From Isoetes taiwanensis (lineage: Eukaryota; Streptophyta; Lycopodiopsida; Isoetales; Isoetaceae), in NCBI GenBank assembly GCA_021234155.1, contig JAJEKV010000213.1, positions 124,001 through 188,000 of the forward strand: a DNA stretch of 64,000 bases, read 5' to 3'. The position numbers and the translations under genes are program-made. Positions 1 through 64,000 of the stretch are shown one piece after another. A model generated the notes under the pieces. The model did no database searches. It saw only the letters and a list, made by a program, of their open reading frames with translations, and was not told where the DNA came from. The stretch's first letter is position 1, and every line of letters starts with the position of its first letter.

Positions 1-1002
1 GCCCACACGCAGTGGCAAGCCATCAGACCTAGTCACAATGATCCGTGGTAGGCTTTACACACCAGAGGGATCGTTCAAGAGTCAGGACATGAACCTCCTT
101 CTCAGCCAGTCTGGCCCCTTCACCCACAACCCGGTGTGGCTGCGACACGTGCCAATCTATAGTGTGCTAGAGAGGCTACTCTAGGAGCATCTACTACCAA
201 GCTTTAGGTCTCTACCCCCCTTCCCAATACAAGGGGTTCATAGAGAAACATCATCCACATATTATGTAAGAACTAAAGAACTATATCTAATCTACATCAT
301 AGAGTTAGGTTCTTTAGTTAGAGGCTGGCATCTAGAGATCTAGAAGGTCGCTATGGCCAATTTAATAGGCTAAACCACCGATTCTATGACTGAAATAGGG
401 TTTAGACTATCTAATTGGCCAAATACCTGATCCTTGAGTGGCTCCTCCTGACCTGAGCTCGACCATCCTGCTGAAACGCTCGAATCAAGGGAAACTAATG
501 GTGCAATTCTCCCAGCAGAAGTTCTGGAGGCGGTTTTGGCTGTTGAGGCAGCCAAAACAGAGTTCTAAAGCCCTAGAAACTAAAATGGGCAAGTTAGGGT
601 TTCTCACCCTAAATAGACAAGGGGTGGTTAGGGTTTCCAATTATCCCCTTTGGCATGTGGGATAATTGGAAATGGGCCCACTTGCCTTTAAGGGCTAGGT
701 GGCCAAATGTGCCCACATGGAAATGTGTGCATTAATGAATGTGTACATTGGAAAATGTGCACATTAATTGCACCTATGGGTGTGGCCCACTTGGCATGAA
801 ATGGCCATATGGGAAAATGTGCACCTAAGTGAATGTGCACATTGTTTAATGTGCACATTAATAAATGCACACTCCTTGCGCTGCGTTGCCCCTAGGGCTA
901 CTAACCTAGCTACACGCTACGCACACGCCACCGTGGTGGCGGTACGCGCGGACGCAGGCAAGATAGGCGCGCCCCGGGCGATAATCGCGGCCGAACGTCA
1001 CA
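1..1002 (-). repeat. 3' LTR of chromovirus (cut by window start)
   Basis: Base 1 corresponds to base 14648 of the complete LTR copy. On the plus strand it ends in CGTCACA, so on the minus strand it starts TGTGACG, matching the other LTR. It is abutted by a polypurine tract, which identifies it as the 3' LTR. Away from the GC-rich last 120 bp, the differences from the 5' LTR that I could see sit at CAG/CTG positions. Confidence 0.92.
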
Positions 1003-1015
1003 TTCTCCCCACCTT
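1003..1015 (-). promoter_or_regulatory. Polypurine tract (plus-strand primer)
   Basis: The minus strand reads AAGGTGGGGAGAA immediately before the TGTGACG start of the 3' LTR, the expected place for a PPT. A near-duplicate (CAAGGTGGGGAGA on minus) lies about 40 bp further inside, at 1047-1059. Confidence 0.85.
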
Positions 1016-1382
1016 GAAATGATGTTGTCCGCGGCATCGTGGGTCTCCCCACCTTGGGATCATCCTAACCTGCAATCAACTAGATACATACGATAACTAC
1101 TATAATACTTACACATTTATTACGATTACCTTAAGGTAATATTTTTAGGACATTACCATGCCGTTATATTATGAAATAACTTATCAATTCATACATTATT
1201 AAAACAGGTTACTCAAAAATTCACTTGACATGACAATTAAGTTTATCAAAATTAAAATTAACGTCCGAGGTACTCTTCATTCCTTGCAACACATTCCAAC
1301 AAAATTTGTGTTGCAAGTCTTCGTAGCTCGACCTCCTTGCCCTCCGGAGCGCTCTATTGGCCTGCAGGTCGACACTACGTTA
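1016..1382. other. Non-coding spacer between pol and PPT
   Basis: AT-rich between about 1080 and 1260, with no supported gene. It holds only the second PPT-like purine stretch at 1047-1059. Confidence 0.6.
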
Positions 1383-1876
1383 TTAACCTACACAAATCGA
1401 CATGCCTGAGCCGATTTCTTCGGAGATGACCTTGCCGTCCCATTGCTCCATAAACTGTGGGTACTGCTTTACTAAATCTTTCTTAAGTACCCACGTCAGC
1501 GTCTTCCATCGGCAAGTGTTTCCACTTGACCAAATCTTTGGAGGAATTCGATCTCCTCGTTTTCTTGAAAGCTTTATCAAGAATCAATTCGAATTATTTC
1601 CAACTGCTTCCTCCGCCATTTCCAACAATGTTGAGTGTCCAAGACTTCGCCCTGATTGGGAGTATGCTTCTTCAACAAACTTACGTGGAAGACTTTATGA
1701 ATCTTTAGGTGTGCTGGCAAGTCTAGCTTGTAGGATTGATTGCCTACTCTCTTGACTATTCGAAAGGTCCAGCCCACCTTGGAGCAAGCTTCTTGCAATT
1801 CCCCGATCCCGAAGCTTTTGCTCGCTTTTACCTTGATCTTGAGCCAAACATCATCTCCAACTTTGAACTCTCTCAT
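1383..1876 (-). pseudogene. pol: Integrase C-terminus with chromodomain
   Basis: On the minus strand from 1876 the frame shows the gypsy integrase C-terminal module: MREFKVGDDVWLKIK, then GWTFRIVKRVGNQSYKLDLP, then HKVFHVSLLKKH. After a frame change near 1577 another frame gives KTRRSNSSKDLVKWKHLPM followed by EDADV. That matches the chromodomain core (LVKWKGLP-x-EDA) of chromoviruses. In this family the chromodomain tethers the integration complex to modified histone H3 tails. The region is the downstream end of pol. At least one frameshift and a stop (in a position equal to VGT-stop-ERF) break it. Confidence 0.82.
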
Positions 1877-2935
1877 TTGTTCGATGCTTGTCTACGATGC
1901 TCTTCTCGACGACTTCTTTGCCGCCAGATACCCTCGAACTTCTTCCACAAGCCGCCGTGATATCGGCCAACATTTGTCGCGAAACTTCCACTTTTGACGG
2001 GGGTTGTGCCAAGTGTCCCGAGTTAGGCAATCGATAGCCGAATTGATCATAAACGGCGACATTTGGGATGATTCCCGCTTGGTGCTATTGTATGCAAACT
2101 CCACCAAGTGAATAAATTCTTCCCACATACCTTGCTTATTCCGCATATAGTTTCAGAGCATGTCTTCTAAAAATCCTCGTTGGTCCGCTTCCATTTGGCC
2201 ATCCGTCTCGAGGATGATATGCCGCGGCTCATGGATAGCTTCGTCAATCGTCAGAAGAGAGGTCTTGCCGTAAGGCACTCATGAACTTCGATCCCTCGTG
2301 GGAGATAATCTCCCTTGGCATGCCATGAAGCCTCAAGATCTCTTTGGTGAAGAGCTTCACTGTATCCATAGCCAGACCGTGGTCCCGCAAGGCACAAAAT
2401 GTGCCATTTTCGACAACTTGTCGACTACTACCATCAACGATCTTTCCCTCTTATGGTCCTTGGAAGTCCTGTGGATGAAATCCATGCTAATCACCTCCCA
2501 CTTAGCGCTTGGCACCGCTTAATGGCTTCTAATGCTCTGGAATTAAGCCGCCTCCGCCTTCGTCACGACATAGCCGGTATTTCTCGATGTAGCGAAGCTA
2601 CTTGCTTCTTCATTCCCCGCCAATAATAGCTGCCGCGACTTTGAAATATGTTTTCATGAACCCGCATGGCCAGCTATTGGGCTGTTTGCGTGTCATGGAG
2701 GATCAATTTCCTTACACCGATGATTCGGCACGCACAACTTGTTCTTATGGTATAACAGGTTGCCTTCCTTCTTATAATGTTTAAAGGCTTCCCGCTCCTT
2801 ATCTGTTCTAGCCTCCCTCGAGAGGCTTGCCCATACTTCCTTGAAATCCACATCCGCTGGCAAAGACTCTTCAATCTTCTTACCAAAGTCACTGGAGAGC
2901 GCCGAAATTGCATTGCAATGCACTCTAGTTGTCGT
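1877..2935 (-). pseudogene. pol: Integrase zinc finger and catalytic core (degraded)
   Basis: Downstream of RNase H the minus strand gives a spacer region with ADVDFKEVWASLSREARTD and KHYKKEGNLLYHKNKLCVPN, which is the usual entry to the HHCC zinc finger of gypsy integrases. Nearer 2146-1892 the frame MWEEFIHLVEFAYNSTKRES then SSQMSPF is the end of the rve integrase core (typical form: LPLAEFAYN-S-H-S-T-x-SPF). The catalytic DDE residues between them are spread over several frames and could not be placed one by one. Confidence 0.75.
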
Positions 2936-3470
2936 GGAATGCCTTGAAAGCGCATCTGCTACCACATTGAGCTTCCCCGCTTGTAGACTATATCAAAGTC
3001 ATACTCTTCAAGGAACTCCATCCACCTTCTCTGCCTTTAGGTTGAGGTGTGGTTATGTGAATATACATACCGAGGCTCACGATGGTTCAGATCCAATTGG
3101 AACTTCCTTCCCAACGGATAGTGCCTCCAAATTCTTAATGCTCTGACAACCGCAAGCAATTCCTGATCGTGCGTTGGGTAGCGCGTTTTGGCCGTCGTTC
3201 ATCTTCCTGGAATCATACGCTACTACACGCTCTTCTTGCATGAGCATTGCCCCAGTAGCTATCTTTACTTCGGGCCCGCCGCTACAAGCTTGTCTTTCTC
3301 CGGGTCCGCAGTGGTTAAGATCTGGGCGGTTGTTAAAGCTTCCTTCAACAATTCGAACCGCCAAGGCTTTCTTGTGCCAGGCTCAGCCCAATCTTTCACC
3401 TTCTACCCCGCTTCTCGTCAAGTCTGTTAATTGGGCCGCTATCTTAGCAAAGTTCTTCACGAACTTCTCA
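2936..3470 (-). pseudogene. pol: RNase H domain of gypsy pol
   Basis: The minus strand contains ATGAMLMQEERVVAYDSRKM then ND, the start of the gypsy RNase H (typical DAS-x-x-AIGAVLMQ...VAYESRKL). Further on comes SVGKEVPIGSEPS, the remnant of the YLLGKEF-x-LRTDH segment. The domain ends with VVADALSR at about 2965-2940, the conserved exit of gypsy RNase H. Frames change several times, so no single open frame covers it. It would degrade the RNA strand after reverse transcription. Confidence 0.8.
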
Positions 3471-4150
3471 GAGTACCACTACTGCTAGGAGGAAACTTCG
3501 ACTTCATGCACATTCTTTGGGCGCCGCCGAATAATGGCGGCTTCAATCTTTGCGGGGATCCGCCGAGATGCCTTCTCACGAGATCACATGACCGAGATAC
3601 TCCACCTTCCCCTCGCTATGGCGGCACCGACAACTTGGCGCATAACCGGTGCCTCCTCAACTTCTCCGGCCTCTTCTCAAGTGTTGTCTGCGTGTTCTTC
3701 AAGGGATCTGCTATACACCAAAATGTCATCAAAGAAAACAATCACAAAGGTGTCTAAAACTCCTCGAAGATGTCGCTCATGAGCCTCATGAACGCCGCGG
3801 GGCATTCGATAGTTTAAAAGGCATTACCGCGGAACTCATAATGCCCATACCGCTCTCAAGGCTGGTCTTATGGATATCTTCTTTCTTTATCCCGATCTGA
3901 TGATAACCGACCTTAAGTCAATTTTGGAGAAGACCTTTGCACCTTGGAGTTGATCCATCAAGTCATCCGATCCGGGAGCGATACTTGTTCTTAATGGTGT
4001 GCTTATTCAACTGCGCTATAGTCTATGCACATTTTAAACCGCCATCCTTCTTCTTAACGAAGAGAATGGGCGCTCCAAATGGCGTAAACACTAGGTCTAA
4101 TGAAACCTAGGTCAAGCAGCCCCTCGCAGAATCGCTTCTTTAGCTCCTCG
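3471..4150 (-). pseudogene. pol: Reverse transcriptase domain of gypsy pol
   Basis: On the minus strand, motif A region reads DDLMDQLQGAKVFSKIDLRS (about 3975-3910) and the catalytic box reads VIVFFDDILVYSRSLEEH (about 3755-3690), the F-x-DD form typical of Ty3/gypsy. Downstream KVEYLGHVIS, then EGISADPRK is the connection segment. The pieces lie in different frames with scattered stops. The domain copies the element RNA into DNA from the tRNA primer. Confidence 0.85.
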
Positions 4151-4264
4151 ACAACTCCCCGTTGTCATTCTATATGGAGCCTTGCTTGTTGGCTTTGTTC
4201 CTGTTCGAAAAGTGCTATCTTTCGACTCCCTTTATAAGGAGGGAGCTGCTTGATCTCATCCGAA

Positions 4265-4669
4265 AGAGATCATGGAACTCCTCGCGGATCAGCTTTAGCT
4301 ATTTGCTTCCGCAACTTGTCGAGCACCTTGTCTTCTTTGCTTCCTTCCGATTCGCCACTAATCTCAAGCTTGAAAATGTATGCCACTTGCTCACTCTTGA
4401 TGCACTTGGAACAGCCGTTTAGAAGACATACACCGCATGATGGGAACAACTTCCTTGCCGCGCTATATCTCAATAATCTTGCCGTCGGTGTTGGGAAGGT
4501 CACCTTCCGCAAGGTTCCCATAATCGATAATGGCCCCCGCTGGTCCAAGGTACTCCATTCCTATAATCAAGTCGACTTGCCAATGCCCATTACTTTAGTG
4601 TTTCAACTTCCCCATCTGGGGGATATTAATCCCCGAGTCGCAAGTCGAAGGTCGGTTAATTCTCTCTCT
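4265..4669 (-). pseudogene. pol: Retroviral-type aspartic protease segment
   Basis: On the minus strand a frame reads WQVDLIIGMEYLGPAGAIID, then YGNLAEGDLP, matching the C-terminal half of gypsy proteases (DVILGMDWL...A-x-ID). The N-terminal D-S/T-G motif was not found. A possible remnant is STCDSGINIP, close to the insertion point of the nested LTR element at 4670. If that element is removed, the frame continues into the gag side at 8311. Confidence 0.7.
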
Positions 4670-5150
4670 TGTTAGATAGACGTTAGTGGCATAGGCCACA
4701 TGTCATCATAGTTAGTGGCACATGGCCACATGTTGTCATCATATAGGGTTGGGGTTTGCTCACTATATAGAGCCCCTTGGGCATTAAGTCCCTAGTGGCA
4801 TTTGGCACCCATGTTGTCATTTGGGTTAGGGCCTCATTTTGAGAAGGTTTTAGCTCATTGTGAAGGTTTTTTCACGTTTTGGGCCTCATTTTGTGAAGGT
4901 TTTAGCTGTTTTGGAAGGTTTTAGCTCACGCCTCTCATTTTGTGGAGGTTTCAGCTCACGTTTTGGGCGCCTCATTTTGGCAATATGATCCACTTTGTTC
5001 ATTTCTTGGCATTTGTGCCTGTTTGTGTTCTTGGGTTTCCTCCCCCTTTGTTTTGTCATTCTTGAGCATTTGTGGCAGCCTTGTTGCATCCGGCTGACCA
5101 TGGTGGTGCTTTGCTGACAAGGTGCATGCCAAGAACCCCATATTTCAACA
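4670..5150 (+). repeat. 5' LTR of nested element
   Basis: Runs TGTTAG...TTTCAACA and is about 25 bp longer than the right LTR. It contains several copies of a short phrase around GGTTTTAGCTCACG / GGTTTCAGCTCACG, which also repeat in the right LTR. Confidence 0.85.
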
Positions 5151-7843
5151 CCGGGCGCCCGTCGATGCGGGTTCGCTCAAGAATTTCTTGATCCTTCTTT
5201 GTTATCTGTTGTCTTCTTTGCTCTCATGGTTCTTGATCTTTGAAAACTTTGTGTACACTACTCTAAACTCTTTTCCCTTTGCCCAACCAGGCTGAATTGT
5301 CCGGAGGCCTTCTTTGTTCATTTGCCCAACCGGGCCGAATTGTGCGGAGGCCCTTTGTCTTTCAAATCAAACCCGGTGATGATAAGCCGGTGATCCAATC
5401 AATCTTGTTCAAAAGCTGTTTTCAAAACTACGTTCTTCAATTGCGGCAAGCACGATTAATACGTTTACGGCATTTTGGAGTGGTGATGACACTTCATTCT
5501 TGAAAAAATTTTCAGAAAAATGGGTTTCTCACAAGCTTTTTTCGTCCCATTTACGTGCGGAGGGGCGTTTTCTTTGAAAAAGCGCCAAAAATATCATGCT
5601 TTTTCTTTGCCTCACGAAAGCTTTTTTTTCGTCCCTTTTTGGACTTTTTGCTGCTTTTTGTTTAAAATTTCCAAAAATATCCTCTGTTTTCTTTGTCTTA
5701 CGTCATCTGCAAGAAACTATGGGTTATCATACAATCAGCCTGTTTGAAGCGTGCCAAAGGAAGGCTCTTGTTACTCTTGTTACAAATTTTTTCAACACTC
5801 TTCAACAATCATCTTCAAGAAAGCTTGGTTCAGCATTCAAAGCATTCAAAGCATCTCGCAACAACAAATTATCAACACATCGCACAACAATCTACATTTC
5901 GGATCATGCGAGTTCTTGTTCTAAATTTTCAAGAGGGCCGACTTGGGCTAGCCCCCATTCCTCTGTTCAAGCCTATAGAGGCTGCGGCAACAACTCAATC
6001 GATCATCAAGCACATCCACGAAGACTACGGTCGAATCTATCGCAAAAAGCTTTACAACAATCAAATCAACACAACATTTCAGGTATTAAGTTTTTAGGAG
6101 GGCCAGCACCTTGGGCTAGCCCCTTTCCTCTGTTCAAGCACACAACAAAAGAAAACGGCGGCCGGTTTATTTTTCAAGCAAGCAAAGATCTCTCGGCAGG
6201 ACATTTGGCGCTTCGGTTTGGCTGGTGCGCAACATCCGCAAACAAATCTTCAAGTCGACTCATACGCAGCAACAAACACGGCATGCACAAAAAAAAACAA
6301 GCACAAAGATTAACATGGGTATGCCTCGGATTCGATGTCTCCGGATCTAGTATTTTCAAGAATCGATGTTGTTTTTCACCGTTGAAGCAAGAAGCACAAA
6401 CATCCCACTAGCGGGCGGGCGCCTTCAAATCCAACCACCGGTTCGGTCTCTGCATTACGGCAAATCCGGCCACCATTTGCAGCGAATCCGATAAATATAG
6501 CAACTAAGCGTGTTGCTCCAACCAAATCAGCTGCCCTTGTGCGAGAATCATGCAAATATCTACCATCAAACTCGTCTTCCAAGCAAAAACCGGCCCAATA
6601 GCTCGGATCGGCGCCATTCTTGGAACTCCAAAGAACCCACTATGTTTTCAAGCAAATCGGCTATTGAGCCCGGGATGCCAAGATTCAAAACAAAAACAAT
6701 CGAACTTCTCGGCTATTTCAAGCCGCTAGGCCATTTTGACACCAATCCGGCCGCCTCTCAGATTCAAGCGGTACATCAACAAAATCGAGTTACAAACTTC
6801 AGTAGCGGACCCATTTTTGTTGTTCTTGTTGCGGCCAGACCGCCTGGTGAAAGCGAGTAAAAGATTTTTAGGGCAATTTTTTGTTCACGGCTAAGATTTG
6901 GCCGCCCAGCTCTATGGCCCAGATACACTTACATTTTAGGGCATACACTTTCTCACGGAAGTTCATGCAACGGCCCACCCTGCAACACTTTCATCACGCC
7001 CAACCGGACAGCGGCTAGAACAACTTATTTGGTCAACACTTATTTTCCCTACTCAACCACGGGCCATCCGCGCTTATTTGGACCACTTTGCAATTTTTCC
7101 ACTCTTACCCACGGGCCACGCAGAGGTACTTGAAATCTTACCCACGGCCCGCCACGCTTGAAAATCATTTGCCCATAGCCACTCACGCACAGGTGGAGCA
7201 CGCTTATGCACGCCCACGCTAGTCATTTTACCCACGCTGTTAACACACGCACATGTTTGTCACAACCAACCACGGGCCTTGTTAAAACCCACGCCCCACT
7301 ATTTTTTGTTATGTGCATACTCTAACACTTGACACATTTGGCCCACGGTAACTCCTGCAACTTTTTTCCAGCCCACCCACGAGCTACACTTTGGCAGCTT
7401 TTTTTGGTCACGCCCAACCAAGGGCCCCTCTTGCCAAGCATGGGCCCACGCCCACGGTTCACACTTTGAAATACTTTTAGCAACACTTAAGGGCCACGCT
7501 TTGAACCCTTGCAAGTTTTTCTCACGCCCACCCACGGGCCATCCTTACACGCTTGTCCACGCCCGTGGTTGATATTTGGTGCTTACATTTTTGAAGACCC
7601 TCTATCATTATTTTAAGTTGTATTTTTGCCACTATTGGTTACAATTGCCTTCCCCATGATATAAGGGATGGCCATCATTATTTATTGCCCCTATGTGATC
7701 TACACGGCATCAACATTCTTTTTGATCTAATTCGTCACCAACACCTTGAAGAAGACTTTTTGGCAAATATTTTTGTTACTTCCCCTCCGTTTTTGTAAAC
7801 ATGTCAAACCTAATATTATAAAGGTTTGCATATAGTGAGGTTT
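5151..7843 (+). other. Interior of nested element, no supported gene
   Basis: Open frames exist (the longest 271 codons at 5596-6411) but none shows a domain, and their composition looks like chance in low-stop DNA. The block AGGGCC..CTTGGGCTAGCCCC..TTCCTCTGTTCAAG occurs twice (about 5932-5972 and 6096-6140). Between about 6890 and 7560 a motif near CCCACGGGCC recurs many times in slightly changed form. The sequence after the 5' LTR (CCGGGCGCCC) does not match a tRNA-Met PBS. Confidence 0.6.
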
Positions 7844-7855
7844 GGTGGGGGGGAG
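7844..7855 (+). promoter_or_regulatory. Polypurine tract of nested element
   Basis: GGTGGGGGGGAG ends directly at the TGTTAG start of the right LTR, which fixes the element orientation as plus. Confidence 0.85.
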
Positions 7856-8310
7856 TGTTAGCCCCTTGGGCTAAGTCATAGACGTTAGTGGCATAGGCCA
7901 CATGTCATCATAGATGTTAGTGGCACATGGCCACATGTTGTCATCATATAGGGTTAGGGGTTTGCTCACTATAGAGAGAGCATTTCCCCTCATTGTGAAG
8001 GTTTCAGCTCACGTTTTCCCCTCATTTTTGAAGGTTTCAGCTCACGTTTTGGAGCGCCTCATTTTGTGAAGGTTTTAGCTCACGTTTTGGAGCGCCTCAT
8101 TTTGTGGAGGTTTCAGCTCACGTTTTGGAGCGCCTCATTTTGGCAATATGATCCACTTTGTTCATTTCTTGGCATTTGTGCCCTGTTTGTGTTCTTGGAG
8201 TTTCCTCCCCCTTTGTTTTGTCATTCTTGAGCATTTGTGGCAGCCTTGTTGCATCCGGCAGCCATGGTCTGCTGCAGCAAGGTGCATGCCAAGAACCCCA
8301 TATTTCAACA
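7856..8310 (+). repeat. 3' LTR of nested element
   Basis: Begins TGTTAGCCCC after the PPT and ends TATTTCAACA. It is followed by CTCT, the target duplication also found before the left LTR. Confidence 0.87.
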
Positions 8311-9684
8311 CTCTGTATCTATTGCGGCAAAGATATGACACTCACCCTGAATGTAGTCGCGGGCTTTCGCCGCCGCCGTCGAACGAACCAGTGTCCCAAT
8401 CCCCAATTCGCTAGCCGCACTCATGGCGTAAGGGGCGCCACGGCCCTATGGCCTGGCTGGAAGCACGAAGCAAAGCCGCTTTTCTATGCACTCTGTCTCT
8501 TTTCTTTGGGCATCCTTTTGAAAAAGGATCGCCCTTGCTTTGGAGTAGTTTGACCCCCCCCGCTTGTCCTTGAAGGACACGTGCTTCTTCTCTCGCTGTT
8601 TCCCTTGGTTGCCACCATATGGGGGCTCTAGCCGGACACGATCGGGTCTCTAGGGCTATAGCTCCCTCGTCGCCTTGCCTTTGTCCCGAAATGCTGCTTT
8701 CGCCTCGCTATCCCGAGGTCCCGTCCCTTGCAAGCTTATAGCCTTGGACTCTCGCCGATCTTGTCTTGGGGTTTATTGCCCTCACAAGCTTGCTTGGATC
8801 TCCTCATTCGACCCCTCAATATAGCTTTCTCTGCATGCTTCTCACCCAATTTCGGCACATCTGACCTCGGCCTCATGAATTCCCTCGTATACTTCTGGAC
8901 AGATTTGTTGCCTTCTTTGCAACCAATAGAGAACTGCTGCATCATACTAGACTTATGTTCCCTCGGGACGAATGGCGCTTTGAAGGCTTTAGCAAACTTT
9001 ACGAACTTACAAGCATCCCCGCAAGCCATGTGCCTTTGCATAACCCTTCCACCAAATCCGTGCGGCTCCTTTCAAGTTGGTTGTTGCCACTCTTCCTTTG
9101 TCTTTATCCTTCATGCCATAAGCATTGCCGTACTCACTCATCTCGTCCAGCCATGCCTCTCGCTTCTAATCGACTGTTCTCCCCGAGCTGTTTCGATTCG
9201 GGCCTTCCATACATTGCCCGGTCGCGGAATCTACCTTCTTACGGTAGTCGAGGCCCCGTGTCCCTTTGTCGTCCATCTGGGGTGTTTCTCTGCCTTCCCT
9301 CTTGGTGTTCCTTTGCCTTCCATCTGTTGTTCGTCCGGGCCCGCTCTTCCTCTTCCTGAGAGTGAGTCTGAGTTCGAGCTTGAGTCGGAGGGATCCGAGC
9401 TGGGGGATCTCCTTCTCTTATTCCTCTTCTTGTCCCTTCCCGTTTTCCGAGCTGATGCTTGTGGCAATTGAGCATTGCCCACCGAACCTCGCCTCCGCTT
9501 GTGTGGCTATGTGAGCCTTTATCTGTTCTGTGTCCGTCCTCATCCGGGATATCTCCTCCTCCGGGGTCATGGGTTCTATTTCTTGAATAAGTTCCTTGCG
9601 GGGGGGTGGTCCGGGCGGGGTCTGTTCTTCCCTAAGGTCTTGGCGTTGTCGCTCGCCTGAGCCTAGGCCTCTAACTGCATACAC
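8311..9684 (-). pseudogene. gag: Gag polyprotein of chromovirus (frameshifted)
   Basis: From an ATG at 9684 the minus strand gives a charged N-terminus (MTPEEEISRMRTDTEQIKAH). The Retrotrans_gag core follows in other frames: KDKDKGRVATTNLKGAARIW (KV-A---L-G-A--WW pattern), then KSVQKYTREFMR, then SDVPKLGEKHAEKAIL. It would form the nucleocapsid particle. A clear CCHC zinc knuckle could not be found near 8400-8700. Frame changes near 9418, 9231 and 9041 break the gene. It runs into the protease if the nested element is removed. Confidence 0.75.
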
Positions 9685-9853
9685 AAGTAATTCATGGCTA
9701 TATGGTTATTTTTACTTGTTCTCTTGCATTGTTTATGGTTTGTTGGCATAATTGTGGAACAAAATATATCAACAAAACATTTAAAGTGCAAATGTAGATT
9801 ATATTCATATATTATATAATATTTTAGTACAAAAAGTCTCCGGGATCAAGAGT
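9685..9853. other. AT-rich spacer between accessory gene and gag
   Basis: Strongly AT-rich with runs such as ATATTATATAATATTTTA. It has no coding signal and separates accessory gene X from gag. It could hold a 3' end for gene X. Confidence 0.5.
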
Positions 9854-11387
9854 CTAACTAGTCTTGAAATCGCCCGGAAGACGGGTTGTCCTCAAGGAAC
9901 TTCTTAACTTGGGCGTTCTCCTACCGAATGACCCAAGTTCTGAAGACGCTTTGCTCGACGAGCCATTCCGCAAGGCTCTCGCCAAGTCTTCCACTCTGCG
10001 CGGTCGGATGTGACGGCCGCTGCCACCGCTTAATCTCGCCGCCGTCGATGAGGTATGGCTTAAGTCGAAAGAGGTCGAAAGTGCCATTGCTCTCTTGACT
10101 AGGACAAGATAGTCGACATTTGGCGCTATCGCGAGCATGCCGCCGAAGCCTGAGAGTGCAATCAGCATGAACACTCCTTCCTCACCTCTGGGGCTGAACT
10201 TGCGGTATATCACCGCTACTCTCCCGTCCATCAGCAGCGGCAAGTAGTACCTCGGGGATGCAATGGATTTGTCGCGCCATTGTTGATTCTCCACTTGTTT
10301 GGCCTCCACCACGGCCACCATGATGATTCGGTCGACCTCGATCCCGGTGAGCTCCCGTGCATCTTCGATTGTGGAGTCAACTCTCCTGAGGTCAATTCCT
10401 GCTCCTCTTGTGGGAGGTGGTGTTGAGGGACTCGGCATCAGGATGCTAGTGGTCTTGCCTCTGATCCCCAACCGTTTTTGAATGGCGAGGAACTCTTCTT
10501 CAGACGGCAGGTCTCTGGTCTCCATGACTTGCCTTATGTCGCTATATGCCCGGATGCTCCAAGTCGCCCCATTGTAGGTGTCGGCTTCTCTGACTTGAAG
10601 CGGGAAGTCTGAGACTCCCCGGACGATGAAGTCGTCCATGTCGGTTTGCCGCAGCTGGTGGAGCAGTTCATCCAATCTGATCTCCCTCTCCCTGCATTCG
10701 GGGAGGTTCTAGATGTCGCTGAGAAGTAGGAACTCCTCTCCGTTGATGATGATAGGGGCTAGGCTTGTGATGCCTAGCCCGAGTGGGGGAGCAACTCTGA
10801 TGCTCTGCCGGCTCCGCTCGAAGTTGATCAGCTCCTGCTCTGCTTGGCGCCGTTCTTCATCCGAGTCGAGCTCCGTGTATTCCTCGTCGTCCGACTCCTC
10901 TTCTTCTTCTCTTGCTTCTTGTTCCTGCTGATACTGCAGAAGCATCTGCTCTTCTGCTTGGGCTGCTATGGGGTCCACCTCCATCGGAGGGATAGAGGTT
11001 GCCCCCATTGGGTTTTCGGCGCGGTGGGATAAGAAGATAGCTAGGGCAGCGGTGTAAGAGAAATACTTGGTCTGTTGGTCGTCGGGGACCATGTAGTCCT
11101 AGCGATCTGCGCCTTGTTGGTTAGGTACTTGGCGATGTTGGGGACATCGCCAAGGTCTTTTGAAGGGATGGCCGGGGAACGAAATATCCTATGCAAGGGG
11201 GAACCTGAACAAGGGAGGGTCCTACCCTAGCTTGAAACTCTGCTAGCACTTGCCTATATGCCGGGGTTGCATTTAGCGTAGCTTGGATATCAATTTCTTT
11301 CCCAAAGACTTGGAAGATGTCGTTGACATCCGCCTCGGCAGCATGGGCACTGGCGCTGTACCATCGCCCGAAGTCAGCAGTGGCCAT
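9854..11387 (-). CDS. Accessory gene X of the chromovirus, unknown function
   Basis: Starts at ATG 11387 (MATADFGRWYSASAHAAEAD), about 115 bp downstream of a TATA box, and ends at 9854. The N-terminal frame (to about 11121) changes frame into a second part (11092-10709) with an acidic run (EEEEESDDEEYTELDSDEE). The third and longest part (from about 10690, 273 codons from the first ATG) contains DMDDFIVRGVSDFPLQV and YYLPLLMDGRVAVIYRKFSP then GFGGMLAIAPNVDYLVLVKR. I do not recognise the family: no membrane segment, zinc finger or catalytic motif is visible. It lies between the H3-like gene and gag in the same orientation. The promoter arrangement matches that of the H3-like gene. Sharp frame changes may be consensus errors. 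Confidence 0.6.
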
Positions 11388-11501
11388 TGATCTAGCAAAG
11401 AAGGGGGTAACAGACGGATGCGAAGCATTTAAGGAGCTGGAAGATCGCCTAAGCAGTTGGAGAGCAAATTTGGGGTGGTGCTAAATGAGAAATGGGGGAC
11501 T

Positions 11502-11510
11502 TATTTATAG
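11502..11510 (-). promoter_or_regulatory. TATA box of accessory gene X
   Basis: The minus strand reads CTATAAATA, a good plant TATA box, about 115 bp upstream of the ATG at 11387. Two hairpin repeats lie upstream. Confidence 0.65.
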
Positions 11511-11687
11511 AATTGGGGGAAACCCTAATTTTTGGATGATCTAGAATTTACTGAGATTAGGTGATTCTAATCTATTAAAGAGTGAAATTGCAAGTTTGAA
11601 GACTACTTCTAGGGTTTGAGCATGCTAAGAACAACTAATGAACCTATTGCAACAACTTGGAGATCATTTGGTGAAGAAATGGTACGA

Positions 11688-11757
11688 GGTCTCACACGTT
11701 GCGCCCAGCCCGAAATTGAGAAAGTCATTTCCTGTCCTGGCGCGACGTGTGAGACAT
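11688..11757. repeat. Hairpin repeat copy A
   Basis: Begins GGTCTCACACGT and ends ACGTGTGAGAC, an 11-bp perfect outer stem. Inside, TGCGCC pairs loosely with GGCGCG and a TTGAGAAAGTCA segment forms the apex. It is one of four copies in the chromovirus leader region. Confidence 0.85.
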
Positions 11758-11886
11758 GGGTTCTAATTGGGCTAAACTTAATCAATTGGAATAATCTAAG
11801 GCTGTAATTCTACTAAACTCGTCGAGTTAGGCAGAATTGACCCCTTATTTGGTCGATTTGGAGCTGTTTTGGGCATTTTTGGGCAT

Positions 11887-11956
11887 GGTCTCACACGTTG
11901 CGCCCAGCCCGAAAATGAGAATCTCATTTTCTGTCCTGGCGCGACGTGTGAGACAT
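11887..11956. repeat. Hairpin repeat copy B
   Basis: Same outer stem as copy A (GGTCTCACACGT / ACGTGTGAGAC), 199 bp away from it. The apex here is a clean AATGAGAATCTCATT palindrome. Confidence 0.85.
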
Positions 11957-12099
11957 CGTCTCCTTTTTGCTCAAAAGCTCCAATTTGACTAAAACAAAAG
12001 CTAGAATTCTATAACTTAACTTAATTAAGCTAGATCAGACATGTTATTCACTCCCAAAATTCTTTATATTAACAAAATTTTCAGTTATTTACAAAATCT

Positions 12100-13340
12100 T
12101 CAAGGGCGTTCCCCCTTGATGTGACTGGCAAGATGCATATCCTGCTTCATGAGGGTGACCCTCTTTGCGTGTACCGTGCAGGCCGTCGAATCTTCAAAGT
12201 GCTGCACTATTTTTGCCTCTGCTGCCTCCTGTAAGCACAGCAACATTTCATCCGTCACCCGCATGTCTGTATTATACTCCTGCATGACCTCGCGGACCAA
12301 ACGTTGAAACGGTGCCCGGGGAATCAAGAGTCCGTAGCTCCTCCGAAGTGCGGTTCCTTGAGGGCTCATTCTCCAGCTTCTTCCTGCCAGCCCGCTTCTT
12401 TCCTGGTGCTCTGGGAGGCTTGGGCTTTGGTGGGGGTGGCTTCAGAGTCTGCTTCGGGGGTACTCCACCTTCGACTGCCCTCACCCGATGCTCCTGAAAG
12501 TAGGCATTATATGCCTCCCACTTCTCCATGTAGATGCTGTGCTCCTTAATTCTCTTCTGATAGACCTTGACAGGGTCTATCACATATGCCTCCCGTTGTG
12601 GTCGTGGGGCTTTAACCCTATCCCACGTCGGGAAAGGTGGGGGCTTCGCTACCTGTCCCGCCTCCTCCTGCTCCTGTGCTACCTTGGGGCACTTCCTTCT
12701 CTACAGGCGGGGGTTTTGACGAGCTCGCTCCTTCCGTGCAGCACGTAGTCCCTCGTCCGGAAAACCGTCGGTGGGAGGCGGGGGTCTCTTAGCCTGATGG
12801 TTCGTTGATGTTGATCCGTTCCAAAACGCGACCTTCCGCGACCTTCCTTTTGCCGCCTTAATGGCTTTTGGCCTTCCCTCTTCTTAGGCTTCTTTGGCGG
12901 TGGTCGGGTCGTCTTCCAAAACCTCTTAGATCTTTGCTCCCGGCGGCTCTTTGGCCATTACTGGCGATGAAGCGGCGCCAAGATCTTCTTCTGCCGGGGC
13001 TAAGAGTGTTTGCCTGCTCTTCTCTCCCTTGTTTCCTCCACGTAGGTGGGTCTCGGTAGGGGGTTGCTCTGGGGTGTTGGCCCGCCTATGCGCTCCATTT
13101 GCTCCCTGCTTCTTCTCTCCTCCTCTAGCGATCTCTCAAGGATTGATTGCATGATGTCGGCCCGATTAGGTCCTCTATGAGCTCCGTATAGTGGCTAGAT
13201 CGATCCTGCATCCCATTTCGAAGAAGATTAAGCCTTCATGGAGAAAAGGCGTTCTCGAGAGACTCTCTGAAAGAGGCCGGGCGGGGTTGGAGGATCCGCT
13301 TCGGCCAGGCTTCCTGGCACCATTTGGTGCGGGCCATCAT
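12100..13340 (-). CDS. Histone H3-fold protein with long basic N-terminal extension
   Basis: The last 89 codons (12369-12100) are clearly related to histone H3. [20 protein letters not shown] aligns with H3 alpha-1 and loop 1 ([20 protein letters not shown]), LCLQEAAEAKIVQHFEDS with alpha-2, [20 protein letters not shown] with loop 2 and alpha-3, and the end is GERP instead of GERA. The alpha-N part is shortened (GTALRRSYGLLIP). Loop 1 has canonical H3 length, not the longer CENH3 form, although LLIP and VTLM recall CENH3. Upstream, in frames broken by shifts, is a Lys/Pro/Arg-rich extension (for example PPPPKPKPPRAPGKKRAGRK and DPVKVYQKRIKEHSIYMEKW). The proposed ATG (13340 or 13337) lies about 100 bp after a TATA box. 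The gene sits between PBS and gag, in element orientation. Confidence 0.8.
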
Positions 13341-13440
13341 TTGGTGGTTCGTCGATCGGAGCTAAGCGCCGGAAGATCGCCTTGGCGGACACGAGCAATT
13401 TTTCTAAGGCAAGAACGTGGAAATGGGAGGGGTCTAGGTC

Positions 13441-13449
13441 TATTTATAG
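13441..13449 (-). promoter_or_regulatory. TATA box of H3-like gene
   Basis: The minus strand reads CTATAAATA, identical to the TATA box of accessory gene X and at a similar distance (about 100 bp) from the proposed ATG. Confidence 0.65.
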
Positions 13450-13522
13450 GGGTCAATTTTAGGTCAACTTTTAAACTACCTTTTTGGGTTGCCTAAAACA
13501 TCTAAAACACCTAATTAAGCAA

Positions 13523-13596
13523 GGTCTCACATCGTTCTTGCCCAGCCCCGAAAAATGAAAAAGTCATTTCCTGTCCTGGCGCGACGTGTGAGACAT
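13523..13596. repeat. Hairpin repeat copy C
   Basis: Starts GGTCTCACATCGTT and ends GCGCGACGTGTGAGACAT. It shares the inner phrase TCATTTCCTGTCCTGGCGCG with copy A. It lies about 75 bp upstream of the TATA box of the H3-like gene. Confidence 0.8.
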
Positions 13597-13728
13597 CGTG
13601 GGACCCACTACTAAATTTTGTACTTTTGGAACATATAACATGCTAATTCTACTGATTTTTAGCTCTAATTTAGATTTATCAAGTTATTTTACTGTAATTT
13701 ACAACTTTTTGGTGTGTTTAAGCTGAAT

Positions 13729-13795
13729 GTCTCATTGCGTTGGGCCAAATTTAAAATGAGAATCTCATTTCTCGGCAGACGACACGTGTGAGACC
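13729..13795. repeat. Hairpin repeat copy D (diverged)
   Basis: Starts GTCTCATTGCGTTGGGCC and ends ACACGTGTGAGACC with the same AATGAGAATCTCATTT apex as copy B. It is 206 bp from copy C, close to the A-B spacing of 199 bp. Confidence 0.75.
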
Positions 13796-13988
13796 ATTCC
13801 CTACTTTTTGGATGTTGGCTCACCAATTTTAGTCTTTTTACGTTTTTATTCATTTTAACTGTTACTAGCTTAGCATCTACCACAAAAATGAGAAAAAAAT
13901 TTCCCCTTTTTCGAGGTTTAAGGATCCTATCAAGTTAGTACTACTGGGCACATGGCCAGTGCTTTTGCTCTTGGTCACCAAGAACATT

Positions 13989-14000
13989 GCTCTGATACCA
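13989..14000 (-). promoter_or_regulatory. Primer binding site for initiator tRNA-Met
   Basis: The minus strand reads TGGTATCAGAGC, the standard tRNA-iMet PBS of plant LTR retrotransposons, one base after the LTR end. It proves the element orientation and the LTR boundary at 14002. Confidence 0.95.
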
Positions 14001-14001
14001 C

Positions 14002-15667
14002 TGTGACGTCCCCTACTCGTATACGGTGCACTCACCGTATACAAACAGGAGTTCATCCCCCATACCAGCTCCATGCCTGTGGGGCCCTCCACATAACACC
14101 GCAACCGTGGACGGGTTCGATGGGAAGAGTGAAGGGTCATTTACCCCATCTCCCTCAGGGTCTACCTAGCTGCGGAAGCGTAAACATACATGTCAGTATA
14201 TAACATAAGCACATAGCCACCTCGAAGGGTGGTCCATCACATCTGCATAAACAAGGTGAGCACAATACATATGGGGAGTTCTACCCAAGGCTCAGACTCA
14301 AGGGAATGACTGACGGCTTGGGTCTCCAGAGATCATTGCAGACAGAATTCATGGCAATGGATTTGGCTGGCATAAGAACATGGCATAGGGTTGTCCACTC
14401 CATCCGCCCCTCCTGTGCACACTTTGCAGAGTAGGTTGAAAAGTGTTGGGACCCGACTGTAGCCCGCCGGATGCATAGCCAAAAGGGCTATTCCTGGGTT
14501 CATCCTCCCAGTTCCGATGGGGCAGGTAGGGATCACTCCCTCCAGAGGTCTACATGCTGACTCAAGGTGACTAGAGGGCCACTGCCCTTCTTCGACTGAA
14601 CCCACTGGAAAGTGAACACCACTTCACGGGTGTCGAGCCCATGCCTTGCCCACACGCAGTGGCAAGCCATCAGACCTAGTCACAATGATCCCTGGTAGGC
14701 TTTACACACCAGAGGGATCGTTCAAGAGTCAGGACATGAACCTCCTTCTCAGCCAGTCTGGCCCCTTCACCCACAACCCGGTGTGGCTGCTGTACACAGG
14801 CCGAATCTATAGTGTGCTAGAGAGGCTACTCTAGGAGCATCTACTACCAAGCTTTAGGTCTCTACCCCCCTTCCCAATACAAGGGGTTCATAGAGAAACA
14901 TCATCCACATACATTACAGAAGAACTAAAGAACTATATCTAATCTACATCATAGAGTTAGGTTCTTTAGTTAGAGGCTGGCATCTAGAGATCTAGAAGGC
15001 TGCTATGGCCAATTTAATAGGCTAAACCTACTGATTCTATGACTGAAATAGGGTTTAGACTATCTAATTGGCCAAATACCTGATCCTTGAGTGGCTCCTC
15101 CTGACCTGAGCTCGACCATCCTGCTGAAACGCTCGAATCAAGGGAAACTAATGGTGGAATTCTCCCAGGCAGAGTCTGGGAGGCGGTTTTGGCTGTTGAG
15201 GCAGCCAAAACAGAGTTCTAAAGCCCTAGAAACGAAAATGGGCAAGTTAGGGTTTCTCACCCTAAATAGACAAGGGGGGTGGCTAGGGTTTCCAATTATC
15301 CCCTTTTGGCATGTGGGATAATTGGAAATGAGCCCACTTGCCTTTAAGGGCTAGGTGGCCAAATGTGCCCACATGGAAATGTGTGCACATTAATGAATGT
15401 GTACATTGGAAAATGTGCACATTAATTGCACCTATGGGTGTGGCCCACTTGGCATGAAATGGCCATATGGGAAAATGTGCACCTAAGTGAATGTGCACAT
15501 TGTTTAATGTGCACATTAATAAATGCACACTCCTTGCGCGTTGCCCCCTAGGGCTACTAACCTAGCTACACGTTGGCGTACACGTCGGGTCGGGTGGGCG
15601 GTATGCTGCGTGACGAGGCAAGATAAAGATTATGCCCCTGGGGCGATATCGCGGTTGGAACGTCACA
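14002..15667 (-). repeat. 5' LTR of chromovirus, complete
   Basis: Length 1666 bp. On either strand it starts TGTGACGT and ends ACGTCACA (inner end) or starts TGTGACGTT and ends CGTCACA (outer end), with TG...CA termini. The PBS follows one base inside. The outer flank is TGGAC, the candidate target duplication, whose partner lies left of the window. Confidence 0.93.
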
Positions 15668-16359
15668 TGGACGGATGAATTCTGTGGACTCATTGTATTG
15701 GGAGGGGGGGTAGAGACTTAAAGCTTAGTAGTTGATGCTCCTAGCTAGTCCCTCTTAGTGCATTACTAGATTTCGGCCTGTGCACAAGAACCACACCTGG
15801 TTGTGGGTGAAGGGGCCAGACTGGCTCAGAAGGAGGTTCGTGTTCTGACTCTTGACCGATCCCTCTGGTGTGTAAAGTCTACCGAGGATCAATGTAAACT
15901 AGGTCTAATGGCTTGCCACTGAGTGTGGGTAAGGCATGGGCTCGACACCCGTGGAGTGGGGTTCACTTTCCAGTGGGTTAAGTCGAATAAGGGCGGTGGC
16001 CCTCTAGTCACCTTGAGTCAGCATGGAGATCTCGGGTGGGAGTGATCCCTACCGCCCCATCGGGCGGGAGATGCAACCCGTGAATAGCCCGCTTGGCTAT
16101 GCATCCGGTGGGCTACGGTCAGTCCCAACACTCTTCAACCTACTCGCAAAGTGTGCAATGTGGGGGGCGGATGGAGTGGACAACCCTATGCCATGTTGTC
16201 ATGCCAGCCAAATCCATTGTCATGATTCTGTCTGCAATGAACTCTGGAGACCCAAGCCGTCAGTCGTCACCTTGGGTAGGAACCCATATGTATTGTGCTG
16301 ATCTTTGTCTATGCAGATGTTGATGTACCACCCTTCGAGGTGGATATGTGATGATGTTA
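15668..16359 (+). repeat. Older inverted LTR of the same family, left part
   Basis: Reverse complement of the chromovirus LTR (equivalent to about 14893 down to 14190) with many substitutions. It starts exactly where the chromovirus ends, so the chromovirus inserted into it. It is cut on its right by the TIR transposon. Confidence 0.85.
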
Positions 16360-16364
16360 ACACA

Positions 16365-16385
16365 GTTGCATATTAAACGGGAGTG
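16365..16385. repeat. Left terminal inverted repeat
   Basis: Inverted copy of 19707-19727 with two mismatches. Its inner part AAACGGGAGTG also forms a perfect 11-bp stem with CACTCCCGTTT at 16392-16402 (6-nt loop), so the end can fold as a local hairpin. Confidence 0.85.
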
Positions 16386-16799
16386 TTGCAGCACTCCCGT
16401 TTGAAGATTCCCTTCCAAAAAATATATCAACCATGCAAAACGGCTCTTTTAGGGTGAAGTCCAAAAAATCATGGTGATTACAATTTAATATGTGCTATTT
16501 TAGCAAAAAATTATTTTTTTATCATAGGGTCAACATATCAACACTTTGAAATAGCCCTTTTTAGGGGTTAAGTCCATAACATCATCATGATTACGATTTA
16601 GCATATGCCATTTCCACTATATTTATTTTTTCTGGCAGTGGGTTATTGGGAACACATGACAAAATGAGGTGAATTTGTAATAGATTAGAATTTAAAGTAA
16701 ACAAACGTTGCAGATGAACGTTTTAAGAGTTCAAGGAATACTACTTTTATGTCTAAGTGGCTACGGAATTCAATTAAACAAATAAATGACTTTAATCAT

Positions 16800-17860
16800 T
16801 GCCTTGATGAGTTGCAGCTATTTTATAAGATGGCAGAGGTGAAATATTCTTTGCATTGATTCATTGAATGCTGACCAAATGGTTGAACAATGACTATTTT
16901 TGTGCTTGTGGGAATTTAAAGGCAAAGAAGTTCTTGAGAAATCGAGCAAATTCTCCATCACCTGGGCTGAATTTAAAGCCTAAGAAAATAAATTCGACAA
17001 GAAAGATTTCGTTCAGACATCTCAATAAGTGTGAGCTCTCTTACAATTCTCTACAATTATATTTTATCCTTTGCTGAGGTGATCTTTATTTGCAGTTCTC
17101 AATGCACAAGAATGTCAAGAAAAGTATCATACAGTGGTATCTGAACCTTACAATGTCTACATCAATGCTTGTGAGAATACTGACATGCCTGGTGGAACAA
17201 GGATGAGGCTGAGGACAAGGATCCATGTGACATCACCTCAATAGGGACATGTGTTCCATTGACTCAAATGTTAATAACAGTATTGATATGCTTGGTACTG
17301 CAGGTTTATATGGAACTGTCTTAAAGGAGACATATGTTCCAAGCACATTAGTGACTCCTTCAATGAAGTCATCACTATCTGATGGATCTTCATGTAGGTT
17401 GAGCCGGCATCATGCAATGAGATTCTTCATGTAGGTTGTCGCTCTAGATTCTCAGCCCTTGAAAGGTAACTATTCTCAAGGAGACAAACCAGGTAGTTCC
17501 TGGCCCTGCATGAATCATCGAGATGCAAATCTGGACAAAAATATTATAAGGTCCTTGCCAATCCGTGAGAGCATGTGTCCTGATGGTGGTGCTGATAATG
17601 ATGACGGTGGTGGCTATGCTCTTTCTGTTAGCACAACAGACTATCTCTTTTCTCCAGTACCCAATTCAGGGCTTCAAGTTATTGGTTCAGAATTGTGCCT
17701 AAGTAAGACACCAACCAGATGTGAAGGCATGGACCAGATAAGTTCTTGTGACATTCTTGCTGTTGCAACTTCAAGTAATCATCTGGTTAGCAGGGAATAT
17801 ATCATCTCTTGCTGTATCTATGGCCATTGTGTATGTCTGGTTTTTGCTGAATTGACATGA
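16800..17860 (+). pseudogene. Gene-like, intron-bearing fragment inside TIR transposon
   Basis: Not recognised. An open stretch (16868-17026, with FCACGNLKAKKFLRNRANSP) ends at a donor-like AAG/GTGAGC. A pyrimidine tract with TTTGCAG (to about 17095) precedes a second stretch reading VLNAQECQEKYHTVVSEPYN. The AQECQEKY phrase recalls the end of a SANT/Myb helix, weakly. A third open frame (17459-17860, 133 codons from its ATG) has PDGGADNDDGGGYALSVSTT. Frames between the pieces do not join cleanly. This looks like host gene sequence captured by the transposon. Confidence 0.4.
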
Positions 17861-17869
17861 AAATCCATG

Positions 17870-18810
17870 CTACATATGATTAATTCAAAAGTAAATTGCA
17901 TACCCAAACAGCAAATATAAAGAGTAAAGTGGCTCCAATTATACGATTGGAGGATGGAAATTGCACTGTAAAAAAGTTAAACTTCATCATTTCTCCATCA
18001 ACTCTATAGCCGAAAGAACACAACGTAAGGATTTTTTCTGCATGTTCTAGTCATAAGTTCTTCCAAGGCAAGATTTATTCCAAATGAAAATACTGCTTCT
18101 AACTCCTTGACTGAACCTCAATCCATAAATACCTTTAGGTAATAAAAATACTAGTGCATCTCCAGACCTGCGAAACATTCCAGTCCTAGACTTTCTTGTG
18201 GATCCAAAATAGCTTCAGCATGAAGCTTTGATGTCTGGGAGGTTTTCTCAGACCCAAATCCAGCCCTAAGAATGGATTTCGGCTTGATTCAAAGTAGTAG
18301 CTCTTTGGCCTAATCCATTGGAATGATGCCTACATCCGAAATGCCCTGCACAAGCACATGAAAGTTTGCATAACAGTAGGAGCGTCTGCATAGAGAAAAT
18401 ATAAGAAAAGAAGAGGCTAACAATGCAAAATATGGAGGTCTCGATACCGTTCAAAGCAGCTTGTTTGACATGCCTCACCATAGCCGAAACTTCCTCAATC
18501 CGCCATCGTCCCTTGCTCCTTATTAACTTCTGCATATGGCTTGAAGCCTTTACACATCAGATGTGGCGTCCAACTCCTGATAGGATTCTGGCATCCGACC
18601 TACAATTTGATTCTAGCATCCAACCTACAATAAGAGCTACCGTAATGAAAAAAATAATTTTGAAAGATGCTTAGCCAGCGCCTTAGGTTAACCTTTAGCC
18701 AATGCCATAGGCTTACCCAATCTGAAACTGAAATGGTGGTGTGAGCTCCAGAGAGAAAGATCGCCAGAGCGAAAAGGGCAAAAAAAACACGTCTCTGCCC
18801 TTCTGGGAAA
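17870..18810. other. Transposon interior without recognisable genes
   Basis: AT-rich, short open frames only, nothing recognised. Near 18591-18640 the phrase GCATCC(G/A)ACCTACAAT occurs twice. Confidence 0.5.
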
Positions 18811-18816
18811 AAAAAA

Positions 18817-18851
18817 TGTATTCTGGAATACAAAGTGTATTCCGGAATACA
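18817..18851. repeat. Pair of GTGTATTCCGGAATACA palindromes
   Basis: Two copies of the 16-bp palindrome TGTATTCCGGAATACA (one with a C-to-T change) at 18817-18832 and 18836-18851. Confidence 0.9.
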
Positions 18852-19224
18852 TTTCCCTCTTATGATTTCGTACCAAGGTCCAGTATCCCTAGTCTTATAA
18901 ACAAAAAAATCAAAATCCCTTTATTATTTGAAACTATGTCCCTGTATCCACACAAAACAAATAAAAAAAATTGAAAGGTCATCCAAATAAATTGAAAATA
19001 CCAAAAAATCTAGTCGTTGTTGGTTTGTTTTTCCCTTTCGCTAATCCCTTCATTATTTAAAACTATGTTCCTGTATCCTCACATAAAAAACAAATAAAAT
19101 CGCAAGGTCATTCAAATCAATTGAAACAAAAAAAAACTGCAAGGTCATTGAAAATGCCGAAAATCCCAAAAGCCTGAAAAATTGCAAGATCACTGTTGAT
19201 GCTCAAAAACTTGTACAGCAAAAG

Positions 19225-19365
19225 TGTATTCCGGAATACACTTTGGATTTTGAGAAAAACCAAAAGTGTATTCTGGAATACACTTTGACTTTCAAGAAAA
19301 GCAAAAGTGTATTCCGGAATACACTTCTGTTATCCTCGAATAGCAAAAGTGTATTCCGGAATACA
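19225..19365. repeat. Array of four GTGTATTCCGGAATACAC palindromes, period about 42 bp
   Basis: Copies at 19225-19240, 19267-19282, 19308-19323 and 19350-19365, start spacing 42, 41 and 42 bp. The flanks extend the symmetry to AAAGTG...CACTTT in the first two. It sits 340-480 bp inside the right end of the TIR transposon. Confidence 0.92.
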
Positions 19366-19706
19366 ATTTTGGTACTTTGAAATATTATATCATTAAAAAA
19401 TGACTCATTGTAACTTCAAAGTATCTTTTTGTGGAATACAATCCAAGCTAACAAAATGTTGTGTAGGATCGACACTTAAATTAGTGGTTTTCTCTAAAAA
19501 CACACTTCAGGTAAATTCTAACTGTTAGGAAAAGTGTCACTTTGACACAATCAATTTTCTCTTTGCACAAAAAAATGAGTGATTTTGGGGGGGTCAAAAT
19601 TCAATTTTATGACCAAAATAAATTTTTTACCTCATTTTAGCTCTTTTTTTGAAAAAAAAAAGGGGAATCTTTGAGGAATATTCCATTTGCTCCCGTTTCG
19701 ATGATT

Positions 19707-19727
19707 CGCTCCCGTTTAATACGCAAC
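19707..19727. repeat. Right terminal inverted repeat
   Basis: Contains GCTCCCGTTT. A second direct copy of that 10-mer lies at about 19689-19698. Confidence 0.85.
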
Positions 19728-19733
19728 CTTGTT

Positions 19734-19941
19734 TGTTATGTACTGACATGTATGTTTACACTTCCGCAGCTAGGTAGACCCTGATAGAGACGGGGTAAAA
19801 TGACCCCTTCACTCTTCCCACTGGGACTCGTTACGGGTGCAGTGATATGTGGAGGGCCCTGTATCAGCATGGAGCTGGTATGGGGGATGAACTCCTGTTT
19901 CTATATGGTGAGTGCACCGTATACGAGTAGGGGACGTCACA
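19734..19941 (+). repeat. Older inverted LTR, right part
   Basis: Continues the LTR after the TIR transposon and ends GGGGACGTCACA at 19941, the family LTR end. No PBS follows. LINE sequence begins directly, so this is a solo or truncated LTR. Confidence 0.85.
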
Positions 19942-19942
19942 G

Positions 19943-20179
19943 CAGCGGCAATCACGGCAGATGGGTGCTGGACTGGTGGAGGAGCGGCTGGTGCAGTCGT
20001 CGGACTCTGATGCTGTATCCACCCAAGCCTCCTCGGAGGGGATGGATCTGGATGCAGAGGTTGCACTCACAGATAACCCGCTCGCTCTTGTTCCATACAA
20101 CTCAGATCAGGAGCCTGCTTCACCGGCAAGACGAGGGCGGAAGAAGAAGCATCGTAAGAACCCTTCTTCTCATTTGTAG
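19943..20179 (+). pseudogene. LINE ORF1, C-terminal part
   Basis: The frame ending at 20179 reads acidic then basic: SSDSDAVSTQASSEGMDLD, then PASPARRGRKKKHRKNPSS followed by HL-stop. It ends two bases before the ORF2 start at 20182. In plant L1 elements ORF1 is an RNA-binding protein. Only its tail is present, because the LINE is 5'-truncated. Confidence 0.6.
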
Positions 20180-20181
20180 TT

Positions 20182-21480
20182 ATGAACAAAAAGATTGTGA
20201 GTTGGAACGTTCGTGGTGCGCTCGTCACCCGCGAAGAGAACGAGAGTGGCATTGGCGGTTCGTAGGTTGGATTCAGATATCTTGTGTCTTCATGAGCATA
20301 AATGTCACAGGGGGGACTCTCGGGCATTGTTGGATATGTTTGGGCCGCAATACGCTGCTGCGGTTGCCATCTCTGGGGCCTCTAAGGGTGGGACTGCCAT
20401 TGCGTGGAAGATGCATGTGCAGGTGACTTTTACCATGGCTGACCGTTGGGGCAGGTGGGTCATCATCAAGTGGCAGGATGGGCCACGCGAGTGGGGGATT
20501 GTGAATGTCTATGCCCACAACAGCGGCGGGAGAGAGGGGCGTTGTGGGCGTCGTTAGGACATAAGATCGCATCCTTGAGGGTGGATGTGGCTTGGCTGCT
20601 GTTGGGCGACTTCAACATGGTCGAGTCCGTTCATGATAGGTGTGGCAGAGGTGCGAAAGTTGTGCAGGGTTTTGAGCGGCAGCAGTGGGTATTGTTGCTG
20701 GACTCCTTGCATCTGGCAGAGGCGGCGGTCGACTCTTCATTCACGTGGTGTAATCGATGGGGGGGGGCGGTCGGGCGACGCCGACACCTACGTGATGCTA
20801 TGCTAATACCCTAGCAGCGGATCAGACGCCTCAGCTCAGGCGGACGAACATTCTATCCACCGCGATTTCTGATCATTTTCTTAATCTTCCCGTGGAGCCA
20901 TCGCGCAGCCGCATCGAGCCGCGACTGCGGTTCGTTAAATATCGCCATCTAAAGGATGCTGATTTCTCTTGGGGATGCCAAATGATTTGGTTTAGCGACC
21001 TTCGATAATTTCGATGGCGGGAATAGTGCGTGCCTTAGCTCAAAGTTAAGGCGCATTCGCCAAGTCGTGGGGCAGTCGGAGAGCACGTCAAGAGAGGGAG
21101 GTGTTAGACGCGTTGTATCGCGAGTTGGCGGATCTGAGGTCTCAGCCATCTGATGGGGTGCGGGAGAATGAGATTTTGCATTGCATTGCAGCAGATGAAT
21201 CCAGGAGGGCTGCTCAGGCAAGGGTGAAGACAGGGATCACCTAGTTGCGGGAAGGGGACACTAATTCTCGAATGTTCTTCAGGGCGGTGCGGCAGAAGAA
21301 GTATGCAGCCTCTATGTCGTCACTGGCATTGGCATTGGCTGATGGTCGTATTCTGAATTCGCCGGTGGACATTAAGCAGGCAACTTTTCATCACTTCTCT
21401 CAGTTCTTCCAGGAGAAGAGATACCCTTACACAGACGTAATGGAGGAGATTGTTCTTAGTAGGTGTCGGTAGAGAGGAGG
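20182..21480 (+). pseudogene. LINE ORF2 endonuclease domain
   Basis: Starts MNKKIVSWNVRGA, the SWNVRG entry of APE-type LINE endonucleases. LDSDILCLHEHK follows in another frame (the L-Q/H-E-x-K motif) and LLLGDFNMVESVHDR (the GDFN motif) near 20600-20640. At least three frame changes occur up to 21480. The segment 21245-21472 (MREGDTNSRMFFRAVRQKKY) is the linker to the RT. The enzyme nicks the target for target-primed reverse transcription. Confidence 0.85.
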
Positions 21481-22674
21481 CAGATGCTGCAGCGTCTGCT
21501 CACAAAACAAGAGCTTGAGGAGGCTTGCCGTGCCTTAGCCCCTCACAAATGTCCTGGTCTGGATGGCATTCCGGTTGAGTTCTTCCAAGAGTATTGGGAT
21601 TGGGTGGGGGACTCGGTGCTGCAGACCTATCAAGATCTGCTTCAGGCAGAAGCGTTGGACTATAGGCTCAACACGGGCTGCATTTCGTTGATACCGGAGG
21701 TGAAGGAGCCAGCTGGCATTTCTGATTGGCACCCCATCACCCTTCTGTCGGCAGTTTACAAAATTATTGTGAAGGCACTTTCGCTTAGACTGCAAGTTGT
21801 CTTGAAAGAGACTATTAGTACCATGCAGTCTGGCTTCATTCCGGGCAGGCAGATTCTCAGCAATGTAGCAGCAGCATTCGATGGCATTCATTGGGCACGC
21901 AGAACAGGTCAGCAGATTGTGTACTTGAAGCTGGATTTCGCAAAGGCCTATGATAGTGTTTGCTGGACGTTCTTGAAAAGGATGATGTTAGCCTTTGGAT
22001 GTGGGGAGGCCTTTACAGCAGTGGCTATGAAGCTCTTAGTGTCCGCCAGAGCAACCCTCCTGTGTCACGGCGAGTCATCTCCGATATTTAGGGTGGGGCG
22101 TGGAGTTCGCCAGGGATGCCCTTTGGTGCCCTTTCTCTTCACCATTGTAGCGGAGGCCCTCTCGCAGTTGTTGACTTCCGCACTGGAGGCTGGTGTAGTG
22201 GAGGGGCTGAGGATGGCAGATGGATCGCAGCAGATTGGGAGTCAGTATGCTGACGATTCATTCCTCTTCCTGCAGGCTGATGAGGGGAAACTGTTAAACA
22301 CGAAGGAGCTACTGGACACATTTTCCCTTGCTTCTGGCTGCCTCATGAATTGGTCAAAGTGCTCGGCACTGTGGCCGGTGGCTGAGCCCATGCCGGTGGT
22401 GGTGTCCCAATTCCCATGGCGAACGCAGCCGCAGGGCACGTGCTCTAGGCTTTTGGGTATTCCGTTCGGCATTGACATCTCAGCGTCAGCGGTGTGGGAG
22501 GACATTCTGGTAGGACTGCGTCGGCATCTCAATTGGTGGAAAGGGGGGAAGCTATCCATGGCTTGGCAGGGTCACAGTGGCGAAGTCCGTCCTATGATCG
22601 ACTCATATTTATATGGCCTCTATCATCCTGGCGCCGGAAAGCAAGGTGCAGGAAATCTCTTCTATGGTTCGTAA
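21463..22674 (+). pseudogene. LINE ORF2 reverse transcriptase
   Basis: A long clean frame of 403 codons. Motifs in order: LAPHKCPGLDGIPVEFFQEY (entry), WHPITLLSAVYKIIVKALSL, SGFIPGRQILSNV, LKLDFAKAYDSVCWTFLKRM (motif A), GVRQGCPLVPFLFTIVAEAL, QYADDSFLF (catalytic ADD box, within motif C), LLGIPFGI. All are hallmarks of L1-like RT. After about 22610 the reading moves to another frame (22613-22936: ESKVQEISSMVRNFVWGG). Of the coding segments in the window this one is among the least damaged. Confidence 0.93.
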
Positions 22675-22936
22675 CTTCGTATGGGGAGGCAATGAGGAAG
22701 GAGCGGTAGTGAAGGTGGCCTGGTGGAAGTGCATCCGCCCCAAGGCTGCGGGTGGACTCGGCTTCTTTGATCATGGCAAGGTCCTCTTGTCTAAGTTTGT
22801 TTTTGCCATTTTTGAGAATGCGCTCGAGTCCCCGGGCATGGTCTTGCTTCATCAGTCGCTGTCTCACTCCATAGTTTTCCACAAGCCGTCCGTGTCCGCG
22901 TGGCTCCCTTGGGGGCATAAAATTGATACTGGGTAG

Positions 22937-23795
22937 CAGAAATCACCGTCCGGACGTCGTTTAAAGTGCTTAAACGCAGCGATTTTTCAGCACATAATAA
23001 GCATTTAACGTGCGGTGCTTATTTAGACAAGCACCTGATGAAATATTTTTTGGTTGATTCACAAAAATTCTTCACGAAAGTGACTCAAATTTGATCTCCT
23101 AATACGTTTTTGCATGTCCAATCTAATGGAAGAGACGGCATTAGATTTTATGAAGCCGTTTGTGAGATATAAGCTTTTCCCTTATAGATACCAGAAATCG
23201 TTTTTTAGCTTTTTTCACTATCAATCCTCTATGGAATGATCTGAAACTTGACCTCCAAAGACGTTTTTGCATCACGAATCTAATGGAATAGACGGCATCA
23301 AATTCTGTATTGTAGTTTGTAAGATATTATGCTTTTACGGTAAAATATCAAAAATCGTTTTTTGGCCTCTTGCAGTGAAAATACTCAATGGATTTAACTG
23401 AAACTTGGTGTCCTAGGACGTTTTTGTACTATGAATCCATAGGAACTGACGGCAATCGGTTTCGTCAAGTAGTTTATGAGATATTGGCTTCTACTCTATG
23501 GCAACCTTGATCGAATTTTTCATGATTGTGCTCAAAATATGCACAGGTAGAAGCTGCAATTTCATAAGGATTCTTAGTTTTGGATGCCGATTCCAATGAG
23601 CCATAGCTTGCTGTATTTGGTGAAGTAGATCAAATGCCACAAATGGAGTGTCGCTGCTGTTACAAAGCATCGGGCTCATATCAAGAAATTTTAGCCGTTG
23701 ATTGATTTTGACGGTCCTAATGGTCCAGGTCTTCTCATAGTGTCCATTTATTTACGTGCTTAATATGTGCTTCGCCAAAAATTGTACCCCACTAG
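22937..23795. mobile_element. MITE-like insert with 157-bp tandem repeats
   Basis: It separates two parts of LINE ORF2, so it is an insertion; borders are good to about 20 bp. Near the left end lies AGCACATAATAAGCA and near the right end, inverted, AGCACATATTAAGCA, a likely TIR remnant. Inside, a unit around ACGTTTTTGCAT..GAATCTAATGGAA recurs three times with starts at 23104, 23261 and 23418, a period of 157 bp. No coding sequence. Confidence 0.65.
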
Positions 23796-24780
23796 CAATT
23801 TTGTACCCTTGGGCGTTGTTTGTGGATATCAGGCCGTATGCTCATGCCTCTCCATTTCTGAAGGGGCTCCTGCGAGCCTGGGAGCAAGTCCGTCCATTGT
23901 TTGCAATTGACGCCACCAGCTGCATTCAGATGGAGGCATCATCGTGGTGGATCCCGCTTGGACCACGCACACCTGTGGTTCTGGCAGCCTTCGTTGATCC
24001 CCGAGTTCAGCGCAGATGGGCGCAGTGTGGGGTTTCGACGGTGGCGGACTGGTATATGGATGGGCAGCTGGCACTCTGGCAACTGTTTTGCCACAGATTT
24101 CGGCTTCAAGGACAGGATTGTACTATCTGGGCGCGGGTGGCTAATGCTCTACCACTGCACCCTCCGCAGGCATCAGGGCATGTGTGGAAGTGTCACCTGA
24201 AAGTAGATCCCTCAAATTTTGTGAAATCCTGTTATGAGCTTCTGGCAATTCAAGATGAGCTGCCTCCCTCGGACGGGTGGAGTCTTCAGGTGCCCGGGGA
24301 GGAGTGGGGCATTATCTGGAGATGGGTGTGGAACCCAATCTCGCCTCCTAAGATTCGGGTATTGCTGTGGCAGATTGTGCACCGTTCTCTGAGGGTGAAC
24401 ACGTGGGTTCACAGGATCAACCCGCGGATCAGCGACTTGTGTCCTATGTGTGGTGACTATGTGGAGACCCTGGAACACTGCATGTTTCTCTGTTCAGATA
24501 TCCAGCCGGCGTGGCAGTGGGTTCAGCGCCTCTTTCATACCTCGCTCCGCAGTCAAGATGTTCTTTTGGGGGTGTACCCCAGCGGTGGTCCCGGCTCGTG
24601 AGTCCGCCTTTCATCCATGGTAAAGCCCTCGGTTGTTGTGGCTCATCCGGAAGCTTAATGACGCATGAAGGTGTTCAGAATGCAGATGCAGCCTCGGGCT
24701 TTGGTCCCGCGGTGAGGTACAAACTATATCTTTCGCACTGGCGCCCCTCGGAAAGAGTGAGGTTAAAGCGCTAAATTGGG
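23796..24780 (+). pseudogene. LINE ORF2 C-terminal zf-RVT region
   Basis: One frame to 24601 reads WRWVWNPISPPKIRVLLWQI then VHRSLRVNTWVHRI, then LCPMCGDYVETLEHCMFLCS. That is the zf-RVT (CxxC...H...C) domain at the end of plant L1 ORF2. The same motif appears in the truncated LINEs at 42.5 and 52.8 kb. A frame change near 24600 is followed by the last open stretch to 24774. Confidence 0.87.
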
Positions 24781-24941
24781 AAAGAACCCTCCACATTGTA
24801 GACACTTTGGGGAGATTTGTGGCATGAGTTGTAGATAGGTACACATGTTAGGTGGGTGCTTGCTCTGGTGTGGGCAGGAGTACCCTAATACCGCTTCTTC
24901 TTGTATTTTTTTCTGGATTAATATTAGTTAATGTGATCATT

Positions 24942-24942
<1 letters not shown>

Positions 24943-24974
<32 letters not shown>
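24943..24974 (+). other. Poly-A tail of LINE (32 A)
   Basis: Uninterrupted A run after the LINE 3' UTR. It is followed by CATAAGAATA, the same sequence that follows two other LINE tails in the window. Confidence 0.95.
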
Positions 24975-24975
<1 letters not shown>

Positions 24976-25640
24976 ATAAGAATAGGGCAACGAATAGAAT
25001 GAACATGCATAACCTGTTCTCGGGCGGAATCGCTGCTTTGCATCCGAGTCCCTTTCGACCGCTTCTTCCGACTGTGGATCCAACAAGCAATCTCCGGTGG
25101 ATCGCCAAACCGACCTCTTGGGCGATTCCGGATCCGGCAACCGTAAAAATGCAAATCATGATTGTTTTTTCAGATATGATTGCCGCCATATCTTGGAGCA
25201 TCGATGGAGATCATTTTCGTGGTTATGTGGTAGACAAAAGGCGTAAATCATTCCCGCAATGTTCTATTTAGAAGTTAATCCGGTTCATGAATCTGGTCAC
25301 GGGCTATAAAATCCGAAGTTTCCACAGTTCGTTTGGTTATGATAGAACGAAGAGATTCATACGGATACCGGTTATGATTCCGGTGGTTATGCTTGTGGTT
25401 ATGGAAACTTGTCTCACGGTTATCCTGGTCATGAAAATAATTATTGTGGTGTATGTCTTGTGATGCAGACATGGATGTGATTGAGCAAGGAAGCATAAAG
25501 GAAACTATTAATGGACGGACTAATTGGCAGGCCCTTAATGATAAGATAGACTTACCCGGGTCAGATGTTCTTATTTTGCAAAGCCGCTGTTACTCGAGTG
25601 AGAGACCTGGAGGGTTAACATTGGTTACCCATTCTTTGGG
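24975..25640. repeat. Shared post-LINE segment, copy A
   Basis: Matches 43461-44090 and 53738-54058: CATAAGAATAGGGCAACGAAT...CTTGTGATGCAGACATGGATG...GACTTACC. Differences from the other copies lie mostly at CAG/CTG. It ends in a remnant of the splice donor seen at 44025. No gene of its own. Confidence 0.8.
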
Positions 25641-25986
25641 ACCAAGATGTTTGGTTGCTTGGTTTTCTTTGAGATGAAATTTTGTTTTTCCTTTTGCTGT
25701 TATCAAGAAAATTTCTGTTCAAACCAGCAAATGGAAATGCAAAGAGTAATTATAAAGGACATTGCTGTTCAATCCAGCTTAATGTGAGATAAATTTTTCG
25801 TTTGCTGTTGTAACAGAAATGGCTGTTCAATCTAGCCAATGGGAAATTCAAAGTTAATTGCTGTTAAATCCAGCAAATGAAAAATGCAAATGTTATGAAC
25901 ATGACAGCAGTTCCAATAATCCTTCTTGCCTGAAATCCTGTGATAATGCATGGTCATAATGTCTGCATTATGTTAATAGCAAGTGC
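25641..25986. other. Leader before gypsy-2 gag with repeated CTGTTCAATCCAGC
   Basis: The phrase CTGTT(C/A)AA(T/A)C(C/T)AGC followed by (A)AATG occurs four times between 25716 and 25876, at irregular spacing. No LTR or PBS could be identified here. Confidence 0.55.
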
Positions 25987-27590
25987 TTGATGTACAAGAG
26001 CCTTGCCGAGGAAAAAGAGAAAAGGCTTGAAAGGAGATTAAAACAAGAATTGGAAAGAACAGAAAGGCGTAAACGTAGAGAGAAACAAAAAATTGAGGCT
26101 GCAAGACAGTTTGAGATATTACCTGATATCAAACCTTTGTTTGGTAATATGGCTACTTCTTCAAAAAATCATATTCCATATCCAAAATTTGGAGCTGGAA
26201 AATCCTCCGACTCAAGCAATAACCCATGTCTATCAATTTGAAGGAATAAGTTCCCTCAATAATCAGACTGATGATGTTGTCCGTATTACTTTGTTCCCTG
26301 CTACGTTGGAGGGAAAACCCGCAGACTGGATGTATAAGAACATGAGTAGTATTAGTAGTTGGGATGAGCTTAAGACGAGGTTTCTTACCAGACTACGCCT
26401 ATTTATCATGAGCTCAAGGATGAGTTCAAGAATATTAAGATTAAAAACGAGGAGGATCCTCGGAAGTTTGCTCTACGGGTAAGCCAGCTAGCCAGTGAAC
26501 TGGACCCAAAGCCACATGAACTTGACATAGTTTCTTGGTATGTAGATGGATTTCCGGCTAGAGTTAAGCAACAATTAACTCTAGAGGCTCCAAAAACATT
26601 GGATCAAGCCATGGAAAGAGCTGTAGTAATACATGGAGTGTTGGGTTCTGAGAAAATCAGCAAGCTTGAGAAAACGAAAACTGATAAGGAAGTGCAAGAC
26701 ATTCAAAGTAAACTTAATGCTATGGAAGAGAATTTGAAAAAGATTGCTCAAGGAGAAACTAAACATAGTTACATTTGGTGTATGCGTTGTAGTAGGCCAG
26801 GCCATTACGCTAATGAGTGTAGAACTAAGCTGGACACTAAGTTTTGTCACATATGTAAAATGAGCAATCATGATACTGACACGTGTCGATTCAATGGAAA
26901 AAACAAAGAAGAAGAAACAGCCCAAGCCTTTGCTGTTACTCCTCACGGGAAAGATAAAAAGATTCTGCGGGATAACACCTATTGGAATTGTGGTGAGAAG
27001 GGACACTTCTCGCGGGAATGTATGCAGCCAAGGAAAAACCATAAAAATGGTAAAGCATTCACTAGTGAAGAAACTAGAGCTCTTGATGCCAGAATGGTAG
27101 GATTGGACTATTCTGTGGATGTTCAGGCTGTGACTAGGCAAAAAGCCAAAGAGCAATGGATTGAAATCCCTAGTACTCAAAATGATCTACCTCAAACAAA
27201 GAAAAAACAATATCCCAACATAGATGAGGAGCGACGAATTTTTGAAAATGTTAGGGAGCAGCTGGAAGATGAATGCTCCAAGGGAGAAAACAATGGCTTG
27301 AGTGGAAATCAAGCACATGACCTGCAGACCCTTAAGGATAAGGTGTCTCAGTTGGTAATTCCCACACCGTTGAATCTCGTTCTGAGTATGTGGCCGGAGT
27401 GGAAGGAATTTGGAAATGTGGCAATAGATGAGAATTGTAAATGGGGAAAGTTTAAGAAGGAAATTGGGGACATGACTGTTCCAGTTCCATTAGCCGCATT
27501 GGGTAAATATTTTCCTCAACTGGGAATACCAAGTGGATACAGTGAAAACAGAAGTACAATTGCTACTTGGAAAACTGAACTAACTGAAAA
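25987..27590 (+). pseudogene. gag: Gag of second gypsy-like element
   Basis: Starts with a highly charged coiled-coil-like stretch (KEKRLERRLKQELERTERRK). The Retrotrans_gag core follows in the next frame (LFPATLEGKPADWMYKNMSS then WDELKTRFLTRL). The long frame from 26599 carries zinc knuckles CMRCSRPGHYANEC and CHICKMSNHDTDTC, and a third with the first Cys lost (YWNCGEKGHFSREC). The nucleocapsid protein would package element RNA. There is a frame change between 26230 and 26599. No RT follows anywhere in the element. Confidence 0.85.
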
Positions 27591-28457
27591 GCTCAATCCA
27601 GTAGTTCTTGTGAAAATGCATGGAATGGAAGTTCCAAAAGTCCCAGTTGATGGAGGCGCAGGAGTAAACATCATGACTAATGTTTTTAGAAAAAAACTTA
27701 AATTGCATGACTTACAAAAAGCGCCATTCGATGTGAAAATGGCAGATCATCGAAAAGTGGAACCTGTAGGTATGTTTTTACGATGTGAAAATGGCAGATC
27801 ATCGAAAAGTGGAACCTGTAGGTATGCTTAAAAACATCAGTTTCTCTATTGGGAATTTAGAGTTTGAACAGGATTTCATAGTCTTAGAGACAGATCCTAA
27901 AGCAATAGATTATCAACTATTGCTCGGTAGACCCTGGCTTAGGGCCTCCAAGGCAGTCCATGATTGGTCAAACAATACTCTGACTCTAGCAAAACAAGGG
28001 AAAGAGGCTATGATCAATTTACGGACTGGAAATATAACCATTATGCAAGAAGAAACATTGTTCTCCGATGAAGAAGATGAGGACATTGAGGAAGGAGTAA
28101 TGGACGAAATTGTCGACGAAGATAATTTCGATGGCATTGATATCGACGGTGAATCGGATGAATTATACTTTAGGGTGGAAGAAACAAAAGAGTACCCTAA
28201 ACATTTCGTGGAGGCAGTGGAAAAAGAAATTACTTTGGAACCAACAAAAGCTCACAAGTTGGAAGATGGAAAACTTGTTCCATCTATGGGACTCCCAGAG
28301 CTAACAGAGCGAAACTTAGGAACAGAAGAAGAGCCTAAATTCATCAAGATTGGAGCTCATCTTCCACCTGTCCTTTTACAATGTTCTCTTTTGTTCCTTG
28401 TTATCTTTTGTTCCTTGTTATCTTTTGTCCTGTTATCCCAACCAAAAGTTAATAATG
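27591..28457 (+). pseudogene. pol: Aspartic protease-like region of gypsy-2, then acidic tail
   Basis: MHGMEVPKVPVDGGAGVNIM carries the protease active-site region with DGG in place of DSG/DTG. After a 52-bp tandem duplication that shifts the frame, IGNLEFEQDFIVLETDP and YQLLLGRPWLRASKAVHDWS give the flap and the LGRPWL motif of retropepsins. A very acidic segment follows (SDEEDEDIEEGVMDEIVDED), then a hydrophobic stretch near the end. The frame is cut at 28461 by the 12.35-kb transposon and resumes at 40814. The second copy at 51.1 kb is uninterrupted. Confidence 0.82.
27729..27827 (+). repeat. 52-bp tandem duplication in protease frame
   Basis: The segment starting CGATGTGAAAATGGCAGATC occurs at 27729 and again at 27781 without change over at least 46 bp. 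It puts the second half of the protease out of frame. Confidence 0.95.
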
Positions 28458-28461
28458 CTTT

Positions 28462-28492
28462 AACCATCATCCAATTAAATTGGGATTATGTC
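28462..28492. repeat. Left TIR of 12.35-kb transposon
   Basis: Starts AACCATCATCCAATTAAATT. It is the inverted copy of 40779-40809 with two mismatches. Confidence 0.95.
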
Positions 28493-28959
28493 AACTCCAA
28501 AATCACGCCAACCTGCTATTGTCTTCTAGGGGGTTTTTGTTTTTTTTAATCTTTTTTTTTGGACTTCAAAAATAACATAAGGTTGCGATTCACGTGTGAC
28601 TTTTCATATGCGAATTGAAATATGTAGAAATGAAGAGCAAGTTGCTAACATAGATGAGACAAATATTGCTTGCTCAATAGATGATAATATTAGGTTTGAT
28701 AATAACAAATTGCATTATTTTATGAGGCAATTCGGACGAAAATTATCGATACATGGCACAAATATCATACAAAATATATCATATATTCCAATAAAACATT
28801 AAGGGATCAATCCATGTTTTTCCACGTATTTAACAAGGTGTGGTTCCATGTCACCGTTCTATCGGTTTGGGTACCGAATCTAACACTTCACCCACGGGTC
28901 ATCCCCATAGCCAAATTATGCATAATAGACACAAACTTCACGTAGAAAATCATCTCATC

Positions 28960-29330
28960 CCCAAAGTTTTGGATCGTGAAGATGGTGGATTGTGGGCGTG
29001 TGTTTGATTGTAGAAGCATTTGAGAGCATCATCATCCACTATGATTATATCATCCTTATTCTCGATACCAAGTTAGGTCCATCATGTTACTCAAGTGTTT
29101 GATGAAGATAGGCTTGCCTGTTGGATCCTTGGGATTAGTGAACTTCACACATTTGTTCGATCCCAAAGGGTCAACCAATTTCTACGCATTTCCCCGGTGC
29201 CTCCAAAGTATCCTTGATGTTCCTTAGTTCCATGGATGACCAAATACCAACTCGAAATAACCTGAATGCCTCGCCTAGCATCTCCTTCAAGTGCTTGTGG
29301 CGGATAGATCCACTTGGTGTTTGATTCTAC
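28960..29330 (-). pseudogene. FCP1/NIF-like phosphatase fragment (cargo)
   Basis: On the minus strand, across two frames, the pieces read HKHLKEMLGEAFRLFRVGIW then SSMELRNIKDTLE, then KCVKFTNPKDPTGKPIFIKH then LSNMMDL, then DDIIIVDDDALKCFYNQTHA. This follows plant NLI-interacting-factor (FCP1/SCP-like HAD) phosphatases: L-E-F---F-VGIWSS---RN, then KP-x-x-K-L, then N--I-VDD---K----P. The N-terminal DxDxT motif was not found. An in-frame stop lies after VEIG. It looks like a captured host gene inside the transposon. Confidence 0.55.
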
Positions 29331-29639
29331 CGGTGTCCGATGAAACTGTTCTCTAGCCACTTTATTTTTCGGAAAATTCTTGCAAAGGACTCGTTTAGGT
29401 GAACACCACAACCTTCTTAGAAACGCTAATGGAAGCTGAAACATCAAACATGTATCCGTCACCAAGATACGATAACACAAACAATACAAACGCCAAGCGT
29501 GATTTGAAATAGTCATAACCAAATCGGCATTTCGGCGTGATTTAGTTTGACAACGAAAAATAATCAAAACGCTTGGCTTGGCGATTTAATTCAAAGGTAA
29601 TACAAATTAAATCACGATGGCGCTATTTCGATGGGCAAG

Positions 29640-30267
29640 GCCATACCTATCATCTTCAGTTTTCTTTGCCATCGGCGTCATTCTCCCCCTCCGCCACCCT
29701 TAATCTTCGTCTTCTTACATTTGTTAGAATTGTTATTTTCTATTAGTTCAGCTGCGTCCTTCACAACCGACATTATTTTACTATTGATTTGGCAAACCTG
29801 GGTGAATCACTAGAGCCGCCTTCGTTGCCTTCATTTTTCGGTTTCCACTGTCCAATTATTTCATTGTTAAACTGTGAATCTACTCTATTGTTGCTTGCAT
29901 CACCCGCAATGTGGGCAAGGATATTCCCTAAGTTCGCCGCCATCACAGGTACTTTGAGCAACCGGTTTAGCGGCTATTTGTTATTACTTGCTTTTCCTTA
30001 TCAAGTAGATTACTAGTTCCCTCTCCGGGAGCAACGTCCACTTTCAAATTGGACAAGTCTACTTAGACTTTTGATTGCCGATGATTTCAGGTTGCCATAA
30101 GGGCCTTTAGGAGACTTGGCAAGCACATGCATGAGGAATGGTTCAAGAAAGTCTTTGGCCTGCTCATCACTCACAAAGCGGTGACATCGCCTTGCACCCA
30201 TAAGAGCCTCTCGGGCAATATAACCTCCAACATGAAGCTCCAAGCAGTGTTGTATCAATTGGAGCAA
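29640..30267 (-). pseudogene. Unknown minus-strand gene fragment in transposon
   Basis: Two open stretches: 30267-30013 (ELHVGGYIAREALMGARRCH, then VSDEQAKDFLEPFLMHVLAK) and 29961-29773 (AANLGNILAHIAGDASNNRV). Alpha-helical, not recognised. Same strand as, and upstream of, the FCP1-like piece, so they may be exons of one captured gene. Confidence 0.4.
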
Positions 30268-30643
30268 ATGCCTCGACGAGGTAAGTAGCCATAGGCGGGG
30301 AAATCCATTTTTATTTAAGGGCCCTTCTCCTTAGTTTGTAGCTCAGAATTTGATTTCCCCACTTAGAGGGGGTCCCGATCCTCATCCTCTTTCGACTCAT
30401 CCTCGCTCGACCGATCCCGATCCGTATGAAAGAATATAGTTCTTAAGTCGGATCATCTAGAAGAAAACATTCCCATGCACCGCTATTGTCACCCTTGGCC
30501 TTAGCAATATCATATTCCTCGCCCCGACAAAGATGGATATCATAATAAAGATCACATGTGCCATCTTCCATTACGTTTGCAGACTCATTATCCTTAACAT
30601 CATATATTAGGCATCCCTCCCTAATAACTTTGAGGCACTCGGA

Positions 30644-31617
30644 TCATGAGCAGTGAGATAGTGCATGCAGATGTGACTCACCTGAAGGACAAACGATGAC
30701 AATAGTGAAGGACCTCTCAGTTGTCAATCCTATACAGCTGGTAAAGAAGCTGTTGTAGTCCTTCTGGTTCATGCCCATATCTCCTCTCCCACCCCTGCTG
30801 TCCAACACAAAGAGTGATATATTTTTAAGGCCAGAAGTTGATTCTGGCAAGAGACCTTTGTACCCAATGGAGACCGGAATCTTCGGATGATGTCGTCTTC
30901 TCCAAAGAATCTTCTTCACAAGGGCCACTTTTCTTCTCAACTCAGCCAGTACCTTAGGGGGTAGAGTCTCCTTATGTTTTGTATTTTTAGCCTTCCAATT
31001 CTTTAGGAAGTCCTTTGACCAGAATACAAACTTCTTGATGTCATCATTACTGACCTTGTATTTGTCCAGCAATCCAATTTCAGATAATGCCACATCCCCC
31101 GATAGCCTTTGTAACTCAGCTCCTACAGCTGACTTCATTGTACGTACATCCTTTACATGACTGCAGCACTCAACGAAGGACATCCTATCCTTGGTGAAAG
31201 CACCCTTCTTGTATAAGACTTCCTTCTTTAAGCTCTGGTCTAAAACCCAAATGGTCTCGGCCGCCTAGCCTAGCCCCCGAGTCTTTCTCATCTCTGTCAC
31301 ATTCAAGTCAAAGATGCTTACATCAACAGGAGGCACCCTACCCATAGTATCTGGCAGCTTCCCTTGTGCATAAGCGTCCCAGAATTCATTCCACTTGAGC
31401 CATACTGCCTCCTTACAAAACACAATCTTATACGAGTCTGTTGGTCCGACTGGCTTTGGATGAGCTTTCGAAGGATCCGCAATGTCATCACCACCTTTTT
31501 CTTTGATTTTCTTGCGGTCTTCTTCTTCTCAGTATAATTTATGCATGGCGAGTCCGCTCCAAAGAGCTTGAATGCTCGGACTTTGACCATACCATGCGGT
31601 GGGCAATGGGCAGCCAT
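30644..31617 (-). CDS. Unknown protein, about 300 residues, minus strand
   Basis: Begins at ATG 31617 (MAAHCPPHGMVKVRAFKLFG), changes frame near 31480 (YKIVFCKEAVWLKWNEFWDA), passes one stop near 31266 and continues to 30644. The continuous 179-codon part from 31183 includes LRRKVALVKKILWRRRHHPK and FTIVIVCPSGESHLHALSHC. It is Lys/Arg-rich with good codon structure. I do not recognise a family. It lies inside the transposon, opposite to the transposase, and could be a second element protein or captured cargo. Confidence 0.5.
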
Positions 31618-31745
31618 ATTCCACCCATCGTTGACGGGCGTGGCGCAGCTTGTTCAACGTATGGACCGCAATAGTACGGACATTGAATCGATATCATAGA
31701 ATAGAAACACGGGCGCGATTTGAATAGAATTGATGAAGAGAAAAT

Positions 31746-31970
31746 CATGCCCGGCATGAAATGAATAAAGTTACTAATGCAATTCACGCGAGGCGTGCTT
31801 TTAATCAAACCAATTCACGCCGAGGGTGTGTTTTCAAATCAATCGACCACGCGCGTGTTTTCAAATCAATTGGTTGACTTGAAAACACCGGGCGGAATTG
31901 ATTGATTTCAAAACGCCCTGGCGTGAATTGGTTTGATTTGAAAAGCACTGGCATGAATACAATTTATGAA
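31746..31970. repeat. Cluster of CACGC/GCGTG palindromes in a larger inverted repeat
   Basis: Contains CATGCCCGGCATG, CACGCGAGGCGTG, CACGCGCGTG and ACGCCCTGGCGT. AATCAAACCAATTCACGCC (31803-31821) is inverted at about 31919-31938, so the whole forms an imperfect stem of more than 100 bp. Confidence 0.75.
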
Positions 31971-32099
31971 ACCAAGTTGATTACCTTTTGTATAGAAATG
32001 TCTTCCCATTTCATTCAAAGTTGCACTAATCTCAAACTAAATCTGCAGGTGAAGTATTGGCATCCAAGATAACGACACCTCCTATAATGCATAGTGATT

Positions 32100-32905
32100 G
32101 TAGAACACTTTTTGGCCTGTTTGTTCGCCTGCACCGATGATGGCCTTTTGTGCCTCAACGGAATCTTTGCCCGCCGATGATGACATATTTAATATCATCA
32201 CTTGATAATAGCTCCTCGACGTTCGTCCCACACAAGAGCTTGTTCAAGATCATATCCCAAGGTAGCACATCCGCCGGGCATAGGCATTTGACCCGGATTA
32301 CTAATCATGCTCAACAATCTCCATGGCATGTGCCGGATCATATCTCCCGCTAACATAAATGGAGCTTGGTGAACGGATGAGGGACTTCACATGGATCGCA
32401 TAAAAAGTTTCCTTAAGACCCAATGGATAATGGTCGGCGTACTTATTCAAATTTTTGTTCATGGCCTCTAGTCTGCGCCACTCTGTCTGTTCATTCTCAA
32501 AACAAGCCTCCATGCCTTCTCGATAACCGCAGTTGAACATTCTTCCCTAGATCTAGGACCCTTTTAGAAGCTTTCAAGTCGGCTAATTCCCTAGCTTGCC
32601 GCAAATAGTGACTTGGTGTGGGTTTAGTGAACATGCCTCTACGCATACCAGAACCCTTGGCAAATAGATATTGGCGTGAATCGCTACATTGGTTGGTCAA
32701 CCATACTTAAAACATGTCTCACCGCTCACATCTGTCTTCATGAACGTGATCCTTGTATGCGAGTTCTACAAAGTGAGTAAGTCGAAAGCGTGATCTTTCT
32801 TTTCTTCGCTTCGTGGTAATCTCCAAGAGCAATTTGCGCTTGGTGTCATCCTCTTCCTCACAAGAGATTAGGATCCCTTGTTTGGCCATCTTGTTCCGCT
32901 TCCTT
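32100..32905 (-). pseudogene. Unknown minus-strand gene fragment in transposon
   Basis: Pieces in order on minus: 32897-32703 (MAKQGILISCEEEDDTKRKL, stop after CER), 32700-32497 (RQARELADLKASKRVLDLGK), 32540-32301 (YPLGLKETFYAIHVKSLIRS) and about 32300-32110 (VLPWDMILNKLLCGTNVEEL). Frames change at each step. Not recognised. Introns or consensus errors could explain the breaks. Confidence 0.4.
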
Positions 32906-35900
32906 TTTCCTCGAGAAGAGAGTTAAGTCGAAGCTTGCCATTTGTCTTGGCAAGGTCAACGCATCACTAAGCACCCTCGCCCATTTCCTCTTCGTATGTG
33001 GGTGGTCGAGTGGTTGCTATAAGAATCGGCCCTTCATCATCTAAGGTGAGATCATATGGTAACGCATGATCCGGTCGTCGGCCCTTGCTTTCTTGGCGGG
33101 ATTAGAACCCGAATTAGTAGGGTTTTCTTCCTCTTGAGCATCGCAAAATGAAGATGAGCACTTTTAGAGTACTTTTCGTAACAAGAGATCACGCCATGCA
33201 TTTAAACCTAAATTAGTACAAATCACGCTTAGCGTGTTGGTATCTCCTATTATTGACCATGCTATCGTTAATTTGAAACTAAATTATTTTGCATCCACAT
33301 TTTAAGCTACATACCCTTCATGAATCCATATTTCACACTATTTAACCTCATTGAACATTGCTATCTCCAACTGCCTAACACCGCTATATTCTATATATAA
33401 AACAGAGCAAAATTATGTTCTACGTAATCGGACAATCGAGCATTAATCGATGTTAATACTTAAAATTCATGCAAAGCATAATAACTCAAACTCATGCAAA
33501 GCATATTAAGTGAAAGGAAATATCTCAAATTCATGCAAGCATAATACTCTCCACACAAAGGTGTATTCTCGTGGCAAATTAAATACCTTGAATAGGGTTC
33601 TCGTGGTATTCTGTGGTATTCGATCAACGCCCTCAAACTTGAGAAGAGCCGGGTTTAGAGATTCCTCTTCCACCGCTTCCTCTGCCCCGTCCCGACCTCG
33701 ATTCGCTTTAGAAGACATCTCCGAGTCACCTAGTAACAGAGCCCGTTGTCGCCGGATACGCCGAAGCTGCTCAAGAAATAGCTTTTTCTACCTGACGAGA
33801 AATAGAGAAATTTGAATTTCAAGAAAACACAAAATGCGTTTCAAATATTCTTGATACATACAAATAATAATGACGAAGACCATTCACGTGACTTCTTTCA
33901 TTAAGTTTTTAAAATCCCGCCAAATTTATCCCGCCCTAAACGTAGTTAACCTAATCTTTCTTCTAATTCGAATTTTCCCGACCGCCAGAGTTTCCATAGC
34001 GCCTTCAGCTTCTCAAATCAGCTTCAGGAGACTCAAATCAGCTTCTCAAGAATGGCTCTGTAATTCGGGTACTCATCTCATTCCAATAGCTTGAACATTA
34101 ATTTCCAATAGTAGGTGTCGAATAGCAATTTTCTCGCAATTGTCGAAGATGAATGTTTCATGTTAACTACAAATCAGAAAAGGAAAGTAGGATTATGCAA
34201 GATCGACTCCATCGATCCGATCGTCAAACCGCCATGGAATTCGCCGGGGGATAAGTATGTCCGAAAGTTACAGTGATTAATCACCGCGCTATGGATGAAG
34301 CTTTACCTCGGCAGAGACATTCCTTGGGGATACGGTTGGAGAAAGTGTTGGAACATTTGTTGCATGGCCAAGAAACCGCTTAAAAAAAAGGTATGTAACA
34401 TGTATTACATTGTAGAAATATAGAAGTAGACAAAATTTGTTGTATTCATTGGAAAAAGATTACAATTGTATATAATGCGGATAAACCGGATAAACCGCAT
34501 AAAAATCCCGTGACTATGTTTCAAGCCCGCCCATCGAGTATTTTGGGCTATCGATACTCCCATTTCCATTGCAAGGCATAGTGAATTCTTCCGTAAAAAC
34601 CCCAAAGAAAAACACCGTGCTCTAGCTCCACCACCCCCTCCCGCTCCACCTCCACCTCCTCGCCGCTCCTCCTCCCGCTCCACCCCCGCCCATTGGTTGA
34701 ACCTCCAATGCATCAGATAGCCTGCGTAGTGGTTCCATTGGTTGAGCCATCTCCATTGCATCAGATACACTTTGTGGTAGTGGTTCGTGTTGGGGCATCG
34801 GGCATAGAGGCTAACCACTAAGAAACGCAGCCCTCATTTTGAATCTCGAGCCGACGGATGTAGATTCACTCTCGATCAATGCATGTACCTTGCATTCTCG
34901 GAAGTGATTAGATAAGAGGGCGAAGCCTCCGGCGATTGGAAGCAAGGGCCCCGTGAGCCCGTGATCTATCATTGCCCTGGCGCTCCGCCGCCATCATCAT
35001 TACTTGATCCAAGTACTCCTGTGGGTTGCAAGATCGGTGCTCCAGCCGAATCGGTGGTTCGGCCGGTTCAACCGACTGGAGATTGAGCCTAAAACCGAGT
35101 CGGGCTGTGTGATTGCTGGCCCAAATGTAATTCCAATCCATCTTCGCCACCAACCGGATGATTAATGTAACCCGCATCTATCAATAGGAAGTGAGCTTGA
35201 GTATCGTGATTCACGCCCGGGCGTGTTATATTTCTTTTATTTATAAACTTAGAAACTAAGAGACACGCCCGGCCGTGTTTAGCGTAAAAGTTGAAAGTAG
35301 GGATACAATTGTTTGCACGCCGTGTAAACCGCTATATAGGAAAACTATACACTTTCTAAGTGTATTCAAGAGGCGCGGTAAATAATTGCCCGGCCTTTAT
35401 CTATTTACTTATCTATCTGCATTGTGTTTTTTTTTCTCCTCCTCACGAAATGAGCGTGTATTCATGTTGAAGGCTAATGTTACCCTAAAACACGCTTTTA
35501 GCGTGTTTCAAATATTATCTTCAGATTTTTCTAATGCTTTCTACTACACTTATTCATAATAGAAACTTGCATGCAATAGCATGATTAATTCAGATGAGAA
35601 ACTCAAGAATTTACTCGAACAAAGAAGCGGATGAAGTTTATAAAAACTATTCCGGTTTTCATAAACATCATCGCTTCCTCTAGCCGAAAGCAAATGCAAA
35701 AGCTTGTCTTCTTGGATTAAACCCGCCATTGAGATGCAACTTAAAACTAAAATGAAAACTAACCTTGAGTTCGAGGCTGGAAGGATTCAAGAACGGAGGA
35801 CTATGCTTGTGGTTTTAATTCGAGGCTTTTCGATTCTGCACCTTAGTCCTCTGCTTTTGGTTTTAATTCGAGTCTCCGATTTCCTCCGCTATGATGCTCT

Positions 35901-36059
35901 GTAACAAAAAGGCGAGTCTTTTAGTAAGTTAGGAATTGCCGTAAACCAAACATCTAACATTGATGAATATAAATCTGCTCACCAAGATTTCGACGGCGGA
36001 TCCAAACACGCAGGTTAAAACGCAAATCGTATGAAGGAAGGAAGAAAATGTAGGAACTT
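32906..36059. other. Transposon interior with few coding signals
   Basis: Mostly AT-rich DNA. One open frame on minus (33718-33506, SKANRGRDGAEEAVEEESLN) may be an exon but has no recognised domain. CACGC/GCGTG palindromes stand at 33224, 35212 (perfect CACGCCCGGGCGTG), 35263, 35311 and 35488. CATTGGTTGA...CATCAGATA is repeated near 34691 and 34737. Confidence 0.55.
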
Positions 36060-36150
36060 TGAGAGCGTAAAATGGATTTATATAGGCACAATTAGAAAAA
36101 AGTTAGCGTGAATAATTGATTGCTTGATTAACACGCCATGCATCGGCCTT
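36060..36150 (-). promoter_or_regulatory. Promoter-like module 1 with TATA box
   Basis: On minus TATATAAA at 36084-36077. The module GAGAGCGT..GATTTATATAGG..TTAGCGTGAATAATT..AACACGCC (plus strand) is repeated at 37303-37375. Confidence 0.5.
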
Positions 36151-36910
36151 CCCTACGGACATGACATGTATATGGTATATATGGAGAATATTGCATTTCA
36201 TGCAATAAATTCTCACGCATTTTATTCCATTTATTGCATTCGAAAAAATAGAATTTAGAAATTTTATATAGGCTACATTAAAAATGATTGTAAAGGCAAA
36301 ATTATGAAGGCTAAAAAATGACTTGTAAGGTTGGGGAATTGTTTTAGGTCGATAGGAAAATTTCCTATGGTTCTTGTGACTAATCGTGAGAGATTTCTCA
36401 TGTGGTTGATTTATAGTGTTCCCGGAGACTTTGTTGAGACAAAATTTGCAGATACAAAATTCTAGAGAGACAAAATTTTAGAGAAAACAAAAGCCTTTGG
36501 AGCCAAAATAATTGAGAATACAGTTTGATTTTATCCAAAAAATTTATGTACGTAAAAACTGCTTTGAAGAAAACTGTTTGAAGACAAAGTTTATGAAGAA
36601 AAACTGCTTGATTTCATTAAAACAGCTTGTATGTACAGATGCCCGAAGGCTTGGAAGCAAATGGTTCAAGGCTTTTCACACAATTTAGAAAAAATGCCCG
36701 GAGGCGTGTCCAAAACTTCGTAAGAATGGAAACAAAAAATGGGCCTTGGGGATCTGCAGATCACTCTTCTTCCACGCCCGCAACAAAGAAGAAAGAAAGG
36801 TGTTAGAAAAGAAAGAAAGGTGCAAAAAACAAAAACAAAAAGAAATCACATGCAAACCTGGTTCATCTCTTAACCACTCCAAAAACCGGGTCGAATTGTC
36901 GACCTTCTTC

Positions 36911-36961
36911 CTCCTCTCCTCCTCCTCCTCCTCCTCCTCCTCCTCCTCCTCCTCCTCCTCC
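36911..36961. repeat. (CTC/TCC)n trinucleotide microsatellite
   Basis: About 16 units of TCC/CTC, followed by a longer imperfect CTCCTC-rich region to about 37110. Confidence 0.9.
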
Positions 36962-36967
36962 GAGATT

Positions 36968-37168
36968 TCATTCTCTGCTTGTGGTCAAGCCAACCCGGAG
37001 CAGAGCTGTTTCATGCTCTTGGGAGGACATCTCCTCCTCTTCCTCCAACTCCTCCTCTTCCTCCTCTTCGTAATCGAGGAATCGGAGGAGCTCAACTCCT
37101 CCTCTTCCATAACGGGAATCAATCATCCTCCTCAACCTAATCGAGGAGAATTGGGGAAAGAAAATCAA
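36968..37168 (-). CDS. Possible acidic protein exon downstream of promoter module 2
   Basis: Open frame on minus with DSRYGRGGVELLRFLDYEEE and a Glu-rich run. The Glu run comes from the CTC-rich repeat and may be fortuitous. It lies about 150 bp after the TATA box at 37318-37325, which is the only reason to list it. Confidence 0.25.
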   Translation of the reverse strand: MIFFPQFSSIRLRRMIDSRYGRGGVELLRFLDYEEEEEEELEEEEEMSSQEHETALLRVGLTTSRE

Positions 37169-37299
37169 TGAGGGGGAATTGAGCTGGGTTCTTCAACCCG
37201 ACGCCTCTTTGAGGAGACCTCGGGTTCTTCATGAAGGTCGAAATACCGAGGCTGAACGCTTCATGGCGGGTAAAAAAAAATTGGGACAGTAATGGAGGT

Positions 37300-37385
37300 C
37301 TTGAGAGCGTGAACCGATTTATATAGGGTTAATTAGCTCTTAGCGTGAATAATTTATTGCCTCAAATAACACGCCAGCGCATTTA
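37300..37385 (-). promoter_or_regulatory. Promoter-like module 2 with TATA box
   Basis: On minus TATATAAA at 37325-37318. It shares GAGAGCGT, GATTTATATAGG, TTAGCGTGAATAATT and AACACGCCA with module 1, in the same order. Confidence 0.5.
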
Positions 37386-37845
37386 AATTTCCCAGCCTAT
37401 ATTATCTAGTCTAGGTATATTATTATGGATAATAAATTCTCACGCCTATTAGTTATATGTCTTTTTCAGAATCATATATCCAAATTTTCGATAATTAAAA
37501 TTTGATATATTTATATAAATGTCATTTCCTTTGTTGTTGCCATGAAAATTTTGTTTTAAATGATTTCGTTTTACGCCCATTGTTATTATTATATTAAACC
37601 TATTTCCAAGGAATTTCTTGCTTTTAAAAAAATTTGATTTACCTCTACATATTCCATAAATGTAACGTGACTTTTTTTTATCTTATGGTGTAATAATTTT
37701 TCTTACTCATTGACTAAAAAGGGTGCAATTTGCCTAGGTCAATGGTGCCCTCCAACTCAAGATGGTGAAAAGAGCAATATCAATGAAAACCAACTCCTAG
37801 CAAGAATGTTGAAGAAAAACAATTAGTCCTCTATAGTAGGGTGCA

Positions 37846-40614
37846 ATGGAGGAACAAGAAGGTGAGAATCATGCACAAGTGCAACAAGGAAATAGTAGGC
37901 CAAGGAGTCATTGTGCTAGCGAGATCATGGTCAAGCCGTTAATGATGAAAGGCTAGGGGAAGACAATATTGGTATTGCAATTTCGATGTTGGAAGACAAC
38001 TGAAAGGTAAAGGTTTGGGTGACAAGGAATGTTTTGGTTGTGTCAAGCAATTGAGGTTCCTTGCATCATGGCATGGCCTATAAGTAGTGTTCAATTTGTG
38101 GAGGATTATATTTTTCCAGAGCCCGAGGTTGTTGGGGACAATGATTGTCTTGATATTGATCCATTGGCGCTTGGAACTCTAAACCTAGGCAAAAGGGGAG
38201 AAGTATCACGGTTGCCATGACATTATCCTAGCAAAAGAGCCAAGTTGATTAGTGACACCAAACGCGGAGACAATGGTGAAGGTTAGGGGCTCAGATTGTT
38301 GTTGGAGTGATTGTATGCAATTCTTCACAATAGAACAATTGGTGGAAGCAAGAGCCACTTTTCAAGAGTACACCGCTGATGAGAGGAGGACCTACATGTA
38401 CACAATCTTGAGCATGCACTTCAAGATGAAAGAAACCCAAACAGAAAAAGATACCCTTTGCTAGGCAAATGGATATGTGCAAAAGCATGGCAGAGTATCC
38501 ATGCAATTCCAACTTCTTCATGGCATAATTGGCAAAAAAAAACAGGCAGAGGGGAACAGGATTGCTTTACATGGAAATAATGGTTTGTTGAGACCAACAG
38601 CTAGGACCGGGCTGCCAGGGGAGATATTTGAAAAATATATTGATTTCAATGCAGTCTATGCCACACAAAAAGCAGAAGGGATGAAAAGGGAAGAGCAGTT
38701 GTTGAGAAAAGGTTGCCATCACATTGTACTCAAAAGAGTATTTTGGAAGAAGTGAATTCCCTACTTCGAGAATTGGGAATTCTTCCAATATCCCAACCTA
38801 GCTTTAGTAGGTTATGGAAGAAGCATTTCAATCATGTCACCATAGCAACTTCAAACAACTTTGCAAAGTGCAATTTATGTGCTAAGTTGAAGGAGACTCT
38901 TGATAAGACTGTGCAACCTAGTCAAAGGGCTAGGATAAGGGAGCATATGAAGGACCATATGACTGACCAACTATCATGTAGATCATGTTATTGGATGTGG
39001 AGGACTTTATCTGCATTGGAACCCAATAACTATTTATGTATTATACATGACAAGATGGACCAGCAAAAGACTTGTCTTCCACAATTCAAGTACATACCAA
39101 AGTCATGTGGAAGATCATACCCTTTACAGATCTCAATGACTGGGGCAATCTTGCATGGGCAGAATCAAACCTACTATGGCCATTTTAGTTTGGAGTTGTG
39201 GAGTGATGGTCCAGATTTTCATATTGGGAGTATCATGAGGTGTTTGAGAAACTATGAAAATGGATACAATGGTCACCTCAGGACCTTACATAAAATTAGC
39301 CAGTGCACTACATAGAGCATTGTTAGATGGAAACCCTAACAATATTGAAAAGTTCAGCAAGGCAAGGTTTAGGAAGCATGGGTCTAATGAACATGTTGGA
39401 GCTTCAACTTCACGTGCTAAACCTCAAGATCTACCCAAAAGGTTTCTCTTGCAACTTGATAATTGTGCCGGCCAAAATAAGAACAGGTGGATGTTTTCTT
39501 TCCTATCCTACTTAACAGCTGTGGGGATATTTGAAAGAGTTAATTTAGGGTTTCTTATGCCCGGGCATACCCATGAGGATGTGGATGCATTATTTGGCAA
39601 ATATAGTTGTATACTGAAGCAGCAAACAGTGACCAACTTTCCTAGGCTAATGGAAATCTTGCATGAATGCACTACTCCAAACCCTATAGCTTCTCTCATA
39701 GAAGAAGTGCCCGATTGGAAGAGCTTTGTGGATGGTTATACATTGGATCTTGAAGGTCATTCCAAGCCTCTGCAGTTCACTTTTTGGGTGAGAGATGGGA
39801 TTCCAATCTTCCAATGGAAGATGAGACCTTCAGAGGATGAGTGGAGAGGAGGGGAGGAAATATGGCGTAGAGATGAGAATGGCAAGCCTATGATACCTCT
39901 AGGTCAACCAAAAGCTAAGCAATTGGGATTGACTAAGGAAGGAATCCAAGACTATATAAAGCATTGGCAAACCAATCCAGATGACACCAACCGTGCCTTG
40001 GTGGCTTACCGAAGAAGGTGATTAACCCTGTTGGGGAGATAGACACATCCTCGGATGAATTGAAAGAAGGGTGGTTGCCTAAGACTAGGTGGAAGACCTT
40101 AGCAGTCTGCCGAGGATTTTGATGACACTATAAGTAGCATTCATGCAAGCAATATGCTCCTCCTCCTTCGACAAACACTATGTTGGTCCTAAGAACAATA
40201 GGCCAAAGTTTCTAGGCATGGATGCTTATGAACCTTCCATCGACTTGGAATGCCACCAATTTGTGGTAGTAAAGCCATCAGATTTAGATACATATCCGGT
40301 GTGGTTGGGGTTCACTATCTCTCGATATTTGCAAAGAAGAAGGTAATATTAACTTCAACCATGTGTGGGTGGAATGGTGGGTCCAAAGGCATCGAGCTTG
40401 ACCAACGTGATCGGATAAAGAAAGGTACTCAGATTGTTGGACAAAGAGATGGAGGAGAAATGAAAGTGATCCCGATCTTTGGCTAGACTATGAAAGTGTT
40501 TTGTACTCATGGACTCCAAACACTATTCCAGCAAGAAATGCGAGAATTACAATACCCGGGATGTGGGGAAGAAGGCTATGATATCATTGGGGTGCTTGAA
40601 GAAAGTTGAATAAC
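37846..40614 (+). pseudogene. DUF7869/Sola-like DDE transposase
   Basis: A likely start at 37846 (MEEQEGENHAQVQQ) is followed by stops. Long frames run 38252-38464 (SDCCWSDCMQFFTIEQLVEA), 38477-38755, 38713-39315 and 39254-40021. Candidate catalytic carboxylates: IIHDKMDQQKT (first D), LLQLDNCAGQNKNRW (second D) and GFLMPGHTHEDVDALFGKYS (third). DNC-x-x-x-NKN then GHTHED-x-D is the signature of the DUF7869 transposase group. A CNLC...SCRSC zinc-binding-like pair precedes them. The C-terminus (HQFVVVKPSDLDTYPVWLGF) also fits the group. Frameshifts and stops make it inactive as read. Confidence 0.8.
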
Positions 40615-40778
40615 TATGTAAATTTTTGTTATCACGTTTTTATGATATGGTGCTATATTGTGAAATATTGACTATTTTGTAAATAACATGATATTACGTT
40701 TTCATAATTTTGAGGTGAAATGTGTGAATTTGAATATGCTACTAAAAACATGCAATATGAAATTTGTCCCAAAATTAA

Positions 40779-40809
40779 GACATAAACCCAATTTAATTGA
40801 ATGATGGTT
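40779..40809. repeat. Right TIR of 12.35-kb transposon
   Basis: Ends ...TTGAATGATGGTT before the CTTT target duplication at 40810-40813. Confidence 0.95.
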
Positions 40810-40813
40810 CTTT

Positions 40814-40999
40814 GGTTGAGGAGTTTCTGGAAAATTGCAACATGGAAACACACCATGGTTTCACTCACGCAACTGGTTCAGTCCAAATCCCTTTGGAAAT
40901 AATAGCAAAAGCTCTCAGAATACCAAAAGCAGAGGATACTATCAAAAACCTCACAAAGTTTATTAACAGAGCAGTTGAGAGTCCGGATCCTCTCATGCA
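40814..40999 (+). pseudogene. Gypsy-2 reading frame resumed after transposon
   Basis: Reads VEEFLENCNMETHHGFTHAT then IPLEIIAKALRIPKAEDTIK, in the second copy continuous with the protease frame (51113-51847). Not an RT. Function unknown. It stops at the foldback element. Confidence 0.7.
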
Positions 41000-41534
41000 T
41001 TAGGAATTTTTTGAGATCATAAAAGGGCCTTCTAAGAACTGCTGACTAAGCTATATGGACTACCAATCAGAAAACAGAACTGGTAATCTAGTCAGCAAAA
41101 CAGTTATAACTAACTCACTGGATCACATTTTCTAGCATAAGTGTTGATAGAAAAGTCCAAATGAGCTCTTGTTTGGTGCAATAGATAGATCTCATTGAGA
41201 TCTTTCCAACCTTGGGTGGTTTTGCATATTTTTTAGCCTCGTAGGATAGTAAACCATTTTTTTTGAAGTTTTGACAATCATAAGTGGTTAAAATATGTAC
41301 AAAGCACCTAAGGTTGGAAAGATCTCAACAAGATCTATCTATTGCACTAAACGAGAGCTCATTTGGACTTTTCTATCAATAGTTATGCTAGAAAATGTGA
41401 TCCAGTGAGTTAGTTATAACAGTTTTGCTGACTGGACCCGTCAGGCTCTGATTTCTGATTGGTAGTTCATTTATCTTCATTTGGCTTAGTTGGCATGTTT
41501 TGAAGGCCCTTTTTTAATCTCAAAAAAGCCCTAA
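41000..41534. mobile_element. Foldback MITE, 535 bp, absent from the sister copy
   Basis: Outer ends TTAGG...CCTAA. The first about 225 bp (41000-41225) are inverted in the last about 235 bp (41300-41534) at roughly 85% identity by eye, for example GGATCACATTTTCTAGCATA in both arms. The sister copy near 51838 reads CTCTCATGTATGAATAAG without it. The border may be CATTAGG...CCTAATG with ATG on both sides. Confidence 0.88.
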
Positions 41535-42110
41535 TGGTATGAATAAGCACAGTATTGCAAGTTGTTAGAAATCATTATAGCCCCTTATCCAGGAGCTAAA
41601 GAGCACCTGATAAATATAAATCCAAATAAGTCTTGCCAGGAAACCATGATGGACGTGGCTCTCTTTATCAAGGTCAATCATTTACCCTTGGTTTGCATTC
41701 AATTATTTGAACAAATGTGTACAAAGGGGTTTTTGATCGATGCAAGTAAGAGCTTCTCTATTGAAGAACAAGCTTTAACAGGAGTTAGAAGAAGGAACGC
41801 CTATTATTTCCATAAGAGATATCGAGTCATTTATGTTACAACCCTCAGGTTAAGCAAGAAGACCCTAAGAAAAACCCCAAAAAGGGGGATAAGGTGAGTG
41901 AAGATCCCAAGATCTTCACTAAAAAGGGGGATAATGTATATGACCATGACCGGCGACGTCAACAAAAGACCGAAGAGGTGGTCGTCGATAGTAAGGACCG
42001 AAGCAGAGTACTGGAAGCTGTTAGAAGTTTACAAGAGGACGATAGTTGGGGCTGGGCAAGCGGATCAAGCGAGAAGCGACCAAAGAAACAATAAAGGCCA
42101 TGGGGTTGTC
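41535..42110 (+). pseudogene. Distal reading frames of gypsy-2, unknown
   Basis: 41562-41897 (IIIAPYPGAKEHLININPNK, then FIKVNHLPLVCIQLFEQMCT) and overlapping frames to 42167. It is repeated nearly unchanged at 51863-52468. No pol motif. May be a non-autonomous element's private protein or captured sequence. Confidence 0.45.
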
Positions 42111-42262
42111 CATGGTGCAACAAGTTCATGTAACTTTGAAATATGTTTTAAAAAAATAACAAGTTAGCTTAGTAAATATTTAAATAGATGTGCTTTGGAC
42201 ATGTGGCCAAAAGGCACTAGGTTACAGTTAAGATTAAATATTAGAAAACACAAAAAAATAGA

Positions 42263-42492
42263 TGTTGGGGATTATCCCAACTTAGGATTGCAATGTTGGA
42301 CGGCATAGATTAATTGTTTGGCATTATAAATAGAGAAAAGAAACGTTGTGTATGTTGAGGAAAAACTTTGGAATAAAAATTGTGATGATGTTTTCTCCTT
42401 GACGTTGCTTTGAGGTTTGTGTATGGCGTGTTGCTTATGTTAATTGTTAAACGTCAAGATGTTTTAAATGTTTTATAACAAATAACATAACA
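42263..42492 (+). repeat. LTR-like segment at the end of gypsy-2, copy 1
   Basis: Starts TGTTGGGGATTATCCCAAC, a common plant LTR opening, has TTATAAATAGAG as TATA box, and ends AATAACATAACA. It is preceded by an A-rich purine stretch. A matching 5' LTR was not found near 25 kb, so the assignment is tentative. Confidence 0.5.
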
Positions 42493-43453
42493 ACTCACCT
42501 TGGAGGATTGGTATTGGGATGGTCAGTTAGCTTCGTGGGAGTTCTTTCGAGCTCGCTTTTGCCTGAGGGGCAGTGACTGGGCTATCTGGGAACAAGTGGC
42601 GATGAGTATTCCACTGCACATACCTATAGTCCCTCAGGATTATGTGGTGGTGCAGGTTTAGAAGATTCATCCGGATGTTGTGTCTTCTTGTTTTGTGCGG
42701 TCTTGTTACCGGGTGCTGGCTATTCATGACACATTGCCCCCTTCGGGCAAGTGGTCTCTGGAGCTTAGGGTTCTCGATGGCTCGGTTTGGGCGTGGACAT
42801 GGAGCTCACTTCCCCACCGAAGGTTAGGGTGCTTCTTGGTGGTGTGGTGCAATCACCGTCGACGTGGTGAATGCCCTTGTGAGTCGGGGCTTTAGGGTGT
42901 GAGCCCTCTACGCCCCCTTGTTGTGGCCTTCATCGAGACCGTGGAGCATTGTGCGGGTTTTATGCCCTCACTTGCGTGCTGCTGGGATTGGGTTAGGGGC
43001 TCGGTTTGGTGAGATTGACTATCCGCCAGATTGCCGCCTATGTGTATCCTGGTGCTTGGCAGCTCTTATGAAGCAAGCCTTGCATCCGTCGCGTATTTGG
43101 TTGGTGTGGCTGATTTGGAAGCGGCGGCGGTTGTGGATCTTCGGGGGATTCAATAGCTTGCGACCTCTTTGATTCCTCGACTTCGTACAAAATTTGTTTC
43201 AAAGCTTTTACGGTGTTCCCGGGATTGGTAGAGCGGAAGTTTGCTATTTGGCGAGGACTTCTTGGGTGTTGTAGATGGTGATGGTCGGGTTTGTACTGTG
43301 AAGTAGAGTTTGCGTTTTTCTATGAGTTTGTTATGGAGTGTCGAGGTATCATTTGTCTCTTTGAGGCAGTTCTCCTTCCTCCTCACTTGCTTTGTAACAT
43401 TACTATTCTTTTAATATATTGACGACATACGTTCTTCAAAAAAAAAAAAAAAA
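42493..43453 (+). mobile_element. 5'-truncated L1-type LINE, copy 1 (scrambled at CAG/CTG)
   Basis: Same LINE 3' end as 52775-53731: zf-RVT region, 3' UTR, poly-A (43438-43453). Here the frame is broken. Nearly every CAG or CTG of the other copy is altered (for example TTGGCAGGAC to TTGGCGAGGAC, TTCCCAGGATT to TTCCCGGGATT). Confidence 0.85.
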
Positions 43454-43460
43454 CAAAAAA

Positions 43461-44024
43461 ACATAAGAATATGGCAACGAATAGAACGAACAGACATAAC
43501 CTGTTCTCGGCCGGAACCGTCTGCGCTTGCATCTGGACTCCCTTTCGACTGCTCTTCTAACCTGTGATCCAACAAGCAATCTCCAGTGACTGCCAGACCG
43601 ACCTCTTCAGCGATTCCAGATCCGGCAACCAGGTAAAAAATGCGGTCCATGATTGTTTTTAGGATATGGTTCTTTGCCATCTTGTGAGCATCGATGGAGA
43701 TTATTTTCGGTGGTTATGTGGTAGACAAAAGGCAGAAATCATTCTCGGCAATGTTCTATTTAGAAGTTAATCTGGTTCATGAATCTGATCACGGGCTATA
43801 AAATCTGAGTTTCCACAGTTCGTTTTGGTTATGATAGAACGAAGAGATTGTTACGGATATGCTTGTGATTATGGAAACTTGTCTCTGGTTATCTGGTCAT
43901 GAAAATAATTATTGTGGTGTATGTCTTGTGATGCAGACATGGATGTGATTGAGCAAGGAAACATAAAGGAAACTATTAACTGGATAGACTACCTGGACAG
44001 CCCTTAACGGTAAGATAGACTTAC
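43461..44024. repeat. Shared post-LINE segment, copy B
   Basis: Matches 24975-25560 and 53738-54058. It contains the intron downstream (on minus) of the exon at 44025-44336. Confidence 0.8.
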
Positions 44025-44336
44025 CTGGCTGTATGTTCTTATTTTGCAAAGCTGTTACTCCAGGGTGAGAGACTGGAGGGTTAACAACTGTACCATTTAG
44101 CTCTTCATCCTTTAATTCGCTTACAACCTGAACACCCTCTGCTGCTTTCGGATTTGCTGTCATGATTGATTGCCATCTGTGCAAATCAGCTCTAATTTCT
44201 GATGCTTTATGCTCCATCAACTCAATCTTTCTTTTGATATCATTTTTCCTATCCTCGTTTGCTTGCAATCGTTGCTTGCATCTATCAAACCTAGTTGATG
44301 TTGCAGCCAACCATTCCTTCACAAGTCTGCCATAGT
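44025..44336 (-). pseudogene. Exon of unknown coiled-coil gene, minus strand
   Basis: On minus an acceptor (GTTTTGTTTTGCAG) precedes ACTATGGCAG and the exon ends CCAG before the donor GTAAGT. 312 bp, open throughout: YGRLVKEWLAATSTRFDRCK, then IKRKIELMEHKASEIRADLH, heptad-like and probably coiled coil. Family not recognised. Related remnants lie at 54059-54247 and, donor only, near 25550. It is probably a host gene fragment carried along with the duplicated block. Confidence 0.6.
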
Positions 44337-44399
44337 CTGCAAAACAAAACACTGCGTATATGTCAGCTTCCTAACATAGTAAGCCACGTACTAATGGAA

Positions 44400-44905
44400 G
44401 ACCACAATCACACACCACACAACACACTCTCTACACACCACCACATACCACACACCACACAATATACGCTGCACAGTACACACCACACAACACACTGTGG
44501 TGGTAGCAAGGAGTGGTGGGACATTGTGCAGGGTGGTGAAGTGTGGTGGTGGTGTGTGGTGGTGGTGGTGGTGGTGGTGGTGGTGGAGTATGTGGTGTGG
44601 TGTGGTGTGGTGGTGGTGGCGTGGTGGTGGTGGGGTGTGGTGTGGTGGTGGTGGAGTGTGGTGGTGGTGGAGGAGTGTAGTGGTGGTGGAGTGTGGTGGA
44701 GGGGTATGGTATGGGACATGGTGGAGTCGGGTGGTGTGGTGTGGTGGTGGTGGAGTGTGGTGGTGGTGGAGGAGTGTGGTGGTGGTGGTGGAGTGTGGTG
44801 AAGGGGTGTGGTGTGGGACATGGTGGAGTGTGGCGGTGGGAGATGGTAGAGTGTAGTCGTGGGAGATGGTGGGGTGTGGTGTGGGACATGGTGGATGCCA
44901 ACAAT
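44400..44905. repeat. G/T-rich (GTG)n low-complexity tract, copy 1
   Basis: CCACACAA-type repeat (44400-44500), then about 400 bp of GTGGTG / GTGTGGTGGTGG units with a longer GGAGTGTGGTGGTGGTGGAG theme. It lies in what would be an intron upstream of the exon at 44025-44336. Confidence 0.9.
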
Positions 44906-44950
44906 TCACCATTCACCAGACCACACATACCTCATCTATCATTCTGGCAT

Positions 44951-45350
44951 ACATTTTTGTTCATATCTATTTCTCTATGACTCGGTTTCTGACAAAATTT
45001 ATATCTTTAGAGAGCTCTCTCAGAGTTATTTCAAAGATATTTTATGTTGCTGATGTTTGAACAGGATTTCAGGGTGAAAACAACAGATTTTCAGTGCTGG
45101 ATTTAGGGTTTCCATTGTTCTATTTTTCAGCACTATATACTTTTCTTCATATCTATTGATCTGCAGCTCTGTTTTGGGAGCAATGCATATCATTAGAATG
45201 CTTGTTCTGTGATGATTCTAAAGACATATGGTTTATCCACATTTGCTTAAGATCTGACAGGAGAAAACAGCCAGTTTTTGCAACCTGATTTTAAGGCAGG
45301 GTGTGATACCATCCAATCACCTTGGACTAAAACATTTGCATGCTAAAGCC
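44951..45350. other. AT-rich segment without recognised content
   Basis: Unique in the window. It separates the end of the block copy from LINE-2. TTCATATCTAT occurs twice (near 44960 and 45150). Confidence 0.5.
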
Positions 45351-45393
45351 TTGCGGACGTGCGTCTGTAAGAGGGAAAGCCATTGCTTATTTT

Positions 45394-45826
45394 CATTTCG
45401 CATAAGTGTCCGTAAGGTGGCAAATGGTTGAACTTGAGGTCGCGCTTGATTTATGCACTAGAACACTTTCGCATTGTGTCTCAGAAGGTGAAAGAGCCTC
45501 GCGACACTTCTTGCACTTGGAAACTGCTACCGCTGCCGACACGTGGAAGCTTTGGACCGGGCGCCCGTAAAGGGGACGAGGTTTCATTTCAGACAAGTGT
45601 CCGTAAGGTGGCAGAGGTTGAACTTGAGGTCGCTTTGATTTATGCACTTGAACACTTTCGCAGTGTAATACGTAAGGTGAAAGAGCCCCGCGACTTCTTG
45701 CACTTGAAGCCTCGCTACCGCTTCCGACATCGGAAGCTTCTCGGACGGGCCCCCAGAAGGGCGAGAGGTTGTGCGTGATCAAAGTGCTTGGAGGCTTTCA
45801 GACAAGCGTCTGTAGGGTGACACCCT
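45394..45826 (+). promoter_or_regulatory. LINE-2 5' UTR tandem monomers (about 191 bp)
   Basis: Units start at 45394 and 45585 with CATTTC..AAGTGTCCGTAAGGTGGCA. A third partial start (CTTTCAGACAAGCGTCTGTAGGG) is at 45795 and a partial one at about 45352. Internal-promoter monomers of this sort are known at LINE 5' ends. Confidence 0.75.
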
Positions 45827-45830
45827 ATTC

Positions 45831-46542
45831 ATGGCAACTCCAGTGATAGAAGAGCCGGACGAGCCCTGCGTCCCTTCATCCAACCCCACAGATATGCATG
45901 TGGATGGTGCAGATACGCAGTCCCCTCTACCTAGTGCAGATATGGCAGCAAAACTTCTATTGGGAGAGTACATAGATGCCATCCCCAATCGCAGACCAGA
46001 TGACACTGGCAAAATTGATAGGTGCACATTGAAAAGAGAAGCGCGGGCAAAGTCTCGTGCAACAAATATAGCTCGACAGGCCTATGACAGATACTCTAGC
46101 CTAGCGGCAAGCCGTATCCGGGCTTCACCACCACCAAACCAGGCAGTTGAGGAGCACTGGAAACAGGTTCAAGCAATGGCAGAGGGCAACAAAGCTCGAA
46201 TTGCTTGCTTGGCAGAGGAAATGCAGGCCTCCACACCCAAATTGCTCAAGAAGTACTGGCCTCTAAAAAAAGCGGCGTGTTTCGCATGGAGACCCGCGAT
46301 ACAAACACCTAGAAGATGGCCTTCGCCTAGTGCACTGGAAAAGGCGAAGGACAAGAAGAGTCTTGTCGACATGCAGCCCGCATGGATTCCATGTCCACCG
46401 CCATTGAAACCATGACACAGGAAAAGCAACGTGTTGAGCAAGAGACAATGGCAACCATCTCCCGCCTTCAATCAGAGGCTGAGGAGGCTGCTACTGTGAT
46501 GCGAAAAGTTCAAGTCGCTTTTGAAGAGAGCCACCACAATTG
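45831..46542 (+). pseudogene. LINE-2 ORF1
   Basis: ATG at 45831 (MATPVIEEPDEPCVPSSNPT), basic middle (CTLKREARAKSRATNIARQA), frame change near 46390 into a coiled-coil segment (TQEKQRVEQETMATISRLQS then EAEEAATVMRKVQ) ending at a stop at 46540-46542. ORF1 proteins of LINEs are RNA-binding trimers built on such coiled coils. There are no zinc knuckles. Confidence 0.65.
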
Positions 46543-47559
46543 AGAGCTCTTCAAACTAGGGTTGAGACACAAGAAGTGGCCTGCGAATGAACCCTATCTT
46601 TGGACTCTCGCCAGAATGCGGAGCATAGCCCGTACCGAGATCGAAGGTGCAGGAGCCGAGGGCAGCCATCATCGAACAAGGCAAGGGCCTCAATGCGAGA
46701 GGCTCATGAGCAATTGCAGCGGTGCATGCGTGAATTAAAAAGGCAAAGAATAATTTCAGCAGGAGCTAAGCTCCCGCCCGAAGGAAGAGAGGCGCTATAC
46801 CGCCATGGCAGTCCCACCGCCCCCGTGAGTGCGCAAGGTGTCGGCCCGGGGCCCGTCAAGCTACTGCACCCCCCAAGCCACTCTATGCCACCCCGGCCTA
46901 ACGTAGGCCACAGCCCTATGCTCGCCGACAACAAACAACTCTGTTGTCTTAGAGGCGCAGGATTGACCCAAAAATCGAGAGTTCCGAGCCGAGTATGGAG
47001 AAGCCACAATGTGGTGGTAATGCGGTAATGAAGAGGCAAGGGGGAGGACCTCATTAACCGCTCCAAATATTGATTCTTGCTCGAATGACATTCCCTCGTA
47101 CATTACATATTATTAGGGCGAGAGCGCCATGGCGCAATGCGACCGGCCCACGTGGTAGTCACGCTCACAAAGACGAGATGCGCCAAGTGAAAGCAGCTAT
47201 CCTCCACGCCCGAAGGTAGGCAGCTGAAGGAACCGCTTTGTATATTGACCGAGACCTCGACCCCATTTCAACAAGAAGACCGCAGGCACGAAGTTGGCCA
47301 AAGTTAAAGCATTCGCATGACGTGGAGGAGCTGCGGGGCTGATTGGGGGTAAGATGCAAATTTTCAAGCCGCCAAATCTTTGCTGCGAATCTCGCTAACC
47401 CTCCCGGTAGCTCGACCATGCCACTTCTTACTTTTGCTACTGACCGCCGCGCCGCTCAAGTTGCTTCACCTTACATTTGCTCGCACATCTCGGTGCCTCT
47501 TATCGCCATCCCCATACGCTGCTTTGCTTGAATCCCAAGCCGCCGCCCGCCGGCAAATA

Positions 47560-48450
47560 GGAATTGTGCCTCCATGGTCTCACGGAATTGCGGGGCTTCC
47601 CATGGCGAAGGGAGATAGTCTCAACTTCATTCTTTGCGAGATATGGATCCGATCTTCCTTATGGAAACATGGGAGCATGCGGGACCGGCGGGATACCCGA
47701 CTTGCGGGGATACCGCTACTCAATCTTCAATGATTGCAGGGAAAGCGGGGGCATGGGGAGTTGCCTGCTACTATCGAGCGGCCTTGGCACGGTCGGTTTC
47801 CTTGTTCAAGACGGACAAGCACAACCCGGTGCCTTGTGATTGGCGTGTGCAAACCGCAAAGAGCGTGAGACCCTCTTTGTGGCGTACCGCTACTTTCCAC
47901 ATGCAAAGCAACTTCTATCACACCCACGGGATGTGGATAGGCTGGACCCTATGTCGATCTATATGATGACATACAGCAGCATAAGATTAAGGCCATGTCA
48001 TACCTTGAGACTTCAATGCGCCGCAGACCGGGTAGAACAACCCATGAGATTTGATCCCTTGATCGATGATATATTGCAGCCGCGTCCCGCGAAGCGGCAT
48101 TTTGGCCCGCGGACATCGGATGACAATCAGGTCACACGCTATGGTAGACAATTGCTTTTGCTACGTGGTATCTTTGACTGGTAACTGCAATGGATCGGCA
48201 CGCTGGCCGGCCCACCCGCAAGAGCACTTGTAGACGGGAAAACTGGGGAGGATCTAGTGTGGTGGACTATGTGCTGGCGTGCGAAAGCAGATATGCATGT
48301 CGCCAAGCACTTCCCGTGGGAACAACTAATAGGGATGAAGAGATCGACTCGCACCACTTACCACTTTACTTGAAGTTGGCTTGGCGGGTTGTGCGAACCC
48401 CCTCGCGGCCACGGCTCCTCACATGCCTGTTTGCGATTGGATTATGAACA
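47560..48450 (+). pseudogene. LINE-2 endonuclease domain
   Basis: Frames give GLPMAKGDSLNFILCE, then ETWEHAGPAG (the L-Q-ETW motif), GYRYSIFNDCRESGGMGSC, TSDDNQVTRYGRQLLLLRGI then FDW, and ENWGGSSVVDYVLACESRYA (the S-x-x-DYVL motif) near 48230-48300. These are the ordered motifs of an APE-type endonuclease. Several frameshifts. Confidence 0.75.
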
Positions 48451-48949
48451 TGCGGGGCTTATGCCCGATGCTTATAGATGACACGGCAGAAATTTTGCAA
48501 TATCCTACACTAGAGCAATGACCTACCGACCGATGTGCTTAGGGCGGCGAGAGAGATGCTTTGGGATAAGCCGCGACGGCGGACCTCGTGAACACAACCT
48601 TCCCACGCGTAATCAATGGTTTGATGCGAGTGCAAGGAATACAAACGCGGCTCCGCCAAGTCACGACCCGCTTTACCCACATGCGGTCCCGAGCGATACA
48701 GCGTCTTCCTTAAAGCTAAGAAAGCCGGGTACATTGCAGCACATCAAAGGGAAATGTTTTATCTCCCGGAACGTCACCAAGGACCTTCGGCGAAGGGTTC
48801 TTAGAAAGCCGGTACAGCCCACGGGGAACATCACTCCCGGCGGTGGAGGCAATACTTACCTTGACTATACGACCCTCGGGGGTGCACATGCGGCATTACC
48901 CTGCAAGAAGGCCCGGTCTTTGGAAATCCGCAGTTCGAGGCGTGGAACA

Positions 48950-50250
48950 AGGCTTCTGGCGTCTTGCCAATGGGAAAGCCGGGACTGGATGGCATGCGGC
49001 AGAATTGCTTTAAGTGGGCGGGGCCGTCCATAATACCGGTCTTGGACCGCCTTGTTCAACAAGGCATTACGGGGAAGGCTTCCGTCTGATTGGACCAATA
49101 GCGAGTTGTTCCCATCTATAAGGCGGGTGACCCGCCTTTGACCAATTACTTAGAACAATCATGGTTAGTTCGGTGTTTGCAAAATTGCTTCTTGGGATTC
49201 TCGAGCAGCGATTGGCAAGGATGGGCGAGGCAAGAGAGATACGGGCCCTCACCGAGGCGGATTCGGACCAGGCACTCAACCATTGACCACATCTTCACAT
49301 TGCGAAGCTCGGTTGAAGACGGCCAGGAACCGCCGGGATCTGGATTTTGCAAAGGCATTTGACACGGTGCCTCGGGGAAAAACTATGGGCAAGATTGCGG
49401 CATTTGGGGGTTCCGTGGATTTGCGCGAATCGGTGTCACGAGGCTTTATGAAAGATGCTCTGGGTCGGTTGCGGCCGACAAGCCAACCATTTGATAGTAG
49501 TATCGGGGTTCGCCGGGGATGCCCTCTCTCCCCCAACATTGTTTGGGCTTTACATTGATCAATTGGAGAGCTGGCTTGGCGATAATGGGGGCGACCGGGG
49601 CTCACCTTCTCTACCGGATCATCAAGCGATTAATATATATCGATGATGTGGACCTCTAGCTTACACACCAGCGGACATGCAACGACATCTCGATGCCCTG
49701 GACACATTTTGTCAAGTTTAATCGATATGCGGCGTCAACTTGGCCAAGACTAAGGTGGTTTTCATATCATCTTCCGACGACGGTAGGATCCCTCCTTCCG
49801 TTACAGAGGGCGAATGTGGAAGTAGCATCCACATACAAATATTTGGGAGTGGAGTTTCCGTCTACTATGCTTTGGGACACATCCATGCGGCTACGAAGTT
49901 CGGCGGGCTGGAAAGCACTATATGCAATGCAAAACAATAGTCATAGAGCGGAGTTGTATGATTGGACCCATCAGTCACACCTGTTCAAAGTCTTAGTGGA
50001 GCACGGCCCTTTTATACGGGGGGTTGAAGTATGGGGCCCAATGGTATCCCTCGCTACTTGGAATGACTTGGAGCGGTCGCGAGAAAGCCTTCTTGGTAAT
50101 ACGAGCACTAGGGGTGAAGTCCACAGTCCCATATCAAATTCTCTACTGCAGGAAAGCAGATTCTTGCCTCTTGAGGGGCTGCCCTTGATCGCCACATTGT
50201 CTATTTTCGGAAGGTGGTCAACATGGACGATGCTCGTCTCCCAAAACTAG
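48950..50250 (+). pseudogene. LINE-2 reverse transcriptase
   Basis: DLDFAKAFDTVPRGK (motif A, about 49340-49380), IGVRRGCPLSPNIV (about 49503), FGLYIDQLESWLGD, then DDVD (ADD box region, about 49643), LDALDTFCQV, NLAKTKVVF and STYKYLGVEFPSTMLW. This order is that of LINE RTs. Frames shift repeatedly. The continuous part 49693-50250 continues into the thumb region. Confidence 0.82.
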
Positions 50251-50325
50251 CTTATATCATGGCAATGGGGCCTAGCGCCTCAAGGCCTCAGGCTGGAGGG
50301 AAAAGAGAGCTCAATGGATGGCTAG

Positions 50326-50836
50326 ATGGAATGTGCAGGAGCGCAGGTGCATACATGTGCAAACAGAGGTGATTGCCATAGCTTGAAGCAATATCTTGAC
50401 GCTTGCTTCATCAGCAAGCTTTGGGATGCCAGTGCCCTTGAACAGGTCAAGACAAAGACACTACCGGCGCCACATAAATCCCACATTGGAGCGAGGCCCA
50501 CAATGCTACTGCGCACCCACTTGTCCATGAAAAGACGCGGACTCATTGCCTCCATTCGCGCGGGGGCACATCATCTTGGTGAGACAGGCAGATGGATTGG
50601 TGAGCCACGTCAGGACAGGCTCTGTCAATGCTGCCAAATGGGAGTCATTGAGGATGAATCTCATACCCTTCAAAGTTGCCCAGCATATGATCAAATCCGG
50701 ACGCTATGCTGAGTTGGCCAGGCCTGGCCAGCCGCTACATGTGACATTGAGCACGGCATCCGTACGGATGCTAGGATCATACCTTCAGGAGGTCATGGAC
50801 ATGCGAGATCAGCTATGTCCTCGGGCACGCACTTGA
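50326..50836 (+). pseudogene. LINE-2 ORF2 C-terminal Cys/His region
   Basis: PTMLLRTHLSMKRRG, then RQDRLCQCCQMGVIEDESHT then LQSCPAYDQIR. The C-x-C-C...H...C arrangement corresponds to the C-terminal zinc-binding motif of LINE ORF2. It ends about 200 bp before the ATTCT tail. Confidence 0.75.
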
Positions 50837-51023
50837 CATGTACATACACATTTATTTCATGATGATGTATACTTGTACAGTTTGACAGCATTCTTATTAC
50901 TGCCACGGTTTTTCCCTCGAAAACCCTTTCAAGCGGGGTTTTTAACTTGGGACAAGTAATAAGTTTCTTTGCGCTCCTTCTGGGTCCCATAGGCCGATTG
51001 GTCTCAGTGGACGATAAAAAAAA

Positions 51024-51043
51024 CTATTCTATTCTATTCTATT
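51024..51043 (+). repeat. (ATTCT)n tail of LINE-2
   Basis: Four ATTCT-type units running directly into ATTGGGAATT of the gypsy-2 block. The junction shares TCTATT with the uninterrupted copy (27844). Confidence 0.9.
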
Positions 51044-51847
51044 GGGAATTTAGAGTTTGAACAGGATTTCATAGTCTTAGAGACAGATCCTAAAGCAATA
51101 GATTATCAACTATTGCTCGGTAGACCCTGGCTTAGGGCCTCCAAGGCAGTCCATGATTGGTCAAACAATACTCTGACTCTAGCAAAACAAGGGAAAGAGG
51201 CTATGATCAATTTACGGACTGGAAATATAACCATTATGCAAGAAGAAACATTGTTCTCCGATGAAGAAGATGAGGACATTGAGGAAGGAGTAATGGACGA
51301 AATTGTCGACGAAGATAATTTCGATGGCATTGATATCGACGGTGAATCGGATGAATTATACTTTAGGGTGGAAGAAACAAAAGAGTACCCTAAACATTTC
51401 GTGGAGGCAGTGGAAAAAGAAATTACTTTGGAACCAACAAAAGCTCACAAGTTGGAAGATGGAAAACTTGTTCCATCTATGGGACTCCCAGAGCTAACAG
51501 AGCGAAACTTAGGAACAGAAGAAGAGCCTAAATTCATCAAGATTGGAGCTCATCTTCCACCTGTCCTTTTACAATGTTCTCTTTTGTTCCTTGTTATCTT
51601 TTGTTCCTTGTTATCTTTTGTCCTGTTATCCCAACCAAAAGTTAATAATGCTTTGGTTGAGGAGTTTCTGGAAAATTGCAACATGGAAACACACCATGGT
51701 TTCACTCACGCAACTGGTTCAGTCCAAATCCCTTTGGAAATAATAGCAAAAGCTCTCAGAATACCAAAAGCAGAGGATACTATCAAAAACCTCACAAAGT
51801 TTATTAACAGAGCAGTTGAGAGTCCGGATCCTCTCATGTATGAATAA
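51037..51847 (+). pseudogene. Gypsy-2 protease-acidic region, copy 2, without insertions
   Basis: Same as 27843-28457 joined to 40814-40999. A 244-codon frame (51113-51847) runs from LLGRPWL through SDEEDEDIEEGVMDEIVDED, a hydrophobic stretch (LLQCSLLFLVIFCSLLSFVL) and VEEFLENCNMETHH. It shows the uninterrupted state at both the CTTT site and the foldback site. It lacks the gag part and starts exactly at the LINE-2 tail. Confidence 0.85.
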
Positions 51848-51862
51848 GCACAGTATTACAAG

Positions 51863-52468
51863 TTGTTAGAAATCATTATAGCCCCTTATCCAGGAGCTAA
51901 AGAGCACCTGATAAATATAAATCCAAATAAGTCTTGCCAGGAAACCATGATGGACGTGGCTCTCTTTATCAAGGTCAATCATTTACCCTTGGTTTGCATT
52001 CAATTATTTGAACAAATGTGTACAAAGGGGTTTTTGATCGATGCAAGTAAGAGCTTCTCTATTGAAGAACAAGCTTTAACAGGAGTTAGAAGAAGGAACG
52101 CCTATTATTTCCATAAGAGATATCGAGTCATTTATGTTACAACCCTCAGGTTAAGCAAGAAGACCCTAAGAAAAACCCCAAAAAGGGGGATAAGGTGAGT
52201 GAAGATCCCAAGATCTTCACTAAAAAGGGGGATAATGTATATGACCATGACCGGCGACGTCAACAAAAGACCGAAGAGGTGGTCGTCGATAGTAAGGACC
52301 GAAGCGGAGTACTGGAAGCTGTTAGAAATTTACAAGAGGATGATAGTTGGGACTGGGCAAGCGGATCAAGCGAGAAGCGACCAAAGAAACAATAAAGGCC
52401 ATGGGGTTGTCCATGGTGCAACAAGTTCATGTAACTTTGAAATATGTTTTAAAAAAATAACAAGTTAG
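51863..52468 (+). pseudogene. Distal gypsy-2 frames, copy 2
   Basis: Nearly identical to 41562-42167, starting LEIIIAPYPGAKEHL. A 14-bp segment present at 42164-42180 (TTAGCTTAGTAAATATTTAAA region) is shorter here. Confidence 0.6.
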
Positions 52469-52544
52469 ATGTGCTTTGGACATGTGGCCAAAAGGCACTA
52501 GGTTACAGTTAAGATTAAATATTAGAAAACACAAAAAAAATAGA

Positions 52545-52774
52545 TGTTGGGGATTATCCCAACTTAGGATTGCAATGTTGGACGGCATAGATTAATTGTT
52601 TGGCATTATAAATAGAGAAAAGAAACGTTGTGTATGTTGAGGAAAAACTTTGGAATAAAAATTGTGATGATGTTTTCTCCTTGACGTTGCTTTGAGGTTT
52701 GTGTATGGCTTGTTGCTTATGTTAATTGTTAAACGTCAAGGTGTTTTAAATGTTTTATAACAAATAACATAACA
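52545..52774 (+). repeat. LTR-like segment at end of gypsy-2, copy 2
   Basis: Same as 42263-42492: TGTTGGGGATTATCCCAAC ... AATAACATAACA, TATA box TTATAAATAGAG. Confidence 0.5.
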
Positions 52775-53731
52775 ACTCACCTTGGAGGATTGGTATTGGG
52801 ATGGTCAGTTAGCTTCGTGGGAGTTCTTTCGAGCTCGCTTTTGCCTAAGGGGCAGTGACTGGGCTATCTGGGAACAAGTGGCGATGAGTATTCCACTGCA
52901 CATACCTATAGTCCCTCAGGATTATGTGGTGGTGCAGGTTTAGAAGATTCATCCGGATGTTGTGTCTTCTTGTTTTGTGCGGTCTTGTTACCGGGTGCTG
53001 GCTATTCATGACACATTGCCCCCTTCAGGCAAGTGGTCTCTGCAGCTTCCGGGTTCTCGATGGCGCTCGGTTTGGACGTGGACATGGAGCTCACTTCCCC
53101 CACCGAAGGTTAGGGTGCTTCTGTGGCAGGTGGTGCACCGCTGTATCAGGGTGAATGCCCTTGTGAGTCAGTTTAGGCCGGGTGTGAGCCCTCTCTGCCC
53201 TTGTTGTGGCCTTCATCGTGAGACTGTGGAGCATTGTCTGGTTTTATGCCCTCACTTGCAGGCTGCCTGGGATTGGGTTAGGGCTCGGTTTCAGGTGAGA
53301 TTGACTATCCAGCAGTTGCTGCTTCATGTGTATCCTGGTGCTTGGCCGCTCTTGCGGAAGCAAGCCTTGCATCTGTGCGTGGCTTGGTTGGTGTGGCTGA
53401 TTTGGAAGCGGCGGCGGTTGTGGATCTTTCAGGGGATTCAATAGCCTGCAGCCTCTTTGATTCCTCGACTCAAGTACAAGCTGTTTCAAAGCTTTCTGGT
53501 GTTCCCAGGATTGGTAGAGCGGAAGTTTGCTATTTGGCAGGACTTCTTGGGTGTTGTAGATGGTGATGGTCGGTTTGTACAGCAGTAGAGTTGCAGTTTT
53601 TCTATGAGTTTGTTATGGAGTGTCGAGGTATCGCTGTCTCTTTGAGGCAGTTCTCCTTCCTCCTCACTTGCTTTGTAACATTACCATTCTTTTAATATAT
53701 TGACGACACAGTTCTTCAAAAAAAAAAAAAA
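52775..53731 (+). mobile_element. 5'-truncated L1-type LINE, copy 2 (clean frame)
   Basis: The frame 52962-53444 is open for 160 codons: SLPPPKVRVLLWQVVHRCIR, then LCPCCGLHRETVEHCLVLCP (zf-RVT C-x-x-C...H...C), then LVWLIWKRRRLWIF. It ends in poly-A at 53718-53731. In copy 1 (42493-43453) the same stretch is scrambled at CAG/CTG sites. Confidence 0.88.
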
Positions 53732-53737
53732 CAAAAA

Positions 53738-54058
53738 AACATAAGAATATGGCAACGAATAGAACGAACAGACATAACCTGTTCTCGGCCGGAACCGTCT
53801 GCGCTTGCATCTGGACTCCCTTTCGACTGCTCTTCTAACCTGTGATCCAACAAGCAATCTCCAGTGACTGCCAGACCGACCTCTTCAGCGATTCCAGATC
53901 TGGCAACCAAGTAAAAATGCAGTCATGATTGTTTTTTTCAGATATGGTTGCTGCCATACTGTGAGCATCGATGGAGATTATTTTCGGTGGTTATGTGGTA
54001 GACAAAAGGCAGAAATCATTCTCGGCAATGTTCTATTTAGAAGTTAATCTGGTTCATG
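53738..54058. repeat. Shared post-LINE segment, copy C (shortened)
   Basis: Matches 43461-43785 and then jumps to the equivalent of 44130, a deletion of about 350 bp relative to copy B. Confidence 0.8.
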
Positions 54059-54247
54059 ACCCTCTGCTGCTTTCGGATTTGCTGTCATGATTGATTGCCA
54101 TCTGTGCAAATCAGCTCTAATTTCTGATGCTTCATGCTCCATCAACTCAATCTTTCTTTTGATATCATTTTTCCTATCCTCGTTGCTTGCATCTATCAAA
54201 CCTAGTTGATGTTGCAGCCAACCATTCCTTCACAAGTCTGCCATAGT
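54059..54247 (-). pseudogene. Truncated copy of the coiled-coil exon
   Basis: Keeps the acceptor (TTTTGCAG) and the first part of the exon. The donor half was lost with the about 350-bp deletion, and a short internal deletion is also present (CTCGTTGCTTGCATC). Confidence 0.6.
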
Positions 54248-54299
54248 CTGCAAAACAAAACACTGCGTATATGTCAGCTTCCTAACATAGTAAGCCACG

Positions 54300-54812
54300 T
54301 ACTAATGGAAGACCACAATCACACACCACACAACACACTCTCTACACACCACCACATACCACACACCACACAATATCACGGACCCGACACACCACACAAC
54401 ACTGGCGTGGTGGTAGCAAGGAGTAGTGGGACATTGTGCAGGGTGGTGAAGTGTGGTGGTGGTGTGGTGGTGGTGGGGCGTGGTGGTGGTGGTGGTGGTG
54501 GGGTGTGTGGTGGTGGTGGAGTATGTGGTGTGGTGTGTTGTGGTGGTGGTGGCGTGTGGTGGTGGGGTGTGGTGTGGTGGTGGTGGAGTGTGGTGGTGGT
54601 GGATTGTGGTGTGGGACATGGTGGGTGTGGTGGTGTGGTGTGGTGGTGGTGGAGTGTGGTGGTGGTGGAGGGTGTAGTGGTGGTGGGGTGTGGTGGAGGG
54701 GTATGGTATGGGACATGGTGGAGTCCGGTGGTGTGGTGTGGTGGTGGTGGGTGTGGTGGTGGTGGAGGAGTGTGGTGGTGGTGGTGGAGTGTGGTGAAGG
54801 GGTGTGGTGTGG
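54300..54812. repeat. G/T-rich (GTG)n low-complexity tract, copy 2
   Basis: As 44400-44905, with different repeat counts. It is interrupted by a solo LTR and resumes at 56461. Confidence 0.88.
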
Positions 54813-56455
54813 TGTGGCCGGTCGGGGGGAATATACGCCATAAATACATTATATTCTGGATCCGTCACCATACAAGTCTATCTTCATAGCCTTGTATACC
54901 ATAGATTGTGGCACTAGGGGGCATGGCTAAGTTATTCTCATAACTTAGCCAACCATAGGTTAAGCCATTATCCACGTGGCCTTAACCTATTGGGGCACCG
55001 CCACACGAGGACTCACCCGATTGGTGCCCGCGTGGCATCCCTAGGTGGACCCTAACTTATATAGGCATAAACCCTAACCCTAGACCTCTTTCCAGCCCTA
55101 GCACCCAGAGACTCACCTACTCGTTCGAAACCCCGTTTCGAACATCGTTTGCTGTGGCATAGACTGGTGCAGCAAGCCCCAGCAGGGTAGACTCGTTCTT
55201 GGAGTAGGAGCGGCATCTCGTGAGTCAGAGACCATGGAGGCACACGGATCTGGAGGAAGAGCTTCAGGAGCAGGTATGTAGGATAGTGGTAGTGATAGCT
55301 CATCTGGAAATTAGCATTCCAAATATGCTAGTATTTTGTATCTAGAGTAGAGCCATCCTAGAACCCATATTCAACATCTTGAACCCTAATCAAGGAACCC
55401 TAACTATTAGTTAGATTTGTATGATTAGGTTAAGATGTTCTTCTTATGATTATTCTCATGATGTGATGAGTATGGATGTTGGTTGAACTTGTTTGCTCCT
55501 CTTGTATTGGGAAGGGGGGTAGAGACCTAGAGCCATATGTAGTATGCTCCTAGAGTAGATCCCTTAGTTCCTATTAGTTTGCGGCACCTGTGCATAGGAG
55601 CCCACCAGGGCTATTGAGGCTATGATATGACTCAGCACCATATAACGGGGCTAGAGGGAAAGTGGAGGGAGGATCCTGCCGAGTGGGGGCGGAGGGGGAT
55701 CCCATAGTGGGCTAGGCTTATGGTCGGTCACTTAGGTGTGGGCGAGCATGGGTCAGGACACCTCTGGGGGCAATGGTGTTGCCACGCCTCTCGAGAGCTG
55801 CAAGTGTTGGCTTGGCTCGTTTTGGGGGTTGGTCGGTGCGAATCGTGTGTCGCCCACGATTCTCTAGCCGCCCGGCACCTCTAGATCCAGGAAGGGGAGA
55901 TGCAACCCTTCACGCCTCATCGGACCAGGGAGATGCAACTGGAGTAGTCCCGATGGGTGATGCCATGGGATTGCGTATCAGGAAGGCTAGAGTCTGTCGA
56001 GCTGATCTAGCCCATTTGCAAAGTATGCACGGGAGGGGCGGATGGAGTGGTCAACCCTAGCCATTGTTCTATGCCAGCCCCGCCATTGCCATGACTCGGT
56101 CCTGCTCTATCTTGAGGCCTAGCCGGTCGGTCATCCTCCCACGAAGTCCGGAGCCGGGTAGGAGCTCTCATGTTTTATGGTTCGTGATTATCATCTTTGC
56201 CTTGGTTTATGTGTGATGCACTACCCTCTCGAGGTAGTATTTGTATATGTTGATGCTAGTTACGGCGTGTTATAAACCTTCATTTGTTATAGGAGCCCAT
56301 AGGAAAGGGGGCGCCAAGACACCTTCCAGTATTCCCTTCCGCACTAAGAGTCACCTCGAGTGCGGGTAGAGGCGAAAGGGCCCATGCGGTTCTTGAGCGG
56401 ATGGGGATTTCTGCCGAGTGTACGGCCGGGGCCGTGACGTTTTGTGGGCGTCACA
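54813..56455 (+). mobile_element. Solo LTR of a chromovirus-related family
   Basis: 1643 bp from TGTGGCC to GGGCGTCACA with TGTGG on both sides (54808-54812, 56456-56460), a clean 5-bp target duplication. The sister copy at 44.8 kb lacks it. It shares GTATTGGGAAGGGGGGTAGA and other phrases with the 1.67-kb LTR of the main chromovirus, so it is a relative in plus orientation. A TATA box (TTATATAGG) is at 55057-55065. Confidence 0.9.
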
Positions 56456-56460
56456 TGTGG

Positions 56461-56590
56461 GACATGGTGGAGTGTGGCGGTGGGAGATGGTAGAGTGTAG
56501 TCGTGGGAGATGGTGGGGTGTGGTGTGGGACATGGTGGATGCCAACAACTCACCATTCACCAGACCACACATACCTCATCTATCATTCTG
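56461..56590. repeat. Block copy 2 resumed after solo LTR
   Basis: Matches 44816-44950 (GGACATGGTGGAGTGTGGCG ... CATCTATCATTCTGGCAT), after which the copies diverge. Confidence 0.85.
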
Positions 56591-56786
56591 GCATCCATTG
56601 CACGAAATGCCCCACAGATGGCATCATAGAGACACAACATGACAATACAGTCAACATGATGCAAAATGGTAGTAGACATACCTGATTCTAAGTGGATTCG
56701 AGGTTACCTTTTCTGTGTTGATAGAAACAATCTAGGTCAAGCTTGAGATTTTTTTCTGTTGTAACACAACTAATAATTGAACATAC

Positions 56787-57107
56787 CTGCAATGGCATGT
56801 TTTGGTCTCCGAACATTGCTCTGCTTTTCTGTTTTGATTGTGAGTTCGGATTGAATGTGTGGTCTAGAGGAACCTGATTTAGTTTTTTCCCTATCATCTT
56901 CATCATCCCTGTCACTCTTACTACTTTCCTCCTGGTCAGGTTGGATTTGCCTATGCTTTCTCTTGGGTCTAGAACCCCTTTATATGCAGATAATAAGCCA
57001 CTGCCCAGGTTCCAGGAGCCATTCCACCCCATGTATGTGGCTTTCCTGTAATTCTTTTGTAAATTTGCATGAACTCTTTGTATTGTTCATTGCTCAGATT
57101 CTTCAAC
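56787..57107 (-). pseudogene. Exon 2 of unknown gene, minus strand
   Basis: On minus the acceptor TTCTTGTACAG precedes GTTGAAG and the donor GCAG/GTATG ends the exon. It reads LKNLSNEQYKEFMQIYKRIT, then PHTWGGMAPGTWAVAYYLHI. After one stop or one-base shift near 56970 a charged frame continues (RPKRKHRQIQPDQEESSKSD). Exon 1 joins it in frame. Not recognised; the stop may be a sequence error. Confidence 0.5.
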
Positions 57108-57168
57108 CTGTACAAGAAAACATATGCCTTAATTTTTCAGTTTGAACAAAACATTTGGGGGAAAATAC

Positions 57169-57290
57169 CTGTAGCTAGATTTATTTGGAACTCTGTCACC
57201 CCAAAGCTTCTTTAGATCTTCATGGGGCACAATCTCTTGTTTTAGGAGAGATTTCATCGTGTAACCAGTGGCATTCAATTCTAACTCCAT
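57169..57290 (-). pseudogene. Exon 1 of unknown gene, minus strand
   Basis: ATG at 57290: MELELNATGYTMKSLLKQEI, then VPHEDLKKLWGDRVPNKSSY, ending TACAG before donor GTATTTT. It splices in phase to exon 2 at 57107 across a 61-bp intron. The downstream exon at 54059-54247 (minus) might belong to the same gene, with the G/T tract and the solo LTR in the intron between. Confidence 0.5.
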
Positions 57291-57381
57291 TACAGTTCAA
57301 TCGGCAAGAAGCGGCAAAAAAACAGAAGAAGAGGTGATTATTTCTTAATTCAAAATGAGGGACAATGACGTGGCATAAAAT

Positions 57382-57690
57382 TCAAAATAACCGACGCTCA
57401 TTAATTCGCACTCCCGCAATCTCCGCTTCGGATGCACCACCCGGTTCTACCACAAAAGTGGTGCCAAAATGTGGCGTCAAAATGCGCGTTTTTGATACAC
57501 CACAGCGTGCTTTTACCCCAATAAGAATATTGTATTCACGATCCAGTACATCACCTCTCTTACATTTGTGTTCTTGAAGGCAACAAAAATTCATAGAATG
57601 GTTGGATAAATAAAGAGACAATCTGCTTCTTTTACTTGGGGAAGAAGCAATGCCGCGAACATTCCAATGACACAATATTCATATTACTGA
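57382..57690 (-). pseudogene. LINE endonuclease N-terminus, fragment
   Basis: On minus CHWNVRGIASSPSKRSRLSL then MNFCCLQEHKCKRGD, the S-WNVRG and LQEHK motifs of an L1-type endonuclease. Only about 100 codons remain. Same strand as the LINE pieces at 60.3 and 63 kb. Confidence 0.75.
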
Positions 57691-57699
57691 ATTTGGATG

Positions 57700-58262
57700 T
57701 TCCACTTCCATACTCACTACCTACGTGTCTATCACATCAGCCCTAGAATATATTCTCCTGGAAGATTTGCCCAACAAGTCCTAGAAAGTGGTAAGGGGGG
57801 GGCTCCTCTCTGCTCCACCCTTCCATTGTGCACTGCAATTCTTGGCGAAAGTGAGCCTCTTCTCTGCTCCATACTTCCCATATATTGTGCAGCTCCACCA
57901 TGATTCTCTATTGGTGAGAGAAAGCCTCTGTTCCACTCTACCCTTCTATATGCCTCTTCTGTGGACAACAGGATTTGCATAGTGAGCATATTTATTTCTT
58001 GCAGCTTTTTTCAAACTGACTTTAGTCCATCCTGCCTAAGCTCTTTCTTGCCGCTCTTCTTGTATTTGAATTGCTTGCAATTTAGCTATAGCGGCATCAT
58101 TGAAAAGAAGGAAGGAAGGAAGGAAGTATATGGCCTATGAGACGGTTTTACAATATAGCGAAAAGTTTCCAAACACAAAATAAAACCACAGAAACCCTGT
58201 ACAATGTGTCTCTACCACTGGGATGAAAAAAGTGTCATGGGTCTCTGTAGGAGGGGAAGGAG
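57700..58262. other. Non-coding, contains repeated CTCT(C/T)TGCTCCA phrase
   Basis: CTCT(C/T)TGCTCCA followed by CCCTTCC- or TACTTCC-like sequence recurs at about 57801 and 57863. There is a short GAAG run near 58108-58125. No gene. Confidence 0.5.
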
Positions 58263-58263
58263 C

Positions 58264-58394
<131 letters not shown>

Positions 58395-60290
58395 GGAAAT
58401 TTTATGTCCATGGAGACCATAGAGGGCCATGGGACGGTACAGATGGAAAGGCATAAGCCCAAATGAAACTAGGGGCTTAGTCCAACACAATATATGAAAG
58501 AAAAGAAGAAGAAGAAGGGAAGAAGTATAGACCTTAGAGCCACTAAATATAACCCAACCAAGGGTTCTGATGCCACTAGTCGCATATAAGAGATATGCCT
58601 CCCCTATATACTGGCCAATTTTTTAAGCCTTGTCACTTGCACCTTACAACTCATCACACTTTCTGGTTTACACTGGGGAGAGATTCTCTTGTATAGAAAA
58701 GTGAGTATCCTTGAGGTGACTCTCACGTTGAAGCCAAAGATAGGTTCCATACATATAAAACTCAAATTTCAGACGCATAAAGTTAAAAAATACGTATTTC
58801 TGATGTAATGTATTTTTTATAATTTTTTCATACTATCGAGAAAAAACAAGGTGCTATACACGACGGATTGCCCTCTTATGCTCCGAGGGTAATGTTTGCA
58901 TGTTTTTTGTTTTGTGGTTTCGTGTTAGTAGGGGCAGTTGTGTTCCTAATTCCATAGGCATAATGCTCTAAACCAAGAATAAGTTCACTTTGGTATGATA
59001 GAAAAATGGCTTGCATCTTTATAATATCTTCTTGCACGATAAAAACAAAGCTAGGTAAAGTATAATGCATTAAATACACATGAAAGTTTCCAAAACTCTA
59101 TAAATGCAAGCTTCATTATACATGCTAGTCAGTGTATGGCAAAGTATTTGAAATGAATGGGAAATTTTGCTTCTAGCTTTAGGATGAACAGGCATCTGCA
59201 GATTTGAATGGGACCTATCCTACTGATAAAATTTTGGTTCGAAAAATTTCCTTTAGATCTCATAAACAAAAGGATACTAAAACAAATTTGTAGCCTACAA
59301 AGAAAGCACACAATATAGTATTAAATTCTAGCAAAAATAACATAAACAGGTCATGTTCCTAGGAAAATGCGCCTCTAATGAATAGAATAGAATAGAATAG
59401 AATAGTTTTTAGTAATATTTCGTCAATGAGTAGCTTACTCCACCAAAGTTAAAAGTCTTCCGTATTAGCTCCCTCTAATGAGATGTGAAATGTGCATGTG
59501 GAACTTGTTCCTTAGTTCCTGAACTTATTTTTTACTAATTAACCATATTAAAAACTCCTATAACTTATTTTTTGTACCAAAAAAAATCCTACCTATAGAA
59601 AAATGAATCGGAAAAATCCTTATACGCCTCTTTTTGGATCGGCCGTATATCCTACTATATTTCAAGTGAATCGGAAAATCATTTTTTGAACCGGAAATTC
59701 TGTAAAGCGCCTAGGACTTTGCCACACATAGATGCTAGTATCGAAAACTCTATAAATGCAAGCTTCCTTCACGTCCCAAGGAAAGAGTGTCCAAGACATG
59801 GGATTTCCCATAATAAAAATATAAAATTTAATGATGTCTCATTACTATTGTAAAGATAATATGGTTGTGTGCCCCCTTCATATCACTCTACTTTGTGAAT
59901 GGAAAAGTAAAGTAAACAAACCTTTTAAACAGGTGGATGGCTTAGACCATTAAGCCATGGTAACATGCCAACAATCAATGTTTTATATTGCTAGAAGCTT
60001 TTGAAGCACAAATAAAGTGTATAACCGAGAGCATGCAATCAAATTGGATATTATATTGCAACAAAGAATTGCGTTCCATGACTTCGCCATTTAAGAATAA
60101 CCAAATTTGTAGCATTTGAAAAAAATTTGTATTAATTCAAGTCAAATTTTTTTTTAAGTACGATAAGCTCATTTACCAAGGAAAACTATAACAACATAAA
60201 ATGCATAGACAGGATCATAACCNTCCAGCGGACAAACTAATCCAACTGAGCACAACCACCTGTTTATGCATAAGAATGAATAAAAAGAAG
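58395..60290. other. AT-rich intergenic DNA, no gene seen
   Basis: Scattered stops in all frames. A GAATA run at 59381-59405 (reverse complement of the LINE-2 ATTCT tail) may mark a tiny LINE-2 3' end on minus. CGAAAACTCTATAAATGCAAGCTTC-like phrases occur near 59092 and 59744. One unresolved base (n) at 60223. Confidence 0.55.
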
Positions 60291-60295
60291 AATAA

Positions 60296-60600
60296 TTATA
60301 AGCCAAAACAATTGTATTCTGTCCATTGAAGAAGAATCTCATCTGCAGAATCTATGCCCTTAAAGATAATTAGATAAATAGTCTCCTTCTCTTCCAGATC
60401 AGTTATAAAAGTCGGCCACACGCAAGATGAAAAGCTCATTTTGGCAGTTGTGTCTTGCATTAGGATAGATAGCGAGCAGAATTCACTGACTAAGCCAACA
60501 CCATACCTATTGAACCACTCACAAAAGAAAAAAAAATGCTTAATACTCTCAACCCTTCGCTTACATGAAGAATAGAATATGTAGCACAATAACAGGGGGT
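60296..60600 (-). pseudogene. LINE zf-RVT fragment
   Basis: On minus the frame reads CKRRVESIKHFFFFCEWFNR, the C-x-R---S-x-x-H-x-FF-x-C shape of zf-RVT domains, then WPTFITDLEEKETIYLIIFK. No other LINE part is next to it. Confidence 0.5.
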
Positions 60601-60769
60601 TACTTTTAGATTTTTATACGCTTTTTCACATGGTTTTTCTATGATTTCGTTGTTGTATTCGTTGAAGTGTACTAAATAGTATTTCTAGAGTGCACCCTTT
60701 ATGGGCCGTTGATTTTCATTGGTTGGAACAATCCGAGGGTTGTTGTCTTTCTCTGCATGTGTTTGTGCA

Positions 60770-60945
60770 TGAACACTGCGCATGTTTATGCATGTGCATG
60801 TGCACATGCATGTGCATGTGTGTGCATGTGCATGTTCATGTGCATGTATATGCATGTGCATGTGTATTGTGCATGTGCAAGTGCAAGTGCATGTGCATGT
60901 GCATGTGTGAATGTGTGTGCATGTGTGCATATGCATGTGTACTTG
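60770..60945. repeat. (TGCATG)n-like microsatellite
   Basis: GTGCATGTGCATG hexamer-type repeat with small interruptions, about 175 bp. Confidence 0.93.
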
Positions 60946-61730
60946 CCCTCTTGGATTCTTATTGCCGGAGTGGATTTTACTACCACGAGATGGATTTTTT
61001 GCTCACACTTACAAAGGTATTTGTTTTTTTAATGTTTCTTCAGTTAGCATAATGTTTTTTTTTACAAGGTATTGGTTTCCTGATTCTACAATGTAGTGCT
61101 GCAAAACCCCCTTTTATTTCCTTCCTAAGATTTGATGCAGATTCAAGTTTAGGCCCTCTGTTTGCTTCCAACTCTTGGATATTCACGGCTGCCGGATTGT
61201 TCATAGCGACCCGACCTTTAGCTTCAATCAACAAAAGGATTCTTATGCACACAACAAAGCGGATTATTCCATGCCCTTTTCCATGTCACCTTGCCAGTCG
61301 GTCAAACGGTGGCCACAAGAATGCATTTATATTGTAGGTTTGGAACTTTAATCGAACCATAAGGTGAATCATGCATTACCTTTAAGCTAGAGATGGAGCA
61401 TCCAAAATCATATGGATTGATAAATAATGGTGTCATTGTGAAAGAGAAATGGCGGAAGTAACAATATGTAGCATAATAACAGGGGGGTTTTTTGTGTTGC
61501 AAACTTTATGACTTTCAGAACAATGGGATCAATCTGCTCTATCTTTATGGTAACTTTTACTTATGTTCTATTTGTTTTATTGTGATCAAATTTAAAAGCT
61601 ACAGGTGATGAAAGCCTCAAATGAATTCTAGTTTTTTCCGGGTTTGAATTCTAAAATTTTTTTTGTCACACCGGGAGGGGGGTGGTGGTGACATCCCTAA
61701 GGACCCGAAGGGGCCAAAAAAATTTTTTTG
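60946..61730. other. Non-coding, no feature seen
   Basis: Short open frames only. ATAACAGGGGG occurs at 60588 and 61477, preceded in both places by GTAGCA(C/T)AAT. Confidence 0.5.
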
Positions 61731-61732
61731 CA

Positions 61733-61794
61733 ACACAAACCATTAACATCCAACATATAAAAATTAAATCCCCCAACACATAACAACCATTGAC
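61733..61794. repeat. Left arm of 62-bp inverted repeat
   Basis: Pairs with 62132-62194 with one mismatch (CACAAACCATTAACATCCAA ...). The following phrase AACACATAAC(A/T)ACCATTGACATTA repeats twice more. Confidence 0.93.
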
Positions 61795-62131
61795 ATTAAC
61801 AACCAACACATAACTACCATTGACATTAATTAACACAACCATTGGGTCCAACACATTTAAATTAAAATCCCCCTTAAACCCCCTTTGGTTTGGGTGCATA
61901 TTCACACGAGGGAGGTGGCGAGGGGGGCGGCGAGCCCTCATAATTGTATTTTTGCACGTCTGAAATCAACACCATATAGTATTCCGCTTTGAAATCTTAT
62001 AGTATTTTGCGAATCTTGTTATACAGTATAGCAAATTTTGTACTTGCATACCCCACAAACGAGGAACTTTACGTACGGTATAGATTAAGGAATAAGGGGT
62101 GAATATACCTTTCCAACAGCTCTGTTGCCCG

Positions 62132-62194
62132 GTCAATGGTTGTTATGTGTTGGGGGGTTTAATTTTTATATGTTGGATGTTAATGGTTTGTGTG
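62132..62194. repeat. Right arm of inverted repeat
   Basis: Reverse complement of 61733-61794, spacer about 340 bp. No transposase between. Confidence 0.93.
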
Positions 62195-62199
62195 AATAG

Positions 62200-63010
62200 A
62201 ATGAAGGACAGATCTCTGAAATACCAACAGGTTGACTTTGAGGCATCTATGGATCTATTTGCAACGGGTCTATCTGAAAGTATCAGAGCATTGGGTCTAT
62301 CTGAAAGTATATAGCTGATAGAACTCCTTGTGTTACTACAAAGTAGCAATAACAATACAAAGAATATATCAGATGCCAGATTCCTGCTCTTAAGCTTACA
62401 ATTCTCAAACTAAAAAAAAAAAACCAAAATTCTTCATTCTATTCCTTAATGCACCATCCATGTGATTTTTTGAACATAATATAAGCGAAAAACAAATTTG
62501 AGTACTAGTATCCACCCCTCAAGAGGACGTTTTTGATTGAACATGCAAAAACAATATATACTTTTTTGACTCATTTCAAAATTTGATTCACTAGTTTCTA
62601 CCTCTCAAGGGGATGCTTCTTTTTGACACGCAAAGGCAATGTATGGTGTGTAACTTTTTAAAACCTGCCAAAAGGGCAAGTCTCAATCACAATCTGCTTC
62701 AATCTATTGTGCGAATAACATGTTAAGCCACTACAACAGCTTATCTACTGAGAACAAGAAGCAGACCCCTGCACATGCATAATGACAAAAGTAGTTGGTA
62801 CATGTCATTATAGTTGCTCACGGCCTCCTCGAATAGAGGAGGGACTTACTATTGCTACATCACCCACCCTTTAAAAAACACTGCACCATGGGCTATAACC
62901 ATTGGAGCTGGGAAATACTTAACACATGTTTTTTGTGCAGAATTGGGTCTGATCTCTAGGTAGTACATGATGCCCAAATGCATAGCCTAGTCTTAAATGT
63001 TATTCTGAAT
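62200..63010. other. Non-coding AT-rich DNA
   Basis: GGTCTATCTGAAAGTAT occurs twice, 28 bp apart, near 62266 and 62294. Otherwise nothing recognised. Confidence 0.5.
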
Positions 63011-63011
63011 C

Positions 63012-64000
63012 TTTTTTTTTTTTGAAGAATATAAGAATATATTAAACCACTAGAATGCGATCAAGTACAATGATAAGTGTGGTGCTAAGAAATGAAGCGC
63101 CCATCATGATCCACAATCTGTAGGAATGTCGACCAAATTTCCCGCTTAACTGTGCCAGACAAGCTTGAGACTTGGTACGCCTGCCACAACTTGTGCCTCA
63201 AGATCGGAACAAACCGAAAAGGGCTAAGCACTGCATTCTGAAAGACCTTCGCTCTCCGTCTTTTCCAAATCAGCCACAAAAGCCAAGCTGCATAAATGAA
63301 ACGCCTGCCGCTTGGCCACGCCCACCCGGGCTAGGAAGGACTCCCAAGAGAATCTTCGACCGCGATAATGAAGTCCCAAAGAGGGCTCTCACCCGGGACC
63401 AAGCTGCCCCTACCTCGTGCATAGGACAAAGCAAAGTGCTCAATGGTCTCATGTCGCCTCCCACATAAAGGGCATGTTTAAAACACCGAGGCTTGAAACG
63501 TGGACTCGGACATTCACCCCGAGGCTATTGCAAGATCGCCAAAAGGGTACGGATTTTAGGAGGAGGCAATGTATTCCACGCCCACTTCCACATGGCGGGC
63601 CACTTACTCCCACGGAAGCTTAAGTGACCACTTATCCGGCTGGCAACGCGTGTCTGGCGCTAGGAGCCCATAAGCGATGCTACAAACCGAGATGCATCAA
63701 GTCCACTATGCGACTTCCAAAACGCGATTGACTTGAGAAGACAAGCGCAATGGAATAGCATTGGCAATTCCGCCCAAGTCCAGATGTCCCACCGCCGCAG
63801 GCCAAATCTCTCCCTAAAACTCCCATGGCACCGGATGACCTTCCCAATACCGCCACGGATGGTTGTTACCCCTATGACAATCCATCGGCCGAAAGTACCG
63901 GGTGTAGGGAAGAGGCCAAGGGAGATCAGAATCAAGGGTACCCGGAGAAAGGGCGATGAGGCTACCATACATCCGCTAGGGTCCAATGAAAAGAGAACCT
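63012..64000 (-). mobile_element. L1-type LINE 3' end, minus strand (continues past window)
   Basis: A 12-bp poly-T at 63012-63023 is the poly-A tail on minus, preceded by TATATTCTTCAAAA as in the 53.7-kb LINE (CAGTTCTTCAAAA). Coding pieces on minus: 63279-63085 (MWLIWKRRRAKVFQNAVLSP, as LVWLIWKRRRLWIF at 53.4 kb), the zf-RVT remnant near 63470-63430 (CPLCGRRHETIEH across frames) and 63986-63660 (GGIGKVIRCHGSFRERFGLR then RWDIWTWAELPMLFHC). Frames are broken. Confidence 0.82.

Follow-up and report, generated by a model that had tools for sequence, protein, structure and literature searches.

Core histones rank among the most conserved proteins of their hosts, and the silencing of retrotransposons works through the tails of histone H3. 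The locus described here raises the question of whether a retrotransposon can carry an H3 gene of its own, and what such a gene might do. We analysed a 64,000-nt stretch of the Isoetes taiwanensis genome (contig JAJEKV010000213.1, positions 124,001 to 188,000), called the window below. A preliminary description, made from its letters, had placed a minus-strand frame with the histone fold of H3 between the PBS and gag of a chromovirus, in the orientation of the element. That this H3-fold gene is encoded by the element is now strongly supported.

The H3 gene and its carrier element

The H3 gene occupies 12100-13340 on the minus strand, starts with MMARTK and is broken by frameshifts and stops, as seen from its frames and from sister copies. 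Its H3 fold (12103-12345, minus strand) matched Pfam Histone (5.7e-23) and PDB histone H3 chains (E ~1e-22, 80 residues without gaps), which confirms the fold reported for this frame. The best PDB chain was 7ux9_E, a 'Histone H3.3' that we take to be from a plant, with 43/80 residues identical. The ungapped alignment runs through loop 1, which has the length of canonical H3. Upstream of the fold, the histone frame (12103-12441, minus strand) continues off the ancestral frame. The first ATG past the TATA box, at 13340, reads MMARTK, the first residues of H3 itself. Over 12100-13342, the three frames of the window copy contain 10, 11 and 14 stops. Because the gene is broken in this way, the 'Lys/Pro-rich extension in shifted frames' noted earlier does exist, but is really a decayed coding region with its MMARTK start at 13340.

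The element in the window is a decayed LTR copy of chromovirus type, and all of its parts lie on the minus strand. The 5' LTR (14002-15667, TGTGACG...GACGTCACA) was delimited by self-BLAST pairing with the 3' LTR and by reading its ends, and the 3' LTR (1-1002, self-BLAST) is clipped by the window edge. Within the pair, 14648-15668 and 1-1003 were 93.7% identical, with a K2P distance of 0.061 (58 of 999 sites differ, gaps set aside). The mismatches are clustered in about the first 130 bp (873-1002 versus 15538-15667), which suggests recombination, conversion or an assembly error, and not even ageing. The PBS TGGTATCAGAGC (13989-14000, sequence match), presumably of the iMet type, immediately follows the LTR, and a purine-rich tract (1003-1012) lies directly upstream of the 3' LTR. 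Downstream of the H3 gene, a gag capsid piece (8739-9071, PF03732, E 1.2e-6) and a broken pol (1386-4560) were found, so that the position reported for the H3 gene, between PBS (14000-13989) and gag, proved right. By Pfam, pol comprises RT, RNase H, integrase core and a Tf2-1-like SH3 domain (RT_RNaseH 2.2e-9, SH3_Tf2-1 5e-14; weak scores for RVT_1, 0.0014, and rve, 0.021).

Gag and pol are parted by a stretch (4676-8311, minus strand) between direct repeats of 81% identity (self-BLAST), which is probably an insertion. The repeats (4676-5151 and 7878-8311) are more diverged than the outer LTRs, an odd observation for a younger nested insertion. On the plus strand, at 15681-19942, there is a related LTR that an insertion (16359-19734) seems to have split and that no PBS follows; it is probably a solo LTR adjoining the element.

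Two sister copies supplied the parts lost in the window copy. L021 has a single open frame of 1100 aa, with gag (8.5e-18), RVP_2 (7.2e-9), RVT_1 (9.9e-41) and RT_RNaseH (6.9e-34). L063, the one copy whose 3' part was tested, has a Chromo domain (PF00385, E 1.8e-10) after the integrase SH3_Tf2-1. The chromodomain integrase of the preliminary description is thus found in a sister copy; the window copy itself gave no chromodomain score in the profile search, and a chromodomain-like piece was seen there by eye only. With the two sister copies included, the carrier is a chromovirus-type Ty3/gypsy element: it has an LTR pair, a PBS and a purine tract, the order gag-protease-RT-RNase H, and a Chromo domain behind the integrase (L063). 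Like the plant Ty3/gypsy chromoviruses, it has gag, protease, RT, RNase H, an integrase with SH3 and Chromo domains, and an iMet-type PBS. Unlike them, it carries H3 and a second gene called G2, some 4 kb of additional genes, between PBS and gag.

Copies, selection and age

The H3 gene was then compared with other copies in the same genome (1.66-Gb assembly, 1110 contigs), using the histone frame of the window as query. There were 8991 candidates; the best 150 were scored, and all 150 matched with E below 1e-43 (at most about 7e-44), the window copy among them. The other 149 were 71-94% identical to the window histone frame. Twenty copies, picked for open H3 frames of 400-488 aa, were read with 10 kb around them. 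Downstream of H3, all 20 had G2, 19 had gag and 16 had RT/RNase H; because the copies were found through H3 and selected for an open frame, these counts show a stable layout, not the presence of the gene in every copy. In L015, gag lies in an inverted stretch, the sequence following the H3 gene being inverted in part, and in L009 gag was not found. The PBS, with at most one mismatch, was present in 17/20 sister copies. Since order, distances and promoter-like regions recur in the 20 copies, H3 is part of the element, and a nested foreign insertion bearing H3 was ruled out. The H3-like gene lies within the ends of a mobile element, of LTR type and not a hAT transposon, and was multiplied along with it. 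Short-pattern and tblastn searches of the viral_contigs, genome_contigs and phages collections returned no relatives.

The protein of these copies, called family I, was studied in 40 sister copies, picked for open frames of 400-488 aa. In 32 of the 40 it starts with M(M)AxTx and is 398-440 aa long. Its parts are, in order, M(M)ARTKQTARK-P, an acidic stretch, a conserved TWDRV..EHR domain, a basic linker, alphaN and the fold. Family I has an H3-type tail with K4 and K9 (MARTKQTARK is exact in 30/40 copies), and of the 33 copies with a residue at position 10, 32 have P in place of the S of H3. The last 128 residues of L009 align to H3 residues 7-134 without gaps (HMMER; Pfam Histone 1.1e-26), as though an insert of some 275-280 aa followed K9. 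R69, R72, R83, K115, R116, C110, H113, D123 and L126, which we take to be DNA and H3-H3' contacts, are identical in 40/40 copies. At several positions, including 49, 63, 64 and 129, family I differs from host H3; some of these are presumably DNA contacts, and this counts against a nucleosomal reading.

Selection was estimated with NG86 from the 780 pairs of these 40 copies, all picked for open frames. The dN/dS was 0.034 for alphaN and fold (pS 0.42), 0.061 for ARTKQTARK, 0.086 for the TWDRV..EHR domain, 0.28 for the rest of the tail, 0.36 for the linker and 0.19 for the whole gene. In eight copies without a long frame (L001-L008, including the window copy; histone frame 72-158 aa), the fold gave 0.09. 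Purifying selection, which the preliminary description had left to be established, was therefore seen in both samples. Against one reference copy (20 loci, matches below 60% identity dropped), values were 0.09 for RT, 0.15 for protease, 0.18 for gag, 0.21 for RNase H and 0.05 for the H3 fold, a comparison that favours H3, since its frame was selected open. Neutral drift from H3 fits these data poorly: when a plant H3.3 was evolved neutrally to equal divergence (n = 2000), 262 runs were stop-free, 9 were equally conservative on average and 54 had equally many conservative positions. A chance match or a host H3 pseudogene was ruled out by the Pfam and PDB scores, the neutral simulations and the dN/dS values.

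The conserved start could also serve outside nucleosomes. As a free H3 mimic, the protein would offer ARTKQTARK as bait to host methyltransferases or readers and so blunt H3K9 silencing; the low dN/dS of this motif and its exact retention in most copies agree with that, as does the drift of the tail beyond it. However, a free bait has no need of the fold, which is the most constrained part of the protein, and K9 is missing from the eight proteins read of three further families described below. We consider such a mimic improbable.

In two copies, 5 of 1100 and 10 of 1033 sites separate the two LTRs. Five copies whose H3 frame is open had LTR K2P distances of 0.0046, 0.0097, 0.026, 0.030 and 0.046, and with values down to 0.0046 some insertions are recent. 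L010 was left out of this dating, as it would have been based on 126 nt alone.

The partner gene G2 and the promoter-like regions

The second accessory gene, G2, and the paired promoter-like modules common to both genes had been overlooked in the preliminary description. G2 (9857-11387, minus strand) has an acidic middle and, in the window copy, an in-frame stop and frameshifts; in sister copy L011 it is open over 528 aa. This protein of about 500 aa is encoded beside the H3 gene in 20 family I copies and in one copy of a further family, II (L061). Its dN/dS was 0.26 (20 loci against one reference copy). No significant match for G2 was found in Pfam, NCBIfam or PDB, where the lowest E, 0.038, fell in its acidic part, and its single-sequence structure model was unusable. 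Models of single sequences were too poor in general (mean pLDDT 33 and 46). The G2 proteins of families I and II may be related, as suggested by weak, collinear matches (tblastn 2.7e-8 with the low-complexity filter off; blastp 2e-4 and 4e-4). In shuffles, the score was reached in 0/500 for the C piece and 2/500 for the N piece, and hhalign gave probabilities of only 29% and 2%.

Ahead of the H3 gene, on the minus strand, lie a distal palindromic module (13725-13800, a degenerate copy), a proximal palindromic module (13515-13605), a TATA box CTATAAATA (13441-13449) and a leader motif AGGCGATCTTCC (13371-13382). G2 is preceded on the same strand by a distal (11880-11965) and a proximal (11680-11765) palindromic module, a TATA box (11502-11510) and the leader motif AGGCGATCTTCC (11439-11450). 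The modules were found by palindrome search, and the boxes and leaders by sequence match. The two upstream regions are paralogous, each with a palindrome pair, a CTATAAATA box and a AGGCGATCTTCC leader, and their alignment score was reached by 0/2000 Markov shuffles. Among the 20 sister copies, the H3 TATA box was present in 19, the H3 leader (at most two mismatches) in 19, and both TATA box and leader of G2 in all 20.

The palindromes are about 70 nt long, with arms GTCTCACACGT..ACGTGTGAGAC and RNA z-scores of -2.2 to -7.2, and a pair of them about 200 bp apart stands ahead of each accessory gene. Four palindromes were found in 14 sister copies, three in 3, two in 2 and one in 1. Wherever both members were found, ahead of either gene, the spacing was 185-202 bp. 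Conservation is higher in the palindromes than in most of the adjoining sequence, although one side of the G2 proximal palindrome is as well conserved as the palindrome itself. Random MITEs are an unlikely explanation, given the fixed pair spacing before both genes and the conservation above most flanks. The modules look like element-specific regulatory sites. Judged by comparison of the copies, the results show an LTR family with an H3-variant gene under strong purifying selection and G2 between PBS and gag, preceded by TATA-type promoter-like regions.

The position of the H3 gene, upstream of gag and in the same orientation, could fit a histone that coats the element's cDNA in the particle or in the pre-integration complex. 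A net charge of +13 over the 87 residues preceding alphaN (three copies counted) would suit this task. The gene's own TATA region and the kept H3 tetramer and DNA contacts point instead to ordinary nucleosome use, and a generic DNA coat needs no H3 tail. Packaging of cDNA is thus quite unlikely in our view.

Further H3 families, kinship and proposed role

Among the matches listed for a canonical H3 query, 15 were full-length host-type genes at 97-98% identity. These were followed by 135 rows at 72-87%, many of them in frames of >400 aa; there were about 9000 first-look candidates. Eight of the 135 rows were read, and in all eight a 300-aa N-terminal part is joined to a fold that has 80-86% identity with H3; the three tested (L050, L053 and L054) scored 2.5e-41 to 3.3e-42 against Pfam Histone. 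They form family II with six copies and families III and IV with one copy each. The N-terminal domain is common to families II-IV (32-37% identity between groups, E below 1e-44) and has no similarity to that of family I. K9 is absent in 8/8 of these proteins, and family II has a lysine aligned to K27. In the six copies of family II, dN/dS was 0.041 for the fold and 0.143 for the N-terminal part. For L050, the only copy whose context was checked, an exact PBS lies upstream (L060) and a relative of G2 immediately downstream; in the fetched pieces, gag did not turn up. By analogy, families III and IV may be element-borne too.

Synonymous divergence (pS) was 0.77-0.86 between families II, III and IV, and 0.85-0.94 against host H3. 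Because these values are near saturation, the association of H3 with the element looks old. Family I and families II-IV may stem from a single capture: the shared PBS position and G2 favour this, although the fold tree does not show it. The H3 gene might still be a mere passenger, a captured host copy amplified without benefit to the element, as the broken window copy and the known capture of host genes by retrotransposons would allow. This is very improbable, being already contradicted by dN/dS values of 0.034 and 0.09, the repeated layout and the synonymous divergence between families. Chance, or the recent single capture that the preliminary description had named as a refutation, is likewise disfavoured against an element-encoded H3 by the layout of the 20 copies, purifying selection, recent insertions with open frames, and the further families.

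The fold of family I is 58% identical to host H3 (L013), and those of families II, III and IV are 84-89% identical (one copy each). In the tree, family I forms one clade (100/100) and families II-IV another (84/89), near host H3. A 92/91 branch of this unrooted tree separates family I and the CENH3s of Arabidopsis and rice from the H3s, with long branches and rough bootstrap. Human CENP-A groups with H3 in that tree, and the grouping of family I with plant CENH3s is weak. CENH3 is characterized by a longer loop 1, which is missing from the element H3 in its ungapped alignment to H3. Among the 150 rows listed, where intron genes match exon by exon, nothing stood out as a host CENH3. The earlier statement that the protein is not a plain CENH3 fits its loop 1 and its scores, which are nearer to H3, but in the unrooted tree family I shares a side, on long branches, with two plant CENH3s, and it may derive from either.

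Family I H3 might accordingly derive from CENH3 or imitate it, and draw the element to centromeres or disturb them. Besides the tree, in which the bootstrap is unsettled, the stretches EIRHFQ and LLIP-APF look like those of plant CENH3, and some chromoviruses are known to target centromeres. Against this, loop 1 is canonical, bit scores are 105-106 with host H3 versus 82-86 with CENH3, the protein starts with ARTKQTARK like H3, and families II-IV are plain H3-like. A centromeric role is unlikely on this evidence.

We favour, at a probability of roughly 0.6, a replacement H3 that would anchor an element-specific N-terminal domain in nucleosomes, with G2 as a putative accessory factor. The element's H3 fold would pair with host H4 and enter nucleosomes as a replacement H3, an entry suggested by the nine contact positions identical in 40/40 copies. 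The long element-specific N-terminal domain would thereby be tethered to chromatin. A nucleosome-anchored effector is favoured because the fold is constant and the N-terminal domains vary by family. G2 may act as an accessory factor, perhaps a chaperone. More tentatively, the element might benefit because its own chromatin stays open to expression, or because target chromatin is made to suit its chromodomain integrase. K9 is kept in family I and absent in the eight proteins of the other families, and one tail-mark model therefore cannot cover them all.

The proposal can be set against known systems. Like host H3 and CENH3, the proteins have an H3 fold, and family I keeps ARTKQTARK too; unlike them, they have a 300-aa N-terminal domain or insert and are located in an element. 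Among the papers listed by searches of the open-licence PMC library, none showed an LTR retrotransposon with a histone gene, in agreement with the preliminary description, which knew of none with an H3; a case in a hAT DNA transposon exists. This nearest precedent is H3L of the fungus Pyrenophora tritici-repentis, whose hAT element carries H3L and an ORF of unknown function (PMC3538342). As its description goes, H3L has tail insertions, fully matches neither H3 nor CenH3, has reported ESTs and occurs in 26 very similar copies, for which the authors hold drift possible (PMC3538342). The present element shares with it an H3-like gene, an ORF of unknown function and many copies; it differs from that description in being an LTR retrotransposon with diverged copies, dN/dS of 0.03-0.09 and further H3 families.

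Additional sense ORFs are described for plant LTR retrotransposons, among them an orchid Gypsy element whose 2-ODD gene keeps a host-derived domain (PMC7264820, PMC9289625). The accessible text of these papers describes no histone gene: 'histone' occurs 0 times in the former and twice in the latter, about marks and demethylation. The accessory genes here are also in sense, but lie between PBS and gag and have their own TATA regions. Bracovirus H4 is a parasite's core-histone variant that may alter host chromatin (PMC9145170). The main text of that review of viral histones does not contain 'retrotransposon' or 'LTR'; the histones it treats belong to DNA viruses, whereas the carrier here is an LTR retrotransposon. 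A quillwort genome paper describes a Gypsy expansion, and the word 'histone' is absent from its main text (PMC10541799).

As the element copies carry a strongly conserved H3 of their own, a genomic parasite may supply part of the host's chromatin. Selection on the fold is about as tight as on RT, and the element could thus compete for the very substrate of silencing. Whether a genomic parasite can build its own chromatin becomes testable, natural H3 variants with 300-aa N-terminal domains are on offer, and caution is needed with histone counts in such genomes, which elements inflate. It is conceivable, although rather doubtful, that an old and recently active LTR clade provides its host with nucleosomal H3s whose tail (ARTKQTARK in family I) is read by the element's own chromodomain integrase. 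If so, the element would itself write the chromatin mark that afterwards serves it as a target or as cover, and element-type H3 copies (149 besides the window copy and 135 rows of other types, with about 9000 first-look candidates for either query) would be far more numerous than the 15 full-length host-type genes.

Elsewhere in the window, self-BLAST revealed duplicated blocks at 41537-43782 and 51838-54059 (94%) and at 27845-28461 and 51038-51654 (100%), the latter two lying in long frames that are retroelement-like by eye. Two long arrays of low complexity, rich in GTGG/CCAC, are open in several frames (44134-44895 and 54059-54812). By eye, 21463-22674 contains a LINE-type reverse transcriptase frame (YADD), and 38644-40021 contains paired long frames of a repeat-type protein.
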